Assembly (NCBI GenBank): GCA_012517355.1
Contig: JAAYVD010000017.1
Coordinates: 1 to 63,378, forward strand
Origin: Candidatus Rifleibacteriota bacterium
GTDB lineage: Bacteria; Muiribacteriota; Ozemobacteria; Ozemobacterales; Ozemobacteraceae
Length of the DNA: 63,378 nt
Direction: 5' to 3'
In this document: positions 1 through 63,378 of the stretch, piece after piece
Numbering within the stretch: position 1 is the stretch's first letter
How the letters are laid out: each line of letters opens with the position of its first letter
Notes under the pieces: model-generated
Databases searched by the model: none
What the model was told of the DNA's origin: nothing
The model's input: the letters and a program-made list of their open reading frames with translations, nothing else
Made by a program: the position numbers and the translations under genes

Positions 1-578
1 AGCACGCCGTGGGCGATCGCCGTCAGGCCTTGCGCCACGGTGGCGACCACCTCGCTGGTGGCCTTTTCGGCCGGCACGTCGCGACAGGGGAACCAGCAGC
101 GGGCGTCGTCGCTCTGCCCCTGCGTCCAGGCCTGGCGCGGCCAGTCGGGGTAGGCGGCATCGGGACCGATGAAATGCAGGCCGGCGGTGGGCCGGTCGAG
201 GGCGTAGCGGACGGCCACCACGGCCTCGTCTCCGGCTTCCAGGGGACGCGGCAGGGTCACCGTGAGCCGGCCGTCGGCGGCGCGCCAGGCGGCGGCACGT
301 GCGGCGGCGAGGGTGGCGGTCCGGGCGGTATCACTTTTTCCTCTTTGTACAAGCACTTCGAGGATCTTCTGGCCGGCCGAGTGGAAGGTCAGGGTCTCCA
401 CCCGCTCGCCGAGGATCCGGACGGTGCTGCGGCACCACCCCTCGAGCCGGCGGCGGTCGAGGTCGACCGCCACCTCGAGCTTCACGTGCACCACGTCGAA
501 AGCGGTATCGGGCAGGAAACGGGGCTGGGTGTCGGCGCTGGCGAACCCGGCACCTCCCCCTCGCATGGCATGATTCAT
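1..578 (-). CDS. M1-family aminopeptidase, N-terminal part (runs off the window)
   Basis: Reading leftwards from the ATG at 578 gives 192 codons with no stop, so the gene continues past the left edge. Around residues 150-180 there is the run WTQGQSDDARCWFPCRDVP followed by EKATSEVVATV. This is the hallmark of the N-terminal beta-sandwich of M1 zinc aminopeptidases (aminopeptidase N type), which trim N-terminal residues from peptides. The preceding segment (PDTAFDVVHVKLEVAVDLDRRRLEG) fits the first strands of that domain. The zinc site HExxH lies outside the window. No signal peptide is visible, so a cytoplasmic enzyme is likely. A GGAG lies about 8 bases before the ATG; a second in-frame ATG at 566 is possible. 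Codons 80-88 are unusually AT-rich for this gene. Family assignment is from motif recognition. Confidence 0.8.
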   Translation of the reverse strand, partial: MNHAMRGGGAGFASADTQPRFLPDTAFDVVHVKLEVAVDLDRRRLEGWCRSTVRILGERVETLTFHSAGQKILEVLVQRGKSDTARTATLAAARAAAWRAADGRLTVTLPRPLEAGDEAVVAVRYALDRPTAGLHFIGPDAAYPDWPRQAWTQGQSDDARCWFPCRDVPAEKATSEVVATVAQGLTAIAHGV

Positions 579-622
579 GGTTCAACTCCGGCGAATGGGG
601 TAGATGGTGTCACGGATTTCGA

Positions 623-1603
623 TCACGGTTTCTGAGGGTCGGCAGGGTTGGCGGGCGAGGCGTCCGGCCGCTTCTTCCGGGGGTGCATCTGGTGCAGGAG
701 GATGGCCGCCGCCTTGATCTCCTCGAAGGTTCCCTGCCAGGCGAAGGTGTAGAACGCCCCGTCAGCCTTGGAGGAAACCCCTCCGAGGAGCGCCAGCACC
801 GGCGGATGGCCGGCGAAGCGCAGGGCGAACATGGCTTTCAGGCCTTCGACGGCCTGGGCGACCAGGGAGGCGGTCTCGGCATTCACGGCATGCAAAAGAT
901 ACCTCCCCCAGACGCGGTCGCCGGAGTTCCACCAGCGGACCGAAGCGGACTTCACCTGCCGCAGCACCGGGCACCAGGTGGTGACGCGGTAATCCTCGGG
1001 CACGTCGATGGCCTGGCACATCCACAGGGCGCCGGCCTCCATTCCCCGCAGCAGGGGGGCATCGGGTGCCAGGCCCGGCCGTTTCCCGGCCAGCACGTCG
1101 AGGGCGGCCCGCACGTGCCCGGCGTCCGCGCCGATGACCAGGAGGTCCTCACGCGGCATGGCCCCGGTCACTTCGAGGTGCCCGCGCTTGTACCGCATGT
1201 TCCAGGAATACAGGGGAAGGTCGCCGTGCTGGGAGGCGGTGAAAACGGGCCGCCGCTCCTTCAGAAACGCCAGCATCCGACCGCGGTCGTAGGACCGGAG
1301 GTGGATCAGCATCACCCCGACGTCGCCCTCATACTGCGTGGCATAGACGGTCACGTCCAGCAGGTCGCGGCGCGGGTCCAGCCCGAGTTTCTCCGTCACG
1401 GCCTGCCACCGGCGCCCCGGCAGGGGGGCATCCGTTTTCATGATCGGGCATTCCTTGACCAAAGGCAGCCCCAGGACCGCCTCGACGTCGGCATGCAGGA
1501 ACCAGACGGCCCGGGCATCGATCCAGCCCGGCTCGACCATCGCGGCTGACAGGCAGGACGCGACCAGACCCAACCACAGCGTGGCGACGAACACCTTCTT
1601 CAC
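623..1603 (-). CDS. exported protein of unknown function
   Basis: This is a 326-residue protein starting at GTG 1603 with a good GGAGGTG ribosome site just upstream; longer in-frame starts have none. It begins VKKVFVATLWLGLVASCLSA, a clear Sec signal peptide. The mature part has no catalytic motif I recognise. The pattern VWFLHADVEAVLGLPL, then GLDPRRDLLDVTVYA, then LVIGADAGHVRAALDVLAGK resembles a family of secreted proteins of unknown function I know from Planctomycetes-like genomes; that resemblance is from memory. The C-terminus is lysine/proline-rich. It lies upstream of the M1 peptidase on the same strand with a 44-base gap, so the two may be co-transcribed. No function is proposed. Confidence 0.8.
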   Translation of the reverse strand: MKKVFVATLWLGLVASCLSAAMVEPGWIDARAVWFLHADVEAVLGLPLVKECPIMKTDAPLPGRRWQAVTEKLGLDPRRDLLDVTVYATQYEGDVGVMLIHLRSYDRGRMLAFLKERRPVFTASQHGDLPLYSWNMRYKRGHLEVTGAMPREDLLVIGADAGHVRAALDVLAGKRPGLAPDAPLLRGMEAGALWMCQAIDVPEDYRVTTWCPVLRQVKSASVRWWNSGDRVWGRYLLHAVNAETASLVAQAVEGLKAMFALRFAGHPPVLALLGGVSSKADGAFYTFAWQGTFEEIKAAAILLHQMHPRKKRPDASPANPADPQKP

Positions 1604-1766
1604 GCAACCACCTCCGGAAAACCATTCCTTGGAACTCCCCAATGGTATCACCTCGCCGCCCCTGCCACCAGACCGACACACCGGCCAGGAATCAGGAAGG
1701 GGATCAGGGAGAGGAACCACCCGACGGGAAGAAAGGAAGCAGGCCTTCGTACCTTGCGGGATGCGG

Positions 1767-1839
1767 CCCAGAGCAGGTCAGGAGGTCAGCCGGGTGTCGG
1801 ACCTTCCCGCCTTGCTGGACCCTGACCCAGAGCAGGTCA
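1767..1839. repeat. diverged direct repeat in the 1604-1855 intergenic gap
   Basis: The 15-mer CCCAGAGCAGGTCAG occurs at 1767-1781 and again at 1825-1839, inside a weaker duplication with a 58-base offset (both copies preceded by an ACCTTGC/GCCTTGC-like string). The gap of about 250 bases lies between two minus-strand genes. I see no convincing promoter or terminator in it. Confidence 0.55.
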
Positions 1840-1855
1840 GAAGGCCAACCTGGCG

Positions 1856-4800
1856 TCACGGATCCGGGTTCCAGTGGCCCCAGGGCTCGAAGCCGGACCA
1901 GTCGGCCGGGTGGGTGAAGCCGGCGGTGATGGTGTCCTGGCGGGCTTGGGCGAGGAGGTCGGCCCAGGGGGGGCGGCGGCCGGCCGCCGCCAGGCGGCGG
2001 TAGAAGGCGGCCAGGAAGGCAAGCCGCGGCCCGGCCGGCAGGATGCCGCGGGCCAACAGGACGCGCGGGGAGCCGGCCAGGAGCAGGGCTCTGGCCAGGT
2101 CGGCGCGACCGGCCATCGGAGAGCAAAGGACCGGACCGGGCGGGGAAGGGGGAACCGCGGCCGCCCCGGATGGGGTCGGGGGGAGGCAGGAATTCGCGGA
2201 AGCCGGGCCGCCGGGGGCCAGCATGCCCGACACCGTCACGAGGTCGGCGCGCAGACGCAGGCGGGCCAGGTCGGGCACGGTCAGCAGGCCGTCGCGTCCG
2301 GAATCGCCGTACAGCGAACACAGCAGGCCGGCGGCGGGGCCATTCCCGGCCTCCCAGGCCTCCCAGGCCTCCCAGGCTTTCCCGGGCCTTCCGGCCGGGC
2401 CGGACAGGCCGGGGGCTCCGGCTCCGCCTGTCTGCCCACCGAGGCTCGACCGGCCGGACAAGCCGATGAGACCGAAATGCAAAAACCGGCTGGCCGCCAG
2501 GGCGCCGGCAGCGTCAGCCGCCGCCATCGCCGATTCGGTGCTGGCGCGGCCGCGCCAGGTGTGGCTGGCCGGGTCGGACCCGGGCGGAAACAGTCCGGCG
2601 AGCAGGTCCGCCTCGGAGGCGGCCCCAGGCAGGATTTCCCCGGCGGGCAGCAGGGCGATGGTCGGGGTCGCCCCGGGGTTGGGGCGGCTGGTGGCGCGGG
2701 CATACGGGGGCGGCACGTAGTCCGGCGCCCCGATCAGGAACAGGGGGAAACCGGCGGCGGCCGTGGCGGCACCGGTGGCGGGGCCGGTGGCCGTGGCGGC
2801 GGTGGTGGTGGCCGTGGTGACGGCGGGCACCGGCGGCTCCCGGCGGCAGGCGGCCAGACAGCCGGCCGTCGGCCAGATGTCAAGCTTGTACTTTTTGTAC
2901 AAGTATGACATTTCAGGAAAACCGCCCGGGCCTTCCGCCGTCACCAGGGCTTCCCAGGGCAGCCCGGCGAAGGAGTCAGCGGGAACCAGGGCCAGGGACC
3001 GGGGCGGCCGGGCGGCGGGAAGGAAGGGTTCCAGCACGACCCGGTACAGGGCCAGGGCGCGGGCCTGGAAGACGGGGGCGGCCTCCCGCCCGGCCAGGGC
3101 CGCCTGGAAGCCGGCCACCAGCCGCCCGAGGGCGGCGGAACCGACCGGCACGGCGGCGCAGGTGACCCGATCCCGGTCGAGATACCAGCCGAACAGCCGG
3201 TCCTCCCCCACCCACCAGGTCAGCAAACCCTCCCCATCAGCCAGCCCGCGCCGAAGCTCGTCCACCGGCACGGGTCGCAGCGCCGCCCCGTCCAGAAAAA
3301 GCGGATACCGTATTCCCCACTCGGCCGGGAACCGAACAGCCCCCCCCGGCGACGGCGGTGCCCCGGCGGTCGCGAAACCGGCCCCTGCGGGAACCGAGCC
3401 CTCCCCCCCTCCGGCGGTTGCCGGCAGAGAGCCGGGTCCACCCGGCGACGAAGACCCTCCCGTTTCTGCGGCGCCCCCCCCACCGGCGGCGGGGGGCGGC
3501 GAATGGCCCGGGCCACCCCGCGACGAGGCCGTGCCTGGTCCGGCGGCCGGCCCGCCCCCGGTGGCCGCGGTCAGGCCTTCCTCCGCCCAGGCCCACCGGT
3601 CGCCTGCCTCGCCCACCTCGACCAGGCCGGCCACGACGGCCGCCTGGTGCCAGTCCTCTTCGGGCGGGCCGTGGCTCCCCAGACCCAGGGGCTGGGGAAA
3701 CCGGAGCCGGAGGCCGCCCTGCCGGGCCCATTCCAGCACGCGCAGGGAGCCCGCCGCGGCGCGGGAGGCCGCGGGGGAGCCCGCCGCGCCAAGGGCGGCC
3801 GGAACCCGGAACACCGCCTCGGCGACCCACCGCCGGGTGGGCCCCTCCCGGCCCGACAGGGCGGCGGCCAGGGCCACGGCCGTCGCGGGCGGCTCCCCGT
3901 CGATCCGGGCCACCGCCCGGTCATACCGTTCCGCGGCTGCGGCCAGCCCGGCGGGGAGGCCGGACCCGAGGTCCAGATCGGCCAGCGCGGCCCCGGCCAC
4001 GAGCGGGGCAGGCCCCGACGCCGCCAGGAGGAACACGCGGCGCGCCTCGGTCGCCTGTCCCAGCCGCAGCAGGCTCCCCCCCAGGGCCTCGAGCACCGGT
4101 GTGGCGGCGGGTGAGGAGGCCGGCCCGGCCGCGGTCCAGCCGCGGGTCAACTCCCCCAGCGCGGCCGCCTGGGAGGCGGTTTCCCCGTCCAGGTCAGAGA
4201 GCCGGGCCAGCTCCCGCGCGAGGCGGAGGCCGGACTCGCCGGTGACGGCGTCCCCTCCCAGGCGCGTGAGGGTGCCGGCCAGCACCTGCCGGGCCCGGTT
4301 CCCATCGCCCCGGTCCTGGTGCAGGCGAGCCAACCGGATGGCCGCCCAGACGCCCGTCCCCCCGGCGGGGTCAAGCCGCGCCACGGTTTCCAGCAGCGGC
4401 TCGGCGGCGGAAGGGTTCCCCGTCTCCAGCCACCAGCGTGCCGCCTCGGCACAGAGGGCCGGGTAGGCCGGATCGGCCTCGCCAAGCACCCTGGGCGCCA
4501 GCGCGGTCACCGAGGCCGCCGCCGACGCCAGCTCCTCGTGGCGCATCTGGCGCCAGAGGGATTCGGCCAGGCCCCACCGGGCCCGGAACAGGTCGGCGTG
4601 GTAGGGCGGCAGCCGTTTTTCCCAGGCCGCCACCGCCCGCCGGAAGGCCGCCGTCGCTCCGCTCCAGCCGCCGCGGCCCAGGCGCACCAGGCCGAGGCGG
4701 AAATGGGACGAGCCGAGCTCGGGCCCCACCAGGCCAGGTACCTGCTCGCACAGGGCCGCCCGCTTCGCCAGCAGTTCCTCGGCCGCCCCGGCCAGCCCGG

Positions 4801-5455
4801 CCAGCTCGAGCCGCCGGGCGAGGGTATCGTATTCATCCAGAAGGGCTTCCAGGTGGTCGATGGGGTCGGCTTCGAGCAGGGCGAATCCCTGCCGCAGATG
4901 CCCGACGCCCGCCGTGGCCCGGCCCATCTCGATCTCGAACCCGCCCAACTGCAGCAACACGGGCGCCTCGACCACCGCAACGGCCCCCGCCCCGCCCTTC
5001 CCCTGCTGCCGCACCAGCGCCAGCGTCTGCTCGAGGATGGCCAGGGCCTCGTCCCGCTTGTCCTGCCGGAAGCAGGCCCACGCGAGGCTGCGCCGCACGG
5101 CCGCCACCTCGCCCACCGGCACGTCGGGCGACCCGGCGAACACTTCCAGCACACGCCGGAACGCCCGTTCCGCCCCTTCGTAGCCCTCGCCATTCATCTT
5201 GGCGAGGCCTTCCGAAAGGAGCTGCTGGATCTCCTGGGTGCGGGGATCGGCCGTGGCCTTCCATTGCGGCGAAAAGATCGGGGAAGAGCGGGTCGCGGCG
5301 GGGGCTTCCGATTCGTCATCCTGCGCCAGGACCGGCCCGGGCCCCACCCACGCGAAAGCCAGCCACAGCCACACGACCCCCACCACCCGCCAGGCCGCCG
5401 GATGGCCGCCGGTGGGGCCCGAACGCAGGAACGGCGGGACGCCCCGGGCCGCCAT
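1856..5455 (-). CDS. TPR-repeat protein with degenerate CHAT domain
   Basis: This is a 1,199-residue exported protein: hydrophobic signal segment at residues 23-45 ending VLAQ, then many helix-turn-helix TPR-like units to about residue 500 (for example GYEGAERAFRRVLEVFAG), a Gly/Pro/Ala-rich linker, and a C-terminal CHAT (caspase-like) fold. CHAT landmarks include SLALVPADSFAGLPWEALVT, RFLHFGLIGLS and DLARALLLAGSPRVLLARG. The HFATHG box reads HFGLIG and the LSAC box reads VSGM, so both the catalytic His and Cys are missing and the domain is probably a non-enzymatic scaffold. The ATG at 5455 overlaps the TGA of the upstream gene (GTGATG; a GTG at 5458 is also possible), indicating translational coupling. 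A 9-bp tandem repeat lies within the CHAT part. Confidence 0.8.
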   Translation of the reverse strand: MAARGVPPFLRSGPTGGHPAAWRVVGVVWLWLAFAWVGPGPVLAQDDESEAPAATRSSPIFSPQWKATADPRTQEIQQLLSEGLAKMNGEGYEGAERAFRRVLEVFAGSPDVPVGEVAAVRRSLAWACFRQDKRDEALAILEQTLALVRQQGKGGAGAVAVVEAPVLLQLGGFEIEMGRATAGVGHLRQGFALLEADPIDHLEALLDEYDTLARRLELAGLAGAAEELLAKRAALCEQVPGLVGPELGSSHFRLGLVRLGRGGWSGATAAFRRAVAAWEKRLPPYHADLFRARWGLAESLWRQMRHEELASAAASVTALAPRVLGEADPAYPALCAEAARWWLETGNPSAAEPLLETVARLDPAGGTGVWAAIRLARLHQDRGDGNRARQVLAGTLTRLGGDAVTGESGLRLARELARLSDLDGETASQAAALGELTRGWTAAGPASSPAATPVLEALGGSLLRLGQATEARRVFLLAASGPAPLVAGAALADLDLGSGLPAGLAAAAERYDRAVARIDGEPPATAVALAAALSGREGPTRRWVAEAVFRVPAALGAAGSPAASRAAAGSLRVLEWARQGGLRLRFPQPLGLGSHGPPEEDWHQAAVVAGLVEVGEAGDRWAWAEEGLTAATGGGPAAGPGTASSRGGPGHSPPPAAGGGGAAETGGSSSPGGPGSLPATAGGGEGSVPAGAGFATAGAPPSPGGAVRFPAEWGIRYPLFLDGAALRPVPVDELRRGLADGEGLLTWWVGEDRLFGWYLDRDRVTCAAVPVGSAALGRLVAGFQAALAGREAAPVFQARALALYRVVLEPFLPAARPPRSLALVPADSFAGLPWEALVTAEGPGGFPEMSYLYKKYKLDIWPTAGCLAACRREPPVPAVTTATTTAATATGPATGAATAAAGFPLFLIGAPDYVPPPYARATSRPNPGATPTIALLPAGEILPGAASEADLLAGLFPPGSDPASHTWRGRASTESAMAAADAAGALAASRFLHFGLIGLSGRSSLGGQTGGAGAPGLSGPAGRPGKAWEAWEAWEAGNGPAAGLLCSLYGDSGRDGLLTVPDLARLRLRADLVTVSGMLAPGGPASANSCLPPTPSGAAAVPPSPPGPVLCSPMAGRADLARALLLAGSPRVLLARGILPAGPRLAFLAAFYRRLAAAGRRPPWADLLAQARQDTITAGFTHPADWSGFEPWGHWNPDP
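2348..2374. repeat. three perfect copies of a 9-bp tandem repeat inside the CHAT gene
   Basis: GGCCTCCCA is repeated three times without mismatch. On the coding (minus) strand it gives the peptide WEAWEAWEA. The unit is in frame, so copy-number changes would lengthen or shorten the protein by three residues without breaking it. Confidence 0.85.
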
Positions 5456-6408
5456 CACTTCATCTGGATCAGGTCGGTGTAGGCCGACCCGCCATCCTCG
5501 GGGATGATCTTCGGCCCGAGTTGGCCCCAGTGGTACCCCTGGTCGAGGTTGACGGCGAGGAACTGCATGTTCCAGCCGGTGGGGATGTCGGAAAGATATG
5601 CCTCGGCCATGCCGTTGGCCGACACCACGTCGACGCTGGCCCCGGTCTGCTGGCAGGTGACGCGGGCCCGGGCCCCGTTCGGGAAGGACATGCCCGCGCC
5701 GCCCGCGGGCGCCGAGCTCTGCACGACCAGGCGGACGTCGCGCGAGATGGGCGACATCTGGTGGAAGTCGACGTCGATGCCGCCGATGGTGCCGCCGGGC
5801 TGGGCGGGGTTGATCACCAGCCCGGGATGCAGGGTGAGCAGGTCGTACCCCCGGATCTTGGCCTTGATCACCACGGTGCCGGCGGTGCTGGGAACCCCCT
5901 TCAGCAGCCAGGCGGTGGTTCCCTGCAGTTCGGTGTCGGTCGCCACGACCCGGCCCTGGGCTTCGGCCCAGATGACGAAGCCGCCCGCGAACCCGGGCGT
6001 GTCGAGGATGTAGCCCGGCAGGTTGCGCAGCACGCCGTGGATGGCGACGCGGCCCTCGGGGAAGGTGGCCACCCGGGCCTGGTCGAGGAAGTCGCGCCGC
6101 AGCACGCGGCCGCCGGCCGTGTCGAACTCGTAGACCGCGAAGGGCCGGCCGGGGCCGGGCCGGTCGTCGGGCAGGGTCAGCAGTTCCAGCCGGAGCACGC
6201 CCGGAAAGGTCGCCACGCCGCCCAGGAACACCTGCCGCCCGGGGCCGACGCGGCCCTGCTGGCGGGCATCCTCGACGGCCGCCTCGCCGGCCTGCCAGAT
6301 CGCGGTCTCACCGCCGGCCCGGGCCGGGCCAGCCGGGACCAGCCCCAGCAACAGAACCAGCCACAGAACCAGCCCCCAAAGAACGGTCGAACCTTTCCTG
6401 GAATCCAT
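5455..6408 (-). CDS. exported protein of unknown function
   Basis: This is a 317-residue protein starting at ATG 6408 behind a GGAGGGAAGGGG stretch; an ATG ten codons upstream (6438) is less well placed. Residues 1-30 (MDSRKGSTVLWGLVLWLVLL, ending GPARA) are a Sec signal peptide. The mature part is beta-rich with many short Gly/Pro turns (TFPEGRVAIHGVLRNLPGY, GTTAWLLKGVPSTAGTVVIKA) and reads like a secreted multi-domain beta-sandwich protein; no named family is recognised. Its TGA overlaps the start of the TPR/CHAT gene, so the two are very likely made together and may act together at the cell surface or in the periplasm. That partnership is inferred from coupling only. Confidence 0.8.
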   Translation of the reverse strand: MDSRKGSTVLWGLVLWLVLLLGLVPAGPARAGGETAIWQAGEAAVEDARQQGRVGPGRQVFLGGVATFPGVLRLELLTLPDDRPGPGRPFAVYEFDTAGGRVLRRDFLDQARVATFPEGRVAIHGVLRNLPGYILDTPGFAGGFVIWAEAQGRVVATDTELQGTTAWLLKGVPSTAGTVVIKAKIRGYDLLTLHPGLVINPAQPGGTIGGIDVDFHQMSPISRDVRLVVQSSAPAGGAGMSFPNGARARVTCQQTGASVDVVSANGMAEAYLSDIPTGWNMQFLAVNLDQGYHWGQLGPKIIPEDGGSAYTDLIQMK

Positions 6409-6808
6409 CGGTGACGGCCCCCCTTCCCTCCTTGTCATGGTAGCACATCGCCCCCGCACCCGCCCCCCTGCCCTCTTCCTCACAGGTTGCCAGCCTTGGC
6501 GGCCATGACCACCCACCACGCGTCCCCTCTTTATTTTCCGACCGTCCGGTCCAGGGCTAACGGACCGCGAAGCGGAGCTTCCGCGAGGTGAACGCCCAGC
6601 GTTCACCTCGCCAGCAGAAAGGGTCCAGGGCCATCGGCCCTGGTGGGGTGAAGGGGCAAAGCCCCTTCGGCAAGCCTTTATGCGGATCATTGTTTGTTTT
6701 CCGCTCCGGTTCGGGCGGCCCTGCCGGGGCCGACCGCAGGTCCGGCAGGACGTCGGGTTTCGTGCTACCCTGGTGGGGAACCAACCGCCCCCGCAAGGAG
6801 GAACCGAC
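6409..6808. other. 400-bp intergenic region between divergent genes
   Basis: This separates the minus-strand exported-protein gene from the plus-strand papain-like peptidase. About 6547-6668 is packed with hairpins, annotated separately. The rest has no open reading frame with coding character. Each flanking gene should have a promoter here, but I find no good -35/-10 pair; GTGCTACCCT at 6769-6778 is the nearest thing to a -10 for the plus-strand gene. Confidence 0.6.
6547..6668. repeat. cluster of five adjacent short hairpins
   Basis: Five inverted repeats follow one another: 6547-6567 (CGGTCC/GGACCG), 6572-6584 (GCGGA/TCCGC, loop GCT), 6583-6611 (13-bp perfect stem GCGAGGTGAACGC with 3-base loop CCA), 6625-6643 (8-bp stem CCAGGGCC, loop ATC) and 6650-6668 (8-bp stem GAAGGGGC, loop AAA). 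The three largest all have 3-base loops. There is no T-run, so simple intrinsic termination is unlikely. The 13-bp stem contains GTGAACGCCC, close to the GTGAAACGCCC core of the repeats at 16166 and 19296. A mobile palindromic repeat cluster or an mRNA-end stabiliser are both possible. Confidence 0.7.
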
Positions 6809-8638
6809 ATGCGTCCGACCAACCGAGCCCGCTGTTCCTGCTTCCTGGCCCTCGCCGTCCTGGCCCTGCTCCTGGTGACCGCCGGAGCCCAGGCCCTGAG
6901 CCCCGCCGAGGAGACCGCCCGCCACACCGTGGCCCAGGAGATCGCCCAGGCCCGGGCCGGACGCTCAGCCTTCGCCGGCGCCCTCGGCCGCGGTTCCGAC
7001 TTCCTGGCCGACTTCCGGAAAGTCGCCGCCCGGTACCCCGAGCTCGGCATGCCGCGCACCGTCCTCGTCGACGGCCGGCCCGCCAAGATCCTGGTCCCCA
7101 TGAACATGGGCCCCGACCGGGTCGGGGGATTCTTCCAGGTCTCGGCGGACGGCCGCACCCTGCTCTCCTGGCTCGTCTGGGATGCCGACCTGCAGCCCGT
7201 CTTCCAGGTGGCCCGGGCGGAGTGGGAAAAGGCGGCCACCGCCAACGAGGTGCCCGGCGTGGCCGAACTGCTGCCCGTCAAGTCGACCTATACGGCCGGC
7301 TGGCCCGTCGAACCGGGGGATGTCGAGGACTGCTTCCTGATCGACCACCTCGACGGGCTGCCTTCCAAGACCCAGGAGGAACGCAAGGTCTTCACGGGGT
7401 CGAACCTGCTGAAAGATTGGCTGGGCCGCCGCACCGGCTCCTCGAAGTGCCTGTCCTACGCGGCCAGCCTGGCCAGCGACTGGTGGCGGCTCGCCCTCGG
7501 CCTCCGGCTCGGCAAATACACCTCCTTCGTCAACGGCACCCTCGAATACGGGCTGAACCCGCGCCTGGTCGAGGCCTACTACGCCGCCACCGAGGAATCG
7601 CCCTACACCTGGAAGAAATACACCGGCAAGGACCGGGTGACCGGCGAGGAGATCGCCTATTCCCCCAAGCACTACGCCTACACCATGAGCGGCGTGCCGC
7701 ACCCGGCCGAGGTCAAGGACCCCCTGCGCCCCGGCCTGACCCACCGCCTGCCGCCCGGCGGCTTCGCCATGGACCAACCGTTCTACGTGGTCTTCAACCG
7801 GTCGCAGGGGAAGGTGCCGGCCATCCGCGAGGCCCTGCAGCGCTACGGCATCCTCTACGGCCAGCACACCATGCGCCTGCTCTCCGACCGGGTCTCGCTG
7901 AAGGCGGTCGGCGTCCACTCGGTCAACCTGGTCGGCACCGGCCGCTACCACGGCAAGGACGTGGTCCTCTACTACGAGACCTTCGGCAAGAACCACCGCG
8001 ACTACCTCGAGGACAGCTTCTACGGGCCGCGCCTGCGCGCCTTCCCGGTCGAGTTCTTCTACCAGGGCATCGCCTTCCCCCACCGGCTCGACGTCACCGT
8101 CGTCCGGCAGGGCGCCGACCTCGCGCTGCGGTTCACCGATTTCCTGAAGCGGCCGCTGGCGCCCGAAACCCTCGAAGTGCGCATCGACGGCGCCCCACGA
8201 GCCGTGCGGGCGGCCGCCATCGTCCGGCTGCCGGGCGCGGCCCGGGCGCGGCGGCTCGAGCTTCGTTACGGCCGCCGGTATTTCAGCCTGCCCGAGGAGG
8301 ACGGTCTCTACGACCGGCTCTTTTTGCTCGGCGACCGCGCCATGGTCGAACTGCGGGAATTCGAAAAGGTCGTGGCGGCCAGGGCCAAGGCCCGGCAGGG
8401 GTTCATCGGAGCCCTGCTGCACAAGCCCGACAGCTTCTACGACCACATGGTCCGGCGCGAGGAGACGTTGCGGCAGGCCCTGGTGCCGGCCATCCGCGAG
8501 GCGGTGGGGGAACCCCGCCTGCGCGCCGACCTGGCCGCGGCCTTCGCCGCCAGCCCGGTACTGCGGGAATCGGCCCTGGGCCAGGCGGTGACCTCCCTGC
8601 TGCAGTTCCGCCAGACCGAGGGCGGCCGCCCCCGCTGA
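6809..8638 (+). CDS. secreted papain-like cysteine peptidase (predicted)
   Basis: This is a 609-residue protein from ATG 6809, preceded by AAGGAGG. Residues 1-30 form a signal peptide ending AQA. In the middle lies a likely clan CA peptidase core in the usual order: Cys214 in SSKCLSYAASLASDWW, His370 in AVGVHSVNLVGTG, and Asn395 in YYETFGKNHRDY, matching the CWSFA, HAV-GYG and KNSWG signatures in spacing and surroundings. The Asn motif is not canonical. The region after about residue 420 (beta-rich, then helical) is unassigned. It probably cleaves proteins outside the cytoplasm. The gene is followed after 4 bases by the Mut7-C gene. It could instead be a catalytically different member of the fold; biochemical activity is inferred. 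Confidence 0.6.
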   Translation: MRPTNRARCSCFLALAVLALLLVTAGAQALSPAEETARHTVAQEIAQARAGRSAFAGALGRGSDFLADFRKVAARYPELGMPRTVLVDGRPAKILVPMNMGPDRVGGFFQVSADGRTLLSWLVWDADLQPVFQVARAEWEKAATANEVPGVAELLPVKSTYTAGWPVEPGDVEDCFLIDHLDGLPSKTQEERKVFTGSNLLKDWLGRRTGSSKCLSYAASLASDWWRLALGLRLGKYTSFVNGTLEYGLNPRLVEAYYAATEESPYTWKKYTGKDRVTGEEIAYSPKHYAYTMSGVPHPAEVKDPLRPGLTHRLPPGGFAMDQPFYVVFNRSQGKVPAIREALQRYGILYGQHTMRLLSDRVSLKAVGVHSVNLVGTGRYHGKDVVLYYETFGKNHRDYLEDSFYGPRLRAFPVEFFYQGIAFPHRLDVTVVRQGADLALRFTDFLKRPLAPETLEVRIDGAPRAVRAAAIVRLPGAARARRLELRYGRRYFSLPEEDGLYDRLFLLGDRAMVELREFEKVVAARAKARQGFIGALLHKPDSFYDHMVRREETLRQALVPAIREAVGEPRLRADLAAAFAASPVLRESALGQAVTSLLQFRQTEGGRPR

Positions 8639-8642
8639 CCGC

Positions 8643-9269
8643 GTGACCGCCAAGCCCACCTCCCCCGGTGCCCGCCCGGGGGAGGTGGCCCGATCCGACC
8701 CCGGCCGCCTCCTCCCCGCCCGTTCCCCCACCGATGACCCTCCCGGCCGGTCACGCCGCGGCCCCGCCCGCCGGCGCACCTTCATCGCCGACGTCCATCT
8801 CGGCCGGCTGGCGCGCCGGCTGCGGCTGCTCGGCTTCGACACCGTGTATCGCAACGACCTCGACGACCCGGACATCGTGGCCATCGCCGTGGCCGAGGAC
8901 CGCGCCATCCTGACCCGCGACCACGGCCTGCTGGCCCGGCGGGCGGCCCGTGACCGCGGCCTGCTGATCGCCTCCGGAAGGGTGGCCGAGCAGGTCCGGC
9001 AGGTGCTGACCGCCTTCGACCTGTTCGGGGAGGTCGATCCCTTCCGTTTCTGCCTGGCCTGCAACGGCCGCATCACCACCATCGAACGTGCCCGGGCCGT
9101 GCGCCTCGTTCCGGCCCACATCGCCGACAAGTATGCCGAGTTCTTCACCTGCGACCGCTGCGGCAAGATCTACTGGGAAGGCGACCACCTGGCCGGACTC
9201 GACCGCATCGTGGAGGAAAGCGGGCCGCCGACCGCCGCCGGCGGTGGGAAGCCGGCGAAAGGCGGCTGA
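8643..9269 (+). CDS. Mut7-C RNAse-domain protein with zinc ribbon
   Basis: This is a 208-residue protein starting at GTG 8643, four bases after the previous stop with no ribosome site of its own. After about 45 Pro/Arg-rich residues comes FIADVHLGRLARRLRLLGFD, then DPDIVAIAVAEDRAILTRDHGLL, the PIN-like core of the Mut7-C family with its conserved Asp residues. It ends in a zinc ribbon (CLAC ... CDRCGKIYWEGDH). Members are thought to be RNases or RNA-binding proteins, but few have been tested. The disordered N-terminus could mean the true start is nearer residue 40, though no better start codon with a ribosome site is present. Confidence 0.8.
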   Translation: MTAKPTSPGARPGEVARSDPGRLLPARSPTDDPPGRSRRGPARRRTFIADVHLGRLARRLRLLGFDTVYRNDLDDPDIVAIAVAEDRAILTRDHGLLARRAARDRGLLIASGRVAEQVRQVLTAFDLFGEVDPFRFCLACNGRITTIERARAVRLVPAHIADKYAEFFTCDRCGKIYWEGDHLAGLDRIVEESGPPTAAGGGKPAKGG

Positions 9270-9290
9270 GCACGCCGCAGACCGCACCCT

Positions 9291-9318
9291 TTGCCCGGGG
9301 CGCGGATTCTGGTAAAGT
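9291..9318 (+). promoter_or_regulatory. candidate sigma-70 promoter for the guanylate kinase gene
   Basis: TTGCCC (9291-9296), 16-base spacer, TAAAGT (9313-9318). It lies about 50 bases before the kinase ATG in the only intergenic space of the block. It matches the consensus in 8 of 12 positions. Confidence 0.5.
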
Positions 9319-9368
9319 ATCGCCGTCGATTGGCGACGCTTCCATTTCCCCGCACACGGTGATCTTCC

Positions 9369-10019
9369 ATGACCCATCCGCATGAACTGCCCGGCATGAA
9401 GCCCAAACCCCTGCTCTTCGTCATCTCCGGCCCCAGCGGCTCGGGGAAGGGGACGGCCCTCGATTTCATCGAACGCGAGTTCGCCCCCGCCATCGCCCGC
9501 GCCCCCACCTACACCACCCGCGCCCGCCGCACCGGCGAGCGCCAGGGCAAGGACTACAACTACGTCACCGGGGCGAAGTTCGACGACCTGGTCGCGCAGA
9601 AGGAGATCTTCGAGTTCACCCGCACCTACAACGACGAGTTGTACGGCTCCCCGCGGCGGCTGATCAATGCCGACGACGGGGCCCACCTGCTGGTCGAACT
9701 CGATTTCAACGGGTTCCACCGGCTGCGGTCGATCTCGCGCCGGAAGGTCATCGGCATCTTCATCATGCCCCCCTCCATCGAGGAGCTGTCCAAGCGCATC
9801 CTGGCCCGCCAGCCCGAGACCAACCTCGAGCGGCGCCTGCACCGCGTCAGCGAGCAGATCGCCCACGCCTGGTCGTACGACTACATCATCCTCAACCAGG
9901 ACCGCGAGGAGTTCCTGCGCCGCGTCCGGTGCACCGTCGAGGCCGAACTGTTCCGCCTCGAGGGCATGAGCTTCCTCACCGAAAACTGGCACACCCTCGA
10001 CGTCACCCTCAACCGATAG
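9369..10019 (+). CDS. gmk: guanylate kinase
   Basis: This is a 216-residue cytoplasmic enzyme. The P-loop GPSGSGKGT is at residues 21-29. The GMP-binding region is present as YTTRARRTGERQGKDYNYV and EFTRTYNDELYGSP, and ERRLHRVSEQIAHAWSYDYII matches the lid and C-terminal part. It phosphorylates GMP to GDP with ATP. The length is close to the usual 200-210 residues; the first ten residues before KPKPLLFVISG are an extension, and a later start at residue 10 (MKPKP) is possible. No rpoZ or ribosomal neighbours are present, which differs from many genomes. The unusual second half (HLLVELDFNGFHRLRSISRR, where most members read a VLLDIDVQG-type motif) suggests a divergent subfamily, so a different nucleotide or sugar substrate cannot be excluded. 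Confidence 0.8.
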   Translation: MTHPHELPGMKPKPLLFVISGPSGSGKGTALDFIEREFAPAIARAPTYTTRARRTGERQGKDYNYVTGAKFDDLVAQKEIFEFTRTYNDELYGSPRRLINADDGAHLLVELDFNGFHRLRSISRRKVIGIFIMPPSIEELSKRILARQPETNLERRLHRVSEQIAHAWSYDYIILNQDREEFLRRVRCTVEAELFRLEGMSFLTENWHTLDVTLNR

Positions 10020-10030
10020 GCCAGGAAAAG

Positions 10031-10105
10031 GGTGACCCCATGCATTTTTCCGATCCGCTCTGGCAGAGGGTTTGCGAGAGCCAAGGCGTCCCCCTTCTTC
10101 CGGCC
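10031..10105 (+). repeat. dispersed intergenic repeat, copy A
   Basis: It aligns along its whole length with 22558-22634. Shared blocks include CATTTTTC-GATC, GGGTTT-CGAG, and the perfect GCCAAGGCGTCCC. Both copies sit directly after a gene (7-13 bases past the stop) in the same orientation. No ORF is evident. The rest of the gap to 10266 holds imperfect GC-rich hairpins (for example CGGGTGCCGCC pairing with GGCGGGCACCCG) and no clear promoter for the aminopeptidase. Confidence 0.75.
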
Positions 10106-10266
10106 AGGAAGCCCTGACCTGCGGCCCCGCCGGAGTCGCCAGCCTTGACCGTCTCCGCCTGCATCGGGTGCCGCCGGGCCCCACCCTGAACCATCCCGCC
10201 TCGGCGGGCACCCGGCGCCCGCCCGCCGTCCATCTCGACATCACCATGAAAGGGAAATTGCCAGCC

Positions 10267-11568
10267 ATGCCAGAAACGAACCGGTTCGCCCGTGACCTGA
10301 TCGATTTCATCGAGGCCTCCCCGACGGCCTTCCACGCCGCCGCCACCGCCGCCGCCCGCCTCGAAAAGGCCGGCTTCGACCGCCTCGCCGAAGGCGAGGC
10401 CTGGCGGCTGAACAAGGGCGGCCGCTACTTCCTGGTGCGCAACGACTCGGCCCTGCTCGCCTTCGTCGTGGGCCGGAACGACCCCGCCACCACCGGGTTC
10501 CGGGTGGTGGGCACCCACACCGACACCCCGTGCTTCCGGGTGAAGCCGGCCCCCGAGATCACTTCCGAGGATTCGTACATCAAGCTGAACACCGAGGTGT
10601 ACGGCGGCCCCATCCTCAGCACCTGGCTGGACAGGCCCCTCTCCCTGGCCGGCCGTGTCGCCCTCGCCGGCCCCGACCCGCGGCAACCGAAGATCGTCCT
10701 GGTCGATTTCCGGCGGCCGGTGGCGATCATCCCGAACCTGGCCATCCACATGAACCGCGACGTCAACGAGGGCGTCAAGCTGAACAAGCAGGTCGACATG
10801 CTCCCGTTGCTCGGCCAGACGGCAGGAAAATTCGAGAAGAAGGGATTCTTCCTCTCCCTCGTGGCGAAGGAGTTGAAGGTGAAGCCCGCCGCCATCCTCG
10901 ACTACGACCTGTTCCTCTACGAACCCGGCCCGGGCACCTTCGTCGGGCTGGAACAGGAGTTCCTCTCCGCCCCGCGCCTCGACAACCTTGCCTCGACCCA
11001 TGCCGGCCTGGCCGCGCTCGTCGCCGCCGGACCCGGCCCGGCGACCACCGTCCTGGCCGCCTTCGACAACGAGGAGGTCGGCAGTTCGACGAAACAGGGC
11101 GCCGGCTCACCGATGCTGGCCACCCTCCTCGAGCGCATCGTGACCGCCCTGGGGGGGAACCGCGAGGCCTTCTTCCGGGCCGTCTCCCGGTCGTTCCTGG
11201 TGTCGGCCGACGGCGCGCATGCCGTCCACCCGAACAAGGGGGAGAAGAGCGACCCGACGAACCGGCCCCTGCTCAACCGCGGGCCGGCCATCAAGGTGGC
11301 GGCCAGCCAGAGCTACACGACCGACGCCCCGTCCGCCGCCGTCCTCGAGTCGCTGTGCCGGGCGGCGAAGATCCCCGTCCAGCGGTTCCTCAACCGCTCC
11401 GACGAGCGCGGGGGCTCGACGATCGGGCCGATCTCCTCCGCGCACCTCGACACCCGGGCGGTCGACGTGGGCATCCCGATGCTCTCGATGCACTCCTCGC
11501 GCGAGCTGGCCGGCGCCCGCGACCCGGAATACCTGATGCAGGCCTTGCGGGAATTCTACCGGGCCTGA
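10267..11568 (+). CDS. apeB: M18-family aminopeptidase
   Basis: This is a 433-residue cytoplasmic metallopeptidase that removes N-terminal, often acidic, residues from peptides. The metal and catalytic motifs of the M18 family are all visible: GTHTDTP (His84, Asp86), IHMNRDVNEG, DNEEVGSSTKQGA with the catalytic Glu pair, SADGAHAVHPN, and near the C-terminus GSTIGPISSAHLDTRAVDVG and MLSMHSSRE. The length is normal for the family. The ATG at 10267 is chosen because the family usually begins a few residues before FARDLIDFIEASPT; an in-frame ATG at 10246 would add seven residues. It stands alone between the dispersed repeat and a strong hairpin, so it is probably a single-gene unit. Confidence 0.93.
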   Translation: MPETNRFARDLIDFIEASPTAFHAAATAAARLEKAGFDRLAEGEAWRLNKGGRYFLVRNDSALLAFVVGRNDPATTGFRVVGTHTDTPCFRVKPAPEITSEDSYIKLNTEVYGGPILSTWLDRPLSLAGRVALAGPDPRQPKIVLVDFRRPVAIIPNLAIHMNRDVNEGVKLNKQVDMLPLLGQTAGKFEKKGFFLSLVAKELKVKPAAILDYDLFLYEPGPGTFVGLEQEFLSAPRLDNLASTHAGLAALVAAGPGPATTVLAAFDNEEVGSSTKQGAGSPMLATLLERIVTALGGNREAFFRAVSRSFLVSADGAHAVHPNKGEKSDPTNRPLLNRGPAIKVAASQSYTTDAPSAAVLESLCRAAKIPVQRFLNRSDERGGSTIGPISSAHLDTRAVDVGIPMLSMHSSRELAGARDPEYLMQALREFYRA

Positions 11569-11582
11569 GGGGGGCGGAAAGG

Positions 11583-11612
11583 CGGCGGCCCCGGAAACCT
11601 CCGGGGCCGCCG
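11583..11612. terminator. hairpin between convergent genes apeB and xdhA
   Basis: A perfect 12-bp stem CGGCGGCCCCGG/CCGGGGCCGCCG with loop AAACCT sits between the two stop codons. It has no T-run on either strand, so it is a plausible bidirectional barrier rather than a textbook intrinsic terminator. Confidence 0.65.
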
Positions 11613-11634
11613 TGAACCGACGCGGGTCGGGCCG

Positions 11635-14013
11635 CTACTTCCGCCCGGCCTTCTTCGGCGCCTGCAGGGCCCGCCAGACGTCCTCCTGGCGGATGGGCAT
11701 GTGGGTGAGATCGGCGCCGACCGCGTTCTGCAGGGCGTTGCCCAGACCGCCGCAGATGGCGATCATCGAGTGCTCGCCCACCCCGCGGCAGCCGAACGGC
11801 CCATCGATCTGCGGGGTCTCGACGGCGATACAGTCGATCTCCTCGGGCATGTCGAGCGAGGTCGGGATCTTGTTGTCGGTGAAGTTCGGGTTCAGCAGCC
11901 GGCCGTCGGGGGCATAGCGGTAGCCCTCGCACATCGCGGTGCCCAGGCCCTGCAGCATGCCCCCGATCGCCTGCCCACGCACCGACCGGGTGTTGATGGC
12001 CCGCCCCACGTCGAAGGCGCTGGCCACTTTGATAACATTGTACTCCCCTGTACGAGGATGTGCCTCGACGATGATCCCGTGGGCGCCGTAGGTCCAGTCG
12101 AGGGCGGGGTGGCCCTGGCCGGTCTCCTTGTCGAGGTTGCTGAGCCCCTGGGCGACGTAGCGACCGACCCCGACCAGCGGCCCGCCGATGGCGTTGCCGT
12201 CGGGATAGGCGTAGCCCACCGCCATCGCCTTGAAGCTGACCGCCTTCTCCGGATGATGGGCGACGTAGACCTTCTCGTCGTCGTGGGCCAGGTCGCAGGG
12301 GTTGGCCCGCAGCACCTGGGCGGCCACCTCGTAGGCCCGCGCCAGCAGGTCCTGCGCCGCCAGGATGCCGGCGTTCCCGCTGAGCAGCAACCCCTTGCTG
12401 GCCACGGTCTGCCAGTCGTAGGGGTCGCGGTCGGTGTCGTTCTCGACGGGCAGCCGCACCTTCTCGACCGGGAAGCCGAGAGTTTCGGCGATGATCTGCA
12501 CGATCGAGGTGTAGGTGCCCGCCCCGATCTCGGTCAGCGACAGGTTGGCGGTGACCGTGCCGTCCTCGTTCATCTTCAGGATGACCACGGTGCCGGTGAA
12601 GGGCGGCATGGCCGGCGCCTTGTGCAGGGCGACGACCGCCTTGCCGATCTTCATGCCGGTCTTCTTCTCGCGCGCCTTCTCGGCCGCGCTCAGCTTCCCG
12701 TAGCCGATCGAGTCGGCCACCTCCTGCATGCACAGCCGCACGTTGCCGGTGTTCTCGGTGATGTGCTCGCCGGTCAGGCTGACCGAACCGGGCTTCAGGG
12801 CATTGAGCATCCGGAATTTCAACGGGTCCATGCCGATGGTGCGGGCGCACAGGTCCATGTGCCGTTCCATGCCCCACGAGAACTCGACGTGGCCGAACCC
12901 GCGGTAGGCGGTGCCGAACGGCTTGTTGGTGTAGACCGTGTAGGCGTCGACCCAGGCGTTGGGGATCTCGTACGGCCCGGCCGCCGAGTAGCCCGAGGCG
13001 CGGGTGACGTTGACCGCGTAATCGGCGTAGGCGCCGGCATCCCAGTACATGGTCATCTTCTGCGCCACGATCCGGCCGTCCTTCTTGACCCCCGTCTTGA
13101 TGTGGTAGACGAGGCCGGAGCGGCAGGGCAGCATGCTGAACTCCTCCTCGCGGGTGGCCTGGATCTTCACCGGCCGGCCGCCCGCCTGGCGCGACAGCAA
13201 GCAGCAGAGCGGCTCGAGGTGGATGCCGGCCTTGCCCCCGAACCCGCCACCGACGTAGGGGATGTAGACACGGATGTTGGCGTGGGAGATGCCGAACGAG
13301 TGGGCGAACAGGTTGCGCACCGTGAACGGCGACTGGGCGCTGGTGATGATGCTGATGCGGTCCCCCACCATCCACTGCCCGATCGTCACGTGCGTCTCCA
13401 TCGGCACGTGCTGCACGTTGGGGTTCGTGTATTCGCGCTCGATGATCTTGTCGGCCTCCTTGAACCCCTTCTCGACGTCGCCCTTCCGCAGCTTCGTGTG
13501 GTTGGCGATGTTGGTGCCGGGAACCGGCGTGAAGACCGCCTTGACGTAGTCGTACTTCCCAAGGTCGGGATGGACCAGCGGCGCCCCCTTCTGCGCGGCC
13601 GCCTTCGGCTCCAGCGCCGGGGTCATGACCTCATACTCGACCTGGATCAGGTCGACCGCCTGTTGCGCGATGGCGGGCGTCTCGGCCGCCACCGCCGCCA
13701 CGGCCTCGCCGAAGTGGCGCACCACGTCCTTGGCGAGCACGTGCTTGTCGACCAGGTAGAGGCCGACCCGGTAATCCAGTTCCTTGCCGGTCAGCACCGC
13801 GTGGACGCCGGCCAGCTTCTCGGCCTTGCTGGTGTCGATGCGCTTGATGCGGGCCTTGGCATGGGGGCTTCGTTTGACCTTGCCGTGCAGCATCCCCGGC
13901 ACGACCCAGTCACCCGTGTAGAGGGCGGCCCCGGTCAGCTTCTCGACGGTGTCGATGCGCTCGACGCCCTTGCCGACGATTTTCAGTTCGGAATCGGGAA
14001 TGTTATCGAACAC
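11635..14013 (-). CDS. xdhA: xanthine dehydrogenase-type hydroxylase, molybdenum-binding subunit
   Basis: This is a 792-residue large subunit of the xanthine oxidase family. Seen are the N-terminal domain (VERIDTVEKLTGAALYTGDW), the moco-binding VGGGFGGKAG, the Arg-containing FGTAYRGFGHVE, and the C-terminal GPFGCRGVGEHSMIA that carries the catalytic Glu. Such enzymes hydroxylate carbon next to nitrogen in purines and other N-heterocycles and pass electrons through 2Fe-2S centres to FAD. The start overlaps the stop of the iron-sulfur gene by 11 bases. Order FAD, FeS, Mo subunit on the minus strand matches a single operon. Substrate cannot be read from sequence: this superfamily includes xanthine, nicotinate and aldehyde enzymes. 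No XdhC-type maturation gene is in the window. Confidence 0.93.
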   Translation of the reverse strand: MFDNIPDSELKIVGKGVERIDTVEKLTGAALYTGDWVVPGMLHGKVKRSPHAKARIKRIDTSKAEKLAGVHAVLTGKELDYRVGLYLVDKHVLAKDVVRHFGEAVAAVAAETPAIAQQAVDLIQVEYEVMTPALEPKAAAQKGAPLVHPDLGKYDYVKAVFTPVPGTNIANHTKLRKGDVEKGFKEADKIIEREYTNPNVQHVPMETHVTIGQWMVGDRISIITSAQSPFTVRNLFAHSFGISHANIRVYIPYVGGGFGGKAGIHLEPLCCLLSRQAGGRPVKIQATREEEFSMLPCRSGLVYHIKTGVKKDGRIVAQKMTMYWDAGAYADYAVNVTRASGYSAAGPYEIPNAWVDAYTVYTNKPFGTAYRGFGHVEFSWGMERHMDLCARTIGMDPLKFRMLNALKPGSVSLTGEHITENTGNVRLCMQEVADSIGYGKLSAAEKAREKKTGMKIGKAVVALHKAPAMPPFTGTVVILKMNEDGTVTANLSLTEIGAGTYTSIVQIIAETLGFPVEKVRLPVENDTDRDPYDWQTVASKGLLLSGNAGILAAQDLLARAYEVAAQVLRANPCDLAHDDEKVYVAHHPEKAVSFKAMAVGYAYPDGNAIGGPLVGVGRYVAQGLSNLDKETGQGHPALDWTYGAHGIIVEAHPRTGEYNVIKVASAFDVGRAINTRSVRGQAIGGMLQGLGTAMCEGYRYAPDGRLLNPNFTDNKIPTSLDMPEEIDCIAVETPQIDGPFGCRGVGEHSMIAICGGLGNALQNAVGADLTHMPIRQEDVWRALQAPKKAGRK

Positions 14014-14494
14014 GGCGGATCTCCTCCTTCCGGGGCTTGAGCTGCCCGGTCGCGTCGAGGACCGACTCGATGATCTGCTGGTAGCCGGTGCAGCGGCAGA
14101 AGTTGCCCTCGATGGCCTCTTTGATCTCGGCCACGGTCGGCTTCGGATGGATCTTCAACAAGGACTTCACCGACATCAGCATCCCGGGAGTGCAGAACCC
14201 GCACTGCACGCCGTGGTTGCGGTGGAAGGCCTCCTGCAGCTTCGACAGCTTGCCGTTCTTCGCTTCGCCCTCGACCGTCTCGATGACGCCGCCGTCGACC
14301 TCGGGGGCCAGCACCAGGCACGAGTTCACCGTCTTCCCGTTCAGGATGACCGTGCAGGCGCCGCACTCGCCGGCCCCGCAGCCCTCCTTGGTGCCGGTCA
14401 GCCCCAGGTCCTCGCGCAGGAAGCGCAACAGGGTGCGGTTCCCCGCCACCTCGCGCGTGTAGTCCTTGCCGTTCACTTTGACATGGATCTTCAT
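14003..14494 (-). CDS. xdhC: xanthine dehydrogenase-type hydroxylase, 2Fe-2S subunit
   Basis: This is a 163-residue two-domain iron-sulfur protein. The N-terminal plant-ferredoxin fold binds one cluster through EGCGAGECGACTV and a later Cys (NSCLVLAP). The C-terminal helical domain binds the second cluster through GVQCGFCTPGM and NFCRCTGYQQI. It relays electrons from the molybdenum subunit to the FAD subunit. The ATG at 14494 follows GGGAGGGAAGGA. Length is standard for the family (150-170 residues). It sits 20 bases after the FAD-subunit gene and overlaps the molybdenum-subunit gene, consistent with equal stoichiometry of the complex. Confidence 0.95.
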   Translation of the reverse strand: MKIHVKVNGKDYTREVAGNRTLLRFLREDLGLTGTKEGCGAGECGACTVILNGKTVNSCLVLAPEVDGGVIETVEGEAKNGKLSKLQEAFHRNHGVQCGFCTPGMLMSVKSLLKIHPKPTVAEIKEAIEGNFCRCTGYQQIIESVLDATGQLKPRKEEIRRVR

Positions 14495-14514
14495 GACCGT
14501 TTCCTTCCCTCCCG

Positions 14515-15330
14515 TCAGGACAGCGCCGGCAGCAGCTTCGCGATGAACTCCTGCACCATGGCCAGCCGGAATTCGCGCGAGGCGCGCACGTCGTCGATGG
14601 GGTCGATGGCCTTCAGGGCGGCTTCGGTGACGGCCTTGACCGACGCGTTGGGCGGCAGGTCGGCCGCCACCACCGGGGTCGGGGCGCAGGACCCGATGCC
14701 CACCCGCAGCCACTGGGTGGTGCGGGCGATGGCCACGCTGACCACCGCCAGGTCGTGGCCCTTGATGCGCTTGAGCTTCTCCATGCCCCACTTCGCCCCG
14801 GCCGCCACCACCGGGTAGAACACGCGCTGGACGGCCTCGTCGTCCTTCAACTGGGTCGCCTTGACCCCGGTGAAGAAGTCCTTCATCGGGATCACGCGGG
14901 TGCCGCGGGCCGAGACCAGCTCGACGCGGGCTCCCAGCACCAGCGAGCTGCAGCCGAGGTCGGCGCACGGCGAGGCGGTGCAGAGGTTGCCGCCGATGGT
15001 GGCCCGGTTCCGCAGCTGCGCCGACCCGATCTGGCCGGCCGCGTGGGCCAGCAGCGGGAACCGCTTCCTGACCACCGGATGCTCCATCAGCTCGACGCAG
15101 GTGACGGCCGCGCCGACCGCCAATCCGTCCTGCTCGGAGAACGCGATCCCCCGGAACTCGGCGATGTTCTTGACGTCGATCAGGACCTCGGGCCGGTCGG
15201 TGCCCAGCCGGATCTCGCACAGCAGGTCGGTGCCGCCCGCCAGCAGGCGCGCCTGGGAGGAATGCTTCTTCAGCAGCTGCAACAGGTCCTTCCTCTCACG
15301 CGGCGCCAGGTAGGAAAACTCGTGAAGCAT
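14515..15330 (-). CDS. xdhB: xanthine dehydrogenase-type hydroxylase, FAD-binding subunit
   Basis: This is a 271-residue protein of the CoxM/XdhB flavoprotein family. The FAD site motifs are LLAGGTDLLCEIRLG near residues 30-45 and QLRNRATIGGNLCTASPCADLG near residues 100-120. The start at ATG 15330 follows AAGGAG; the 26-codon longer version would begin upstream of the predicted transcription start and is rejected. It is the first gene of the three-subunit hydroxylase operon and delivers electrons from the 2Fe-2S centres to NAD or another acceptor. Confidence 0.93.
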   Translation of the reverse strand: MLHEFSYLAPRERKDLLQLLKKHSSQARLLAGGTDLLCEIRLGTDRPEVLIDVKNIAEFRGIAFSEQDGLAVGAAVTCVELMEHPVVRKRFPLLAHAAGQIGSAQLRNRATIGGNLCTASPCADLGCSSLVLGARVELVSARGTRVIPMKDFFTGVKATQLKDDEAVQRVFYPVVAAGAKWGMEKLKRIKGHDLAVVSVAIARTTQWLRVGIGSCAPTPVVAADLPPNASVKAVTEAALKAIDPIDDVRASREFRLAMVQEFIAKLLPALS

Positions 15331-15379
15331 GCGCGTGGAACTCCTTTCCGTGTTCGGATTCTCTCCATCGATCCCCGTC

Positions 15380-15408
15380 ATTAAATAGGAAGCGGGAACC
15401 GAAATCAA
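15380..15408 (-). promoter_or_regulatory. candidate sigma-70 promoter of the xdh operon
   Basis: Read on the minus strand: TTGATT (15408-15403), 17-base spacer, TTTAAT (15385-15380). It matches the consensus in 9 of 12 positions and stands out as an AT-rich island. Transcription would begin near 15373, about 43 bases before the xdhB ATG. Confidence 0.6.
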
Positions 15409-15479
15409 GGCCCGGCTTCCTTATCCTGATGCCAGCCCGGCCGATGTCACTCACCAAGAGCCCAATCCCGGATTCCCAC

Positions 15480-15655
15480 CCGCCCGACCTGCGTCCACCC
15501 GCGTCCACGGCATTCATCCCCGTCCATCCTCGTCCATCCGATTTCATCCGCGTTCATCCCGTTCATCCGGGTTCTTCCGCTTCCTCCGCTTCATCCGCTT
15601 CATCCGCGTTCTTCCGCTTCATCCACGTTCTTCCGCGTTCTTCCGCGTTTTCCGC
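15480..15655. repeat. degenerate tandem array of 9-10-bp units (TTCATCCGC type)
   Basis: About eighteen imperfect units of the form (C/G)(C/G)TTCATCC or CGCGTTCTTC follow each other, for example CGCTTCATC three times near 15590-15615. The start of the array is more varied (GTCCACCC, GTCCATCC). It occupies the middle of the 444-bp gap between the divergent xdh operon and the cyclase gene. It has no spacers of constant length, so it is not a CRISPR. Similar ATCCGCG/TTCATCCG strings are, from memory, scattered in intergenic regions of many uncultured bacteria. Confidence 0.75.
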
Positions 15656-15774
15656 AGCCTGGTCCCTTCGGCCTTCTCCAGCCAGGATCCGGCAATCCTT
15701 CCGGCAGGCCAGGTGCACCCGGCGACGAGCCTTCCCACCTCCCGTCAGGCTTGTGATACCGTGGAGCGGTGGTG

Positions 15775-18700
15775 ATGAGCGACTCCCAACCCAACCGGGT
15801 GTTCCGGGTCCCGGAGGGCGGCGCCCGGCGTTGGCTGCTGCCGATGTTCCTGACCCTGGCCCCGCTGCTGCTGCTGTACCAGACCGTCCTCGAGGAGCGG
15901 GTCCGGGTGGCCGACGCGCAGGACCGGGAGCGGGTGGCCGCCTCCGACCCCGCCGTGGCCCGGCTGCGGGCCGCGTCCCATCTCAAGTTCTGGGCGGAAC
16001 AGACGGGCCGACGCCTGGTCCGGCTGGTGGAACGCCGCCTCCGCCAGGAAGCGGGAGGTTCACCCCCGTCCCTGTCACACGCCCTCGCGGACCTGGGGCC
16101 CCGCTACCGCTTCGCCGGCGCCCCCCCCGTCAAGGTCTGGGCCTTCGCCTGGGACAACCTTCCGACGGTGCGCAAAGCGGGCGTTTCACCCCACCCTCCG
16201 GAGGGCCCGGAGGAAAGGGCCGGCCTCCCGCCCGCCCTCGCGCCGGCCGCCTCGACACCGGCGCCCGGCGCGGGCCGGCAAGGAGGAAGAACCGGCCCCG
16301 GCCCGGCGACCGTCCTGCGGGGCCCGGGCCTGGAAACCACCTTCGGCCGGGCCATGGCGGGAATCTTCGAAGCCGTCGCCGCCAGCCGGTTCGCCCCCGG
16401 GCCTCCTCCGATCCCCCGCCCCGTCCTGCAACGGGCCCGGGAAACCTTCGGCCCCGGTCTGAACCGGGACATGCTGTCGGCCGCGGGCCGGGGCATTGCC
16501 CACCACGTCATCTACCAGGGGCAGTTCCACCTGCTGGTCTGGGACTTCTGGATGGTCCGCGGCCGGCCGGCGGGGGGATTTTTCCTGCTGATGCCCATTC
16601 CCGCCGACCGGCCCGACCTGGCCCTCGACCTCTGCCTCCGGCACTGGCGAGGCCTGGCGGGCGGCCGGCCTTTCTGGCCGGCCTTTTTCCAGTTCCCCGG
16701 CCCCCCTCTCCCGGGTTCCCCCCGCCGCCTCCTCCACCCCGATCTCGAGCGCCTGGGCCTGGCACCCGCGCTCCGGAAGCGGGCGCGGGAGGTCGGGCTC
16801 AGGCCGGCCCGCGAAACCCTGGGGAAGATCGACCCCGCCCGCTGGCTGGCGACCGATCCGGCGCGGCTCCCCGACGTCTACGGCACCCTCACCTTCCCCG
16901 TGGACCGGTTGGGCCGGTGCCTGCCTCTCGGTTCCTGGCTGACCCGCCTGGAGGTCTTGCGACCGGATTCCCGCCATTTCGCCTTCCTGGTCATGCCGGG
17001 GCCGGGGGCGCGACCCACCCCCCTCGAGATGGCCTGGCAGGCCCTGCTGGTGGCCTGGATCATCGGCTGGGTGCTGGTCTTCGGCGTGACCGCCTGGCGG
17101 GGGCGCCCCGCCCAACCCCGCGTGGCCGTCCAGTTGACGGGCTGGTTCCTGTGCCTGGCCGGAGTGGCCGGGGCCCTCGTCTTCTCCTCGCACCGGCAGT
17201 TGCGACAGGACCTGGAGAACCGGCTGCTGGACAGGATGCACCAGCGCCTGGAGAACCTGGCCCGCACCCTGGAGGGGGAGGCCACCCGCCAGGGATACCG
17301 CCAAGGCACGGTCTGCAACCGGCTCCTGCTCGACCCCGTTCTCCACCGCGACCTGCGCCGGGCCCGCCTGGCCGATGACCGGGCCGCGCCGGTTCTCGCG
17401 CCGGTCTGGCAGGCCCTGGTCAGACGCGGCATGGAACCCCAGTTCGTGACCGCCGTGGGTTCGGGCGGCTACCTGCTGGCGACCTTTTCCCCGCGGATCG
17501 CTCCCGAGGAGCAGAGCGGCCTGCGGACCGTCCTGCAACAGTACGGCGCCCCGTTCTTCGACGAGGGGGCCGGCCCGGGCGAGGGCTCCGCCAGCGCCGG
17601 GTTCCGCACCAACCAGGTTTTCTCCACCGACCGCGGTCACGACCTTCGGCACCCCGGCCTGCTGGGAACCGCCACCCTCGGCGGGCGGCAGATCTCCCGG
17701 ATCCACCAGTTCGTCCGGATCGGCGACCGGGTCATCCTCTACCTGGCCGCCTTCTGGGACCGCGACCAGGCCTTCCGGCGACACCTGCAACGGCTCCTGC
17801 GCCGGTTCCACGGCCAGACCGGCCAGGAGGTGGCGGTCTTTTTCCAGCAGGGAGCGTTCCTCGAGGTGGTGGCCCAGGCCGGCCGGGTGCCCACCTTGCG
17901 CGCCGCCGCCCTCGAATACCTGCAGAAACCACGGTTCCGCCTCGAGGCCGGCGGCCGCTTCCTCCGCTACCTGTATCCGAGCCCTCTCCTCCCGGGCTAC
18001 ACGTTCGCCCTCCGCCTGTCCCTGGAGCCCGTGGCCAGGCGCCTGGCGGAGGAGGATGCCTCCTTCGCCTGGCTGCTCGGAATCGGGCTGGGGCTGACCG
18101 TGCTGGCGGGGGCCGCCCTCAACGCCTGGCTGGCCCGCCCGATCCTGGGGATGACCGAAGCCCTGCACCGGGTCGACCAGGGGGACTTCGCGGTGCGGGT
18201 CGGCCTGGCCCGACAGGACGAACTGGGGCGCGCCACCGCCACCCTCGACCGGATGGTGGAAGGCTTGCAGGAGCGCGAAAGCATGAGCCGGTTCGTGGCC
18301 ACCGGGGTCATGGAGGTGATCCGGACCGACCCGGGTACGACCCCGCCCCGGGGGCGACGGGAACCCGTGGTCATGCTCTTCTCCGACATCCGCGACTTCA
18401 CCACCCTGTCCGAAACGCATCCTCCCGAGGCCATCTTCGCCACCCTCAACCGGCATTTCGAAGCCATGACCGTTCCCATCCAGGCCGAGGGCGGCATGAT
18501 CGAACGATTCATCGGGGATGCCATCCAGGCCGTCTTCACCGGCCGGCCGGGGGAACCCGCCGCCGACCGGGCCCTGCGGGCGGCCCACGCCATGACCGCC
18601 CGGCTGGCCGATCTCCAGGCCGCCCGCGCCGCCGCCGGGGAGTTCCCGTACCGCATGGGAATCGGATTGGCCGCCGGCGAAGGCATCACCGGGGTGGTCG

Positions 18701-21700
18701 GCGACCCCGAGGTCCGTCAGGACTTGTCGGTGCTCGGCGCCGTGGTCAGGGAAGCGGCCGCGATGGAGGCGGCGACCAAGGGGCTCCCGCCGGGGGCCAT
18801 CGCCTGTTCGACGGAGGTCACCCGCCTGGCCGCGCCCGGCTGGTCCTTCGCCCCGGTCCCCGGCCACCCCGGGGCCTGGGAGGTGGTTTCGGGTGCCGAC
18901 GGCCTTCCCCCTGCCCCTTTCCGCGCCGACGTGACAGCGGACGCTCCGGCGGGGAACCACCGGGGAACCGGCATCGACGGCCCCGGACCGGAACCCGGCC
19001 GCATGGCCACCCCCCGCTTCGATCCCGGGCGGGCGAGCCTGTGGGCAGGGTTCCTGTTCTGGCTGCTGGCCTGGCTGGTCATGGGAACCGTCGAAGGACA
19101 ATGGCGCGACGACCTGGCCGGCTGGCGGGAGCGGCAGGCCCGCCAGATCCTTCGCCAGGACCTTTTGGAGGTCGGGAAGGCGGCCCGGGAAAAGCTGCAG
19201 GTGCCGCTCCTGCTGCGTCAGGTCATCCACCACGCCTGGCGGCAGGCGACGGCGACCCCGACCGACACGATGTCGGAAGTGCCCCTTTGCCGCCACGGAT
19301 GGCGGCGCGAAACGCCCGTTTCGCGCATCGCAAAGGGGCCGACCGTCGCTCCGGCCGGCCGCCGGGCCACCCCCCCCCTTCCCACCACCCCCGACACGCC
19401 CAACGCACGGGGAGCGGCCTCCCCAACGGTGCCTCCGGATCGACCCCATGGCCTCGAAGGCCCCCCGACCGGGTTCACCGGGTCCGTGAACCCCGCCGCC
19501 ACCCCCTCCGACCGGGCGATCGGACGGGCGCTGGAACGCCTTCGCCGCCTGCTCCCCACCATGTCCTGGGCCATCGTCCAGGCGGGGGGGCCCTTCCCCG
19601 GCCAGCCTCAGGACGAGCGTATGCTGCTCCAGGATATCTGGTGGCGCCGGGACGCCATGGGGCTGCCCCCCAAGCCAGAATCGCCGGGCACGCGGTTCAT
19701 CCAGGCCGCCGCCGCCCTGGGCGTGATTCCCCGCCAGCAGATCCCCGATGGGGTCTTCCCGGCGAGGATCATCGCCACCGGCTCCCGCCCCCTTCCCCTG
19801 CCGCCCTGGCAGCTCGTCTTCCTGCAATGGATCCTGGAGCGCTGCCGGGCCGGCGGCAGCGCTTCCCCCGACCCCAGCGATTGGGAAAGCCTCTTCCTGC
19901 CCGTCATCGGGGAGATCTCCCGCGACCTTCGCAGCCTCTTCCTGGAGTGCCACGGCGGTTTTCACATGCTCAACCTGGAAGGCCGTGAACACCTGTGTTT
20001 CTGGGAACCCCTGCCCCTGCCAGGTCTGGCCACCCAAACCACAAGCGTGTTCCGGCCCGACCGGGGATATGACTCCCCCCCTCCTCTCCGCGCCAGCGTC
20101 CTGGTCTTCCTCCCCCTGGAGGACCTCCGCCTGGAGGCCGGCCTGCGGGCCATGATCCACCGGCTGGGTCCCACCGGCACCTTCCTGGACATGAGCCCGG
20201 AGGGCCCCCTGGCACGCCCCGGAGGCTCTTCCGGCCTCGGATCGGTCGGATCCGGTCACCGGCTGGCCCATCCCAGGGCCCGGGCCCTGGGAATGCCCCC
20301 CTTGGCCTGGACGGAACCGGTGCTTCGGCCGACCCTCCATGGCGGCCCGGAGGTATTTCCTGCCACGCGGCGGGCGGGACGGCTGCCGCCGGGATGGGTC
20401 CGGGAGCGCGCCCACCTGGATACCGGGGTGCAGCGCTTCCGGGTGGAGGCCTTCCGCCGCCTGCCTGATGCAAGACCGCCGTTTGCTCTCCTGGTGTGCT
20501 GGACCGCCCGCGTCCTCTGGCTTCTGGCGGGAGCCCTGGCCGCGGCCTTCCTGTCGATCGGGGCCGGCTCCCCCGACCTTTCTCTCCGGACCAAGCTCGC
20601 CGGCGCCTTCCTGGCCATGGTGATCCCGACCCTCGTGATCAGCGCGGGGGTCCTCGGACGGCGCGCCATCGCCCAACAGGAGAGCACCGTGAGCCGGGAG
20701 GCGGCCGGTCTCGAGCGCGCCATCGGGCAGACCGAAGAGGCTCACGACGCCCTTCTCGGATGGAACTGCCGCCTGGTCTCCAGCCTCGCCGCCCAACCCG
20801 CGCGACAGGAGGGGTTCCTGGCATGGCGGCCCGACACCGGCCCCCGTGCCCGCGAGAGGAATTCCCCCCCTCTCAATGATTTCTACGACGAGGCCATCCG
20901 GCTCGGCTCCGTCCTGGGCAACATCGGCGTCGGCGGCCCCGGCCTGCCCATCCAGTCGCTGAACCCCTCTCCCGCCGCGCCCAAGGACGCCCAGGGAACG
21001 AACCTCCTGATCGACATCCTGCAGTTGTCGGTGAAAGCGGCCAACCCGGAACTGGGGAGGGGAAAGGGCCCCGGTCCTCTAGGCAACGCCCGGGAAGGCC
21101 TCATGGTCGACGAGATCGTCAACGCCCTGTTCCTGTTTTCCGCCGGTGATCTGCTGGCCGACTTCTTCAGCGCCCCCGAAGCCTTCTGCCGGATCGTCTG
21201 GGGGGACAACTCCCTCCAGGTCTTCCGCCTGTTCCTTCCGCTCGACCGGCCACCCCGGTTGATCCTGTATGCCGCCTGGGATTCCCGGGGGATCATGGCC
21301 CCTATCGCCGAAGCCTGGCGCCGCCGGGCCCGGGAAGGCCATCCCGCCGAATTCCGCCTCGCCGGCCAGACCGCGCCCAACGTCACCATCGTCCGGCCCT
21401 ACCTCCGGTTTCGGCCCAGCGGGCCCGACCGGCGCTGGGGGGGATTCCACGAATTCACCTCCTTCGACCCGCCCGGCCTGGGACAGGTCATCACCACCGC
21501 CTTCCAATCCGGCGAAACCATCAGCCGGATCCTGGGAACGGACGGGGCGGCGGCCCTCGTCCTGGCGAGGCGCAGCACCACCAGTCCGGGGTTCATCTTC
21601 ACCATGTCCTCCCCGGTCGGAGTGACCCTGGCCGGACTGGCCGCCCAGGCGACCCGCCGGCAATGGTTCCTGGTCGGCCTGTTGGCGGTGACCCTGGTCC

Positions 21701-22545
21701 TCGCCCGGCAGATCGCCGTCCGTTTCCTCGCCCCGCTGGAGGCATTTTCCCAGGCGGCGGGCGAGATCACCGCCGGCCGCTTCCGCCTCCGCCTCGACAT
21801 CGCCCGCACCGACGAGTTCGGCGCCCTGGCCCAGGCCTTCAACCGCATGTGCCGCGGCATCGAGGAGGGAAGGCTGCTCCGGCGCTTCGTCTCGGAATCC
21901 GTCCGCCAGGCAGCCCGGGATGCGACCCGCGCGGAGGCCGCCCGCCGGGGCCAGCACCGGGAGGCGGTCGTCCTGTTCGCCGGGGTTCCCGGGTTCACCG
22001 ACCACCTGGAACGGACCCCGCCCGAAGCGGTCCTGGCCGCCCTCAACGCCTACCTGAGCCGCCTGGCCCGGATCATCCGCGCCCATGAGGGCGAAATCGA
22101 CAAATTCATCGGCGAGAAGGTCCTCGCCGTCTTTTCCGCGGAGACGCACGGGACCTTGGCCCGCGCGGCTGGCGCGGCCCTGGCCGCCGGCCAGGCCCTG
22201 GCCCGGGGGCCAAGCCGGGCGGCCTCGGCGCGGGCACGCGACGCCGTCCTGGCCGTCCCTCCCGGGGTCGGCATCGTCACCGGCCGCGTCCTGGCCGGCA
22301 TCCTCGGCACGCCTGCGGTGCGCCTCGAGTACACCGTGCTGGGCGACCCCGTGAACCTCGCCTCCCGCCTGTGCGACCTGGCCATCCGGGAGGGGGGCGC
22401 CACCGTCCTGCTGGACGCCGCCACCGCCCACCTGGCCGCCGGCGGCCCCCTCCGCTGCGTCCCGCTGGGAACCACCCGCGTCAAGGGGAAGACCCGCGAG
22501 GTCGAGGTCTGGCGCCTGGACGACCCCCGCCCCCCACCTCCCTGA
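15775..22545 (+). CDS. giant membrane sensor with two complementary class III cyclase domains
   Basis: This is a 2,256-residue protein; ATG 15775 has GGAG eight bases upstream, and a GTG two codons earlier is in frame. Each half has membrane segments, a large extracytoplasmic region, a last membrane helix, a HAMP linker and a class III nucleotide cyclase domain. HAMP 1 follows WLLGIGLGLTVLAGAALNAW (about residue 770); HAMP 2 follows WFLVGLLAVTLVLARQIAV (about 1970). Cyclase 1 has metal-binding Asp871 (FSDIRDF) and Asp915 (IGDA) but Arg992 and Ala996 where Asn and Arg are needed. Cyclase 2 has Gly2070 (FAGV) and Glu2114 (IGEK) in place of the Asp residues but keeps Lys2110, Asn2194 and Arg2198 (VNLASR). 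Together they could form one active site making cAMP; cGMP is not excluded. Pro/Ala-rich inserts and two palindromic repeats lie in the extracytoplasmic regions. Confidence 0.88.
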   Translation: MSDSQPNRVFRVPEGGARRWLLPMFLTLAPLLLLYQTVLEERVRVADAQDRERVAASDPAVARLRAASHLKFWAEQTGRRLVRLVERRLRQEAGGSPPSLSHALADLGPRYRFAGAPPVKVWAFAWDNLPTVRKAGVSPHPPEGPEERAGLPPALAPAASTPAPGAGRQGGRTGPGPATVLRGPGLETTFGRAMAGIFEAVAASRFAPGPPPIPRPVLQRARETFGPGLNRDMLSAAGRGIAHHVIYQGQFHLLVWDFWMVRGRPAGGFFLLMPIPADRPDLALDLCLRHWRGLAGGRPFWPAFFQFPGPPLPGSPRRLLHPDLERLGLAPALRKRAREVGLRPARETLGKIDPARWLATDPARLPDVYGTLTFPVDRLGRCLPLGSWLTRLEVLRPDSRHFAFLVMPGPGARPTPLEMAWQALLVAWIIGWVLVFGVTAWRGRPAQPRVAVQLTGWFLCLAGVAGALVFSSHRQLRQDLENRLLDRMHQRLENLARTLEGEATRQGYRQGTVCNRLLLDPVLHRDLRRARLADDRAAPVLAPVWQALVRRGMEPQFVTAVGSGGYLLATFSPRIAPEEQSGLRTVLQQYGAPFFDEGAGPGEGSASAGFRTNQVFSTDRGHDLRHPGLLGTATLGGRQISRIHQFVRIGDRVILYLAAFWDRDQAFRRHLQRLLRRFHGQTGQEVAVFFQQGAFLEVVAQAGRVPTLRAAALEYLQKPRFRLEAGGRFLRYLYPSPLLPGYTFALRLSLEPVARRLAEEDASFAWLLGIGLGLTVLAGAALNAWLARPILGMTEALHRVDQGDFAVRVGLARQDELGRATATLDRMVEGLQERESMSRFVATGVMEVIRTDPGTTPPRGRREPVVMLFSDIRDFTTLSETHPPEAIFATLNRHFEAMTVPIQAEGGMIERFIGDAIQAVFTGRPGEPAADRALRAAHAMTARLADLQAARAAAGEFPYRMGIGLAAGEGITGVVGDPEVRQDLSVLGAVVREAAAMEAATKGLPPGAIACSTEVTRLAAPGWSFAPVPGHPGAWEVVSGADGLPPAPFRADVTADAPAGNHRGTGIDGPGPEPGRMATPRFDPGRASLWAGFLFWLLAWLVMGTVEGQWRDDLAGWRERQARQILRQDLLEVGKAAREKLQVPLLLRQVIHHAWRQATATPTDTMSEVPLCRHGWRRETPVSRIAKGPTVAPAGRRATPPLPTTPDTPNARGAASPTVPPDRPHGLEGPPTGFTGSVNPAATPSDRAIGRALERLRRLLPTMSWAIVQAGGPFPGQPQDERMLLQDIWWRRDAMGLPPKPESPGTRFIQAAAALGVIPRQQIPDGVFPARIIATGSRPLPLPPWQLVFLQWILERCRAGGSASPDPSDWESLFLPVIGEISRDLRSLFLECHGGFHMLNLEGREHLCFWEPLPLPGLATQTTSVFRPDRGYDSPPPLRASVLVFLPLEDLRLEAGLRAMIHRLGPTGTFLDMSPEGPLARPGGSSGLGSVGSGHRLAHPRARALGMPPLAWTEPVLRPTLHGGPEVFPATRRAGRLPPGWVRERAHLDTGVQRFRVEAFRRLPDARPPFALLVCWTARVLWLLAGALAAAFLSIGAGSPDLSLRTKLAGAFLAMVIPTLVISAGVLGRRAIAQQESTVSREAAGLERAIGQTEEAHDALLGWNCRLVSSLAAQPARQEGFLAWRPDTGPRARERNSPPLNDFYDEAIRLGSVLGNIGVGGPGLPIQSLNPSPAAPKDAQGTNLLIDILQLSVKAANPELGRGKGPGPLGNAREGLMVDEIVNALFLFSAGDLLADFFSAPEAFCRIVWGDNSLQVFRLFLPLDRPPRLILYAAWDSRGIMAPIAEAWRRRAREGHPAEFRLAGQTAPNVTIVRPYLRFRPSGPDRRWGGFHEFTSFDPPGLGQVITTAFQSGETISRILGTDGAAALVLARRSTTSPGFIFTMSSPVGVTLAGLAAQATRRQWFLVGLLAVTLVLARQIAVRFLAPLEAFSQAAGEITAGRFRLRLDIARTDEFGALAQAFNRMCRGIEEGRLLRRFVSESVRQAARDATRAEAARRGQHREAVVLFAGVPGFTDHLERTPPEAVLAALNAYLSRLARIIRAHEGEIDKFIGEKVLAVFSAETHGTLARAAGAALAAGQALARGPSRAASARARDAVLAVPPGVGIVTGRVLAGILGTPAVRLEYTVLGDPVNLASRLCDLAIREGGATVLLDAATAHLAAGGPLRCVPLGTTRVKGKTREVEVWRLDDPRPPPP
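16166..16200 (-). repeat. 35-bp palindromic repeat inside the cyclase gene, copy 1 (reverse)
   Basis: Its reverse complement matches 19296-19330 at 28 of 35 positions, including the uninterrupted core GAAACGCCCG. It lies in frame within the first extracytoplasmic region, at the edge of a low-complexity insert (KAGVSPHPPEGPEERAG). Confidence 0.7.
19296..19330 (+). repeat. 35-bp palindromic repeat inside the cyclase gene, copy 2 (forward)
   Basis: The centre is the inverted repeat GCGCGAAACG-CC-CGTTTCGCGC. It is nested in a larger imperfect hairpin whose outer arms are CCCCTTTGC (19282-19290) and GCAAAGGGG. It is translated as part of a Pro/Arg-rich insert after DTMSEVPLC in the second extracytoplasmic region. 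Confidence 0.75.
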
Positions 22546-22557
22546 CCCCCCGGAAAT

Positions 22558-22634
22558 GGTGCCACCATACCATTTTTCTGATCAGCGCCAGGTGCGGGTT
22601 TCCGAGGGCCAAGGCGTCCCGCTTTCCTGTGGCC
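22558..22634 (+). repeat. dispersed intergenic repeat, copy B
   Basis: This is the partner of 10031-10105 in the same orientation, again directly behind a gene. It begins with the short palindrome ATGGTGCCACCAT and ends in a region that can pair GCTTTCC with GGAAAAGC further on (to about 22674). Confidence 0.75.
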
Positions 22635-22729
22635 GGACCGCCGCGCCCCCTTTCCGCCGGGCCGCCGGAAAAGCGGGACACCTTGCCTCCCGCTGACCCG
22701 CTCGCCGGGCGGGTCCGAAAAAATGTATG

Positions 22730-22757
22730 GTGTCACGGTTTTTGCATTTGCTATCAT
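22730..22757 (+). promoter_or_regulatory. candidate promoter of the fdrA gene cluster
   Basis: GTGTCA (22730-22735), 16-base spacer rich in T, TATCAT (22752-22757). The -10 matches 5 of 6 and the -35 matches 4 of 6. It would start transcription near 22764, about 50 bases before fdrA. Confidence 0.5.
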
Positions 22758-22815
22758 TCCGGGAGACCGGCCGCGGCATGGCCACGCCGGCACTTCAGGG
22801 AAGAAGGGGGAAGGA

Positions 22816-24345
22816 ATGATCGTCCGTCACCGGATCAAACCCCAGACCTATTTCGACTCGGTCACGCTGATGCTGATCGGTACCGAGCTGAAGAAGATGG
22901 CCGGGGTCGGGAACGCCGTCGTCGGCATGGGAACCGACTACAACATCGACAGCCTGAAGCGGCTCGACATGTATTCCACCGAGTTCGATGCGGTGACGCC
23001 GGCCGACCTGGTACTCGCTGTGCAGGCCACCGACGCCACCGTCGCCGACGCCGCCCTGACCGCCGCCGAGGACCTCCTCAAGCGGCGGAAGGCCAAGAGC
23101 GGACCCGGCGCCAGCTACACGCCCACCTCGCAGGAGGGCGGGGCGAAGCAGTTGCCCGACGCCAACATGGTCGTGATCTCGGTGCCGGGGCAGTTCGCCG
23201 CCCGCGAGACCGAGATCGCCCTCGAGGCCGGCCGTCACGTCATGCTGTTCTCCGACAATGTGTCGATCGATGACGAGTTGCGCCTGAAGGAGATGGCCGT
23301 CCGCCGGAACCTCCTGGTCATGGGCCCCGACTGCGGCACCGCCATCATCAACCAGGTGCCGCTCGCCTTCGCCAACGTGGTCAAGCCCGGCCCCATCGGC
23401 CTGGTGGCCGCCTCGGGCACCGGCCTGCAGGAGGTCACCGCCCTGATCACCCGCCTCGGTTCCGGCATCACCCAGGCCATCGGCGTCGGAGGCCGCGACC
23501 TGTCCGAGAAGATCGGCGGCCGCATGACCCTGCTCGCCGCGCAGGCCCTGGCCGACGACCCGCAGACCAAGGTCATCGTCCTGATCTCCAAGCCGCCCGC
23601 CCCCAAGGTGGTCGAAGCCCTGTTCGCGAAACTGAAAGCCGTCGGCAAACCCGTGGTCGTCTACTTCATCGGGGCCGACCCCCAGACCATCACCAAGGCG
23701 GGGTTCCAGGCCGCCGCCAACCTCGAGGACGCCGCCCTCCAGGCCTGCCGCCTGGCCGGGGGCAAGGCCCTCCGCCCCCTCCTGGCCGACGACGAGATCA
23801 AGGCCCGCGCCGCCGCGGTCACCCTTCCCGGCAGACACCTGCGGGCCCTGTATTCGGGCGGAACCCTGTGCGACGAGGCCCAGCGCCTGCTGCAGGGCAC
23901 CCTCCCCGAGATCTGGTCGAACACCCCGGTGGCCGGGTGCAAAAACCTCGACGACCCCTTCCAGAGCAAGGGAAACTGCATCGTCGACCTCGGCGACGAC
24001 ACCTTCACCCGCGGCCGCGCCCACCCCATGATCGACCCCGCCTACCGCCAGGAACGCCTGGTCAAAGAGGCGGCCGACCCCGAGGTCGGGATGATCGCCT
24101 TCGACGTGGTGCTGGGCTTCGGCTCGCACCCCGACATGGCCGGCGAGATGGCCGCCGCCGTGCGGCAGGCCCGGCAGCAGAGCGGACGGTCGCCCGTCTT
24201 CGCCGCCACCATCCTCGGCACCGAGGGCGACCCGCAGAACCTCGCCAAACAGCAGACCACCCTCGCCGACGCCGGGGTGGTGACCTTCCCGTCCAACGTC
24301 TCGCTGGTGAAGTTCATCCAGCACGTGTTCGCACGAAAGGGGTGA
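22816..24345 (+). CDS. fdrA: FdrA-family acyl-CoA-synthetase-like protein
   Basis: This is a 509-residue protein from ATG 22816 with GGGGGAAGGA upstream. It resembles the succinyl-CoA synthetase fold in two halves: a CoA-ligase-like first half with LLVMGPDCGTAIINQVPLAF and GPIGLVAASGTGLQEVT, and a second half with AHPMIDPAYRQERLVKEAADP and FAATILGTEGDPQNLAKQ, typical of FdrA. In E. coli fdrA, ylbE and ylbF (renamed allFGH, as I recall) encode an oxamate carbamoyltransferase of anaerobic allantoin breakdown. The gene is followed by the small ORF and the DUF1116 gene (ylbE type), the same core neighbourhood. The substrate here is unknown. Confidence 0.9.
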   Translation: MIVRHRIKPQTYFDSVTLMLIGTELKKMAGVGNAVVGMGTDYNIDSLKRLDMYSTEFDAVTPADLVLAVQATDATVADAALTAAEDLLKRRKAKSGPGASYTPTSQEGGAKQLPDANMVVISVPGQFAARETEIALEAGRHVMLFSDNVSIDDELRLKEMAVRRNLLVMGPDCGTAIINQVPLAFANVVKPGPIGLVAASGTGLQEVTALITRLGSGITQAIGVGGRDLSEKIGGRMTLLAAQALADDPQTKVIVLISKPPAPKVVEALFAKLKAVGKPVVVYFIGADPQTITKAGFQAAANLEDAALQACRLAGGKALRPLLADDEIKARAAAVTLPGRHLRALYSGGTLCDEAQRLLQGTLPEIWSNTPVAGCKNLDDPFQSKGNCIVDLGDDTFTRGRAHPMIDPAYRQERLVKEAADPEVGMIAFDVVLGFGSHPDMAGEMAAAVRQARQQSGRSPVFAATILGTEGDPQNLAKQQTTLADAGVVTFPSNVSLVKFIQHVFARKG

Positions 24346-24350
24346 CGACC

Positions 24351-24554
24351 ATGGCCTCCCTCAACAACCTGTTCACCTCGCCCGTCAAGGTCATCAACGT
24401 CGGGCTGGCCAGCTTCTTCGCCGATCTCAAGAGCCAGGGGGTCACCGCCGTCCAGGTCGACTGGCAGCCCCCGGCCGGCGGCAACGCCAAGGTGGCCGCC
24501 CTGCTCGACCGGGTCCGCCGCTGGCAGACCCTGGTCCGGGCCGGAAAGGAGTGA
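24351..24554 (+). CDS. small FdrA/DUF1116-associated protein
   Basis: This is a 67-residue ORF starting ATGGCCTCCCTC at 24351, five bases after fdrA, and ending four bases before the DUF1116 ATG. The sequence begins MASLNNLFTSPVKVINVGLA and continues FFADLKSQGVTAVQVDWQPP. It is soluble, with no signal peptide. The VINVGL-FADLKSQG-VDWQPPAGG pattern looks to me like a segment present at the front of some longer DUF1116 proteins; if so, this is a split-off domain of the same enzyme. Tight spacing on both sides argues that it is real and co-translated. Confidence 0.75.
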   Translation: MASLNNLFTSPVKVINVGLASFFADLKSQGVTAVQVDWQPPAGGNAKVAALLDRVRRWQTLVRAGKE

Positions 24555-24558
24555 ACCG

Positions 24559-25815
24559 ATGAAGCGCATCGAGATCCAGGAAGCCAACCGCGCCGCCGTG
24601 GCGGCCATCCAGCAGTCGCAGCCCGTCCTGACCGGCATCGGCATCGCCGGCGAGGTGGTGCCGCGCATGCGCAAGAACCTCCTGCTGCACGCCGGTCCAC
24701 CCATCACCTGGCCCCGCATGTCCGGTCCGATGCGGGGCGCGGTCATGGGGGCCCTGGTCTACGAGGGCTTGGCGAAGACCCCGGCCGAAGCAGAGAAGCT
24801 GGCCGCCTCCGGCGAGGTCGCCTTCGAACCCTGGCACGAACACGACGGCGTGGGACCGATGGCCGGCGTGGCCACCGCCAGCATGCCCGTCTGGATCGTC
24901 GAGGACAAGGCGGCAAAGCGGCGCACCTTCTGCACCCTCAACGAGGGTCTCGGCAAGGTGCTGCGGTACGGCGCCTACTCCGACGAAGTGATGGTCCGGC
25001 TGCGCTGGATGCGCGACGTGCTCGGACCGGTGCTGCGCGAGGCGCTGGCCCTGCGCCCCGAGATCAACCTGAAGGCCCTGATCGCCCAGGCCCTGCAGAT
25101 GGGCGACGAGGTCCACAACCGCAACCGCGCCGCCACCTCCCTGCTGTTCCGCGACCTGGCCCCCGCCATCCTGCGGACCAGGGCGAAGAACGAAGACCAG
25201 CTCAAGGTGCTCGAGTTCCTCAACGCCAACGACCACACGTTCCTCAACCTGTCGATGCCGGCGGCCAAGATCATGCTGCAGGCTGCCGAGTGGCGGGAAG
25301 GCTCCACCATCGTCACCACCATGACCCGCAACGGCACCGATTTCGGCATCCGGATCGCCGGACTCAGGGACCGCTGGTTCACCGCCCCCGCCAACATCGT
25401 CAAGGGGCTGCTCTTCCCCGGCTTCACCGCGCAGGACTGCAACCCGGACATCGGCGACTCGGCGATCACCGAGACCTGCGGCCTGGGCGGGTTCTCGATG
25501 GCCGCCGCTCCCGCCATCGTCAAGTTCGTGGGCGGCTCGGTGGCCGACGCCATGACCTACACCCAGAAGATGTACGAGATCACCGAAACCGAGTCGGAAG
25601 CCTTCCAGATCCCGCCCCTCGACTTCCGGGGCTCCCCCCTCGGCATCGACCTGCTGAAGGTCTGCGAGACCGGCATCCTGCCCCAGATCAACACCGGCAT
25701 CGCCCACCGCGAGGCCGGCATCGGCCAGGTCGGCGCCGGCCTCGTCACCCCGCCGATGGCCTGCTTCGAGGACGCCCTCGCCGCCTACGTGGAGACCTAT
25801 TGTCCAAAGGATTGA
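24559..25815 (+). CDS. DUF1116 protein (YlbE family)
   Basis: This is a 418-residue cytoplasmic protein with AAGGAG ahead of the ATG. The DUF1116 signatures are visible: HEHDGVGPMAGV, NEGLGKVLRYGAY, QMGDEVHNRNRAATSLLFRDL, TMTRNGTDFGIRIAGL and NPDIGDSAITETCGLGGFSMAAAP. With FdrA it forms the core of the carbamoyl-transfer system described for E. coli allantoin breakdown; by that analogy it would move a carbamoyl group between oxamate-like amides and phosphate. The third E. coli component (YlbF/DUF2877) and the carbamate kinase are not found next to it. Its stop codon overlaps the -35 element of the next promoter. Confidence 0.9.
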   Translation: MKRIEIQEANRAAVAAIQQSQPVLTGIGIAGEVVPRMRKNLLLHAGPPITWPRMSGPMRGAVMGALVYEGLAKTPAEAEKLAASGEVAFEPWHEHDGVGPMAGVATASMPVWIVEDKAAKRRTFCTLNEGLGKVLRYGAYSDEVMVRLRWMRDVLGPVLREALALRPEINLKALIAQALQMGDEVHNRNRAATSLLFRDLAPAILRTRAKNEDQLKVLEFLNANDHTFLNLSMPAAKIMLQAAEWREGSTIVTTMTRNGTDFGIRIAGLRDRWFTAPANIVKGLLFPGFTAQDCNPDIGDSAITETCGLGGFSMAAAPAIVKFVGGSVADAMTYTQKMYEITETESEAFQIPPLDFRGSPLGIDLLKVCETGILPQINTGIAHREAGIGQVGAGLVTPPMACFEDALAAYVETYCPKD

Positions 25816-25841
25816 ACTAGTACAAATTGGTACAATAAAAT
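25812..25841 (+). promoter_or_regulatory. candidate promoter for the cyclase-family gene
   Basis: TTGAAC (25812-25817, overlapping the DUF1116 stop), 18-base spacer, TAAAAT (25836-25841). The AT-rich island contains two direct GTACAA hexamers (25820 and 25830) that could bind a regulator. It implies that the last gene can be transcribed apart from fdrA. Confidence 0.55.
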
Positions 25842-25898
25842 GAAACCTCAGCATCTGGACGGATGGCAGGCCGGGGGCGGCCCGTTCGCCCGTCTCCT

Positions 25899-25938
25899 GC
25901 CGGTCCGTGTGGACCGGCGCTCATCGGTGGCTCCACCG
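25899..25938 (+). other. two hairpins in the 5' leader of the cyclase-family gene
   Basis: GCCGGTCC-GTGT-GGACCGGC (8-bp stem, 25899-25918) is followed by CGGTGG-CT-CCACCG (25925-25938). They lie between the promoter and the GTG start and leave the ribosome site free. No known riboswitch consensus is recognised. There is no T-run, so attenuation is only a possibility. Confidence 0.45.
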
Positions 25939-25997
25939 GTGTCTCATCCGTCGACCTGCTGCCGTCTCGAAATTCCCATCTGACAAGGAGAACCCGC

Positions 25998-26786
25998 GTG
26001 AAATTCAAGATGTACGACCTCACCCAACGGCTCAGCATCCACACCCCGCCCTGGCCGAGCTACATGCCCCTCCAGGTGCAGTATTTCAAGCGCATCGCCG
26101 GGGCCCACATGGGCCAGGGCGCCAACGGCCAGATCATCAAGACCAGCAACCACGTCGGCACCCACATCGACGGCGAGATCCACTTCGTGGCCAACGGCCG
26201 CACCATCGGCGACACCCCGCTCGAGGAGTTCTGCGGCGACGGCGTGGTGGTCGACATCTCCAAGGACGTCGAGGACTACAGCCTGTACACCCCCGAGATG
26301 CTGACCAAACGCGCCGACATCCGCAAGGGCGACATCCTGATCATCAACACCGGCTACCACCGCTACGGCTGGGACCAGAAGGAAGCCGACGAGGTGCGCT
26401 ACATGGTCAAGCACCCCGGCCCCGCCCCCGAGTTCCACAAGTGGGCCCTGTCGATGAAGTTCAAATGGATCGGCGTCGATTGCGGCTCCGCCGACCACCC
26501 GATGAACACCATCCTCCGGCAGTGGCATCCCAAGCTGTTCGCCGAGGCCGAAAAGAAACTGGTCAAGAAATACAAGAAGACCTGGGACGAATTCTTCCCC
26601 TACGAGGAATACTACCAGGTCATGCACCTGAAGCTGTTCCCCAAAGGGCTCATCCACGCCGAGAACCTCGGCGGCGAAATCGACAAGCTGAACAACAAGC
26701 GCGCCTGGATCGGATTGTTCCCCTGGCGGGCCATCGAGCTCGAGTCCTGCATCAGCCGCATCGTGGCCTTCGACTTCGGCAAGTAG
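25998..26786 (+). CDS. cyclase-family metal-dependent hydrolase
   Basis: This is a 262-residue protein of the cyclase family (PF04199), which contains kynurenine formamidase and isatin hydrolase. The metal site is SNHVGTHIDGEIHF (His52, His56, Asp58, His62), followed by GDILIINTGYHRYGW and IGVDCGSADHP. These enzymes hydrolyse amide or imide bonds, often opening a ring. The start is GTG 25998 with AAGGAG seven bases before; an in-frame ATG lies four codons later. The Lys-rich segment near residues 185-200 (AEKKLVKKYKKTW) is typical of the longer subfamily. Its place after fdrA and DUF1116 suggests it prepares or hydrolyses an amide in the same pathway; that is inference from position. Confidence 0.85.
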   Translation: MKFKMYDLTQRLSIHTPPWPSYMPLQVQYFKRIAGAHMGQGANGQIIKTSNHVGTHIDGEIHFVANGRTIGDTPLEEFCGDGVVVDISKDVEDYSLYTPEMLTKRADIRKGDILIINTGYHRYGWDQKEADEVRYMVKHPGPAPEFHKWALSMKFKWIGVDCGSADHPMNTILRQWHPKLFAEAEKKLVKKYKKTWDEFFPYEEYYQVMHLKLFPKGLIHAENLGGEIDKLNNKRAWIGLFPWRAIELESCISRIVAFDFGK

Positions 26787-26804
26787 AACCCCATCGCGGG
26801 GAAG

Positions 26805-26832
26805 GGAAGGGCGGCCCCGTGGCCGCCCTTCC
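26805..26832 (+). terminator. hairpin terminator after the cyclase-family gene
   Basis: A perfect 12-bp stem GGAAGGGCGGCC with loop CCGT sits 19 bases after the stop. A second hairpin (CCTGCCG-TC-CGGCAGG) follows at once. No T-run is present. The remainder of the gap to 27013 is GC-rich with no gene. Confidence 0.65.
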
Positions 26833-27013
26833 TGCCGTCCGGCAGGAAGGGGATGGAACCTCCCCAGGACCCGCGATGCTTCTGGGAAGGCCCGCCAGCG
26901 CATGCCGGCCGGGGCGGACACGGGGGTCCGTTCTTGCGGTGGACGCCGGAGGGCTGGAAGCCCTTCCGGGGCAGATCCGTCTGTATGCCTCGCGGATCCG
27001 GGGTCCTCCTCCG

Positions 27014-27042
27014 TTGACTTCCCCTCCCCGTCAGGGTACCCT
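27014..27042 (+). promoter_or_regulatory. candidate promoter of the TonB-receptor operon
   Basis: TTGACT (27014-27019), 17-base spacer, TACCCT (27037-27042). The -35 matches 5 of 6. A leader of about 150 bases follows before the ATG at 27197, with room for regulation; I do not recognise a cobalamin or other riboswitch in it. Confidence 0.55.
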
Positions 27043-27196
27043 TTCTCCATTCGCACATTCCGCAGGCCGGTTCCGGTTTCCGCGAACAGACACACCCCAT
27101 CACGGCGGCCAGGACTTTGCCCACCGGAGGGGTTCCCCCGAAGAGAGGGTCCTTTTCCGTGCAGACAGGGTTTGACCACCGCTCAAGGAGTGGCCC

Positions 27197-29224
27197 ATGG
27201 GAACCATCCGCCCCATCCTCGTGGCTCTGCTGACCCTGGCCCTGACCGCCACGGCCTGGTGTCTCGACCGCGAACGGGAGTCGATCTCCCTGCTCTATGA
27301 ACCCGAACAGGTGGTGACCGCCATGCGCTCACCCGAACCGGCCATGGAGTCCCCCGCCATCCTGACCGTTTTCACCCGGGCCCAGATCCGCCGTCTCGGT
27401 GCCCGGACCCTCCCCGAACTCCTCGAGTTCGCCCCCGGCTTCATTCCCCTGCGCTCGGTATCGGGTGACTGGTGGCCAGGCCCCCGTGGCATCCTCGACT
27501 CCAACCGCAGTTTCCAGGTCATGATCGACGGAATCAGCATCAACAACCAGTTCCTGGGATCCCCCTACTGGACCTACGACCTGCTCGACCTCTCGCGGTT
27601 CAGCCGCATCGAGATCGTCCGCGGCCCCGGGTCGGCCCTCTATGGATCGAACGCCTTCCTGGCGGTCATCAACTGCATCACCGACTCCGACCCTCCCGAG
27701 GGCGGCTCCCTCCGCACCACCGTGGGCACCTTCAACACCCGCGGCATCGCCCTCTCCCGCGTGCTCAAAACCCGGCAGACCACCTTCCACCTGCAGGCGT
27801 CCGGTCTCAGCGGCGACGGGCAACGTCGCTACATCCCCGCCGACATCTACGGCAAGCCCGGCGAGACCGCCGACGGCTTCACCAAACGGGACCTGATGCT
27901 CAAGATCAGCGACCACCGGGGCTGGACCTTCCTGGCCCACCACGTCGAAGGCCACCGCGAGGGATACCTCGGTTACTTCGACAATGCCAATGACCAGACC
28001 TTCTTCCGCCGCTCCAACGATCTGCTCTCCCTGCGCTACCAGCGTGACCACGACGACGGGTCCGACCTGACCGCCAACGTCTTCTGGAACCGCTTCTGCG
28101 ACAGCGAGGACGCCCAGGCGATCAGTCCGGGCATCTCCCTTCCCGACGTGGCCATCGAGGGGATGTTCCCCGGCCTCGACCTCCCCGACCCCGTCACCTA
28201 CCCGCGCGGCGCGCGGGAACTCGACCAGTCCCGCGATTCCGTCTTCGGGGTGAATCTGCTCTGGCGGGGCGCCCCTCGCGGCCGCCACCGGTTTTCGCTG
28301 GGCGCGGAAACCGCCGCCATCGATCTCGCCGAGTCGGCCGTCTACGGCTCGTTCGCCACGCCGGACAACCCCGACTCCTTCCGGTTCATGCCCGGCCGCT
28401 ACCCCGACCCCGGCCGCTGGCGCAACCACTCCTTCACCCTGCAGGACGACATCTCCCTCAGCCGGCGGGCCCGGCTGGTGATCGGCGCGCGCCGCGACGA
28501 CCACTCGGAATTCGGTGCCTCGCTGAACCCCCGGGTCGGCCTCATCAGCCGTCTGAGCGACCGGTGGACCGGAAAGCTGCTGTACGGCGAAGCCTTCCGG
28601 AACCCCGACTTTCACGAACTCACCGCCAATCCCGACCGGCAGGCAGAGCGGATCCGGACCGTCGAAGGACAGCTCCTCGGAGAACTGCATGGCGGATGGT
28701 TCACCAAGGTCAACGTCTTCTTCAACGACCTCCATGACCGGATCGAAAGCGCCCGGACGGAGCAGGACTACCGGACCATCGACCGCACCCAACTGGTCGG
28801 CCTGGAAAGCGAGGTCCGCAAGCGATTCCGGGATGGCCAGGAACTGTTCGGCAACCTGTCGACGGTCTGCCGGCAGTACGAGTCATCCGGCGAAACCCTC
28901 TTCCCGCGACAACCCCACAACAAGCTCAACCTGGGTTACTCCTTCCGGATGGCGGGGTTCGACACCTGCGTGTGGGGCTCCTTCACCTCGAAATGGAACC
29001 GGAACTGGGAAGACCCCCGGCCCCCCGAGCCCGGCTTCCGGTTGTTCCATCTGACCCTGCAGAAGAAGGGCTTCCCCGGCCCCGCCGACCGGATCCTGCT
29101 GCGGGTGCGGAACCTGTTGAACCGGTCCTACGCCTTCCCCTCCGCGTGGTTCCCCGGCGCCATGGTCGATGATTACCCGCAACCGGGGCGGGAGATGACC
29201 CTCGAGATGTCCTGGGACCTCTGA
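27197..29224 (+). CDS. TonB-dependent outer-membrane receptor
   Basis: This is a 675-residue protein with AAGGAG before the ATG. Residues 1-22 are a signal peptide. The plug domain shows PAILTVFTRAQIRRLGARTL, PGFIPLRSVSGDWW, FQVMIDGISIN and the diagnostic IEIVRGPGSALYGSNAFLAVIN. The remaining 500 residues are a beta-barrel with the late FRNPDFHELTANPD strand pair and the C-terminal YPQPGREMTLEMSWDL. It imports a scarce ligand across the outer membrane using TonB energy. Short length and absence of a clear carboxypeptidase-like front domain fit siderophore or cobalamin-type receptors; the ligand is unknown. A periplasmic binding protein and sensor kinase follow, so ligand uptake and sensing may be linked. 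Confidence 0.92.
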   Translation: MGTIRPILVALLTLALTATAWCLDRERESISLLYEPEQVVTAMRSPEPAMESPAILTVFTRAQIRRLGARTLPELLEFAPGFIPLRSVSGDWWPGPRGILDSNRSFQVMIDGISINNQFLGSPYWTYDLLDLSRFSRIEIVRGPGSALYGSNAFLAVINCITDSDPPEGGSLRTTVGTFNTRGIALSRVLKTRQTTFHLQASGLSGDGQRRYIPADIYGKPGETADGFTKRDLMLKISDHRGWTFLAHHVEGHREGYLGYFDNANDQTFFRRSNDLLSLRYQRDHDDGSDLTANVFWNRFCDSEDAQAISPGISLPDVAIEGMFPGLDLPDPVTYPRGARELDQSRDSVFGVNLLWRGAPRGRHRFSLGAETAAIDLAESAVYGSFATPDNPDSFRFMPGRYPDPGRWRNHSFTLQDDISLSRRARLVIGARRDDHSEFGASLNPRVGLISRLSDRWTGKLLYGEAFRNPDFHELTANPDRQAERIRTVEGQLLGELHGGWFTKVNVFFNDLHDRIESARTEQDYRTIDRTQLVGLESEVRKRFRDGQELFGNLSTVCRQYESSGETLFPRQPHNKLNLGYSFRMAGFDTCVWGSFTSKWNRNWEDPRPPEPGFRLFHLTLQKKGFPGPADRILLRVRNLLNRSYAFPSAWFPGAMVDDYPQPGREMTLEMSWDL

Positions 29225-29235
29225 CCACCATCGCC

Positions 29236-30180
29236 ATGCCCCCATCCCTTCCCACGCCACCAACCCGCCCCCGGCGGTCCCTGCTCCGGGAGCCGGTCTC
29301 CCGCGCCCGATGGGCGGCCGGGGTCCTGGGGCTGCTCGCCCTGCTGGCCATGGCCCATACCGCCGTGGCCGCCGACCCCGAAGTGTGGGTGTTCTTCCGC
29401 CCCGACATCCCCCTGTATGCCGAAACACTCCGGCACCTGGCCGATCTCCCGGACCGCACCATCATTTCCTGCCCGGTCGGCAAGACCTCCGCCAGCTTCG
29501 TGGAAAGCCACCCCCCGGACCTGGTGATCACTCTGGGGGACGCCGGCCTGGATCGGGCACTGGACATGCCCTGGCAGTCCCCCATCGTGGCCGTCTTCGC
29601 CACCCACCCCCCCACCGACCGCCGGGTCTGCTTTCTCGAAGCCCCGCAACCCCATTCCCTCCAACTGAAGGTCCTGACCAGCCTGGCCCCTGCCTGCAAG
29701 ACCCTGTGGTACCCCTTCGCCGGCGACCGGTTCGCCCCCGGCCCCGCCCTTCGCCAGGCGGCCGCCCGGGCCGGATTGGACATCATCGCCCACCGGCTCG
29801 ACGACCCCCGTGCCCTGCCCGGGGCGTTGCAACACCTCGCTTCCCCCCGGACCGCCGCCCTGCTCCCTCCCGACCCCGAAATCATGAACACCGCCTTCGT
29901 CCAGGCCGTCCTGTTGGCCGCGTTCCGCTCCCGATCGCCCGTGATCGGTTTTTCCGAAACCCTCGTGAAACAGGGCGCCGTGTTCGCCTACGTGCTTTCC
30001 CCCGAACAGTTGGCCGCCACCCTGGCCGATATCATCGACCATCACCCGGGGCAGGGCCCCTGCCCGGTCGCCTCCCATTTCTTCACCCGCTGGAACCTGG
30101 TGGTCAACGCCACCGTCATCGGAAAATTGGGCCTGGCGCTGCCGGAAGACGTCCGGTCGGCCGCCACCCGCCTGCACTGA
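29236..30180 (+). CDS. periplasmic ABC substrate-binding-like protein
   Basis: This is a 314-residue exported protein; the signal segment is around residues 25-46 (ALLAMAHTAVAA). The mature part has the two-lobe organisation of the ABC_sub_bind family (PF04392): PDLVITLGDAGLDRAL, SPIVAVFATHPP, PACKTLWYPFAGDRFAPG, and SPVIGFSETLVKQGAVFAYV. Here it lacks any ABC permease or ATPase neighbours and sits between a TonB receptor and a histidine kinase. That layout suggests a soluble ligand sensor or delivery protein for the kinase rather than part of an importer. The start 11 bases after the receptor stop indicates co-transcription. Function is inferred from family and context. Confidence 0.75.
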   Translation: MPPSLPTPPTRPRRSLLREPVSRARWAAGVLGLLALLAMAHTAVAADPEVWVFFRPDIPLYAETLRHLADLPDRTIISCPVGKTSASFVESHPPDLVITLGDAGLDRALDMPWQSPIVAVFATHPPTDRRVCFLEAPQPHSLQLKVLTSLAPACKTLWYPFAGDRFAPGPALRQAAARAGLDIIAHRLDDPRALPGALQHLASPRTAALLPPDPEIMNTAFVQAVLLAAFRSRSPVIGFSETLVKQGAVFAYVLSPEQLAATLADIIDHHPGQGPCPVASHFFTRWNLVVNATVIGKLGLALPEDVRSAATRLH

Positions 30181-30194
30181 GGCCGCCCCCCGCC

Positions 30195-32297
30195 ATGTCG
30201 TCCCTCCGCTTCCGCATCCTGGTCGCCCTCGTGGGCACCGCCTTCCTCCTGGCCGCCCTGCTCGGGTTCTGGCATTTCCGCCATCTGCGCCACCTGGTGA
30301 CACGCACCTTCGAGCAGACCTCCCGCCTGTTCACCGTCCAGATCGCCCGCCAGGCCCTGGCTCCCCTGTTCACCGAAAACCGGGAACAACTCCAGGCCCT
30401 CGCCTCGCAAGCCCTGGCCATCCCTTCCCTCAGGTCCATCACCTTCCTCAACCAGGAGGATCGGGTGCTCCTGGGCCCCCCCCTCCCCGCCGACAGCCCC
30501 GGCCCCGCCTCCCATGCCCACCTCCTGGAACGCGACAACGGTCTCCTCATTCTCGAACCCGTCTTCCTGACCGCCCTGCTCCCCGGGCCAGACCCAACCG
30601 CCCCTCCCCGGTTCGTCGGAAGGGTCGTCCTCGCGTTCACCCTCCAGGACCTCCACCAGGAGGTGGCCGCCATCCGGAACGCCGTCCTCCTCGCCGAACT
30701 GTTGTTCGCCGTGGTGGCCAGCCTGCTCATGCTCGCCCTGGAGCGTTGGATCAGCCGGCCCCTCCTCGACCTGATCGACAAGATCCAGGCCATCGCCCGC
30801 GGCGATCTGTCCATCCGGGTCGTCATTCCCACCCGTTCCGGCGAGATCACCACCCTCTGCCTCAGCGTGAACCAGATGGCCGATGCCCTCCAGCAGCACA
30901 CCGTCCGGCTCGAGAGCATGCTCGACGAGCGGACCCTGGCCGTCCAGAAGCTCCGCAGCCTCATGGAAAACATGAGCAATGGGGTGCTGGTCTGCGAGGC
31001 GGTCGACGAGGGGGCCGACTTCCTCGTCCAGGACCTGAACCACGCCGCCGAACGGATTGGGCACATGCCCAGGGGCGACGTCCTCGGCCGGCGGCTGACC
31101 GAGGCGTTGCCGGGGGCCGGGCCGACCGGCCTGCTCGCCACCATCCAGGGGGTGTGGCGCACCGGCACGTCCGAGCACGCCGCCGAGTTCTTCTACGAGG
31201 ACCCCCGCACCCGCGCCTGGTGGGAGACCTTCGTCTACCGCCTGCCTTCCGGCGAGGTGGTGACGGTGTTCGACGACATTTCCGGGCGCAAGCGGATCGA
31301 GGAGTCCTGGCGACGGTTCAACCGGGAGCTCGACCAACGCGTGCGCGACCGGACGGCCCAACTGGAAGTGGCCAACCGCGAACTGGAGGCCTTTTCCTAT
31401 TCCGTCTCGCACGACCTGCGCGCCCCGCTGCGGGGCATCGACGGCTGGAGTCTCGCCCTGCTCGAGGACTGCCGGGACCGCCTCGACGACCAGGGCCGCC
31501 AGTATCTCGATCGGGTGCGGGCGGAAGCCCAGCGGATGGGCGTGCTGATCGACGAACTGCTGCAGCTCTCGCGGGTCACCCGCTCGAAACTCGAACCGTC
31601 CACCGTCGACCTCAGCGAGACCGCCCGCCGGGTGATCGCCCGCCTGCAGGAGGCCAATCCCGACCGCCAGATGGATTTCGAGGTCGAGGCCGGCCTGCGG
31701 GCCAGGGGCGACCCCCTGCTGCTGGAGATCGTCCTGACCAACCTCCTGGGCAACGCCTGCAAGTTCACCGCCCCGCGCCCGCGGGCCCGCATCGAGTTCC
31801 GGCGCGGACCGGTGACCGCCCCCCCCCCCGTCCAGGCCGGTCCACCCGACCGGCACCGGCCGGCTCCCGCCACCATCCCGGACGAAACCCCGGGGCCGAC
31901 CGACCAGGCCGGACCACCCACCGCCACCGTCGAGCCACCGGGCCGGGTGGCGTTGCCCCCCCAGGCCGGGCTGCCCGAGGCGACCGACGCCTCCCCGGCC
32001 ACCGCGCCACCGGCCAATCCCACCGACTCTTTCCCGGGCCCCGGCGACCCGCCAGCCCCCGTCACCCGCCTGGCCGGCTTCTTCGTGCGTGACAACGGGG
32101 TCGGGTTCGACATGGCCTTCGCGGGGAAGCTGTTCGGCGCCTTCCAGCGCCTGCACCGGTCCTCCGAGTTTCCCGGCACCGGCATCGGCCTGGCCACCGT
32201 GGCCCGCATCATCCACCGCCACGGCGGCCGGGTCTGGGCCGACAGCCGCCCGGACGGCGGCGCCACGTTCCATTTCACCATCGAGGAGGGAACATGA
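30195..32297 (+). CDS. membrane sensor histidine kinase (HAMP-PAS-HisKA-HATPase) with a large insert
   Basis: This is a 700-residue kinase. The first membrane helix is near residues 8-27 and the second near 155-180 (AVLLAELLFAVVASLLMLAL). They flank a periplasmic sensor, followed by a HAMP domain, a PAS-like domain (SLMENMSNGVLVCEAVDEGA), and the H-box FSYSVSHDLRAPLRG with phospho-acceptor His406. The ATPase part has the N-box LLGNACKFTA, then a Pro/Ala-rich insert of about 75 residues (roughly 31810-32070), then the G1 box VRDNGVGFDM and G2 box GTGIGLATV. The H-box type matches phytochrome-like kinases. Its stop overlaps the next gene by four bases. The insert is unusual but does not remove any catalytic motif. 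Confidence 0.9.
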   Translation: MSSLRFRILVALVGTAFLLAALLGFWHFRHLRHLVTRTFEQTSRLFTVQIARQALAPLFTENREQLQALASQALAIPSLRSITFLNQEDRVLLGPPLPADSPGPASHAHLLERDNGLLILEPVFLTALLPGPDPTAPPRFVGRVVLAFTLQDLHQEVAAIRNAVLLAELLFAVVASLLMLALERWISRPLLDLIDKIQAIARGDLSIRVVIPTRSGEITTLCLSVNQMADALQQHTVRLESMLDERTLAVQKLRSLMENMSNGVLVCEAVDEGADFLVQDLNHAAERIGHMPRGDVLGRRLTEALPGAGPTGLLATIQGVWRTGTSEHAAEFFYEDPRTRAWWETFVYRLPSGEVVTVFDDISGRKRIEESWRRFNRELDQRVRDRTAQLEVANRELEAFSYSVSHDLRAPLRGIDGWSLALLEDCRDRLDDQGRQYLDRVRAEAQRMGVLIDELLQLSRVTRSKLEPSTVDLSETARRVIARLQEANPDRQMDFEVEAGLRARGDPLLLEIVLTNLLGNACKFTAPRPRARIEFRRGPVTAPPPVQAGPPDRHRPAPATIPDETPGPTDQAGPPTATVEPPGRVALPPQAGLPEATDASPATAPPANPTDSFPGPGDPPAPVTRLAGFFVRDNGVGFDMAFAGKLFGAFQRLHRSSEFPGTGIGLATVARIIHRHGGRVWADSRPDGGATFHFTIEEGT

Positions 32298-32743
32298 CCA
32301 CCAAGACCATCCTGCTGATCGAGGACAACGCCAGCGATATCGAGCTGACCCGGCGGGCCCTCGACAAGAGCCATATCGCCAACCACCTCATCGTGGCCGA
32401 GGACGGGCAGCAGGCCCTGAACCTGTTGCACGGCACGGCGGACCGGCCCGGGCTGGCCCCCGACCGGTTGCCCACCCTCGTCCTGCTCGACCTCAAACTG
32501 CCCCGCCTCGACGGGCTGGAGGTCCTGCGCCACATCCGCAACGACCCCCGCACCCACCGGCTGCCCGTGGTGATCCTGACCACCTCCAAGGAGGAGCAGG
32601 ACGTCGCCGCCAGTTACGACCTCGGCGTCAACAGTTACATCCGCAAGCCGGTCGACTTCAACCAGTTCGCCCATGCCATCCAGAACCTCGGCCTCTACTG
32701 GCTGGTCCTCAACGAGGCCCCGCCCAAGGTGACCGCCCCGTGA
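32294..32743 (+). CDS. single-domain response regulator
   Basis: This is a 149-residue receiver-only protein of the Rcp1/CheY-like group that partners phytochrome-type kinases. Acidic pair Glu10-Asp11 (LLIEDN), phospho-acceptor Asp66 (VLLDLKLPRLDG), Thr in VILTTSKEEQD, and Lys in YIRKPVDFNQF are all present. It has no output domain, so it acts as a phosphorelay intermediate or binds a partner. It overlaps the kinase gene before it (ATGA) and the hybrid kinase after it (GTGA), which points to a three-protein relay. Confidence 0.93.
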   Translation: MTTKTILLIEDNASDIELTRRALDKSHIANHLIVAEDGQQALNLLHGTADRPGLAPDRLPTLVLLDLKLPRLDGLEVLRHIRNDPRTHRLPVVILTTSKEEQDVAASYDLGVNSYIRKPVDFNQFAHAIQNLGLYWLVLNEAPPKVTAP

Positions 32744-34671
32744 GCGCCCCGCTGCGCCTTCTGCTGGTCGAGGATTCCGAGAGCGATGCCGCCCTCGTCG
32801 TCCGGCTGTTGGCCCGGGCCGGCTTCGCCGTGCAGGAGCGGCGGGTCGAGACGGCGGCGGACCTGCGCACCGCCCTCGCGGCCCAGCCCTGGGACGTCAT
32901 CATCTCCGACTACCAGCTCCCATCGTTCGACGCCCCGGCGGCCCTGGCCATCCTGCAGGAAACCGGCCTCGACATCCCCTTCATCGTCGTCTCCGGCCAG
33001 ATCGGCGAGGAGATCGCCGTGGCCATGATGAAGGCCGGGGCGGCCGACTACCTGATGAAGGACCGGCTGCCCCGCCTGGCCCCCGCCGTGGAACGCGAAC
33101 TGCGCGAAGCCGCGATCCGCCGCGAGCGACGGCGCATGGGAGAGGCCCTCGCCGCCGAGAAGGAACGCCTGCGGGTCACCCTGCGCAGCATCGGCGACGG
33201 GGTCATCACCACCGACCGGGAAGGCCGGATCACCCTGATGAACGGCATCGCCGAGGAACTCACCGGGTGGCCCCTGGCGGACGCCCTGGGGCGCCCGCTG
33301 CCCGAGGTGTTCCGCATCATCAACGAGAACACCCGGGAAACGTGCGAGAACCCCGCCTCCCGCGTCCTGGAGACCGGGGTCATCATCGGCCTGGCCAACC
33401 ACACGGTGCTGGTCGACCGGCACGGATCCGAGCGCGTCATCGCCGACAGCGGCGCCCCCATCCGGGACGACGCCGGCACCGTGATCGGCGTGGTGCTGGT
33501 CTTCCGCGACGACACCGAGAAGCGTCGGATGGAAGAGGCCCTGAACCAGTCCGACAAGCTGCGCTCGCTCGGGGTCCTGGCCGGCGGCATCGCCCACGAT
33601 TTCAACAACCTGCTGGGCGGGGTGTTCGGCTACCTCGAGATGGCCCGCAACCGCTGCGCCGCGCAGGACTGGGACAAGGTCGCCGCCCACCTCTCCGCCG
33701 CGCTGGCCGTCTTTTCCCGGGCGAAGGACCTGACCCGCCAGCTGCTGACCTTCGCCAAGGGCGGCCAACCCATCCGCCAGGCCCGGGAGTTGGCACCCCT
33801 CATCCGCCATTCCGCCCAGTTCGTCCTCAGCGGCTCCCCCGTCGTCCTCGACATCCGCCTGCCCGACACCCTCTGGCCCTGCGAGATCGATGAGAACCAG
33901 TTCGGCCAGGTCATCGACAACCTCGTCATCAACGGCCGGCAGGCCATGCCCGACGGCGGCACCATCACCATCACCGGGGAGAACCTGCCCCGCGGCACCC
34001 CGCTGCCCACCGTGCTGCCGCCGGGCGAATACGTCCGCATCGCCATCACCGACCAGGGGGAGGGCATCGCCAGCGAGAACCTGTCGCGGATCTTCGACCC
34101 CTTCTTTTCCACCAAGCGCCTGGGCAGCGGTCTCGGTCTCGCCACGGCCTATTCCATCATGAAACGGCACGACGGACTGATCACCGTCGAGTCCGAACCC
34201 GGCCGGGGAACCACTTTCGCCCTGCTGCTGCCCAGGGCCCGCACCGCCCCCCTGACCGCCCCCCCCGTGGCGTCCACCCCTGCCCCATCAGGCTGTGGAA
34301 GGATCCTGGTGATGGACGACGAACCCTCGGTCCGGGAGGTCTGCCAGGCCATCCTCCAGGACCAGGGCTACGCGGTGGACGTCGCGACGAACGGGGACGA
34401 GGCCCTCGGCCTGTTCCAGGCCGCCCTCACGGCGGGCCAGCCCTACCGCCTGGTGATCCTCGACCTCACCGTCCCCGGCGGGAAGGGCGGCCGCGAAACC
34501 CTCCAGGAGATGAGGCGCCTCGTCCCCGACGTGCGGGCCCTCGCCTCCAGCGGATATTCCGACGACCCGGTGATGGCCGACCCCGCCGCCTTCGGCTTCG
34601 CCGGTCGCCTGGCCAAGCCCTACCTGCGGGACGACCTCCTCACGGTCGTGCGGACCCTCATCCCGACCTGA
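32740..34671 (+). CDS. hybrid histidine kinase (REC-PAS-HisKA-HATPase-REC)
   Basis: This is a 643-residue cytoplasmic protein starting at GTG 32740 inside the previous gene's stop. The N-terminal receiver has Asp57 (IISDYQLPSF) and Lys in YLMKDRLP. The PAS domain runs from LRSIGDGVITTDREGRITLM to about residue 260. The H-box GGIAHDFNNLLGG has His286, and the ATPase has GQVIDNLVINGRQAM, ITDQGEGI and GSGLGLATAYSI. The C-terminal receiver has Asp575 (LVILDLTVPGG). There are no membrane segments, so it is driven by its N-terminal receiver. It likely receives phosphate from the preceding kinase or the single-domain regulator. No DNA-binding output gene lies downstream, so the final target is outside this block. 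Confidence 0.92.
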   Translation: MSAPLRLLLVEDSESDAALVVRLLARAGFAVQERRVETAADLRTALAAQPWDVIISDYQLPSFDAPAALAILQETGLDIPFIVVSGQIGEEIAVAMMKAGAADYLMKDRLPRLAPAVERELREAAIRRERRRMGEALAAEKERLRVTLRSIGDGVITTDREGRITLMNGIAEELTGWPLADALGRPLPEVFRIINENTRETCENPASRVLETGVIIGLANHTVLVDRHGSERVIADSGAPIRDDAGTVIGVVLVFRDDTEKRRMEEALNQSDKLRSLGVLAGGIAHDFNNLLGGVFGYLEMARNRCAAQDWDKVAAHLSAALAVFSRAKDLTRQLLTFAKGGQPIRQARELAPLIRHSAQFVLSGSPVVLDIRLPDTLWPCEIDENQFGQVIDNLVINGRQAMPDGGTITITGENLPRGTPLPTVLPPGEYVRIAITDQGEGIASENLSRIFDPFFSTKRLGSGLGLATAYSIMKRHDGLITVESEPGRGTTFALLLPRARTAPLTAPPVASTPAPSGCGRILVMDDEPSVREVCQAILQDQGYAVDVATNGDEALGLFQAALTAGQPYRLVILDLTVPGGKGGRETLQEMRRLVPDVRALASSGYSDDPVMADPAAFGFAGRLAKPYLRDDLLTVVRTLIPT

Positions 34672-34975
34672 GCGGGGCAGGGGTGGGGCCCCGGTGGGGG
34701 TGAAACACCCATCTCCCGTCGCGACGGGGGGGGAAGGCTGGCATCAGGTCGGCCGGGGCGGCGCCTGTGGGCCGCTCCTGCCCGGCACCGGCGGGCGTCC
34801 CTGCCCCGACGCTCGGCCCAGTCCGGTCGGTCCGGACCGCGTTCTCCTCCGCTCCCGGACCGGCCGCCATGGCCGGAAAGGTTGGCCAGCGAGGAATGGG
34901 GCCGGCCCCCCCGGACCGGGACCGGCCGCGCCCCGCCCGACTGGAGTCCTGGAGAAACGCCGTTTCCCTGTCGCC
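34672..34975. other. 304-bp gap between convergent transcription units, with hairpins
   Basis: Near the kinase end are GGGTG-AAA-CACCC (34698-34710) and the perfect palindrome CCCGTCGCGACGGG (34715-34728). Near the other end is GAAAC-GCC-GTTTC (34954-34966), which sits just past the stop of the minus-strand gene. The string GGTGGGGGTGAAACACCC resembles the core of the 35-bp repeats in the cyclase gene. No coding potential is seen. Confidence 0.6.
34698..34728 (+). terminator. candidate terminator of the kinase operon
   Basis: Two adjacent hairpins, GGGTG-AAA-CACCC and CCCGTCG/CGACGGG, begin 26 bases after the hybrid-kinase stop. There is no T-run, so confidence is modest. Confidence 0.45.
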
Positions 34976-35755
34976 CTACCGGTTCAGCCCTGAAGTGCCG
35001 GACGGGACGGGGACCATCGCCCCGGGCAGGTCGCGGTGCAGCTTGTCGAGCACCGCCCGGGTGCGGGTGAGGGCCTGGGGAAGCTCCGTCACCAGCGCCC
35101 CGCCTCCCTGGCCGACCCAGCGGCTGATGGTCCAGAAGACGATCCGGAACTGGTTGGTCAGAGCCTTGGCGGTCACCACCCACTCCGGGGCCCGCTCCCA
35201 GTTCATGGCCTCGAAGGGCCGCAGGCGGTCGAGCCGCTGCAGGGCCTCCACCCGCAGATACAGCACCCGGTCGTGGGTCGGCTCCCTGACCCGGGCGATC
35301 GCCCAGGCTTTCTCCCCGTCGTCCTGGATGGCGTCCAGTTCGGCAAGCCAGAGAGAGGCTGAAGCCCAGGCGGGGTCGGTGGCCAAACCCGTCTCGGGGG
35401 GCGGTGGGGCCAGGGTGAGTGCCCCGGGCTCCCCGCCTGCGGCTCCCACGGAGGAACCCCGCATCCCGCCCGGTCCGACGACAGGGCCGTCAGGAACCGC
35501 TTCCAGACGTGCCTGGCCGGCCGGCCGGCCGGCGCTCCCGTCGAAGGAGCGGACACCGCCCGCTCGCACCCCGGCGCGGAACGCCGGCGGCACCTTGTCC
35601 AGCGAATCGACGACGACGACGCGCCCCTGGCCGTCGGTGTAGGAATACAGGGTCAGGGCCTCTGCCGCCGGTCCGCTGGCGCTCAGGGACAAGGCCGCCC
35701 ACCCCGCCAGACAGATGAAGAGGGGCCACCCGGCCCCCGAAATTCTTCTGCCCAT
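34976..35755 (-). CDS. exported protein of unknown function (DUF4124-like start)
   Basis: This is a 259-residue protein. A signal peptide of about 33 residues ends near PAAEA. The mature N-terminus LYSYTDGQGRVVVVDSLDKVP resembles the short DUF4124 motif found at the start of many periplasmic proteins. A Gly/Pro-rich linker follows (residues 65-120), then a helical domain (AWAIARVREPTHDRVLYLRV, TISRWVGQGGGALVTEL). The ATG follows the stop of the upstream beta-barrel gene directly (TAGATG), so the two are translated together. The function is unknown; joint action with the outer-membrane protein is likely by position only. Confidence 0.75.
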   Translation of the reverse strand: MGRRISGAGWPLFICLAGWAALSLSASGPAAEALTLYSYTDGQGRVVVVDSLDKVPPAFRAGVRAGGVRSFDGSAGRPAGQARLEAVPDGPVVGPGGMRGSSVGAAGGEPGALTLAPPPPETGLATDPAWASASLWLAELDAIQDDGEKAWAIARVREPTHDRVLYLRVEALQRLDRLRPFEAMNWERAPEWVVTAKALTNQFRIVFWTISRWVGQGGGALVTELPQALTRTRAVLDKLHRDLPGAMVPVPSGTSGLNR

Positions 35756-36856
35756 CTACCAGACGATGGAGCCGCCGAACAGGAAGTTGCGCAGCCGTTT
35801 CTGGGCGATGGCCCCCGGCAGACGCTCGTAGTCTCCATCCGATACGTAGGCGGCATCGAAGTAGGCGACGTGCTGGTAGTTGAACCGGAACCCGAGGCTG
35901 AACCGGTCGCCGTTGAAATCGTAGACGAAATGGGCGTTGCTGCTCATCGGGATGGCCCCGCCGATCAGGAAGAACACGGGATCGGCATACCCTTCCGCCC
36001 GGTCGTACTTGTAGTTGTACCCGCCGTATTTCGAGCGGGCCAGCTTGTCGTAGCCGTTGTAGGAGAACCGGTAGTTGGCCACCCCGAAGTTGGTGCCGAC
36101 CGCGACCCAGGCCACCGGCACCCCGGCCCCTACCCAGAGCGAGTGGTAGCCGGAGTTCGCATCGGTGCAGAAGGATCCTCCGCAGGTGATGTTGCCGGGC
36201 ACCTGGTATTTGGCGTTGACATACACCGGTTCCGGCAGGTCGAACCGGTCCTGGTTGGCGAACGTCTTGTCGATGCCGATCTCGAACCCCTCGAACGCCC
36301 CGTAGGTCAGCTTCATCGAGGTATCGAAGTAGTTCTCGTCCTCGTATCTCTGGTCGTTGATGCCATACAGGTCGAACGGGATGGCATGGACGGAAACGGC
36401 GCTCTTGCCAGGCTCGAGCACCCCGGGGGACGGCACCAGGATCGACCCCGAGTTGCCGGCCAGCGAGATCCCCTGCCGGGGGTATTTCCTATCGTTGAGA
36501 AGGGGCCGCAGGCCTTCCGGGATGCGGGTGTCGGCGGGCAGGGCGAACCCCTCCCGGTCGCGCCGGGGGTCCTCGAGGGTCATGATGGTACCCCCGCGAT
36601 AGGAGGCGTCGGCATCGTCAGCCAGGGCGCGCACCGGCGGCAACCCCGGCGCGGCGGCCGCCGCCGCCGGCCCCACGGACGCGGGAGCGGGGGCGGGGGC
36701 CCGGGCCACCGGCCGGGCGGGGGCGCGGGTCCGGGGGGCCGGGGGGGGGGTCTTCAGGTAGCCCTGATAGGCGGTCAGGTCGAGGGCCTGCGCCGCGACG
36801 CCGGCGAACACGAAACCGACGAGGATGGCAAACATCGCGCGATGCATCTGGTTCAT
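35756..36856 (-). CDS. predicted outer-membrane beta-barrel protein
   Basis: This is a 366-residue protein. The start at ATG 36856 gives a proper signal peptide (MHRAMFAILVGFVFAGVAAQ); a longer in-frame start at 36919 has a GC-rich extension and is less likely. Residues 35-75 are a Pro/Ala linker. From about residue 130 it alternates hydrophobic and polar residues with many aromatic girdle residues (FDTSMKLTYGAFEGFEIGID, NAHFVYDFNGDRFSLGFRFN) and ends GGSIVW, an aromatic C-terminus as in barrel proteins. The pair Cys-Gly-Gly-Ser-Phe-Cys suggests one surface disulfide. No transport or enzyme motif is recognised. Confidence 0.75.
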   Translation of the reverse strand: MNQMHRAMFAILVGFVFAGVAAQALDLTAYQGYLKTPPPAPRTRAPARPVARAPAPAPASVGPAAAAAAPGLPPVRALADDADASYRGGTIMTLEDPRRDREGFALPADTRIPEGLRPLLNDRKYPRQGISLAGNSGSILVPSPGVLEPGKSAVSVHAIPFDLYGINDQRYEDENYFDTSMKLTYGAFEGFEIGIDKTFANQDRFDLPEPVYVNAKYQVPGNITCGGSFCTDANSGYHSLWVGAGVPVAWVAVGTNFGVANYRFSYNGYDKLARSKYGGYNYKYDRAEGYADPVFFLIGGAIPMSSNAHFVYDFNGDRFSLGFRFNYQHVAYFDAAYVSDGDYERLPGAIAQKRLRNFLFGGSIVW

Positions 36857-36929
36857 GGCGACGCTATCGGCACGGGTCAAAGAATTCCGAAGGGAGCCGG
36901 CAGCCTCCTCCCTTCCCATGGGGACTTTG

Positions 36930-36958
36930 TTGACAAGGTCGGACCCCGCCCCTATAAT
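36930..36958 (+). promoter_or_regulatory. perfect consensus sigma-70 promoter of the carbohydrate operon
   Basis: TTGACA (36930-36935), 17-base spacer, TATAAT (36953-36958): 12 of 12 positions match. Predicted start of transcription is near 36965, giving a leader of about 34 bases before the HutP-like gene. It lies in the gap between divergent genes. Strong constitutive expression, or control by a repressor or at the RNA level, would be expected. Confidence 0.9.
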
Positions 36959-36998
36959 GAACCGTCAACCTTAGAATGAGGGCGGCCATCGGAACCGC

Positions 36999-37460
36999 AT
37001 GAACCCGCAGGTCTTCTTCGAGAGCCTCCTCGTCCAGGACGGCCGGCTGTCGCTGGCCAAGGCGGCCATGGTGTGCGCCATGATCGCCAACGACCTGGAC
37101 GAGCCGCTGGTGGCGTACCTCGCCGAACGGCAGGTGCGTGCCGTCATCACCCGGGCCGGGGGCAGCGGGGACAACCTGAAGAACAAGCTGTTGCGCAACG
37201 CCTTCGGGGCCGCCGAGAAGAGCGGCCTGCTGTCGGTCTCCCCGCGCAACCGGCACGGCATCACGAGACTGGTCGAGGATGTCATGCGCTCTTTCGACAG
37301 CCCCCTGCTGACCGTGGCCGGGGGCGGGGTCAAGATCGGCCTGGCGGTACACCGCACCGACCTGGCCATGGCCGTCTTCGGCACCCTCGGCATCCCGGGC
37401 ATGGACGTCGATTACGAGGTCAGCGTCTCCCGGACCCTGCACCACTACCTGGAGGAATGA
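36999..37460 (+). CDS. HutP-like regulator heading the PTS operon
   Basis: This is a 153-residue soluble protein that aligns by eye with HutP, the RNA-binding antiterminator of Bacillus histidine utilisation (about 148 residues). Corresponding blocks are AVITRAGGSGDNLKNKLLRN with the HutP GKVGSMDAHKVVAAIE region, AAEKSGLLSVSPRNRHGITRL with the SKKSGVI...HALYH region, and MAVFGTLGIPGMDVDYEVS with VSLYGTIGAPIKGLEHE. One metal-binding His of HutP (in HALYH) is replaced by Arg. It is the first gene behind a perfect promoter, one base before PTS IIA. A role as sugar- or metal-responsive RNA regulator of this operon is inference. It could also be a repurposed metabolite sensor. Confidence 0.55.
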   Translation: MNPQVFFESLLVQDGRLSLAKAAMVCAMIANDLDEPLVAYLAERQVRAVITRAGGSGDNLKNKLLRNAFGAAEKSGLLSVSPRNRHGITRLVEDVMRSFDSPLLTVAGGGVKIGLAVHRTDLAMAVFGTLGIPGMDVDYEVSVSRTLHHYLEE

Positions 37461-37461
37461 C

Positions 37462-37875
37462 GTGATCGGGATCGTCGTCATCACGCACGGCCGCCTCTCC
37501 GAGGTCCTGGCCGACACCGCCTCGCTGATCATGGGCCCCCAGCCCGATCTCAAGGCGGTCACCTTTTCCGCCCGCGAGTCCCTCGACAACCTGCGCCAGA
37601 AGGTCCAGGAAGCCACCGACCCCTACCGTGAAACCGGCTGCCTGATCCTCACCGACATCCTGGGGGGCAGCGCCACCAACATCTGCGCGGAGCTCCTCTC
37701 CCAGTCCTGGATCCGCATCCTGACCGGGGTCAACCTCCCCATGGTCATGGAGGCGGTCAGCCAACGCGGTTCCCTCGACCTGCTGAACCTCGCCCGCAAG
37801 GTCCACGGCGGCGGGGTAAAGGGAATCATCGACCTGAAGGACTTCTTCGAAGAGCGCGCGCGCCGGAAGAAGTGA
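37462..37875 (+). CDS. PTS mannose-family IIA component
   Basis: This is a 137-residue cytoplasmic phosphotransfer protein. The N-terminal MIGIVVITHG carries the phospho-accepting His9, and LILTDILGGSATNICAELL is the second signature of the EIIA-man fold. It takes phosphate from HPr and passes it to IIB. It starts at GTG one base after the HutP-like stop. IIA and IIB are separate proteins here, as in many non-enteric man-type systems. Confidence 0.93.
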   Translation: MIGIVVITHGRLSEVLADTASLIMGPQPDLKAVTFSARESLDNLRQKVQEATDPYRETGCLILTDILGGSATNICAELLSQSWIRILTGVNLPMVMEAVSQRGSLDLLNLARKVHGGGVKGIIDLKDFFEERARRKK

Positions 37876-37898
37876 CCCTACCCGGAAAGGCCATCCAC

Positions 37899-38366
37899 GT
37901 GGGCACCCCCATCAAGTTCCTCCGCATCGACGACCGCCTGGTCCACGGCCAGGTCATCGTCGGCTGGGTCCCCCATCTCGGCACCCAGGCCATCTTCGTC
38001 GCCAGCGAGCGGGTGGCGGCCGACGCCATGCGCCAGGAGATGATGCGCCTGTCGGTTCCCGCCGAGGTGGAGATCGAGTTCCATCCCCCCGCCGTCCTGG
38101 GCGGCCGCACCGACCTGCCCCCCGACAGCCTGGTGCTGGTCGCCTCCCCGAAGGACGCCTGGGCCTGCCTGCAGGCCGGCTTGGCGCCCGAGGTCATCAA
38201 CGTCGGCGGGTTGCACGCCCGCCCCGGCAAGACCGAACTCCGCGAGGCCCTCCACGTCGACGACGAGGACCGCCGGCATTTCGACCTGATCATCCAAGCG
38301 GGCCACCGGCCCGTGTTCCAGCCAACCCCGCAGAACGAGGCGGTGGCGCTGGAAGACATCCTATAG
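37899..38366 (+). CDS. PTS mannose-family IIB component
   Basis: This is a 155-residue protein. GTG 37899 is chosen because GGAAAGG lies eight bases upstream and the family starts just before FLRIDDRLVHGQV; a GTG at 37872 overlapping the previous stop would add nine residues. His16 in DDRLVHGQVIVGWV is the phosphorylation site. PEVINVGGLHARPGKTEL matches the usual INVGG motif. It phosphorylates the sugar bound by IIC/IID. The IIC and IID genes lie five kilobases downstream, after three alpha-glucan genes. Confidence 0.93.
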   Translation: MGTPIKFLRIDDRLVHGQVIVGWVPHLGTQAIFVASERVAADAMRQEMMRLSVPAEVEIEFHPPAVLGGRTDLPPDSLVLVASPKDAWACLQAGLAPEVINVGGLHARPGKTELREALHVDDEDRRHFDLIIQAGHRPVFQPTPQNEAVALEDIL

Positions 38367-38379
38367 AGCGAGGAAGAAC

Positions 38380-39498
<1,119 letters not shown>

Positions 39499-39535
39499 TG
39501 CCCCTCCCCCACCTCCCCCCCCGGAGCCGCCGACC

Positions 39536-40822
39536 ATGAGCGGCGGCCGGCCTCCGTCACCAGGCCCACGCCCGGCCGTCCTCGCCGCGCTGCTGCTGGC
39601 CCTGGTGGTGGGGGCGGCACTGGCGCCGGGCTGCTCCCAGAAGACCGCCACGCCCCTCGAGACCGGGCGGGCCAAGCTCACCTTCTGGAACACCATGGGG
39701 GTCATGGAGTCCGAGGTGCTCCCGGGGCTGATCAAGACCTTCATGGACCAGAACCCCGACATCCAGGTGATCGTCGAGAAGGTCTCGTTTTACGACGCCC
39801 GCCTCAAGTTCGAGCAGGGCATGAAGGCCGGGGTCGCCCCCGACGTCTTCCGCACCGACCGCTTCTGGCTGTCCGATTTCGTCCGGGCCGGACTGCTCGA
39901 GGAACTCGACCCGGGCGACCTGACCGAGGATCTCGAGGACCTCGTGCCCTTCACCCGCCAGGTGGTCACCATCGACGGCAAGGTCTGGGGCCTGCCTCAG
40001 TCGGTCGACTGCCTCGCCCTGTTCTACAACAAGACGCACCTCAAGGACGCCAACGTCACCCCGCCGGCCGATTTCGACGCCTTCCGGGAGGCCGCCCGGA
40101 CGCTGACCGATGCGGGGAAGGGCCGCTACGGCTTCTTCCTCAACCCGGACGCCTGGTGGTTCGAACCGGTGCTGTTCTCGTTCGGCGGCCGCTACTTCGA
40201 CAACACCGGCGGCCTGGTCTTCTCCTCCGACCAGACCCTCAAGGCCATCCAGTTCCTCCTCGACCTGAAGGAGACCGAGAAGGCGGTGCCCCCTGTCAAC
40301 CTGCGTTCCAACGCCTACGACCTGATGATGCAGAGCTTCCGCAGCGGCCAGGTCAGCATGATCGTCAACGGCCCCTGGGCGATCCGGCCCATCCTGTCCG
40401 GTCCCGCCTTCAAGGACCGGTCCGACGCCCTCGGGGTGGCCGAAATGCCCCAGGGCCCGGCCGGGCGCTTCACCTCGATCGGCGTGCAATGCATGACCAT
40501 CCCCAAGGGCGGGAAGCACAAGGCGGCAGCCGTGCGTTTCCTGCGCTACCTGTGCTCGAAGGAGGTCGAAAGCTCGCTGTCGAAGACCAACTACGGGATC
40601 CCCGCCCGCAAGTCGCTGTTCGCCGACCCCGAGCTGAAGAACGATCCCTTCCTGCGCCCCTTCATCCTGCAATTGCAGACGGGTAACCCCATCGACAGCC
40701 ACCTGCAGACCAGCCGCTTCTACCAGGCCGTGACCGAAGCCCTGATGAAGATCCTCAATGGAGACCTCCCCCCCCGCGACGCCCTGAAAGACCTGGAAAC
40801 CGCCTGGAAGGCCGCCCCATGA
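39536..40822 (+). CDS. sugar-binding lipoprotein of an ABC transporter
   Basis: This is a 428-residue family 1 extracellular solute-binding protein. The signal peptide ends in a lipobox (LAPGCSQ, Cys33). Family landmarks are KLTFWNTMGVMESEVLPGLI, MKAGVAPDVFRTDRFWLSDF, VWGLPQSVDCLALFYNKTHL, and SMIVNGPWAIRPI. It would capture sugars such as maltodextrins at the outer face of the inner membrane, in line with the ATPase before it and the glucanotransferase after it. The stop overlaps the next ATG by four bases. Ligand is inferred from neighbours. Confidence 0.92.
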   Translation: MSGGRPPSPGPRPAVLAALLLALVVGAALAPGCSQKTATPLETGRAKLTFWNTMGVMESEVLPGLIKTFMDQNPDIQVIVEKVSFYDARLKFEQGMKAGVAPDVFRTDRFWLSDFVRAGLLEELDPGDLTEDLEDLVPFTRQVVTIDGKVWGLPQSVDCLALFYNKTHLKDANVTPPADFDAFREAARTLTDAGKGRYGFFLNPDAWWFEPVLFSFGGRYFDNTGGLVFSSDQTLKAIQFLLDLKETEKAVPPVNLRSNAYDLMMQSFRSGQVSMIVNGPWAIRPILSGPAFKDRSDALGVAEMPQGPAGRFTSIGVQCMTIPKGGKHKAAAVRFLRYLCSKEVESSLSKTNYGIPARKSLFADPELKNDPFLRPFILQLQTGNPIDSHLQTSRFYQAVTEALMKILNGDLPPRDALKDLETAWKAAP

Positions 40823-42807
40823 CCGCACCCTCGCTCCGCTTCGCCCTGGTTTTCCACGCTCATCAGCCCGTGGCCAACGCCGACGAGGTGGTGCGACAGG
40901 TCATCGCCCGCGCCTACCGGCCGGTCCTGACCGCCCTGGCCGGCCATCCCCACCTCCCGTTCACCCTGCACCTGAGCGGCAGCCTGCTCGAGCGCCTGGA
41001 AACCCTCGATCCCGAACTGGTCGAATGCCTCGGAGCCATGGTCGAATCCGGCCAGGCGGAACTGCTGGGCGGCGCGTGGCACGAGGCCCTCCTGCCCCTG
41101 ATCCCCGCGGTCGACCGGCACGGCCAGCTGCACGCCTACCGCCACCGCCTCCACCAGACCTTCGGCGTCCAGCCCCGCGGCGCCTGGCTGGCCGAGCGGT
41201 TCTGGGAGCCCTCCCTGGCCACCGACCTGGCCGGGGCAGGATACCAGTTCACCCTGCTCGACGAACACGGGTTCCTCCAGGCGGGGTTCGAGGAGGCCGC
41301 TCTCGGCCGACCCTTCCTCACCGAGGACCAGGGCCACCCCCTCGGCCTCTTCCCCATCTCCAAGGGGCTGCGCTACCTGCTTCCCTATGCCGACCCCGAC
41401 CAGATCCTGGCCGTGCTCGAGGGCCGTGCCCATACCCACCCCGGATCGGTCTGGGTGTTCGCCGACGACCTCGAAAAGTTCGGCGCCTGGCCCGGCACCT
41501 GGGACCGCGTCCACGGCCAGGGCTGGCTCCAGTCCTTCCTCGACCTCTTCCCCCCGGACGCCACCGGGGCCCGCGTGCGGCCGGTCACCCTCTCCCAGGC
41601 CTGGGACGAAACACCCCCCGCCGGCCTCGCCTACCTGCCCACCACCTCCTACCCCGAGATCCTGCGCTGGTCACTCCCGCCCGGTCTCCGCCCCGACCTC
41701 ACGCGCCCGGGCACCCCGCGCCACTTCCTGGTGCGGTATCCCGAGGTCAACCTGATCCACAAGCGGATGCTGGCCGCCAGCCAGGCGGTGCACGATCTCC
41801 CCGCCCCGCCCTTCGACCTGCTCCGCCAGCTCTGGCTCTCGCAAACCGCCTGCCCCTACTGGTACGGCTGGTTCGGCGGGGCCTACCTGCCCGCCCTCCG
41901 CCTGCACGCCAAGGCGGCCGCCACCCGCGCCGAGACGATGGCCCTCAAAAAGGCCCGCCGGCCCCTGCGGTCGGTCACCCTCACCGACTTCGACCTCGAC
42001 GGCCGGGAGGAGGTCGTCCTCTCGACCCTCACCCAGTGGCTGCTGGCCAAGCCGGACGGAGCCGGCATCGTGGCCTGGGAGGACCGCCAGACCGGGTTCG
42101 ACCCCTTGTCCTTCATGAACCCCTGGCCCGAGGAAGGGAGCACCGGCGGACCGCCGCCCGACCCCCTCCTCCCCTTCGAGGACCTCATCCTGGCCCCCGG
42201 ACCCACCCTCGACCACCTTCGCCACGGCCACCTCCAGGTCCTGGGCTCCCTTCGACACCAGCGGTTCGACACCGAGACCTTCGAGGAACCCGACGCCATG
42301 GGGGTCCGCTTCGCCGCCCGCCCCGCGGTGCTCCTCCCGGGCGGCCCCCGGCCCGTCGAGCTGGTCAAGACCTTCCGCCTCGACGGCCGCCGCCGCCGGC
42401 TCACCCTGGACCTGGAATTCCACAACCCCGACGACCGCCCCCTGGAACTCTCCTACGGCCTGCGCATCCCCTTCAGCAGCGTCGGGGCGGAGCCTTCCCC
42501 CGCTTTCCAGCTCGGGTTCCCCGAGGTGGGCCTGGCCGGCCTCGACGGGTTGACCATCGGCGAGGTGTGCGGGGTGGGCGAGGTGACCTGGGCCGCCCCG
42601 AAGGGGCCCGGCACCCGGATCACCATCGACCGGCCGCTGTCGATCTGGTATTCGCCCCTGATGACCGAGATCATGCAGGAGGGGTCCCGCACCCCCATCT
42701 TCCAGGCCCTGGTCCTGCTCTTCATGACCCAGCTGCGCCTCGAACCCCTCGGGCGGTTCGCCCTGCAGTTCACCTTCGCCGCCCCGGAGACCCGCCCCCA
42801 TGCATGA
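40819..42807 (+). CDS. GH57 alpha-amylase / 4-alpha-glucanotransferase
   Basis: This is a 662-residue protein without signal peptide, close to the 650-700 residues of Thermotoga/Thermococcus-type GH57 enzymes. The GH57 conserved regions appear in order: VFHAHQPV (residues 11-18), GGAWHEALLP, WLAERFWEPS with nucleophile Glu126, and VFADDLEKFG with acid/base Asp216 or Asp217. The middle and C-terminal beta domains match the glucanotransferase accessory domains (FDLDGREEVVLST, GLRIPFSSV). It remodels or degrades alpha-1,4-glucans in the cytoplasm. Four-base overlap with the binding-protein gene and eight-base overlap with IIC show translational coupling. Confidence 0.9.
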   Translation: MTAPSLRFALVFHAHQPVANADEVVRQVIARAYRPVLTALAGHPHLPFTLHLSGSLLERLETLDPELVECLGAMVESGQAELLGGAWHEALLPLIPAVDRHGQLHAYRHRLHQTFGVQPRGAWLAERFWEPSLATDLAGAGYQFTLLDEHGFLQAGFEEAALGRPFLTEDQGHPLGLFPISKGLRYLLPYADPDQILAVLEGRAHTHPGSVWVFADDLEKFGAWPGTWDRVHGQGWLQSFLDLFPPDATGARVRPVTLSQAWDETPPAGLAYLPTTSYPEILRWSLPPGLRPDLTRPGTPRHFLVRYPEVNLIHKRMLAASQAVHDLPAPPFDLLRQLWLSQTACPYWYGWFGGAYLPALRLHAKAAATRAETMALKKARRPLRSVTLTDFDLDGREEVVLSTLTQWLLAKPDGAGIVAWEDRQTGFDPLSFMNPWPEEGSTGGPPPDPLLPFEDLILAPGPTLDHLRHGHLQVLGSLRHQRFDTETFEEPDAMGVRFAARPAVLLPGGPRPVELVKTFRLDGRRRRLTLDLEFHNPDDRPLELSYGLRIPFSSVGAEPSPAFQLGFPEVGLAGLDGLTIGEVCGVGEVTWAAPKGPGTRITIDRPLSIWYSPLMTEIMQEGSRTPIFQALVLLFMTQLRLEPLGRFALQFTFAAPETRPHA

Positions 42808-43597
42808 TCCCCTGTGGTCGGCCTTCATCGTCGCGCTGATCGGCGGCATCGTCGACCTCGACTCGACGGCGACCTGGCAGCTGATGGTCTCCCAGCCGAT
42901 CGTGGCCGCCCCCCTCACCGGCCTGTTCCTCGGCCTGTCCACCGGCCAGGCCGCGGCCGGCCTGAAGCTCGGCCTGATCCTCGGCGCCATCCTGCAGCTG
43001 GTCTGGATCGAGCAGCTGCCCCTCGGCATGAACGTCCCCCCCGACGCCGCCCTCGCCTCGGTGCTGTCAGTGGCCCTGGGTTTCCTGGCCGGCCACCGCT
43101 ACGAATCCTACGTCGAGCGCGAGGTCTGCTCCACCGTGGCCCTGCTGCTGTCGGTCGCCCTCGGCCTGCTCGGCCGCTCCCTCGACATGCTGGTGCGGCG
43201 GCTCAACACCACGATCAACCTCTGGGTCGAGCGCAGCCTGGAGGCGGGGAAGGTCTGGGCCCCCGCCTTCGGCCACACCCTGGGCGGGTTCTGCACCTTC
43301 AGCAAGGCCTTCCTGTTCTGCTTCCTCGTGGCCTGGCTGGGCGTCGAACCGCTGCGCTATTTCACCCAGTCCCTCAACTTCGCCCAGAACACCGGCTTCA
43401 TCGTCATCCAGGGCCTGCTGCCCGCGGTCGGGTTCGCCGTCCTGGCCAGCATGTGCATCCAGAGCCGCGCCGAGTTCCGCTTCTTCCTCGGCGGGCTGGC
43501 GCTGTTCACCCTCCTTCCCGCCTCCATCTGGCTGGCGATCCCGCTCGCCCTCGCGACGGGCTGGGTCCTGACCCGCACCGCCGATGGGGCAGCTTAA
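42800..43597 (+). CDS. PTS mannose-family IIC component
   Basis: This is a 265-residue membrane protein with about six to eight hydrophobic segments (for example QLMVSQPIVAAPLTGLFLGL, LGLILGAILQLVWIEQLPLG, LFTLLPASIWLAIPLALATG). QPIVAAPLTGL and QLVWIEQLPLGMNVPPDAAL are standard for EIIC of the mannose/sorbose family. With IID it forms the sugar channel. It overlaps the GH57 gene by eight bases and the IID gene by fourteen. Confidence 0.93.
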   Translation: MHDPLWSAFIVALIGGIVDLDSTATWQLMVSQPIVAAPLTGLFLGLSTGQAAAGLKLGLILGAILQLVWIEQLPLGMNVPPDAALASVLSVALGFLAGHRYESYVEREVCSTVALLLSVALGLLGRSLDMLVRRLNTTINLWVERSLEAGKVWAPAFGHTLGGFCTFSKAFLFCFLVAWLGVEPLRYFTQSLNFAQNTGFIVIQGLLPAVGFAVLASMCIQSRAEFRFFLGGLALFTLLPASIWLAIPLALATGWVLTRTADGAA

Positions 43598-44375
43598 CCG
43601 ATGGCACCTCCTGCACGTGGCCTTCAGGAGCTTCTTCCTGCAGGCCTCCTGGAACTACAAGGGCATGATGAACATGGGGTTCCTCTACGCCATCCAGCCC
43701 GGGCTCGACCTCATCCATCCCGAGGGTCCCGCCCGGGAGGCCGCCTACGCGCGGCACCTGGAATACTTCAACACCAACCCCTACTTCTCGCCCATCGTCA
43801 TGGGGGTGACCCTCGAACTGGAGGAGCGCCTGGCCCGCGGGGAAATCGCCGAGGACATCATCCACGACACCAAGGAGGGCCTGATGACGGCCTGCGCCGC
43901 CATCGGCGACGGGTTCTTCTGGGGGGCCTGGCGGCCCTTCGTGGCAGCCCTCGTCCTGACCCTCGCCCACGGCAACTACTTGGCCACCCCGATCATTTTT
44001 CTGATTTTGTACAATATTCCGCACTTGTACTTCCGTTTCCAGGGAGTGTTCTGGGGCTACCGCCTGGGCACCGACGTCATCCGCCTGCTGCGCCGGTTCC
44101 AGATCCAGCGGGCGCGCCTCGCCCTGCGCTACGCCACCGTCGCCCTCCTCTGCTACCTGATCCCCAACCACGTCAACCTGCACACCACCTTCCTCATCAC
44201 CTACCTGCCGATGGAATGGTTCTTCCTGGGGGAGAAACTCGTGCAGGGGGTCGGCGCCTCGCTCCTGGTGGGCCTCGCCGCCCTGGCCTACCGCGCCCGG
44301 ATCGACGTGCTGATGATCTCCTTCCTGCTCATGCTCTGCGCCCTGGTGCTCTACCACTGGGGTATCCTGATCTGA
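43584..44375 (+). CDS. PTS mannose-family IID component
   Basis: This is a 263-residue protein unique to man-family PTS. The conserved QASWNYKGMMNMGFLYAIQP, HLEYFNTNPYFSPIVMGVTL and the Asp/Gly pattern AIGDGFFWGAWRPF are all present, with hydrophobic helices at the C-terminus. It cooperates with IIC in recognition and transport. The stretch at 43995-44030 is unusually AT-rich for this genome (two TTGTAC motifs). No glycine-rich anomalies or truncation are seen. Confidence 0.94.
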   Translation: MGQLNRWHLLHVAFRSFFLQASWNYKGMMNMGFLYAIQPGLDLIHPEGPAREAAYARHLEYFNTNPYFSPIVMGVTLELEERLARGEIAEDIIHDTKEGLMTACAAIGDGFFWGAWRPFVAALVLTLAHGNYLATPIIFLILYNIPHLYFRFQGVFWGYRLGTDVIRLLRRFQIQRARLALRYATVALLCYLIPNHVNLHTTFLITYLPMEWFFLGEKLVQGVGASLLVGLAALAYRARIDVLMISFLLMLCALVLYHWGILI

Positions 44376-44385
44376 GGGTTCGTCC

Positions 44386-44658
44386 ATGAAACGCAAAGAG
44401 GTGCCCATCACCAACAAGTTCGGCCTGCACGCCCGGCCGGCCGCCCTCCTGGTCAAGCTCGCGTCGACCTTCGAGTCCGAGGTCCAGCTGTCCAAGGAGG
44501 AGACGGAGGTCAACGCCAAGAGCATCCTCGGGGTCATGATGCTGGCGGCCGGTCCCGGCAACGTCGTCACCGTCATCGCCGACGGCAAGGACGAGGATGA
44601 CGCCGTGCAGGCCATCGCCAACCTGATCGAAAGCCGCTTCGGCGAAGAGGAGGCCTAG
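44386..44658 (+). CDS. ptsH: phosphocarrier protein HPr
   Basis: This is a 90-residue protein. His15 in NKFGLHARPAA is the EI-phosphorylated residue, and Ser46 in NAKSILGVM is the site that HPr kinase modifies in Gram-positives and some other lineages. It shuttles phosphate from EI to IIA. Presence of an intact Ser46 motif hints at HPr-kinase control, but no hprK is in this window. Confidence 0.97.
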   Translation: MKRKEVPITNKFGLHARPAALLVKLASTFESEVQLSKEETEVNAKSILGVMMLAAGPGNVVTVIADGKDEDDAVQAIANLIESRFGEEEA

Positions 44659-44681
44659 GCCCGCCCGGGCCGTCCAATCCC

Positions 44682-46409
44682 GTGACCGAAAACGGAAAAG
44701 CACCCGTCCACCTCACCGGCATCGTCGGCTCCAAGGGGGTCTGCACCGCCCGCGCCTACGTGTTCCGGCGGCGCATCGAGGTGAAGAAGGTCTTCCTCGA
44801 CCCCGCCCTCCTCGACCGCGAACTCGAGCGCCTCGACCAGGCCATCGCCCTCACCCGGCGCGACATCCTGGCCGCCCAGAAGGAGGCCCTCGACAAGCAC
44901 GGTCCCAAGTACGCCGCCATCTTCGAGTCGCACCTGCTGATGTTGACCGACCCCCAGTTCAAACCCCAGATGGTCCGCAAGCTGAAGGCCGAAAAGGTCA
45001 ACGTCGAGAGCATCGTGCGCGGAACCGTCGACGCCCTGGAGGCTGCCTTCTCCCTGATCCCCGACCCCTACCTGCGCGAACGCGCCATCGACATCAAGGA
45101 CGTCGGCGACCGCATCCTCCGCTACCTGATGGGCCTCGAAGGCCCCATGAAGGAGATCGGCAACGAGCCGTTCGTCCTGGTCGCCACCGAGGTCACCCCC
45201 TCCGAACTCCTCGAGTTCGCCAAGGGCCGGCTCGAAGGCATCGCCCTCGATTCCGGCGGCGCCACCTCCCACGTCGCCATCCTCGCCAACGCCCTCGGCA
45301 TCCCCTCCGTCTTCGGCCTCAGCGACCTGTCTCGCGCCGCCCGCACCGGCGACCGCATCCACCTCGACACCCGCGAGGAAGGACGGGTCGTGCTGAACCC
45401 CGACCCCGCCACCCTCCCGGCCCCCACCACGACCGCCGACCCGTACGCGGCGAACCTTCCCCCCCAGTCGGCCGTGACCGCCGACGGGGTCGCCCTGCAC
45501 CTCGGGGTCAACATCGCCCGCCTCGAGGAACTGCCCTGCCTCGGCCGCCTGGGCATCTCCCGCATCGGCCTGTTCCGCAGCGAGTTCCTGTTCATGGAAA
45601 GCATCGACCTGCCCTCCGAATCCTTCCAGGAATCCGTCTTCCGCCAGGTGGTGGCCGCCGGCCACGGCATGACCGTGCTGCGCACCCTCGACATCGGCTC
45701 CGACAAGCCCGTCAAATACATCCCCTTCCCCCACGAGGCCAACCCGGCCATGGGCTTCCGCTCGATCCGGTTCTCCCTGTCCCGCCCCGACCTGCTGAAG
45801 CCCCACCTGCGGGCCATGGTCCGGGCGGCCCAGGCCAGCCCCTGCCGCATCATCTTCCCCATGGTCTCCACCCCTGCCGAACTCGAGGCCATCGACGGCC
45901 TGTTCCGGCAGGTGCTCGACGAGGTCCAGCCGGCCAGTGCCCCCGAGTGGGGCATCATGGTCGAGGTCCCTTCCGCCATCTTCATGATGGAGGCGATCGC
46001 CCGGCATACCCGCTACATCAGCCTCGGCACCAACGACCTGCTGCAGTTCTTCTACGGCATCGACCGCACCAACGAACGCCTCGGCTCCCTCGCCAGCCCG
46101 CTCTGCCTGCCGTTCGTGCGCCTGCTGTTCTACGCCGCCTCGGTCGCCGCGGGCGAAGGCGTCAAGGTGGGCATCTGCGGCGAGATGGCCAGCGACCCGG
46201 CCGGCTTCGCCACCCTCCTCGGCATCGGCCTGGAGGAATTCAGCCTTCGCCCCGGCGCCGTCGAACCCATCCGCCGCCTCATCCCCCGCCTCGACCGCCG
46301 GGAGGTCGTCCGCTTCGTCCAGGAGACCCTGGCCGACGGCACCCTCCCCGACCTGCGGTCCCCCCTCGTCCAGGCCTTCCCCGCCATCACCGAAGTGGGA
46401 ACCACCTGA
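44682..46409 (+). CDS. ptsI: PTS enzyme I
   Basis: This is a 575-residue phosphoenolpyruvate:protein phosphotransferase. The phosphohistidine motif GGATSHVAILA carries His197; the C-terminal PEP-binding barrel has GLFRSEFLFM, TLDIGSDKPVKYIPF, NPAMGFRSIRF, YISLGTNDLLQFFYGIDRTN and the catalytic Cys in GICGEMASDP. The start is GTG 44682. The last gene of the operon, it starts the phosphate relay to HPr and then IIA. Its place together with sugar-specific components suggests a dedicated or the sole PTS of the cell. Confidence 0.97.
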   Translation: MTENGKAPVHLTGIVGSKGVCTARAYVFRRRIEVKKVFLDPALLDRELERLDQAIALTRRDILAAQKEALDKHGPKYAAIFESHLLMLTDPQFKPQMVRKLKAEKVNVESIVRGTVDALEAAFSLIPDPYLRERAIDIKDVGDRILRYLMGLEGPMKEIGNEPFVLVATEVTPSELLEFAKGRLEGIALDSGGATSHVAILANALGIPSVFGLSDLSRAARTGDRIHLDTREEGRVVLNPDPATLPAPTTTADPYAANLPPQSAVTADGVALHLGVNIARLEELPCLGRLGISRIGLFRSEFLFMESIDLPSESFQESVFRQVVAAGHGMTVLRTLDIGSDKPVKYIPFPHEANPAMGFRSIRFSLSRPDLLKPHLRAMVRAAQASPCRIIFPMVSTPAELEAIDGLFRQVLDEVQPASAPEWGIMVEVPSAIFMMEAIARHTRYISLGTNDLLQFFYGIDRTNERLGSLASPLCLPFVRLLFYAASVAAGEGVKVGICGEMASDPAGFATLLGIGLEEFSLRPGAVEPIRRLIPRLDRREVVRFVQETLADGTLPDLRSPLVQAFPAITEVGTT

Positions 46410-46447
46410 CCGCCCCTGGACATCCCGGGGCCGGAAGCCGAAAGATA

Positions 46448-46480
46448 GGAAGACCCCTTTTCCCAGGAAAAGGTCCTTCC
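46448..46480 (+). terminator. hairpin after the PTS operon
   Basis: An 8-bp stem CCTTTTCC/GGAAAAGG with loop CA is extended by GGAAG/CTTCC across a small internal loop. It begins 38 bases after the enzyme I stop. No T-run follows. Confidence 0.6.
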
Positions 46481-46582
46481 CCCCTGGGCAGGGATGGAAA
46501 CGGGCAAGACAAATCCTCCATCTTCTGCTACTCTTGTTGGGTTAATTTCGCTGCCCCGAAACGGGTTCAGTCGGAGGTCCGT

Positions 46583-49500
46583 ATGCAGTGTCCCGGATGT
46601 GGATTCGAGAACGAGAGCGACAACAAATTCTGCAACATGTGCGGCATGTCTTTGCCTGCCCAGGGCGATGGGCTGCAGGCCCCCATCGAACGCGCCCCGC
46701 TCGACCTCGATTTGTCGCTCGACCTGTCGGACAAGGACTCCGGGACCGCTCCAGCCCTCGGCCTGGGCCTCGATGCCAACGCGCCTCTCGACCTCAATCT
46801 CGATGCCCCTGCCGCGGGAACGCCGGCCACCGGCCTCGGCGGTCTCGACCTCAACCTCGACCATTCCGCCAGCGGGAAGGCCACGACCGGCTTCGATCTC
46901 GACCTCAACCTCGACGCCCCCCCCGCGGGGGCGGCCGCTCCCCTCGATCTCGACATCGACACCCCGGCCACCCCCGGCGCCCCCACGCCCCTCGAACTCG
47001 ACCTGGGAGGCCCCGCTTCCGACGGCAAGCTCGACCTCGATCTCGGCGGCCCCACCGCCGACCTGAACCTGGGCGGGGACAGCGGCACCCTCGACCTCGA
47101 CCTAGCCACTTCCGCCCCACCCCCCGCCGCCGCGGCCTCCAAGCCCGCCCCCCGATCCTCACCCAAGGCGGAACCCCCCGCCCCGAAGCCCGCCCCCCGG
47201 GCCGCCACCACGGCCCCCACTCCGGCGGCGGCCGAACCCGCCTCGTTCGACCTGTCCGAACTGATGGCCACCCCCGAACCCGCCCCCGAACCGCCACCCG
47301 CCCCGAAGCCGGTGGCCCGGCCCGCCGCGAAGGCGCCGGCCCCACCGCCGGCCCCGGAACCGCCTCCCGCCCCCGAACCCCCCTCGGTCACCGAGGAGAT
47401 CTCGTTCGACGTCGGCGGGGCCACCGTGGAATCCACCTCCTTCGATTTCGGCGACCTCGACGCCTCGCTGGCCGCCACCGCCAAACCGGCCGCCGACACC
47501 CCGGCCGCCACTTCCGCCACCACCGCCAGCGACGACGACGTCCTGGCCCAGTTCATGCTCGGCGGCAGCCCGAAGCCCACCACCCAGGCGAAACCCCCAG
47601 CCGCCCCGGCCGAGCCCCGGGTGCCCGAACCCGAGTTCGAAACCATCGTCATCGAGGACACCTCCCCGACGTTGGCCCCGGCCACCACCCCCACCGCGCC
47701 GGCCACCGCGGCCCAGACCGCCCCCCCGCCCGAGGAACCCGCCGAGGTCGATGAGGAACTCGCCGGCCTGATCATGGGCATCGAGGGCAAGGCGCCCCCT
47801 CCGAAACCCTCTGTCGGCCATGAGCGCAAAGCCGCTCCCGTCACCCCGGCCGCCGAGGACCCCCTTCCCACCATCGACCTGGTTCCCACCGCCGGCGAGG
47901 AACCCGGCGACGACGAGGCCGGAGCGGGGGAAGCCCCCTCCTACACCGAGTTCGTGGCCACCGCCCAGGCCGCCACCCCCCTCGAGGAGGCCCCGCCCGT
48001 TCTCACCCCCCAGCAGCAGCTCGCCGACCTGCGCAGCCGGCTGGCCGAGGCCAGGGATCCCGACGAGCGGTATTCCCTCGTCCTCGCCATCAAGGACCTC
48101 CGCCTGCCCGAGGCCAACCCCGATTTCATCAGGCTCCTGACCGACGAAGTGAAGGACATCCGGGAAATCGCCGCCGAGTATCTCGGCGAGGTGAAGTGCC
48201 CCGACGCGGTGCGGCCCCTCGTCCAGTGCCTGGCCGCCCCCGACGCCTCCCTCAAGTTCATCGCCGCCCGCTCCCTCGGCAACCTCGGCTCCGACGACGC
48301 CGTCGCCCCCCTCGTCAAGCTTCTCGAGGAGGACAACGACGACCTGCGGTACGTCGCCCTCGAGGCCCTCGGCAAGATCGGGGCGGTCACCGCCCTGCGC
48401 GCCGTCTCGGCCTTCCTCAAGAGCCGCAACCACGACCTGCGCTACATCTCCTGCGAGGCGATCGGCAACATCCATGACCCGCAATCGGTGAGCCTCGTGC
48501 TGCCGATGCTGAAGGACATGGACTTCGAGGTCCGCCTCAAGGCCATCGAGGCCCTCGGCAAGATCGGGTCGACCAGTGCTTGCGACCAGCTCCTGGTCGT
48601 TCTCGGCGAGGACAACGAGCGCATCCGCCTGGCCACCATCCAGGCGCTCGGCCAGATCAAGAACAGCAATGCGGTCGACAGCCTGATCGACGTCTTCCAG
48701 GTCAGCACCCCGCAGATCAAGGAAAAGGTCGTCTGGGCCCTCGGCGAGATCGGCAGCGACAAGGCGGTCGACCCCCTGCTCAACCTGTCGCAGGGCTTCA
48801 ATGCCCGGCTGACCATGCTCGCCCTCGAAGCCTTCTCCAAGATCCGGTCGGCCCGGGCCAGCAAGTGGGTGCTCTCGGTGCTCGACCGCAACGACCAGGC
48901 CCTCCGGCACAAGGCGATCGAGGCCCTGGGCGAGATCGGCGAGAAGGCCACCGCCGGCAACCTGATCCCCTTCCTCGAAGCTCCCGAGCCCGAGGTGAAG
49001 ATCTCGGCCGCCAAGGCCATCGGCAAGATCGGCAACCCCCTGGCCATCGACCCGCTCGTCAACAAGCTGACCGATTCCGAGCGCGATGTCCGGCTGCACG
49101 CCATCGAGGCCCTCGGCCTGATCAAGGGGGCCAAGGCGATCACCCCGCTGGTCAAATCCCTGTCCGAACAGGACGACCAGATCGTCGCCAAGGCGGAATG
49201 GGCCCTCTGCGAACTCCAGGAGACCGCCGTCGAACCCCTGACCCGCGCGCTGTTCTCCGAACCGCCGACGGTGGTGCCCTCGCTGGTCCGGGTCCTCGGC
49301 CGCATCGGCAGCATCCGCGCCATCTTCCCCCTGCTGAAGGTGCTCGAGACGGCCGACCAGTCCCTGCGCCGGTCGGTCGCCGACAGCCTTCTGGCCATCG
49401 ACAAGCACCTCACCGAGGACAACCCGATCTCCGTCATCCTCAAGGAAGGTTACGCCTGGTCGCAGTATTCCATCGCCCAGGCCCTGGCCCAGATGGATGA

Positions 49501-50893
49501 CGAGCGTGCCTTCGGCCTGCTGATCAAGATCGCCCGCGACACCCTCTCCGACAAGGACATGAAAAAGCTCGCGGGCATCCCCGACAAGCGCATCCTCGAG
49601 TGCAGCACCCAGATCCTGCAGCTGATCAAGCTCAACGTCGCCCGCCTGTTCGCCAAGGTCGGCAACGACAAGGCCATTCCGGTCATCATGGGCTTCTTCT
49701 CCGAAGGCGACCCCGCCGCCCGCCAGTGGTGCGTGGAAGCCCTCGGCGGCATCCAGACCGACGGCGCCCTCGACGCCCTGATCGACATCCTCAAGAAACC
49801 CGAGTTCCAGATCCCGCTCGACCTGCTGGCCAAACAACTGATCGCCAGCAAGAGCCGCAAGCTGGTCGAGAAACTGATCCTGTCCGCCTCGCACCCCGCC
49901 GAGTCGGTGCGCGTGGCCATCGCCACCGTGCTGGGCGAGACCCGCGACCCGCGTGCCATCCGCACCCTGTCGCAACTGGTGAAGGATTCCTCAGACAAGG
50001 TCCGCTCCGCCGCCATCCAGGCCATCGGCAAGATCGGCACCACCGCCGCGGTCCAGCCGGCCATCGAAGCCCTGAAGGACACGCAGGAGGCGGTGCGGGC
50101 CAAGGCCGCCGAGGTGCTCGGCGAGCTGAAGGACACCGCCGCCGTCGAGTTCCTCGAAAAGACCACCCACGACACGTCCGAACTGGTCCGCCAGCTCGCC
50201 GTCAAGGCCCTGGCCGCGATGGCCGACGCCCGCGTGCCCGACATCATCATCGGCTGCCTGTCCGACAAGGCGCAGGGGGTGCGCAGCACCGCCGTCGAGA
50301 TGCTCGGCACCCGCAAGGACCGCGTCGCCCTGCCCCACCTGATCAAGGCGCTGGAAGACGCCGCCGAGGTGGTGCGCGAGCACGCCGCCGGGGCCCTGGC
50401 CCGGCTCGGCGACCCGCAGGCGATCATGCCGTTGCTGGCCCGGCTCGACGACCCCTCGCCCCTGGTCCCCCTGGCCTGCAGCGAGGCCATCGTCAGCTTC
50501 CAGGCCCGCTCCTACCCGGTCCTCATCGAGGCCCTCAAGCACGCCGAGGAACGCATCCGCCGCCACGCCTGCGACCTGTTGATCCGCATCGGCGACGAGG
50601 CCCTGATCCAGAAGCTGCTGCGGCTGCTCGCCGACCGCCACAACTTCCTGCGCGAGAACATCGCCCGCATCCTGGGCCGCATCGGCACCGGGAAGGAGGC
50701 GGACGGCCTGATCATGCTCCTGGGCGACCGCAACAGCTCGGTGCGCCGCACCGCCGCCGAAGCCCTCGGCCAGCTCCGCGACATCCGGGCCATCGTCGCC
50801 CTCAAGAAGGCCGAGCGCGACCAGAGCCGCGAGGTGCGCCAGGCCGCCGCGACCGCCATGCAGGAGATCTTCAAGGCCCACAAGCTGGGCTGA
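46583..50893 (+). CDS. zinc-ribbon / LDLDLN-repeat / HEAT-repeat protein
   Basis: This is a 1,436-residue cytoplasmic protein starting at ATG 46583 with GGAGGT upstream. Residues 3-24 form a zinc ribbon (CPGCGFENESDNKFCNMCG). Residues 38-180 contain about nine copies of an acidic LDLDL/LDLNLD motif separated by Ala/Gly/Pro spacers. A long Pro/Ala-rich region with acidic islands follows to about residue 475. The rest is some thirty HEAT-like repeats of about 31 residues (for example DDLRYVALEALGKIGAVTAL), related to PBS-lyase HEAT repeats. It is probably a large scaffold that binds several partners; the acidic repeats resemble linear docking motifs. No enzyme domain is seen. It stands alone behind the PTS operon. 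Confidence 0.85.
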   Translation: MQCPGCGFENESDNKFCNMCGMSLPAQGDGLQAPIERAPLDLDLSLDLSDKDSGTAPALGLGLDANAPLDLNLDAPAAGTPATGLGGLDLNLDHSASGKATTGFDLDLNLDAPPAGAAAPLDLDIDTPATPGAPTPLELDLGGPASDGKLDLDLGGPTADLNLGGDSGTLDLDLATSAPPPAAAASKPAPRSSPKAEPPAPKPAPRAATTAPTPAAAEPASFDLSELMATPEPAPEPPPAPKPVARPAAKAPAPPPAPEPPPAPEPPSVTEEISFDVGGATVESTSFDFGDLDASLAATAKPAADTPAATSATTASDDDVLAQFMLGGSPKPTTQAKPPAAPAEPRVPEPEFETIVIEDTSPTLAPATTPTAPATAAQTAPPPEEPAEVDEELAGLIMGIEGKAPPPKPSVGHERKAAPVTPAAEDPLPTIDLVPTAGEEPGDDEAGAGEAPSYTEFVATAQAATPLEEAPPVLTPQQQLADLRSRLAEARDPDERYSLVLAIKDLRLPEANPDFIRLLTDEVKDIREIAAEYLGEVKCPDAVRPLVQCLAAPDASLKFIAARSLGNLGSDDAVAPLVKLLEEDNDDLRYVALEALGKIGAVTALRAVSAFLKSRNHDLRYISCEAIGNIHDPQSVSLVLPMLKDMDFEVRLKAIEALGKIGSTSACDQLLVVLGEDNERIRLATIQALGQIKNSNAVDSLIDVFQVSTPQIKEKVVWALGEIGSDKAVDPLLNLSQGFNARLTMLALEAFSKIRSARASKWVLSVLDRNDQALRHKAIEALGEIGEKATAGNLIPFLEAPEPEVKISAAKAIGKIGNPLAIDPLVNKLTDSERDVRLHAIEALGLIKGAKAITPLVKSLSEQDDQIVAKAEWALCELQETAVEPLTRALFSEPPTVVPSLVRVLGRIGSIRAIFPLLKVLETADQSLRRSVADSLLAIDKHLTEDNPISVILKEGYAWSQYSIAQALAQMDDERAFGLLIKIARDTLSDKDMKKLAGIPDKRILECSTQILQLIKLNVARLFAKVGNDKAIPVIMGFFSEGDPAARQWCVEALGGIQTDGALDALIDILKKPEFQIPLDLLAKQLIASKSRKLVEKLILSASHPAESVRVAIATVLGETRDPRAIRTLSQLVKDSSDKVRSAAIQAIGKIGTTAAVQPAIEALKDTQEAVRAKAAEVLGELKDTAAVEFLEKTTHDTSELVRQLAVKALAAMADARVPDIIIGCLSDKAQGVRSTAVEMLGTRKDRVALPHLIKALEDAAEVVREHAAGALARLGDPQAIMPLLARLDDPSPLVPLACSEAIVSFQARSYPVLIEALKHAEERIRRHACDLLIRIGDEALIQKLLRLLADRHNFLRENIARILGRIGTGKEADGLIMLLGDRNSSVRRTAAEALGQLRDIRAIVALKKAERDQSREVRQAAATAMQEIFKAHKLG

Positions 50894-51114
50894 CCGGCCT
50901 CTTCCCGAGCCCGGGCGAAAGCGGCCCGTCGCGGCCACGGGCGGAAGGATTCCACGGCCAGGGATACCCCGAGGCGCCCCCAGACGAGGGCGGCCCTGCG
51001 GCCGCGGGCGGAAGGGACATTTCACGCCGCCCCCGGTGACGGCAGGGGGGACGCTCCAGACCTCGTGCCGGGTCGGGCCTGGCCGCGGAGACCGTGCCCG
51101 CCGCCCGCGGCGGC
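50894..51114. other. intergenic gap with no recognisable feature
   Basis: This separates the convergent HEAT-repeat gene and ComFB gene. It contains two GGGCGGAAGG strings (50939 and 51005) but no clear terminator hairpin or gene. Confidence 0.5.
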
Positions 51115-51423
51115 TCAGTGGTGGGGGTTCTTCTCGACCAGGCGCAGGGCCCGCAACACCGACTCCTCGGCCAGGCGCTTGTTGTTGGCGTCGTTCAGGA
51201 ACGAGTCGGGGGTGGTCAGCACGTCGTATTTGTCGAGGACCCAGTATTTCGACGGCAGCTGGTTGAGGGCCAGGGCGGTGACGTCGAACACGCAGTCCTG
51301 GCAGTCGCACATCTCCCAGCGCTGGATCAGGCCCGCCACCACCTCGAGGACGAGGGGCTCCCACATGTTGCGCAGGCGGCCGAAATCGTATTTGCTCAAA
51401 ACCGGCGACTGGCTGGGTTCCAT
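51115..51423 (-). CDS. ComFB-domain protein
   Basis: This is a 102-residue protein with the late-competence ComFB signature: WEPLVLEVVAGLIQR, then CDCQDCVFDVTALALNQLPS with its Cys cluster, then KYWVLDKYD. ComFB is named from the Bacillus comF operon; its role is poorly defined, and in cyanobacteria ComFB-domain proteins have been linked to second-messenger binding and pili (from memory). AGAGGGAAAG precedes the ATG. It is 92 bases downstream of recJ on the same strand and may share its transcript. Confidence 0.85.
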   Translation of the reverse strand: MEPSQSPVLSKYDFGRLRNMWEPLVLEVVAGLIQRWEMCDCQDCVFDVTALALNQLPSKYWVLDKYDVLTTPDSFLNDANNKRLAEESVLRALRLVEKNPHH

Positions 51424-51515
51424 CTGCTTTCCCTCTTCTGGGCTTCAGATCTGGGTCAGGCGGGGTCTGCCACCGCCCGGCCCGGCCGCCCGGGGCCGGC
51501 CCCATTGTAGCACGG

Positions 51516-53585
51516 TCATCCCCCCCGCGGCGGGAAAATCACGTCGGACACCACGATCTGGGCCGACCGCACGCCATTGTATTCGTTGGGCTCGACGGCG
51601 AACACCACGTCGCAGGTGCCGTCGGTCACCACGTCCTGGTCGAGGAGGCCACCCAGGTTGAACCCGATGCCGTAGACCGCCTTCCCCGACGATTTGCGGA
51701 ACTTGAACCGCAGGTGGTTTTTGCTCTCGCCCACCTTGCGGACCTCGTAGAAGGCCGCCCCGCGGGCCAGGAACAGCGGCTGGGGGTTCTCGATGCCGAA
51801 GGGGGCGAACCGCAGCAGGTCTTCCAGGAAGGTCTCGTCGACCTGGTCGACGGGCAGGGGGGCGTCGATCACCCACTCGGCCTGCAGGTCGGCATCGGTG
51901 ATCGCGGTGCTGGCGTAGGCGGCGAGGCACCGCCGGAACTCCTCGATGCGGTCCTTGGGCAGGGTGAGACCAGCCGCCCCCACGTGACCGCCGTATTTCT
52001 CGAGAAGATGGCTGCAGGTGTGCAGGGCGTTCATGATGTTGATCGACTTGTAGCTGCGCGCCGAACCGAGGTATTTGCCGTGGTCCTCGAGGAGCACGAT
52101 CACCGGCCGGCAGAAGTCGAGCATCAGACGGGTGGCCACGATGCCGGTCACCCCCTGGTTGGGCTGGGGGGCGTTGACGACCAGGATGCGGGCCCGCGTC
52201 ACATCGTTCTGGGCCAGCAGGTGTTCCTTGACCTGGCGGTAACATTCCTCGCCCAGCCGCTTGCGCTCGAGGTTCAGCTGGAACAGTTCCTCGGCCAGCT
52301 CCTTGGCCCGGGTGGCGGATTCGGTGGTCAGCAAATGGATGGCCAGTTCGGCCGACCGCAGCCGCCCACTGGAATTCAGGATGGGGGCGATGTTGAAGCT
52401 GATGTCGCGTTCCGAGATCCGTTTTTTCTTCCAGCCCAGCTGGATGTAGAGTTGCTGCAAGCCTCCGCGCTTGGTGTTGCTGGCGAACTTCAGCCCCATC
52501 TGGGCCAGGGTGCGGTTCTCCCCGCGCAGCGGAACCATGTCGGCGACGGTGCCCACCGTCAGCACGTCGAGGGACCGTTGCCACATGGCCTTGACCTGCG
52601 GTTCCATGGCCTCCAGGAACTTGAGATACATCACGATCAGGCGCCGCGCCCCCTGGCAGTCGGCGGGGATCCGCATGTCGTCGGCGATCGCGTCCTTGGC
52701 GGGAGCCCCGTGTTCGGGGGTGCAGGTGCGCGCCAGCCGGGAGATGAACAGCGGAGAGCCCCCCTTGACCCCTGGCAGGACCTCGGTCAGGGCCTCCCGC
52801 TCCTCGGGACTGAAGAAGAGCAGCTGGGAGTGGGCCAGGGTCTGGGGGTGGAGGTGCTTGACCTGGGAAAACCCTTCGCGCGGGGTGAAGCGGACGACGT
52901 CCACCTCTTCGCCCTGGAAGTCGATGGCGATGAGCGGCCGGGCGAGGTCTTTGGCCTGGGCGAGCACCACCGCCAGAGCCAGCTTCTGGGCCACCCCGAC
53001 CCCGGCCATGTCGCGCTGGGCGGCCGGGCTGCCAGGCAGCTTGGGGTCGATGATGGCCACGGCCTGGGGCAGGGCGGAAGGGGGTTCGTGGTGGTCGGTG
53101 ACGATCACGTCGATGCCGAGGGAGCGGGCATACTCGACCTCGGCGAGGTTGCTGATGCCGCAATCGACGGTGATGATCAGCCCCACCCCGTCCCGCTTCG
53201 CCACGTCGAGGTAATCGCGGTTCAGCCCGTAGCCGTCCTCGATCACGGGCACGGTGAAATCGACCTTGCGCGTGAGCTCGCGCAGCGTCTCGACCATCAG
53301 GACGGTCGAGGTGATGCCGTCGACGTCGCGATCGCCGTAGACGCGGATGCTCTCCTCGCGTTCGACGGCCTGCAGGATGCGGTGGACGGCCTGGGGGATG
53401 CCGTCGAGCAGGTAGGGGGAGGTCAGGGAGCGCGCCCGCGGCTCGAAGAACCGCTCGATGGCCACGGGGTCGCGCAACCCACGGTTCCACATGATGCGCA
53501 GCAGGACGGGCGGGATGTCGGTCGTCGCGTGCAGGGCGGCGATCTCGGCCTCCGGCGTTTCCAGGACCTTCCACAGGCGGCTCAT
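51516..53585 (-). CDS. recJ: single-stranded-DNA-specific exonuclease RecJ
   Basis: This is a 689-residue DHH-family 5'-3' exonuclease used in recombination and mismatch or base-excision repair. Motif I reads GDRDVDGITSTVLMVETL (most RecJ have DYDADG), motif II is ITVDCGISN, motif III is VTDHHEPP, and DMAGVGVAQKLA is the following motif. The C-terminal DHHA1 region has KYGGHVGAAGLTL, then the OB-fold. It contains an internal helical stretch near residues 240-330. ATG 53585 overlaps the HD-GYP stop by four bases, so its translation is tied to a signalling protein. Confidence 0.95.
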   Translation of the reverse strand: MSRLWKVLETPEAEIAALHATTDIPPVLLRIMWNRGLRDPVAIERFFEPRARSLTSPYLLDGIPQAVHRILQAVEREESIRVYGDRDVDGITSTVLMVETLRELTRKVDFTVPVIEDGYGLNRDYLDVAKRDGVGLIITVDCGISNLAEVEYARSLGIDVIVTDHHEPPSALPQAVAIIDPKLPGSPAAQRDMAGVGVAQKLALAVVLAQAKDLARPLIAIDFQGEEVDVVRFTPREGFSQVKHLHPQTLAHSQLLFFSPEEREALTEVLPGVKGGSPLFISRLARTCTPEHGAPAKDAIADDMRIPADCQGARRLIVMYLKFLEAMEPQVKAMWQRSLDVLTVGTVADMVPLRGENRTLAQMGLKFASNTKRGGLQQLYIQLGWKKKRISERDISFNIAPILNSSGRLRSAELAIHLLTTESATRAKELAEELFQLNLERKRLGEECYRQVKEHLLAQNDVTRARILVVNAPQPNQGVTGIVATRLMLDFCRPVIVLLEDHGKYLGSARSYKSINIMNALHTCSHLLEKYGGHVGAAGLTLPKDRIEEFRRCLAAYASTAITDADLQAEWVIDAPLPVDQVDETFLEDLLRFAPFGIENPQPLFLARGAAFYEVRKVGESKNHLRFKFRKSSGKAVYGIGFNLGGLLDQDVVTDGTCDVVFAVEPNEYNGVRSAQIVVSDVIFPPRGG

Positions 53586-55894
53586 GTCTCGCGGTACCGT
53601 TCGATGGCCTGCATCTTCGCCTCGTCGGCGATGACCTCGAGGAAGGCGGCGACCACCTTGGGGTCGAACTGGGTCCCCGAGCATTTGAGCAGTTCCTGGG
53701 TGGCGGAGTCCTTGTCCAGGGTGTCGCGGTAGGCGCGCTTGCTGGTCATGGCGTCGTAGGAGTCGGCCACGCAGATGATGCGGGCCATCATCGGGATCGC
53801 CTCCCCCTTGAGGCCTTCGGGATACCCCTTCCCGTCGAACCGCTCGTGATGATACTTGATCAGCGGCACCTTCTCCTTGAGGAACTTGGCCGGCTCGATG
53901 ATCGAGGCCCCCCGCACCGGGTGGGTCTTGATCAGCTGGTACTCGTCCTCGGTCAGGCGCGTCGTCTTCTGGATGATGGCCTCGGAGATCCCGATCTTGC
54001 CGATGTCATGCAGCAGGGCACCGATGTGGAGGGTCTTGAGGTGCTCGGGATCGAGGTTCATCACCCGGCCGATCTCGAGGGAATAGAGGGCCACGCGCTC
54101 GCTGTGGCCACGGGTGTAGGCGTCCTTGGCATCGAGGGAGTTGGCCAGGGCGCGCACGGCCGACAGGTAGCTGGCCTCCAGGTCCTCGTAGAGCTGGGCG
54201 TTGTTGACGGTGATGGCGATCTGCGACGCCAGGGTCATCAGCATCGACAGGTCGTTCTCGTCGAAACTCTCGCCCGACAGCTTGTCCGAAACCGACAGGA
54301 CCCCGATCGGGTGATCCTTCACCTTGAGGGGGACGCACAGGGAACTGCGGTTGCCCCCATCCCCGCCGGGACCTTCGTCGGCCCGGTTGTTGATGACCAT
54401 CGGCTCGCCCTTCTGGAACACCTTGCCGGCAATGCCCTCCCCCACCGCGATGGGCTTCAGGGGCGCGTCAGGCTTGATCCCCTTGTGGACCTTGACCTGC
54501 AGTTGACCGGACTCGTCGTCGAGCAGGATGAGGGAACTGGTCTTCACCCCGCCCATCACGCGCGAGGTCATGTCGATGATCATCTCCAGAAGGCGCTCGA
54601 GGTCGAGCACCATGTTCATGCTCTTGCCCACCTCGTGCAGCGTGTTCAGCTCGAGGATCTTGCGGTTGAGGTCCTGGTACAGCCGGGCGTTCTTGATGGC
54701 GATGCTGGCCTGCTGGGCCAGGGTCTCCATCAGCGAGAGATCCCGGGCGGTGAACGGCTCGCCCGAGATCTTGTTGCTCGCCGAGATGACGCCCAGCACC
54801 TCCTCGTTGTTCCGGATCGGGAAGCACAGGGAACTGCGCACCACCGGCGCGCTCTGCAGCACCCGCGCATCCTCCTCCCCGGCCAGGTCATTGACCAGGA
54901 CCGGTTCGCCCGTGGCGAACACCCGGCCGGCCACCCCGTTGGTGATGGGCACCCGGCGCGAGCTGGGCAGCAGCCCGACGTCGAGCCCCTTGGCGATCTT
55001 GACGATGAACTCCTGGGTCCGACGGTCGACCAGCATCAGGGAACACCGCTTGACCCCGCCCAGGACCGAGATCGTGGTATCGACAATGCACTCGTACAGC
55101 TGGTCGAGGTTGAGAACGGAGTTGATGGCCCGGCCCGCCTGGTGCAGGGTCGACAACTCGAAGACCCGCCGGTCGAGCACCGCGTTCTTGCCGCGCAGGT
55201 CTTCCAGGTGCAGGTTGACCGCCTGGGTCATCCGGTTGAAGGCGGCCACCAGGGTGCCGATCTCGTCGCCGGGAACGGTGTCCGCCACCGGTTGCAGCTC
55301 GCCGGCGGAGGCCCGCTCGACCGCGACCGCCAGCATCTTCAGCGGGCGCTGCAGGAGGTTGGCCAGCAGCCAGGACCAGGCCCAGGCCAGGGCGCAGAAC
55401 AGGAGGGTCCAGGCAAGGTTCCCGGTGATGATCGCGCGGCGACGCACCCCGTCCGCCGCGGTGGCGAAGGTCAGCCGCAAAAACCCGATCGCCTCGGTGC
55501 CGCCCGGCGGCCGGATGGCCAGGGGCAGCCCGGCGACCGTCCCCTCGTCGCCGCCCCGCCCGATCAGCGACTGCCGGGAGGAAGCCAGTTCGACGGTCTC
55601 GGCGTCGGTGATGGCGACGGCGGCGATATCGTTGCCGGCGATCTCGGGAGAGGTGATCTTCTTGGCGATGGCCTCCAGGGCGTTCACGTCACGCTGCACG
55701 ATGAGCGTGACCAGGACCGCCTCGAGGGTCTTGGCGAGCGTCTGGGCCTTCAGTTCCCGGCGCGCGGTCTCCTGGGACTGGTCCCGGGCCAGCTCGCTGG
55801 CCGTCATCGTCACCATGAGCAGGAAGACGAGGCCGAGGTGGAACAGGAAGATCTTGAACTTGAGGTCGATGGCCGGCCCGGCGGGGGAGCTCAT
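53582..55894 (-). CDS. membrane HD-GYP phosphodiesterase with HAMP and two GAF domains
   Basis: This is a 770-residue sensor. Two membrane helices (residues about 14-34 and 160-182) flank a small periplasmic domain; then HAMP (NLLQRPLKMLAVAVERASAG), GAF 1 (NLDQLYECIVDTTISVLGG onward), GAF 2 (DLERLLEMIIDMTSRVMGG onward), and an HD-GYP domain with the metal His-Asp in IGALLHDIGKIG and HHERFDGKGYPEGL. HD-GYP enzymes break down cyclic di-GMP or related dinucleotides. ATG 55894 overlaps the stop of the membrane-protein gene by four bases. All catalytic HD-GYP residues I can check are present, so it should be active. Confidence 0.94.
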   Translation of the reverse strand: MSSPAGPAIDLKFKIFLFHLGLVFLLMVTMTASELARDQSQETARRELKAQTLAKTLEAVLVTLIVQRDVNALEAIAKKITSPEIAGNDIAAVAITDAETVELASSRQSLIGRGGDEGTVAGLPLAIRPPGGTEAIGFLRLTFATAADGVRRRAIITGNLAWTLLFCALAWAWSWLLANLLQRPLKMLAVAVERASAGELQPVADTVPGDEIGTLVAAFNRMTQAVNLHLEDLRGKNAVLDRRVFELSTLHQAGRAINSVLNLDQLYECIVDTTISVLGGVKRCSLMLVDRRTQEFIVKIAKGLDVGLLPSSRRVPITNGVAGRVFATGEPVLVNDLAGEEDARVLQSAPVVRSSLCFPIRNNEEVLGVISASNKISGEPFTARDLSLMETLAQQASIAIKNARLYQDLNRKILELNTLHEVGKSMNMVLDLERLLEMIIDMTSRVMGGVKTSSLILLDDESGQLQVKVHKGIKPDAPLKPIAVGEGIAGKVFQKGEPMVINNRADEGPGGDGGNRSSLCVPLKVKDHPIGVLSVSDKLSGESFDENDLSMLMTLASQIAITVNNAQLYEDLEASYLSAVRALANSLDAKDAYTRGHSERVALYSLEIGRVMNLDPEHLKTLHIGALLHDIGKIGISEAIIQKTTRLTEDEYQLIKTHPVRGASIIEPAKFLKEKVPLIKYHHERFDGKGYPEGLKGEAIPMMARIICVADSYDAMTSKRAYRDTLDKDSATQELLKCSGTQFDPKVVAAFLEVIADEAKMQAIERYRET

Positions 55895-57138
55895 GCGGCG
55901 GGCCCTCCCGGACCGTCCTCGGAGGCGGCCTCCGGGGCGGCCGGCGCCGCGGCGTCCCCCAGGCCGGCGGCGGGCTGGGGATGCTTGCGGGCCAGGAACT
56001 GCAGGACGACGATGACCATGGCTTCCAGCCACGGCCAGGGAGGATCCTCCACCCGTTGACGGCCGGCCGTCCGCGCCTCGTGCCGGGCCAGCAAGGCAGG
56101 GGGCCGCTCATCGACCGGGCGGGTTTCGTACAGGATCTCGTCGGGGAACCGGGCGTCGGGGGCCCCGAAATCGGTCGTCACCACCACCCGCTCGCCGATC
56201 GGCGAGTAGAGGGCCCGGTGGACCCGGGGGCGGACCTCGCTGATCAGCACCAGCAGCAAAGAAGTGCGGTCGGGCGACAGCAGGGCCTCTCCGGTCGCCT
56301 GGAACAAAGGCAGTTCCAGCAGGGGCAGGCGCAGGAAGCCGAGCGAAACGAATCCGCCCTCCCCCTTCCACCAGGCGGTCGCCTCCTGGATGGCCAGGCG
56401 CTCGGCGGCGTTTTCCAGCCCCTCGTCGAGCCGGGTCACGCCCAGGTCAGGTCCGCGGGCGGCGGGGGCCAGCACCGAGAACTTCGACGGCAGGGGCTGC
56501 AGGTAGGCGCACAGGAGGAAGTAGGCGGTGCCGTGGCCCAGAAAGCCCCAGGCCGAGAACGGACCGGTGGCCCCCGCATACAGCCATTTCAGCCACCCCG
56601 CGAAGAACACCCCTGCCCCGGCGGCCCGCCACAGGAGCGCCCGACCGCCGAACCGCGGCAGCACCGGCGCCACATAGGCCCCCAGGGAATGCAGGCAGCG
56701 ACCGGCATGCGCCACGAACAACAGGGGGAACAACACCCGGAAGGGGCGGCCCACGGCCATCGGGTCGGGGGCCAGGGAGGTCAGGAGGATCCCTCCCAGC
56801 GCGGCCGCCGACAGGAAGGACAGGGTCCGCCACAGGCGGTACCAGCCCACCAGCACGGCGCGCCCGGCGGCGGTGATCTGGACGTCGTCCCAGCCTTTTT
56901 CCCCCTCGAGCCGGATGCGGCCCAGGACGTAGGCGTTGACCGCATCCCCCATGAAGGTGGGCGACAGGCAGGCCGCCAGGAAGGCCTGCGGCCAGAATCC
57001 CTCGACCCACTCGGTCTTGCCCAGGACGATGATGCCGATGACGGCTCCCGCCAGGGTGAAGAAGTTGCTCCCCATGCCCAGCAGGAAGATGGCCCGCAAC
57101 TTGTCTCCGGGACGGGGAGCGGGAACGAAGGCGTTCAT
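55891..57138 (-). CDS. integral membrane protein of unknown function
   Basis: This is a 415-residue protein with about six membrane helices in the first 220 residues (IFLLGMGSNFFTLAGAVIGI, VLVGWYRLWRTLSFLSAAAL, GTAYFLLCAYLQPL among others), a soluble C-terminal part (RLDEGLENAAERLAIQEATA) and a disordered Pro/Ala-rich tail. No family is recognised. A further hydrophobic stretch near residue 375 (AMVIVVLQFLA) may be another helix. Four-base overlap with the HD-GYP gene means the two are almost certainly co-translated; a role in sensing or anchoring for the HD-GYP protein is possible. Confidence 0.8.
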   Translation of the reverse strand: MNAFVPAPRPGDKLRAIFLLGMGSNFFTLAGAVIGIIVLGKTEWVEGFWPQAFLAACLSPTFMGDAVNAYVLGRIRLEGEKGWDDVQITAAGRAVLVGWYRLWRTLSFLSAAALGGILLTSLAPDPMAVGRPFRVLFPLLFVAHAGRCLHSLGAYVAPVLPRFGGRALLWRAAGAGVFFAGWLKWLYAGATGPFSAWGFLGHGTAYFLLCAYLQPLPSKFSVLAPAARGPDLGVTRLDEGLENAAERLAIQEATAWWKGEGGFVSLGFLRLPLLELPLFQATGEALLSPDRTSLLLVLISEVRPRVHRALYSPIGERVVVTTDFGAPDARFPDEILYETRPVDERPPALLARHEARTAGRQRVEDPPWPWLEAMVIVVLQFLARKHPQPAAGLGDAAAPAAPEAASEDGPGGPAA

Positions 57139-57147
57139 AAGTTGTCC

Positions 57148-57176
57148 ATTCTACCATCCCCCGCCCGGAATTGCAC
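57148..57176 (-). promoter_or_regulatory. weak candidate promoter of the membrane protein / HD-GYP / recJ operon
   Basis: Minus strand: GTGCAA (57176-57171), 17-base spacer, TAGAAT (57153-57148). The -10 matches 5 of 6 and the -35 poorly. It would leave almost no leader before the ATG at 57138. Confidence 0.35.
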
Positions 57177-57374
57177 GGGGGGATCCGGCGGTCTCGCCAT
57201 GGTCCATGTGAATGCTGACGCGGCTTCCCGGTCGGTCATGCCCGGACTCCGGGCGGAGGGCTAAGGTCTTCGCGAATCGATGCCCACAAGGAAAACCCGG
57301 CACCCTGAGTGAATGGTTGCCCACGACAGCCGGGTCGGTGTCCCGCATCCCGAGCGGACCGGCAAAAAACCCGC

Positions 57375-57403
57375 TTGCCGGGAAGGCGGACTTGTGCTAG
57401 GAT
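57375..57403 (+). promoter_or_regulatory. promoter of the tRNA-Pro gene
   Basis: TTGCCG (57375-57380), 17-base spacer, TAGGAT (57398-57403), twelve bases before the tRNA. The -35 is one arm of an inverted repeat CCGGCAA (57359-57365) / TTGCCGG (57375-57381). Confidence 0.7.
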
Positions 57404-57414
57404 GTCGGAACCAT

Positions 57415-57487
57415 CGGGGCGTAGCGCAGTTGGTAGCGCGTGTGGTTCGGGACCACAAGGTCGCTGGTTCGAGTCCAGTCGCCCCGA
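57415..57487 (+). tRNA. tRNA-Pro (anticodon CGG)
   Basis: It folds as a complete 73-nt cloverleaf: acceptor CGGGGCG/CGCCCCG with discriminator A, D-stem GCGC/GCGC, anticodon stem TGTGG/CCACA with loop TTCGGGA (anticodon CGG, reading CCG), and T-stem GCTGG/CCAGT with loop TTCGAGT. The C1-G72 pair is typical of bacterial tRNA-Pro. CCA is not encoded. A T-rich string follows directly (TTTTTCTTTT), which may help end transcription. CCG is a very common Pro codon in this window. Confidence 0.95.
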
Positions 57488-57654
57488 TTTTTCTTTTCCC
57501 CGAAAGATCTTTCCGATCGGCGTCATCCAGTTGGTCGCCGGGCATTCCTGGTGGGGGTCCGGCTTTGCTTCTGTCCCTGGATCCCACTGGCGCACCAGCA
57601 AGGCATATGGTAATACTATCCTGGTTTCATCCCCAAGTTTCCAAGGAGCACCAC
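57488..57654. other. short gap between tRNA and next gene
   Basis: It holds a T-run just after the tRNA, a perfect 12-bp palindrome GAAAGATCTTTC (about 57501-57512) and an AT-rich TATGGTAATACTAT at 57607-57620 that may serve as an extended -10 for the next gene. No ORF. Confidence 0.45.
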
Positions 57655-58401
57655 ATGACGATCCCTCGCCCCGGCTCCCGCCCGTTCCCGCTCCTGGGCC
57701 TGGCCCTGCTCGGCCTGTTCGCCCTCCTGGCCTCCGTCCCCGCCACCGCCGCCCAGGAAGTGAAGGTCATCGGACAGGTCGAATCCCTGTACCGGGGCCG
57801 GGTATCCCTGCGCATCCTGGACGTCGTCTCCCCGGCTTCGGCGACCGCCCCCCTCAAGACCGGTGACCGCGTCAGCTTCAACCTCCCCAAGGTCAGCACC
57901 CGCCGGGAAAAGACCACCATCCAGTATGGCAACGTGATCGAAGCCGATCTCATCGGAAACGTGGCCACCGAGTACGATACGGCCTCCGCCACCGCCGATG
58001 CCGCGAACGGCCCCGCCCCGGCCCCCGGCGTCATCCTCTGGACCGCCAACCAGGCCGAAAAGGTCAGGAACGCCCGCAAGTATCTCGAGCCCGACACGGA
58101 TGACGGCACCAGTCGCGGGCGCCGCAACCGCCGCAAGAAGAAGGAGAAGGAAGCCCCCCAGATCTGGACCCAGGAAGAGGTGGTGGTGGGCAAGGTCCTG
58201 CTCAAGAACAAGCGCCTCTACCTGAAAGAGGACCGCCTGCGCCCCCGCGACAAAGGCCTCGACGTTCTTTCCGACGAGTGGTACGAGAAGCTGAAGGATT
58301 ACGATGGCCAGAAGGTCGTGGCCTACGGAACCACCCACCGGGTCTCGATCTCCTCGGGCACCATGGAGATCAAGAACGTGATGAAGGTCTACCCGAAGTA
58401 G
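57655..58401 (+). CDS. exported protein of unknown function
   Basis: This is a 248-residue protein with AAGGAG eight bases before ATG 57655; extending the frame upstream would run through the tRNA gene. Residues 1-34 are a signal peptide ending TAAQE. The mature part has a beta-rich N-terminal domain (VKVIGQVESLYRGRVSLRIL, GDRVSFNLPKV) that could be an OB-like fold, then a very basic Arg/Lys linker (RGRRNRRKKKEKE), and a second beta domain (EEVVVGKVLLKNKRLYLKED, GQKVVAYGTTHRVS). No family is recognised. A strong hairpin follows its stop. Confidence 0.75.
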   Translation: MTIPRPGSRPFPLLGLALLGLFALLASVPATAAQEVKVIGQVESLYRGRVSLRILDVVSPASATAPLKTGDRVSFNLPKVSTRREKTTIQYGNVIEADLIGNVATEYDTASATADAANGPAPAPGVILWTANQAEKVRNARKYLEPDTDDGTSRGRRNRRKKKEKEAPQIWTQEEVVVGKVLLKNKRLYLKEDRLRPRDKGLDVLSDEWYEKLKDYDGQKVVAYGTTHRVSISSGTMEIKNVMKVYPK

Positions 58402-58434
58402 CTCTCCGCCCGATTCCGCCCGTCCGCCCGTTTC

Positions 58435-58471
58435 GCGCACCCGCCCGGCCCACGAGGCCCGGCGGGTGCGC
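58435..58471. terminator. strong hairpin between convergent genes
   Basis: A 16-base arm pairs with a 16-base arm with one mismatch (GCGCACCCGCC...GGCGGGTGCGC), loop CACGA, 33 bases after the stop. No T-run on either strand. It can serve both flanking genes. The remaining bases to 58672 show no gene. Confidence 0.65.
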
Positions 58472-58672
58472 CATTGCAGGGAGAGTGGCCGCCCCCGGTC
58501 GTCTGGCGGTGCCCGGTTCATGGACGGTCACGGCGAATGCCCCCGTCACCTGTTGACGCTTCCGCCGGCAGTTCCTCTCCAAAGCCGGACAGGCCGTGAT
58601 CGGGAGGCCTTCCGGAGGAGCGGACCAACGCCGGCACGAGGTGACACCATGCACCCGGGTGGCCCGGCCGGA

Positions 58673-59350
58673 TCAGCCCTTGGCGAACCCCATGTAGAAG
58701 CCGACCGCGAAAGCCCCGGCGAAGGGGAAGTTGTAGGTGATGATCGACATCATCCCCATCCAGAGACTCTGCAGGTTGTCGGCGGGAAGCGCCGTCTGGA
58801 CCTGCTCCCAGTGGATGGTCAGGTAGTGCTGGTAGGCCAGGATCTGCAGCACGATCACCACCGTGCCGATCACCAGGGCCACCGCCTTGGCGAATTTCTT
58901 CAGCGTGTAGCCCACCGACCAGCCCGCGATGCCGCCGAACCCCAGGGTGGTGATGGCGAAGGTGACCTCCGGGGGAAGCTGGGAAAGCAGCTGTGCCGCC
59001 CCGCTGGCCACCTGGCCGGCGACCGGCGCGGCGGCGGCCGGCGCGGGTGCGCGGATCGGGGTTCCCCCGGCCGCCCAGGCCAGTCCGGAGACGGCCAGCA
59101 GCCCCCCGGTCAGCAGGCCAGTCGCCCGGGGGAAGACCCGGGTGGGCCGGTTCCCCGACCAGGGGGCGCGGCCTTCCAGGCCATCCGGGTCGGCTTGGCG
59201 AGGGCCCCGGGCCGGACGCGGCCCATCGGCCGGGCGGCGGCGAGATCTTCTGGCCGTGCTCTCGCCCGCAGGTCTGGCCGGGGGAAGGGTTCCCGGCCAG
59301 GGGTCCTCGCGGCGCGACGCCCTGACGGCAAGGGAGCTGGCCCGACGCAT
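58673..59350 (-). CDS. FUN14-domain membrane protein with long N-terminal extension
   Basis: This is a 225-residue protein. The last 110 residues match the FUN14 family (small membrane proteins of bacteria, archaea and mitochondria): PPEVTFAITTLGFGGIAGWS, GYTLKKFAKAVALVIGTVVI, and ITYNFPFAGAFAVGFYMGFA. The first 70 residues are Arg/Pro-rich and unlike the family, so the true start may be internal, just before the hydrophobic segment ATGLLTGGLLAVSGLAWAAG; no good ATG or ribosome site is seen there. ATG 59350 begins five bases after the propeller gene stop, suggesting coupling. The function of bacterial FUN14 proteins is unknown. Confidence 0.75.
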   Translation of the reverse strand: MRRASSLAVRASRREDPWPGTLPPARPAGESTARRSRRRPADGPRPARGPRQADPDGLEGRAPWSGNRPTRVFPRATGLLTGGLLAVSGLAWAAGGTPIRAPAPAAAAPVAGQVASGAAQLLSQLPPEVTFAITTLGFGGIAGWSVGYTLKKFAKAVALVIGTVVIVLQILAYQHYLTIHWEQVQTALPADNLQSLWMGMMSIITYNFPFAGAFAVGFYMGFAKG

Positions 59351-59355
59351 GGCGG

Positions 59356-60453
59356 TCAGGACCCCGTGGGGGAGACCAGGGCGGCGATGCCCTCGATGCG
59401 GTAGAGACCGTTCTGGGTCCCGACCCACAGGTCGGCATTGTGCATGGCCACGGCGGTGATCGGGCCCGTGGGCACGGTCGACAGCCGGGGTTCGATGTCG
59501 AGCCACTGGTCGCCCTTCAGCACGGCCAGCCCCTTGTTGGTGCCGACGAACAGCGCGGCATCGCCGGGGGCCACGGCCAGAGCGGTGATGGAGGATCCGG
59601 GCAGGGGGCTGTTGCCGGGGGCCTGCTCTTCGAAGATCTGGCCCGCCCGCTGCACCCATTTCTTGTGGGCGCCGGTGTAGGAGGTCCACTGGTTGCCCAT
59701 GTCGGTGACGCTGAGCCCGGAGGTCGTGGCGATGGCCAGCTTCCCCTTGTAGGGCAGGATGGCATTGACGTTGTTCCCGATCAACTGGCAGGAGGGCGGG
59801 TTGGGCGGAATGTCCACCAGCGACGATCCCATCGGTTGCTGGGCCGGACCGGTGAACGTCTGGAAGGCGGTGCCGCTGAGCATGGCCATGCCGGCGCGGG
59901 TGCCCACCCACAGCTTCCCGTTGGCGTCGTAGCAGACCGCCTGGACTTCGTCGTATACCAGCCCCGCGCTCTCCTTGGACATGGTGAGGAAGGCGCCGCC
60001 CGTGGTGTATTCGACGCCATGCGCCGTGGCCACGGCGATCTCGTTGCCCTTCGCCGTCACCGCCCGGGCCCGCGAGCCGGTCAGGATGCTGGCCCAGTTG
60101 GTGCCATCGGTGCGGCAGACGCCGTTGTCGGTGGCGATCCAGACCGCGTTGTCGGCCACGGTCAGGTTCTCGATGATATTCGACCCGAGGGCGTTGGTGT
60201 TCTTCAGGACGTGCACCTGCCAGTTGACGGAGTCGTAGCGGGCCAGGCCGTTCTTGGTGCCGGCCCAGAGCTGGGTGCCGTAACTGACGAGAGCCGTGAT
60301 GTAATCGTGGGGCAGACCCTGCTGCGAGTTGAACTTCTCCACCTTCAGCTTCGACTCCGCGGGCGGGGTCTTGGACGCGCCGCACCCCGCCACCAGGGCC
60401 ACGGCCACCACCAGGCACAGCAACGCGCCCAGGCGGGCGACGACGGTCTTCAT
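59356..60453 (-). CDS. lipoprotein with two-component-regulator-type propeller repeats
   Basis: This is a 365-residue protein. ATG 60453 lies six bases after AAGGAGG; the ATG two codons earlier is too close to it. The signal peptide ends in a lipobox (LVAGCGAS, Cys24). The mature part is a beta-propeller of Reg_prop-type repeats: ALVSYGTQLWAGTKNGLARY, NAVWIATDNGVCRTDG, GKLWVGTRAGMAML, AALFVGTNKGLAVL, NADLWVGTQNGLYRIEG. Such propellers usually form sensor domains in hybrid kinases; here it is a free lipoprotein with a FUN14 membrane protein behind it. It may bind glycans or act in envelope sensing. Confidence 0.85.
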   Translation of the reverse strand: MKTVVARLGALLCLVVAVALVAGCGASKTPPAESKLKVEKFNSQQGLPHDYITALVSYGTQLWAGTKNGLARYDSVNWQVHVLKNTNALGSNIIENLTVADNAVWIATDNGVCRTDGTNWASILTGSRARAVTAKGNEIAVATAHGVEYTTGGAFLTMSKESAGLVYDEVQAVCYDANGKLWVGTRAGMAMLSGTAFQTFTGPAQQPMGSSLVDIPPNPPSCQLIGNNVNAILPYKGKLAIATTSGLSVTDMGNQWTSYTGAHKKWVQRAGQIFEEQAPGNSPLPGSSITALAVAPGDAALFVGTNKGLAVLKGDQWLDIEPRLSTVPTGPITAVAMHNADLWVGTQNGLYRIEGIAALVSPTGS

Positions 60454-60528
60454 GTGCATCCTCCTTGCGCGGAGCAAGATCCGGTTCCCCCCGGCCGTTC
60501 CGGGAAAAGGCAACCCTCGGGTGGCACC

Positions 60529-60557
60529 ACTATAGCAGAGGGCACCAGTCGAGGCAA
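60529..60557 (-). promoter_or_regulatory. promoter of the propeller/FUN14 operon
   Basis: Minus strand: TTGCCT (60557-60552), 17-base spacer, TATAGT (60534-60529). It matches the consensus in 9 of 12 positions and lies about 75 bases before the lipoprotein ATG. Confidence 0.65.
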
Positions 60558-60950
60558 ACCCCTTCCCCGCGAACCATGGCCCTGCGAAAGGAGCATGGAA
60601 CCACCATCGCCGCGGCCGGATGTCAAAATCAGAATTCTTCTGACAGACATGGGCGAGGAACATCCCTACCATCAGGCAGAAGGGTTGCCCCGCGCGCCAG
60701 GCGGGATCTTTGCCGGAAAGGACCTCGCCCTTGGCCAATGGGGATGGATGCTCCCATTGTCTGATCGCGCATGAGCCCGGGCCCGTCGACCTGGACCGGA
60801 AAAAAGAGGAACCGATCATCGGAGGCTGGGGGACCCAAAGTGGGGATCCGCCGTCGTGGGCCCTGACATGGGGCTTGCACCCCGTCGATTTCCCAGGGCG
60901 GCAACTTCCGTTCAAGACCGCCAACGCTTGCTTGAGAGAGAGGGGAGGCA
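60558..60950. other. about 390 bp of intergenic DNA before the last gene
   Basis: No real gene is seen. It includes a 7-bp hairpin CAATGGG/CCCATTG (60736-60759) and, around 60680-60735 on the minus strand, a stretch that weakly resembles the dispersed repeat at 10031/22558 (GCCT-GGC, AACCC, CTGATGG). The AT-rich string AAAATCAGAATTCTTCTGACA at 60627-60647 could hold a plus-strand promoter element, but I cannot assign a -35/-10 pair. Confidence 0.45.
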
Positions 60951-63378
60951 ATGACCTCGAAGACCACCTCCATGACCCGTCGGACCATCTTCCCATACCG
61001 GCTCATTCTCTGTGCCCTCGTCGGCGTGGCCGCCCTTCTTGGCTGCATGGGAGGCGGAGGCGGCGGAGGAGGGACGGGAACCGGCTCCGTCGTCAGTTCC
61101 GAAGACCAGGCATTGATGACCGCCCAGATCCAGACCTTCCTGGCAGCCATCACCCGAGGGAACAGCCAGGTCCTGAATCAGGTGTTCAGTCAACGCCTTC
61201 AAACACTGGCCGGAACCGGCGAAGGCGTGGAGACCTTCACCGTCTGGGATTTCGGTACCGACATCCATCAGTTGGGGGATGACGCCACCTTCACGTTCTT
61301 CGTCGAACCCACCCAGATCCGGTATCTGGCCGACAACCAAGCCAGCGTTCCCACCTGGACCCAGTTCGCCAATGGGGCGAAGATCCGTCTGGAGTTCCTG
61401 TTCATCCGGGAAAACGGGGTGTGGCTGATCGACTCGCTGCAAGTGGAAGTCCTGGATTCAGGAAGCATCGGGCTCGGGGGGTTCATGACCTCGGTCGATC
61501 TGGTCCCTCTCGAGAAAGGGAACATCTGGCGCTACGTCACCATCACGGCCTCCCCCAGCTCCACTGGCTTCCCGGAGGGGACCGCCGAATTCCGGATGCT
61601 TCGAATCGACAGGGAGCCATCATCCATCGACGGAGTCAGCCTGTTCCGTCTGCGAACCACGATCAATCGGGCCGTCCCCACCTTCGCCCCGACCGCCTTC
61701 GGGGTGCCCACCGCCGGCCTCATGTTCGGGCGCCGGCCAGGAGGCGGCGATGCATTCGACGACGCCTTCTTTCCCAAGGCCAGTGCATCGTCTGCGATGG
61801 AGTTGTGGGACATCCTCGATGCCAAGCGGGCGGGCGAGATCCGCCTGGCCAATTTCCTCGGTCTGTTCGCCTACGGGGCAGACGGCAGCTTCAATGGCGA
61901 CCGGCCGTGGCGGATGACGGGACTCGTGGTGAAAGGCGATTCCCAGACAAGCCAGACGGTCACCTTCGAGGATGGCAGCCAGACCAGGACAGCAGAATTG
62001 CGGGCCCGGTTCATGGGCAACACCACGTTCGTCCTTCCCAGCAGGGCCGTCACTCCGCTGCGCCTGGATGTCAGTGCCCGCCTCAGTGACTCCGGCGAGA
62101 TCGGGTATTTCAGCCTGTTTTTCGAACCCGGGCTGGGAATCGCTGCCGTCGTCCACTATCGCGAGGATACGCGCCAGCCCGAACGGCAGGAGTATTTCGT
62201 GGAAGGGCGGGTCGGCGGTGCCGCGATCGGCATTCCGGGAACCACTGCCAACTTCGCCGTGCTGACGGTCGCCAACCTGGCCTGCGGCTCTTCCCTTGTC
62301 TGCGACCAACCGTTCGCCCACTCCTTCGTCGCCTCGGGCGGAGCGGCCCCATACCAGTGGAGTCTCATCGGGGCTCCGGCCTGGCTCCTCATCGATGCCT
62401 CGAAGGGAACCGTGTCCGGCACCCCACCCCAGCCGGGCATCTGCTCTTTCACGCTCTGCGTGCGAGATTCGGCCAATCTTTCCGCCGCCTGCCCAGTGGT
62501 CTGGGAGGTCGGAGGGGCCATCGATGTCGTCCCCCCCCGGGTTGCCTGGTCTCTCCCTGCTGATGGCGCCTCCGGCGTCCTCCTGAACGAGCCCATACGC
62601 ATTCAATTCACCGAGCCCATGGCGACGGCCAGCCTGTCTCCTCCCATGATCCAGGTGTTTGACCAGCTACAGGCCATCGTTCCCGGAACCATCGTCGTCA
62701 ACGGAAGTTCCGCGGTCCTCGTGCCGGCTTCCCCGTGGCAGGAGCGCACGATCTACACGGTCAAAACCAGTTCCGCCGCGGCCGATCTGGCCGGAAATCC
62801 CATGGGCTCCCCATACCAGTTCTCCTTCACCACGACTTTCACCCTTGACATCGATACGACACCCCCAGTGGCAGCTCTCTTCGCAACGCCCGCCAACCCC
62901 ACGAACCTCACCACCACCGACATCACGGTTGGCGGCACCGACGTCACCGCCTACCGCTACGCCCTCGACGGCGGCACCTTCAGTGCCGAGACGCCGGTCT
63001 CCACGCACATCGCGCTGTCGGCCCTCACCGACGGCGCCCACACCATCGGCGTCATCGGCCGAGACACCCTCGGCAACTGGCAGAGCACCCCCACCACCTT
63101 CGCCTGGACGATCGACACCGCCGCCCCGGCCGCGGTGCTCAGCACCACCCCCGCCAATCCCACGAACCTCACCACCGCTGACATCACCGTCGCCGGCACC
63201 GACGTCACCGCGTACAAGTATTCGGTCGATGGTGGCGCCTACAGCGCCGAGACGCCGGTCTCCACGCACATCGCCCTTTCGGCACTCACCGACGGTGCCC
63301 ACACCCTCGGCGTCATCGGCCGAGACGCCCTTGGCAACTGGCAGAGCACCCCCACCACCTTCGCCTGGACGATCGACA
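60951..63378 (+). CDS. surface lipoprotein with Ig-like domains and long repeats (runs off the window)
   Basis: From ATG 60951 (AGGGGAGGCA upstream) the frame stays open to the last base, giving 809 codons. The signal peptide ends in a lipobox (LLGCMGG, Cys32) followed by a Gly-rich spacer. The front part (to about residue 430) is unassigned. Then comes a putative Ig-like domain (APYQWSLIGAPAWLLIDASK, then GTVSGTPPQPG), then a Big_5-type domain (PADGASGVLLNEPIRIQFTE, then YTVKTSSAAADLAGN). It ends in 87-residue repeats (NPTNLTTTDITVGGTDVTAY, then LSALTDGAHTIGVIGRD). Likely an adhesin or surface structural protein. Codon choice in the first two thirds is less GC-biased than in neighbours, which may point to different ancestry. 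Confidence 0.85.
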   Translation, partial: MTSKTTSMTRRTIFPYRLILCALVGVAALLGCMGGGGGGGGTGTGSVVSSEDQALMTAQIQTFLAAITRGNSQVLNQVFSQRLQTLAGTGEGVETFTVWDFGTDIHQLGDDATFTFFVEPTQIRYLADNQASVPTWTQFANGAKIRLEFLFIRENGVWLIDSLQVEVLDSGSIGLGGFMTSVDLVPLEKGNIWRYVTITASPSSTGFPEGTAEFRMLRIDREPSSIDGVSLFRLRTTINRAVPTFAPTAFGVPTAGLMFGRRPGGGDAFDDAFFPKASASSAMELWDILDAKRAGEIRLANFLGLFAYGADGSFNGDRPWRMTGLVVKGDSQTSQTVTFEDGSQTRTAELRARFMGNTTFVLPSRAVTPLRLDVSARLSDSGEIGYFSLFFEPGLGIAAVVHYREDTRQPERQEYFVEGRVGGAAIGIPGTTANFAVLTVANLACGSSLVCDQPFAHSFVASGGAAPYQWSLIGAPAWLLIDASKGTVSGTPPQPGICSFTLCVRDSANLSAACPVVWEVGGAIDVVPPRVAWSLPADGASGVLLNEPIRIQFTEPMATASLSPPMIQVFDQLQAIVPGTIVVNGSSAVLVPASPWQERTIYTVKTSSAAADLAGNPMGSPYQFSFTTTFTLDIDTTPPVAALFATPANPTNLTTTDITVGGTDVTAYRYALDGGTFSAETPVSTHIALSALTDGAHTIGVIGRDTLGNWQSTPTTFAWTIDTAAPAAVLSTTPANPTNLTTADITVAGTDVTAYKYSVDGGAYSAETPVSTHIALSALTDGAHTLGVIGRDALGNWQSTPTTFAWTID
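62857..63378 (+). repeat. two consecutive 261-bp coding repeats
   Basis: Units 62857-63117 and 63118-63378 repeat with exactly 261 bases (87 codons). Boundary motifs ATCGATA/ATCGACA occur at 62850, 63111 and 63372. Long stretches are identical between units (for example around ACGCCGGTCTCCACGCACAT). The window ends with the third boundary motif. Confidence 0.92.

Follow-up and report, generated by a model that had tools for sequence, protein, structure and literature searches.

Organization of the cyclase gene

The window, that is, the whole 63,378-nucleotide stretch of DNA that was analysed, contains at 15775-22545 (plus strand) one intact frame that encodes a protein of 2256 amino acids. 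No stop codon occurs in this frame between 15757 and 22542. The ATG at 15775 and the residue numbering of the first-pass annotation fit this frame, because a GGAG motif (15763-15766) lies 8 nt 5' of that ATG. Residue numbers are counted from this codon, and counting from the alternative GTG at 15769 gives values two higher. Pfam assigns two Guanylate_cyc and two HAMP domains to the protein, with both cyclase domains scoring over the Pfam cut-off for PF00211 (the Guanylate_cyc fold), and hydropathy analysis gives four hydrophobic segments per half. The order of the parts is four transmembrane (TM) helices, HAMP, and cyclase, and the whole set is present twice in one chain. The features of the locus are as follows.

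11638 to 15420, minus strand: xanthine-dehydrogenase-like genes (Mo, Fe-S, and FAD subunits), divergent from the cyclase gene (context)
15775 to 22545, plus strand: putative fused pseudo-heterodimeric class III cyclase gene
15835 to 15891, plus strand: TM helix 1, half 1 (hydropathy; helix in the AlphaFold model)
15892 to 17040, plus strand: extracytoplasmic region 1, half 1, between TM1 and TM2 (no Pfam match)
17041 to 17184, plus strand: TM helices 2 and 3, half 1 (hydropathy)
17185 to 18063, plus strand: extracytoplasmic region 2, half 1, dCache-like (AlphaFold model, Foldseek)
18064 to 18273, plus strand: TM helix 4 and HAMP 1 (Pfam, hydropathy)
18355 to 18828, plus strand: cyclase domain 1, C1-like (PF00211); Asp 18385-18387, Asp 18517-18519, Arg 18748-18750, Ala 18760-18762
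19036 to 19092, plus strand: TM helix 5, start of half 2 (hydropathy)
19093 to 21663, plus strand: sensor part of half 2 with extracytoplasmic regions 3 and 4 (hydropathy; homologous to the half 1 sensor)
20482 to 20538, plus strand: TM helix 6, between extracytoplasmic regions 3 and 4
20584 to 20640, plus strand: TM helix 7, between extracytoplasmic regions 3 and 4
21664 to 21849, plus strand: TM helix 8 and HAMP 2 (Pfam, hydropathy)
21952 to 22500, plus strand: cyclase domain 2, C2-like (PF00211); Gly 21982-21984, Glu 22114-22116
22102 to 22104, 22333 to 22335, 22354 to 22356, and 22366 to 22368, plus strand: Lys, Thr, Asn, and Arg, respectively, kept in cyclase domain 2 (alignment)
22723 to 26786, plus strand: genes for an FdrA-type acyl-CoA synthetase, AllG (oxamate carbamoyltransferase), and a PF04199 hydrolase (context)

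The first-pass annotation had described two HAMP domains and two extracytoplasmic sensors; the HAMP count agrees with Pfam, but the sensor count does not hold, as there are four extracytoplasmic regions per chain, two in each half. The AlphaFold model of half 1 up to the HAMP domain has a mean pLDDT of 82, and its best PDB matches in Foldseek are full-length MCP (chemoreceptor) models and dCache ligand-binding domains, including those of PctD, TlpQ, Tlp3, and the uric-acid receptor McpH. The Foldseek probability is about 1.0 for several of these dCache matches, yet the TM-score by target is only 0.2 to 0.4, and the region has no Pfam match. Half 1 and half 2 have homologous sensor parts (734 columns; hhalign, E value of 9.6e-37), and homology of this extent indicates that an entire receptor-cyclase gene was most likely duplicated to give the chain. 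The same whole-gene duplication is assumed for the origin of animal cyclases.

Catalytic residues of the two cyclase domains

In class III cyclases, the substrate sits at the interface of two domains, one of which provides two Asp residues and the other Lys/Thr (or Lys/Asp), Asn, and Arg, a division that is established for mammalian C1/C2. The six catalytic positions are, in order, Asp, Lys, Asp, Thr, Asn, and Arg (full set, DKDTNR), and they were read here from an alignment anchored on OaPAC and CyaB, two class III enzymes of known structure that carry all six. OaPAC is the nearest PDB match of domain 1 (phmmer, E value of 8.8e-21), and CyaB is that of domain 2 (E value of 1.3e-18). Domain 1 reads DRDSRA, having both metal-binding residues (Asp871 and Asp915), with Arg911 at the Lys position, Ser985 at the Thr position, and Arg992 and Ala996 in place of the transition-state Asn and Arg. 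Domain 2 reads GKETNR, having Gly2070 and Glu2114 in place of the metal-binding Asp pair and retaining Lys2110, Thr2187, Asn2194, and Arg2198. The alignment thus bears out every residue that the first-pass annotation had named in either domain, and it places no displaced Asp or Asn/Arg near the empty positions of either domain. The complete set, namely, two Asp residues, Asn, Arg, and the substrate-selecting residues, is supplied by C1 and C2 jointly and by neither domain alone. Lys2110 and Thr2187 are the adenine-selecting residues of class IIIb, with Thr rather than Asp, and the whole residue set per subunit that marks canonical bacterial homodimers is lacking, as C1 is without the Asn/Arg pair and C2 is without the Asp pair.

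Paired cyclases in Ozemobacteraceae

The source genome belongs to the Ozemobacteraceae (phylum Riflebacteria) and is a congener of Candidatus Ozemobacter sibiricus. It comprises 7.1 Mb in 184 contigs, is 96% complete, and carries 87 class III domains (PF00211), far above the "up to 30" per genome quoted in a 2022 review (PMC9552081); ten Ozemobacteraceae genomes contain from 31 to 64. A genome contig scan with the single protein as the query gave no match; a query built from an alignment of paralogues found relatives, the best in Candidatus Ozemobacter sibiricus BY5 (contig QOQW01000002.1) and the next best in Riflebacteria metagenome-assembled genomes (MAGs). The C2 domain is matched in 18 of 24 Ozemobacteraceae genomes, with E values up to 1e-30.

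The regions around paired matches in 11 Ozemobacteraceae genomes and one other Riflebacteria MAG were searched for units, defined as two cyclase domains on the same strand with less than 4.6 kb between them, and the catalytic positions of family members were extracted from the HMM alignment. A unit was counted as strictly complementary when one partner has both Asp residues without the Asn/Arg pair and the other has Asn/Arg without the Asp pair. The 100 units obtained comprise 41 fused in one frame and 59 formed by two adjacent genes, with about 28 (12 fused and 16 adjacent-gene) found in the source genome, and strict complementarity is observed in 98 of the 100. The search for tandem cyclases with the same residue split, which the first-pass annotation had suggested, therefore supports its claim of complementary residue sets, and such recurrence indicates that the split in the window protein is not due to chance. 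One of the two exceptions (L214) has a C2 domain cut by the contig end, and the other (L196, from genome G012) has a C1 domain carrying Asn and Arg. Eleven of the two-gene units have the reversed order, C2-C1.

The Lys and Thr residues, which were left out of the sorting criteria, are retained in all 98 C2 domains. Almost any residue occurs at the Asn and Arg positions of C1 (entropy of 3.1 to 3.6 bits), and the Lys position of C1 is occupied by K, R, or Q, being basic in 77/98. The first metal position of C2 is G in 46 domains and is otherwise S, A, H, Q, T, or another residue. Four alignment rows show Asp there; three of them have E or N at the second metal position, and in the fourth (L029) the Asp results from a misalignment, and the residue actually there is Ala. 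The second metal position of C2 is D (58) or E (34), and, because it is still acidic in 92/98, the dead site is only half emptied.

Several arrangements were treated by hand. The neighboring pair L037:609-3074 (source genome, contig C166; DKDTNR and DADNNA) was left out, and its second gene (DADNNA) is degenerate in another manner and does not complement its DKDTNR neighbor. The leading domains in L021, L197, and L199 were skipped for having three consecutive cyclase domains or a cut-off partner. L021:3800-10511 (source genome, contig C20) contains three successive cyclase genes, two C1-like (DTDTGE and DKDTQR) and one C2-like (HKDTNR), and a single C2 may serve two alternative C1 partners there. 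In addition, an orphan C2-like domain, GKDTNR, is found at L040:685-1380/L217 (source genome, contig C112), with no C1 partner within 13 kb.

Unpaired domains mostly keep the full set. In the source genome, DKDTNR (11) and DKDDNR (6) account for 17 of 21 unpaired domains, counted in the retrieved part of the 87. Of 21 domains sampled from sister families of the phylum, 19 likewise carry DKDTNR or DKDDNR, and the remaining two still have Asp, Asp, Asn, and Arg. Outside the phylum, nearly all of the best relatives are single DKDTNR domains. Adjacent cyclase genes at L075, L098, and L232 show no complementarity, so that adjacency alone does not imply the split. In an uncultured cyanobacterium (L094:5110-7567; CALGDE010000152.1), two adjacent HAMP-cyclase genes are complementary (DKTTNR and DKDTQY), the first lacking the second metal Asp (Thr) and the second lacking Asn and Arg (Gln and Tyr), and they are perhaps an independent two-gene heterodimer outside Riflebacteria.

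Evolution of the partners and structural model

In a tree of 337 rows, one clade (support of 0.96) comprises 89 of the 100 C1 domains, and 95 of 99 C2 domains fall within one group of 97 (support of 0.78). When the six catalytic columns were removed, the main C1 (98) and main C2 (99) groups were again apart, with mirrored subgroups; the placement of about eleven older-branching pairs is not settled in this tree. In approximately unbiased (AU) tests, one common origin was neither rejected nor proved, with P = 0.165 for the C1 domains as a whole and P = 0.146 for the C2 domains. Partner distances are correlated in a mirror-tree analysis (r = 0.77, versus 0.17 ± 0.03 after within-genome shuffling, with a maximum of 0.30 in 1000 shuffles), also within the source genome alone (r = 0.72 versus 0.00 ± 0.10). 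This correlation reflects stable partnership rather than contact, because block duplication of whole units contributes to it.

The cyclase domains of the window protein share 57 to 66% identity with those of its three nearest relatives, and most sensor parts share 30 to 55%; the better conservation of both cyclase domains indicates that both half-sites are under constraint. Pseudogene decay was rejected in view of this conservation and of the intact frames.

The span from C1 to C2 was modelled with AlphaFold for the shortest fused relative (L201, 1120 amino acids; the same span in the window protein has 1430). The model has a pLDDT of 82 and a pTM of 0.57, and its top PDB matches in Foldseek are mammalian AC5, AC9, and AC8 over about 1150 columns, covering the whole C1-TM-C2 length. 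The query TM-score is 0.31 to 0.36 against these enzymes versus 0.15 against single cyclase domains, with an overall rmsd of about 30 Å to the mammalian cyclases and a possible contribution of the TM helices to the score. The doubled TM-score fits an arrangement of C1 and C2 of this relative as in AC5/AC9/AC8. The intramolecular pair proposed by the first-pass annotation is thus compatible with a model of a relative, at a pTM of 0.57.

Proposed mechanism and alternatives

Judged from its sequence, the window protein is very probably a membrane receptor-adenylyl cyclase, a fused pseudo-heterodimer in which one composite site is active and the other site is dead; the active-plus-degenerate pair of sites that was first annotated is also the best reading of the residues. 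Each half would be a full receptor unit composed of a TM helix, an extracytoplasmic region, two further TM helices, a dCache-like sensor, a fourth TM helix, HAMP, and cyclase. The cyclase domains would pair head to tail, as in class III cyclases, probably within the chain. C1 would give both metal-binding Asp residues and C2 the adenine-selecting Lys/Thr and the transition-state Asn/Arg to the active site, which is predicted to convert ATP to cyclic AMP (cAMP). The second site at the interface would have drifted and be dead, and both sensor halves would bear on the single active site. The halves may behave there as an AND gate, as antagonists, or simply as partners in a dimer. Homodimers of either half would not be able to work, so that activity would require the C1:C2 pair, and each half is probably unable to make cAMP except together with the other. 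In Rv1625c, the mutants D300A and R376A are each inactive and complement each other (PMC4821796). A receptor cyclase with one composite cAMP site is most likely because the two halves supply the exact residue sets and these split mutants complement. Counting against this reading, the second metal position of C2 is mostly still acidic, one unit (L196) has a C1 domain with Asn and Arg, and one C2-like domain (L040) is an orphan.

Pairing could also occur between chains, the C1 of one fused polypeptide joining the C2 of another; each C1:C2 pair would keep one active site, and the signal logic would then be that of a dimer of fused chains. Such pairing must occur where the partners are two separate genes (16 of 28 units in the source genome and 59 of 100 overall), and dimers are the usual working form of dCache and HAMP modules. 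However, since the halves are homologous over the whole length, one chain by itself already amounts to a full pseudo-dimer in its sensors, HAMPs, and cyclases; without pairing in cis, fusion would be of little benefit, and the Foldseek match between the L201 model and mammalian cyclases, which are single chains, is consistent with such pairing. We consider pairing between fused chains unlikely, though credible. There is also a small chance that the second site is an allosteric pocket for a regulator, comparable to the site where forskolin binds in animal cyclases. The residues remaining there, namely, the acidic second metal position of C2 (92/98) and the basic Lys position of C1 (77/98), would suit this idea, but residues are free to vary at the first metal position of C2 and at the Asn/Arg positions of C1, which leaves no conserved common pocket, and K/R in C1 and D/E in C2 show no visible covariation.

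That the product is cGMP or another cyclic nucleotide rather than cAMP seems quite unlikely. Substrate choice in class III is not fully readable from two residues, and Cya2, a guanylyl cyclase, is among the closest relatives of known structure; the Lys and Thr residues kept in 98/98 C2 domains are nevertheless those of the adenylyl cyclases OaPAC and CyaB. It is highly improbable that both domains are dead and that the protein is a receptor or scaffold after loss of cyclase activity. Essential residues are indeed missing from each domain taken alone, but exactly one full catalytic set per pair is present in 98/100 units while the unused positions drift, and decay would not always spare one set.

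Comparison with known cyclases

The predicted receptor cyclase with one composite site most resembles mammalian AC1-9, which likewise have two homologous membrane-plus-cyclase halves in one chain, C1 first, with the metal-binding Asp residues in C1, the adenine-selecting Lys and transition-state Asn/Arg in C2, and one active and one degenerate site. It differs from them in being class IIIb (Lys/Thr) rather than class IIIa (Lys/Asp), in having four TM helices, HAMP, and large extracytoplasmic, dCache-like regions per half instead of six TM helices, and in the first Asp of C2, which is mostly replaced by Gly in the bacterial family. Its nearest sequences are bacterial class IIIb enzymes, not AC1-9, and the likeness to animal membrane cyclases is probably convergent. 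Bacterial class IIIb receptor cyclases (with CyaB- or OaPAC-like catalytic domains) share the subclass, the HAMP linkage, and the sensor-HAMP-cyclase order, but they are homodimers with complete DKDTNR sites. Soluble guanylyl cyclase α/β and AC10 also form one active site from a heterodimeric or tandem catalytic pair, whereas they are eukaryotic and cytosolic, with other sensors and other residue details. Rv1625c/Cya of Mycobacterium tuberculosis is a class III membrane cyclase whose engineered split mutants complement (PMC4821796), but it is a natural class IIIa homodimer with six TM helices, and the split exists only in those mutants.

According to the 2022 review, bacteria have no known class III cyclase that is a fused dimer, and the advantage of a fused pseudo-heterodimer over a homodimer is posed there as a question (PMC9552081). 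Full-text literature searches, in which few subscription papers are covered, gave no account of complementary class III pairs in bacteria or of Riflebacteria cyclases. The mechanism is already known from animals; what is new is the bacterial family, its class, its sensors, and its scale. This family is a class IIIb, HAMP-linked counterpart of the animal enzymes, probably an independent one. One bacterial lineage has homodimeric, two-gene heterodimeric, and fused forms together, with dozens of each paired form, and with the three forms side by side, the question of fusion versus homodimer becomes testable by comparison and by swapping halves. A broader and more tentative reading, to which we give somewhat less than an even chance, is that this family independently evolved the obligate C1/C2 cyclase of animals, possibly more than once, with about 28 receptor pairs per genome, fused or two-gene, each bringing together the inputs of two distinct receptor halves at one catalytic site.

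Gene neighborhood and possible readout

The cyclase gene is flanked by purine/allantoin breakdown genes (Xdh-like, FdrA, AllG, and PF04199; window positions 11638-26786), and this arrangement is conserved in the genus. The FdrA assignment is over the NCBIfam cut-off. In two congeners, the Mo subunit gene again lies upstream of the cyclase gene and the FdrA-like and AllG genes again lie downstream. From this context, a ligand or a regulated pathway tied to purine/allantoin breakdown is a reasonable guess. In Ca. Ozemobacter sibiricus (L141:1609-12469), two tandem putative fused pseudo-heterodimeric cyclases occupy the corresponding locus, flanked by the Mo-hydroxylase and FdrA/AllG genes. The source genome also contains 24 cNMP-binding domains, which could act as cAMP readers.

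Elsewhere in the window, two large PAS-containing histidine kinase genes lie side by side at 29199-34668 (plus strand), the second being a hybrid with receiver domains, and a very long open frame at 44627-50890 (plus strand) encodes 2088 amino acids that consist largely of HEAT/Arm-like repeats.
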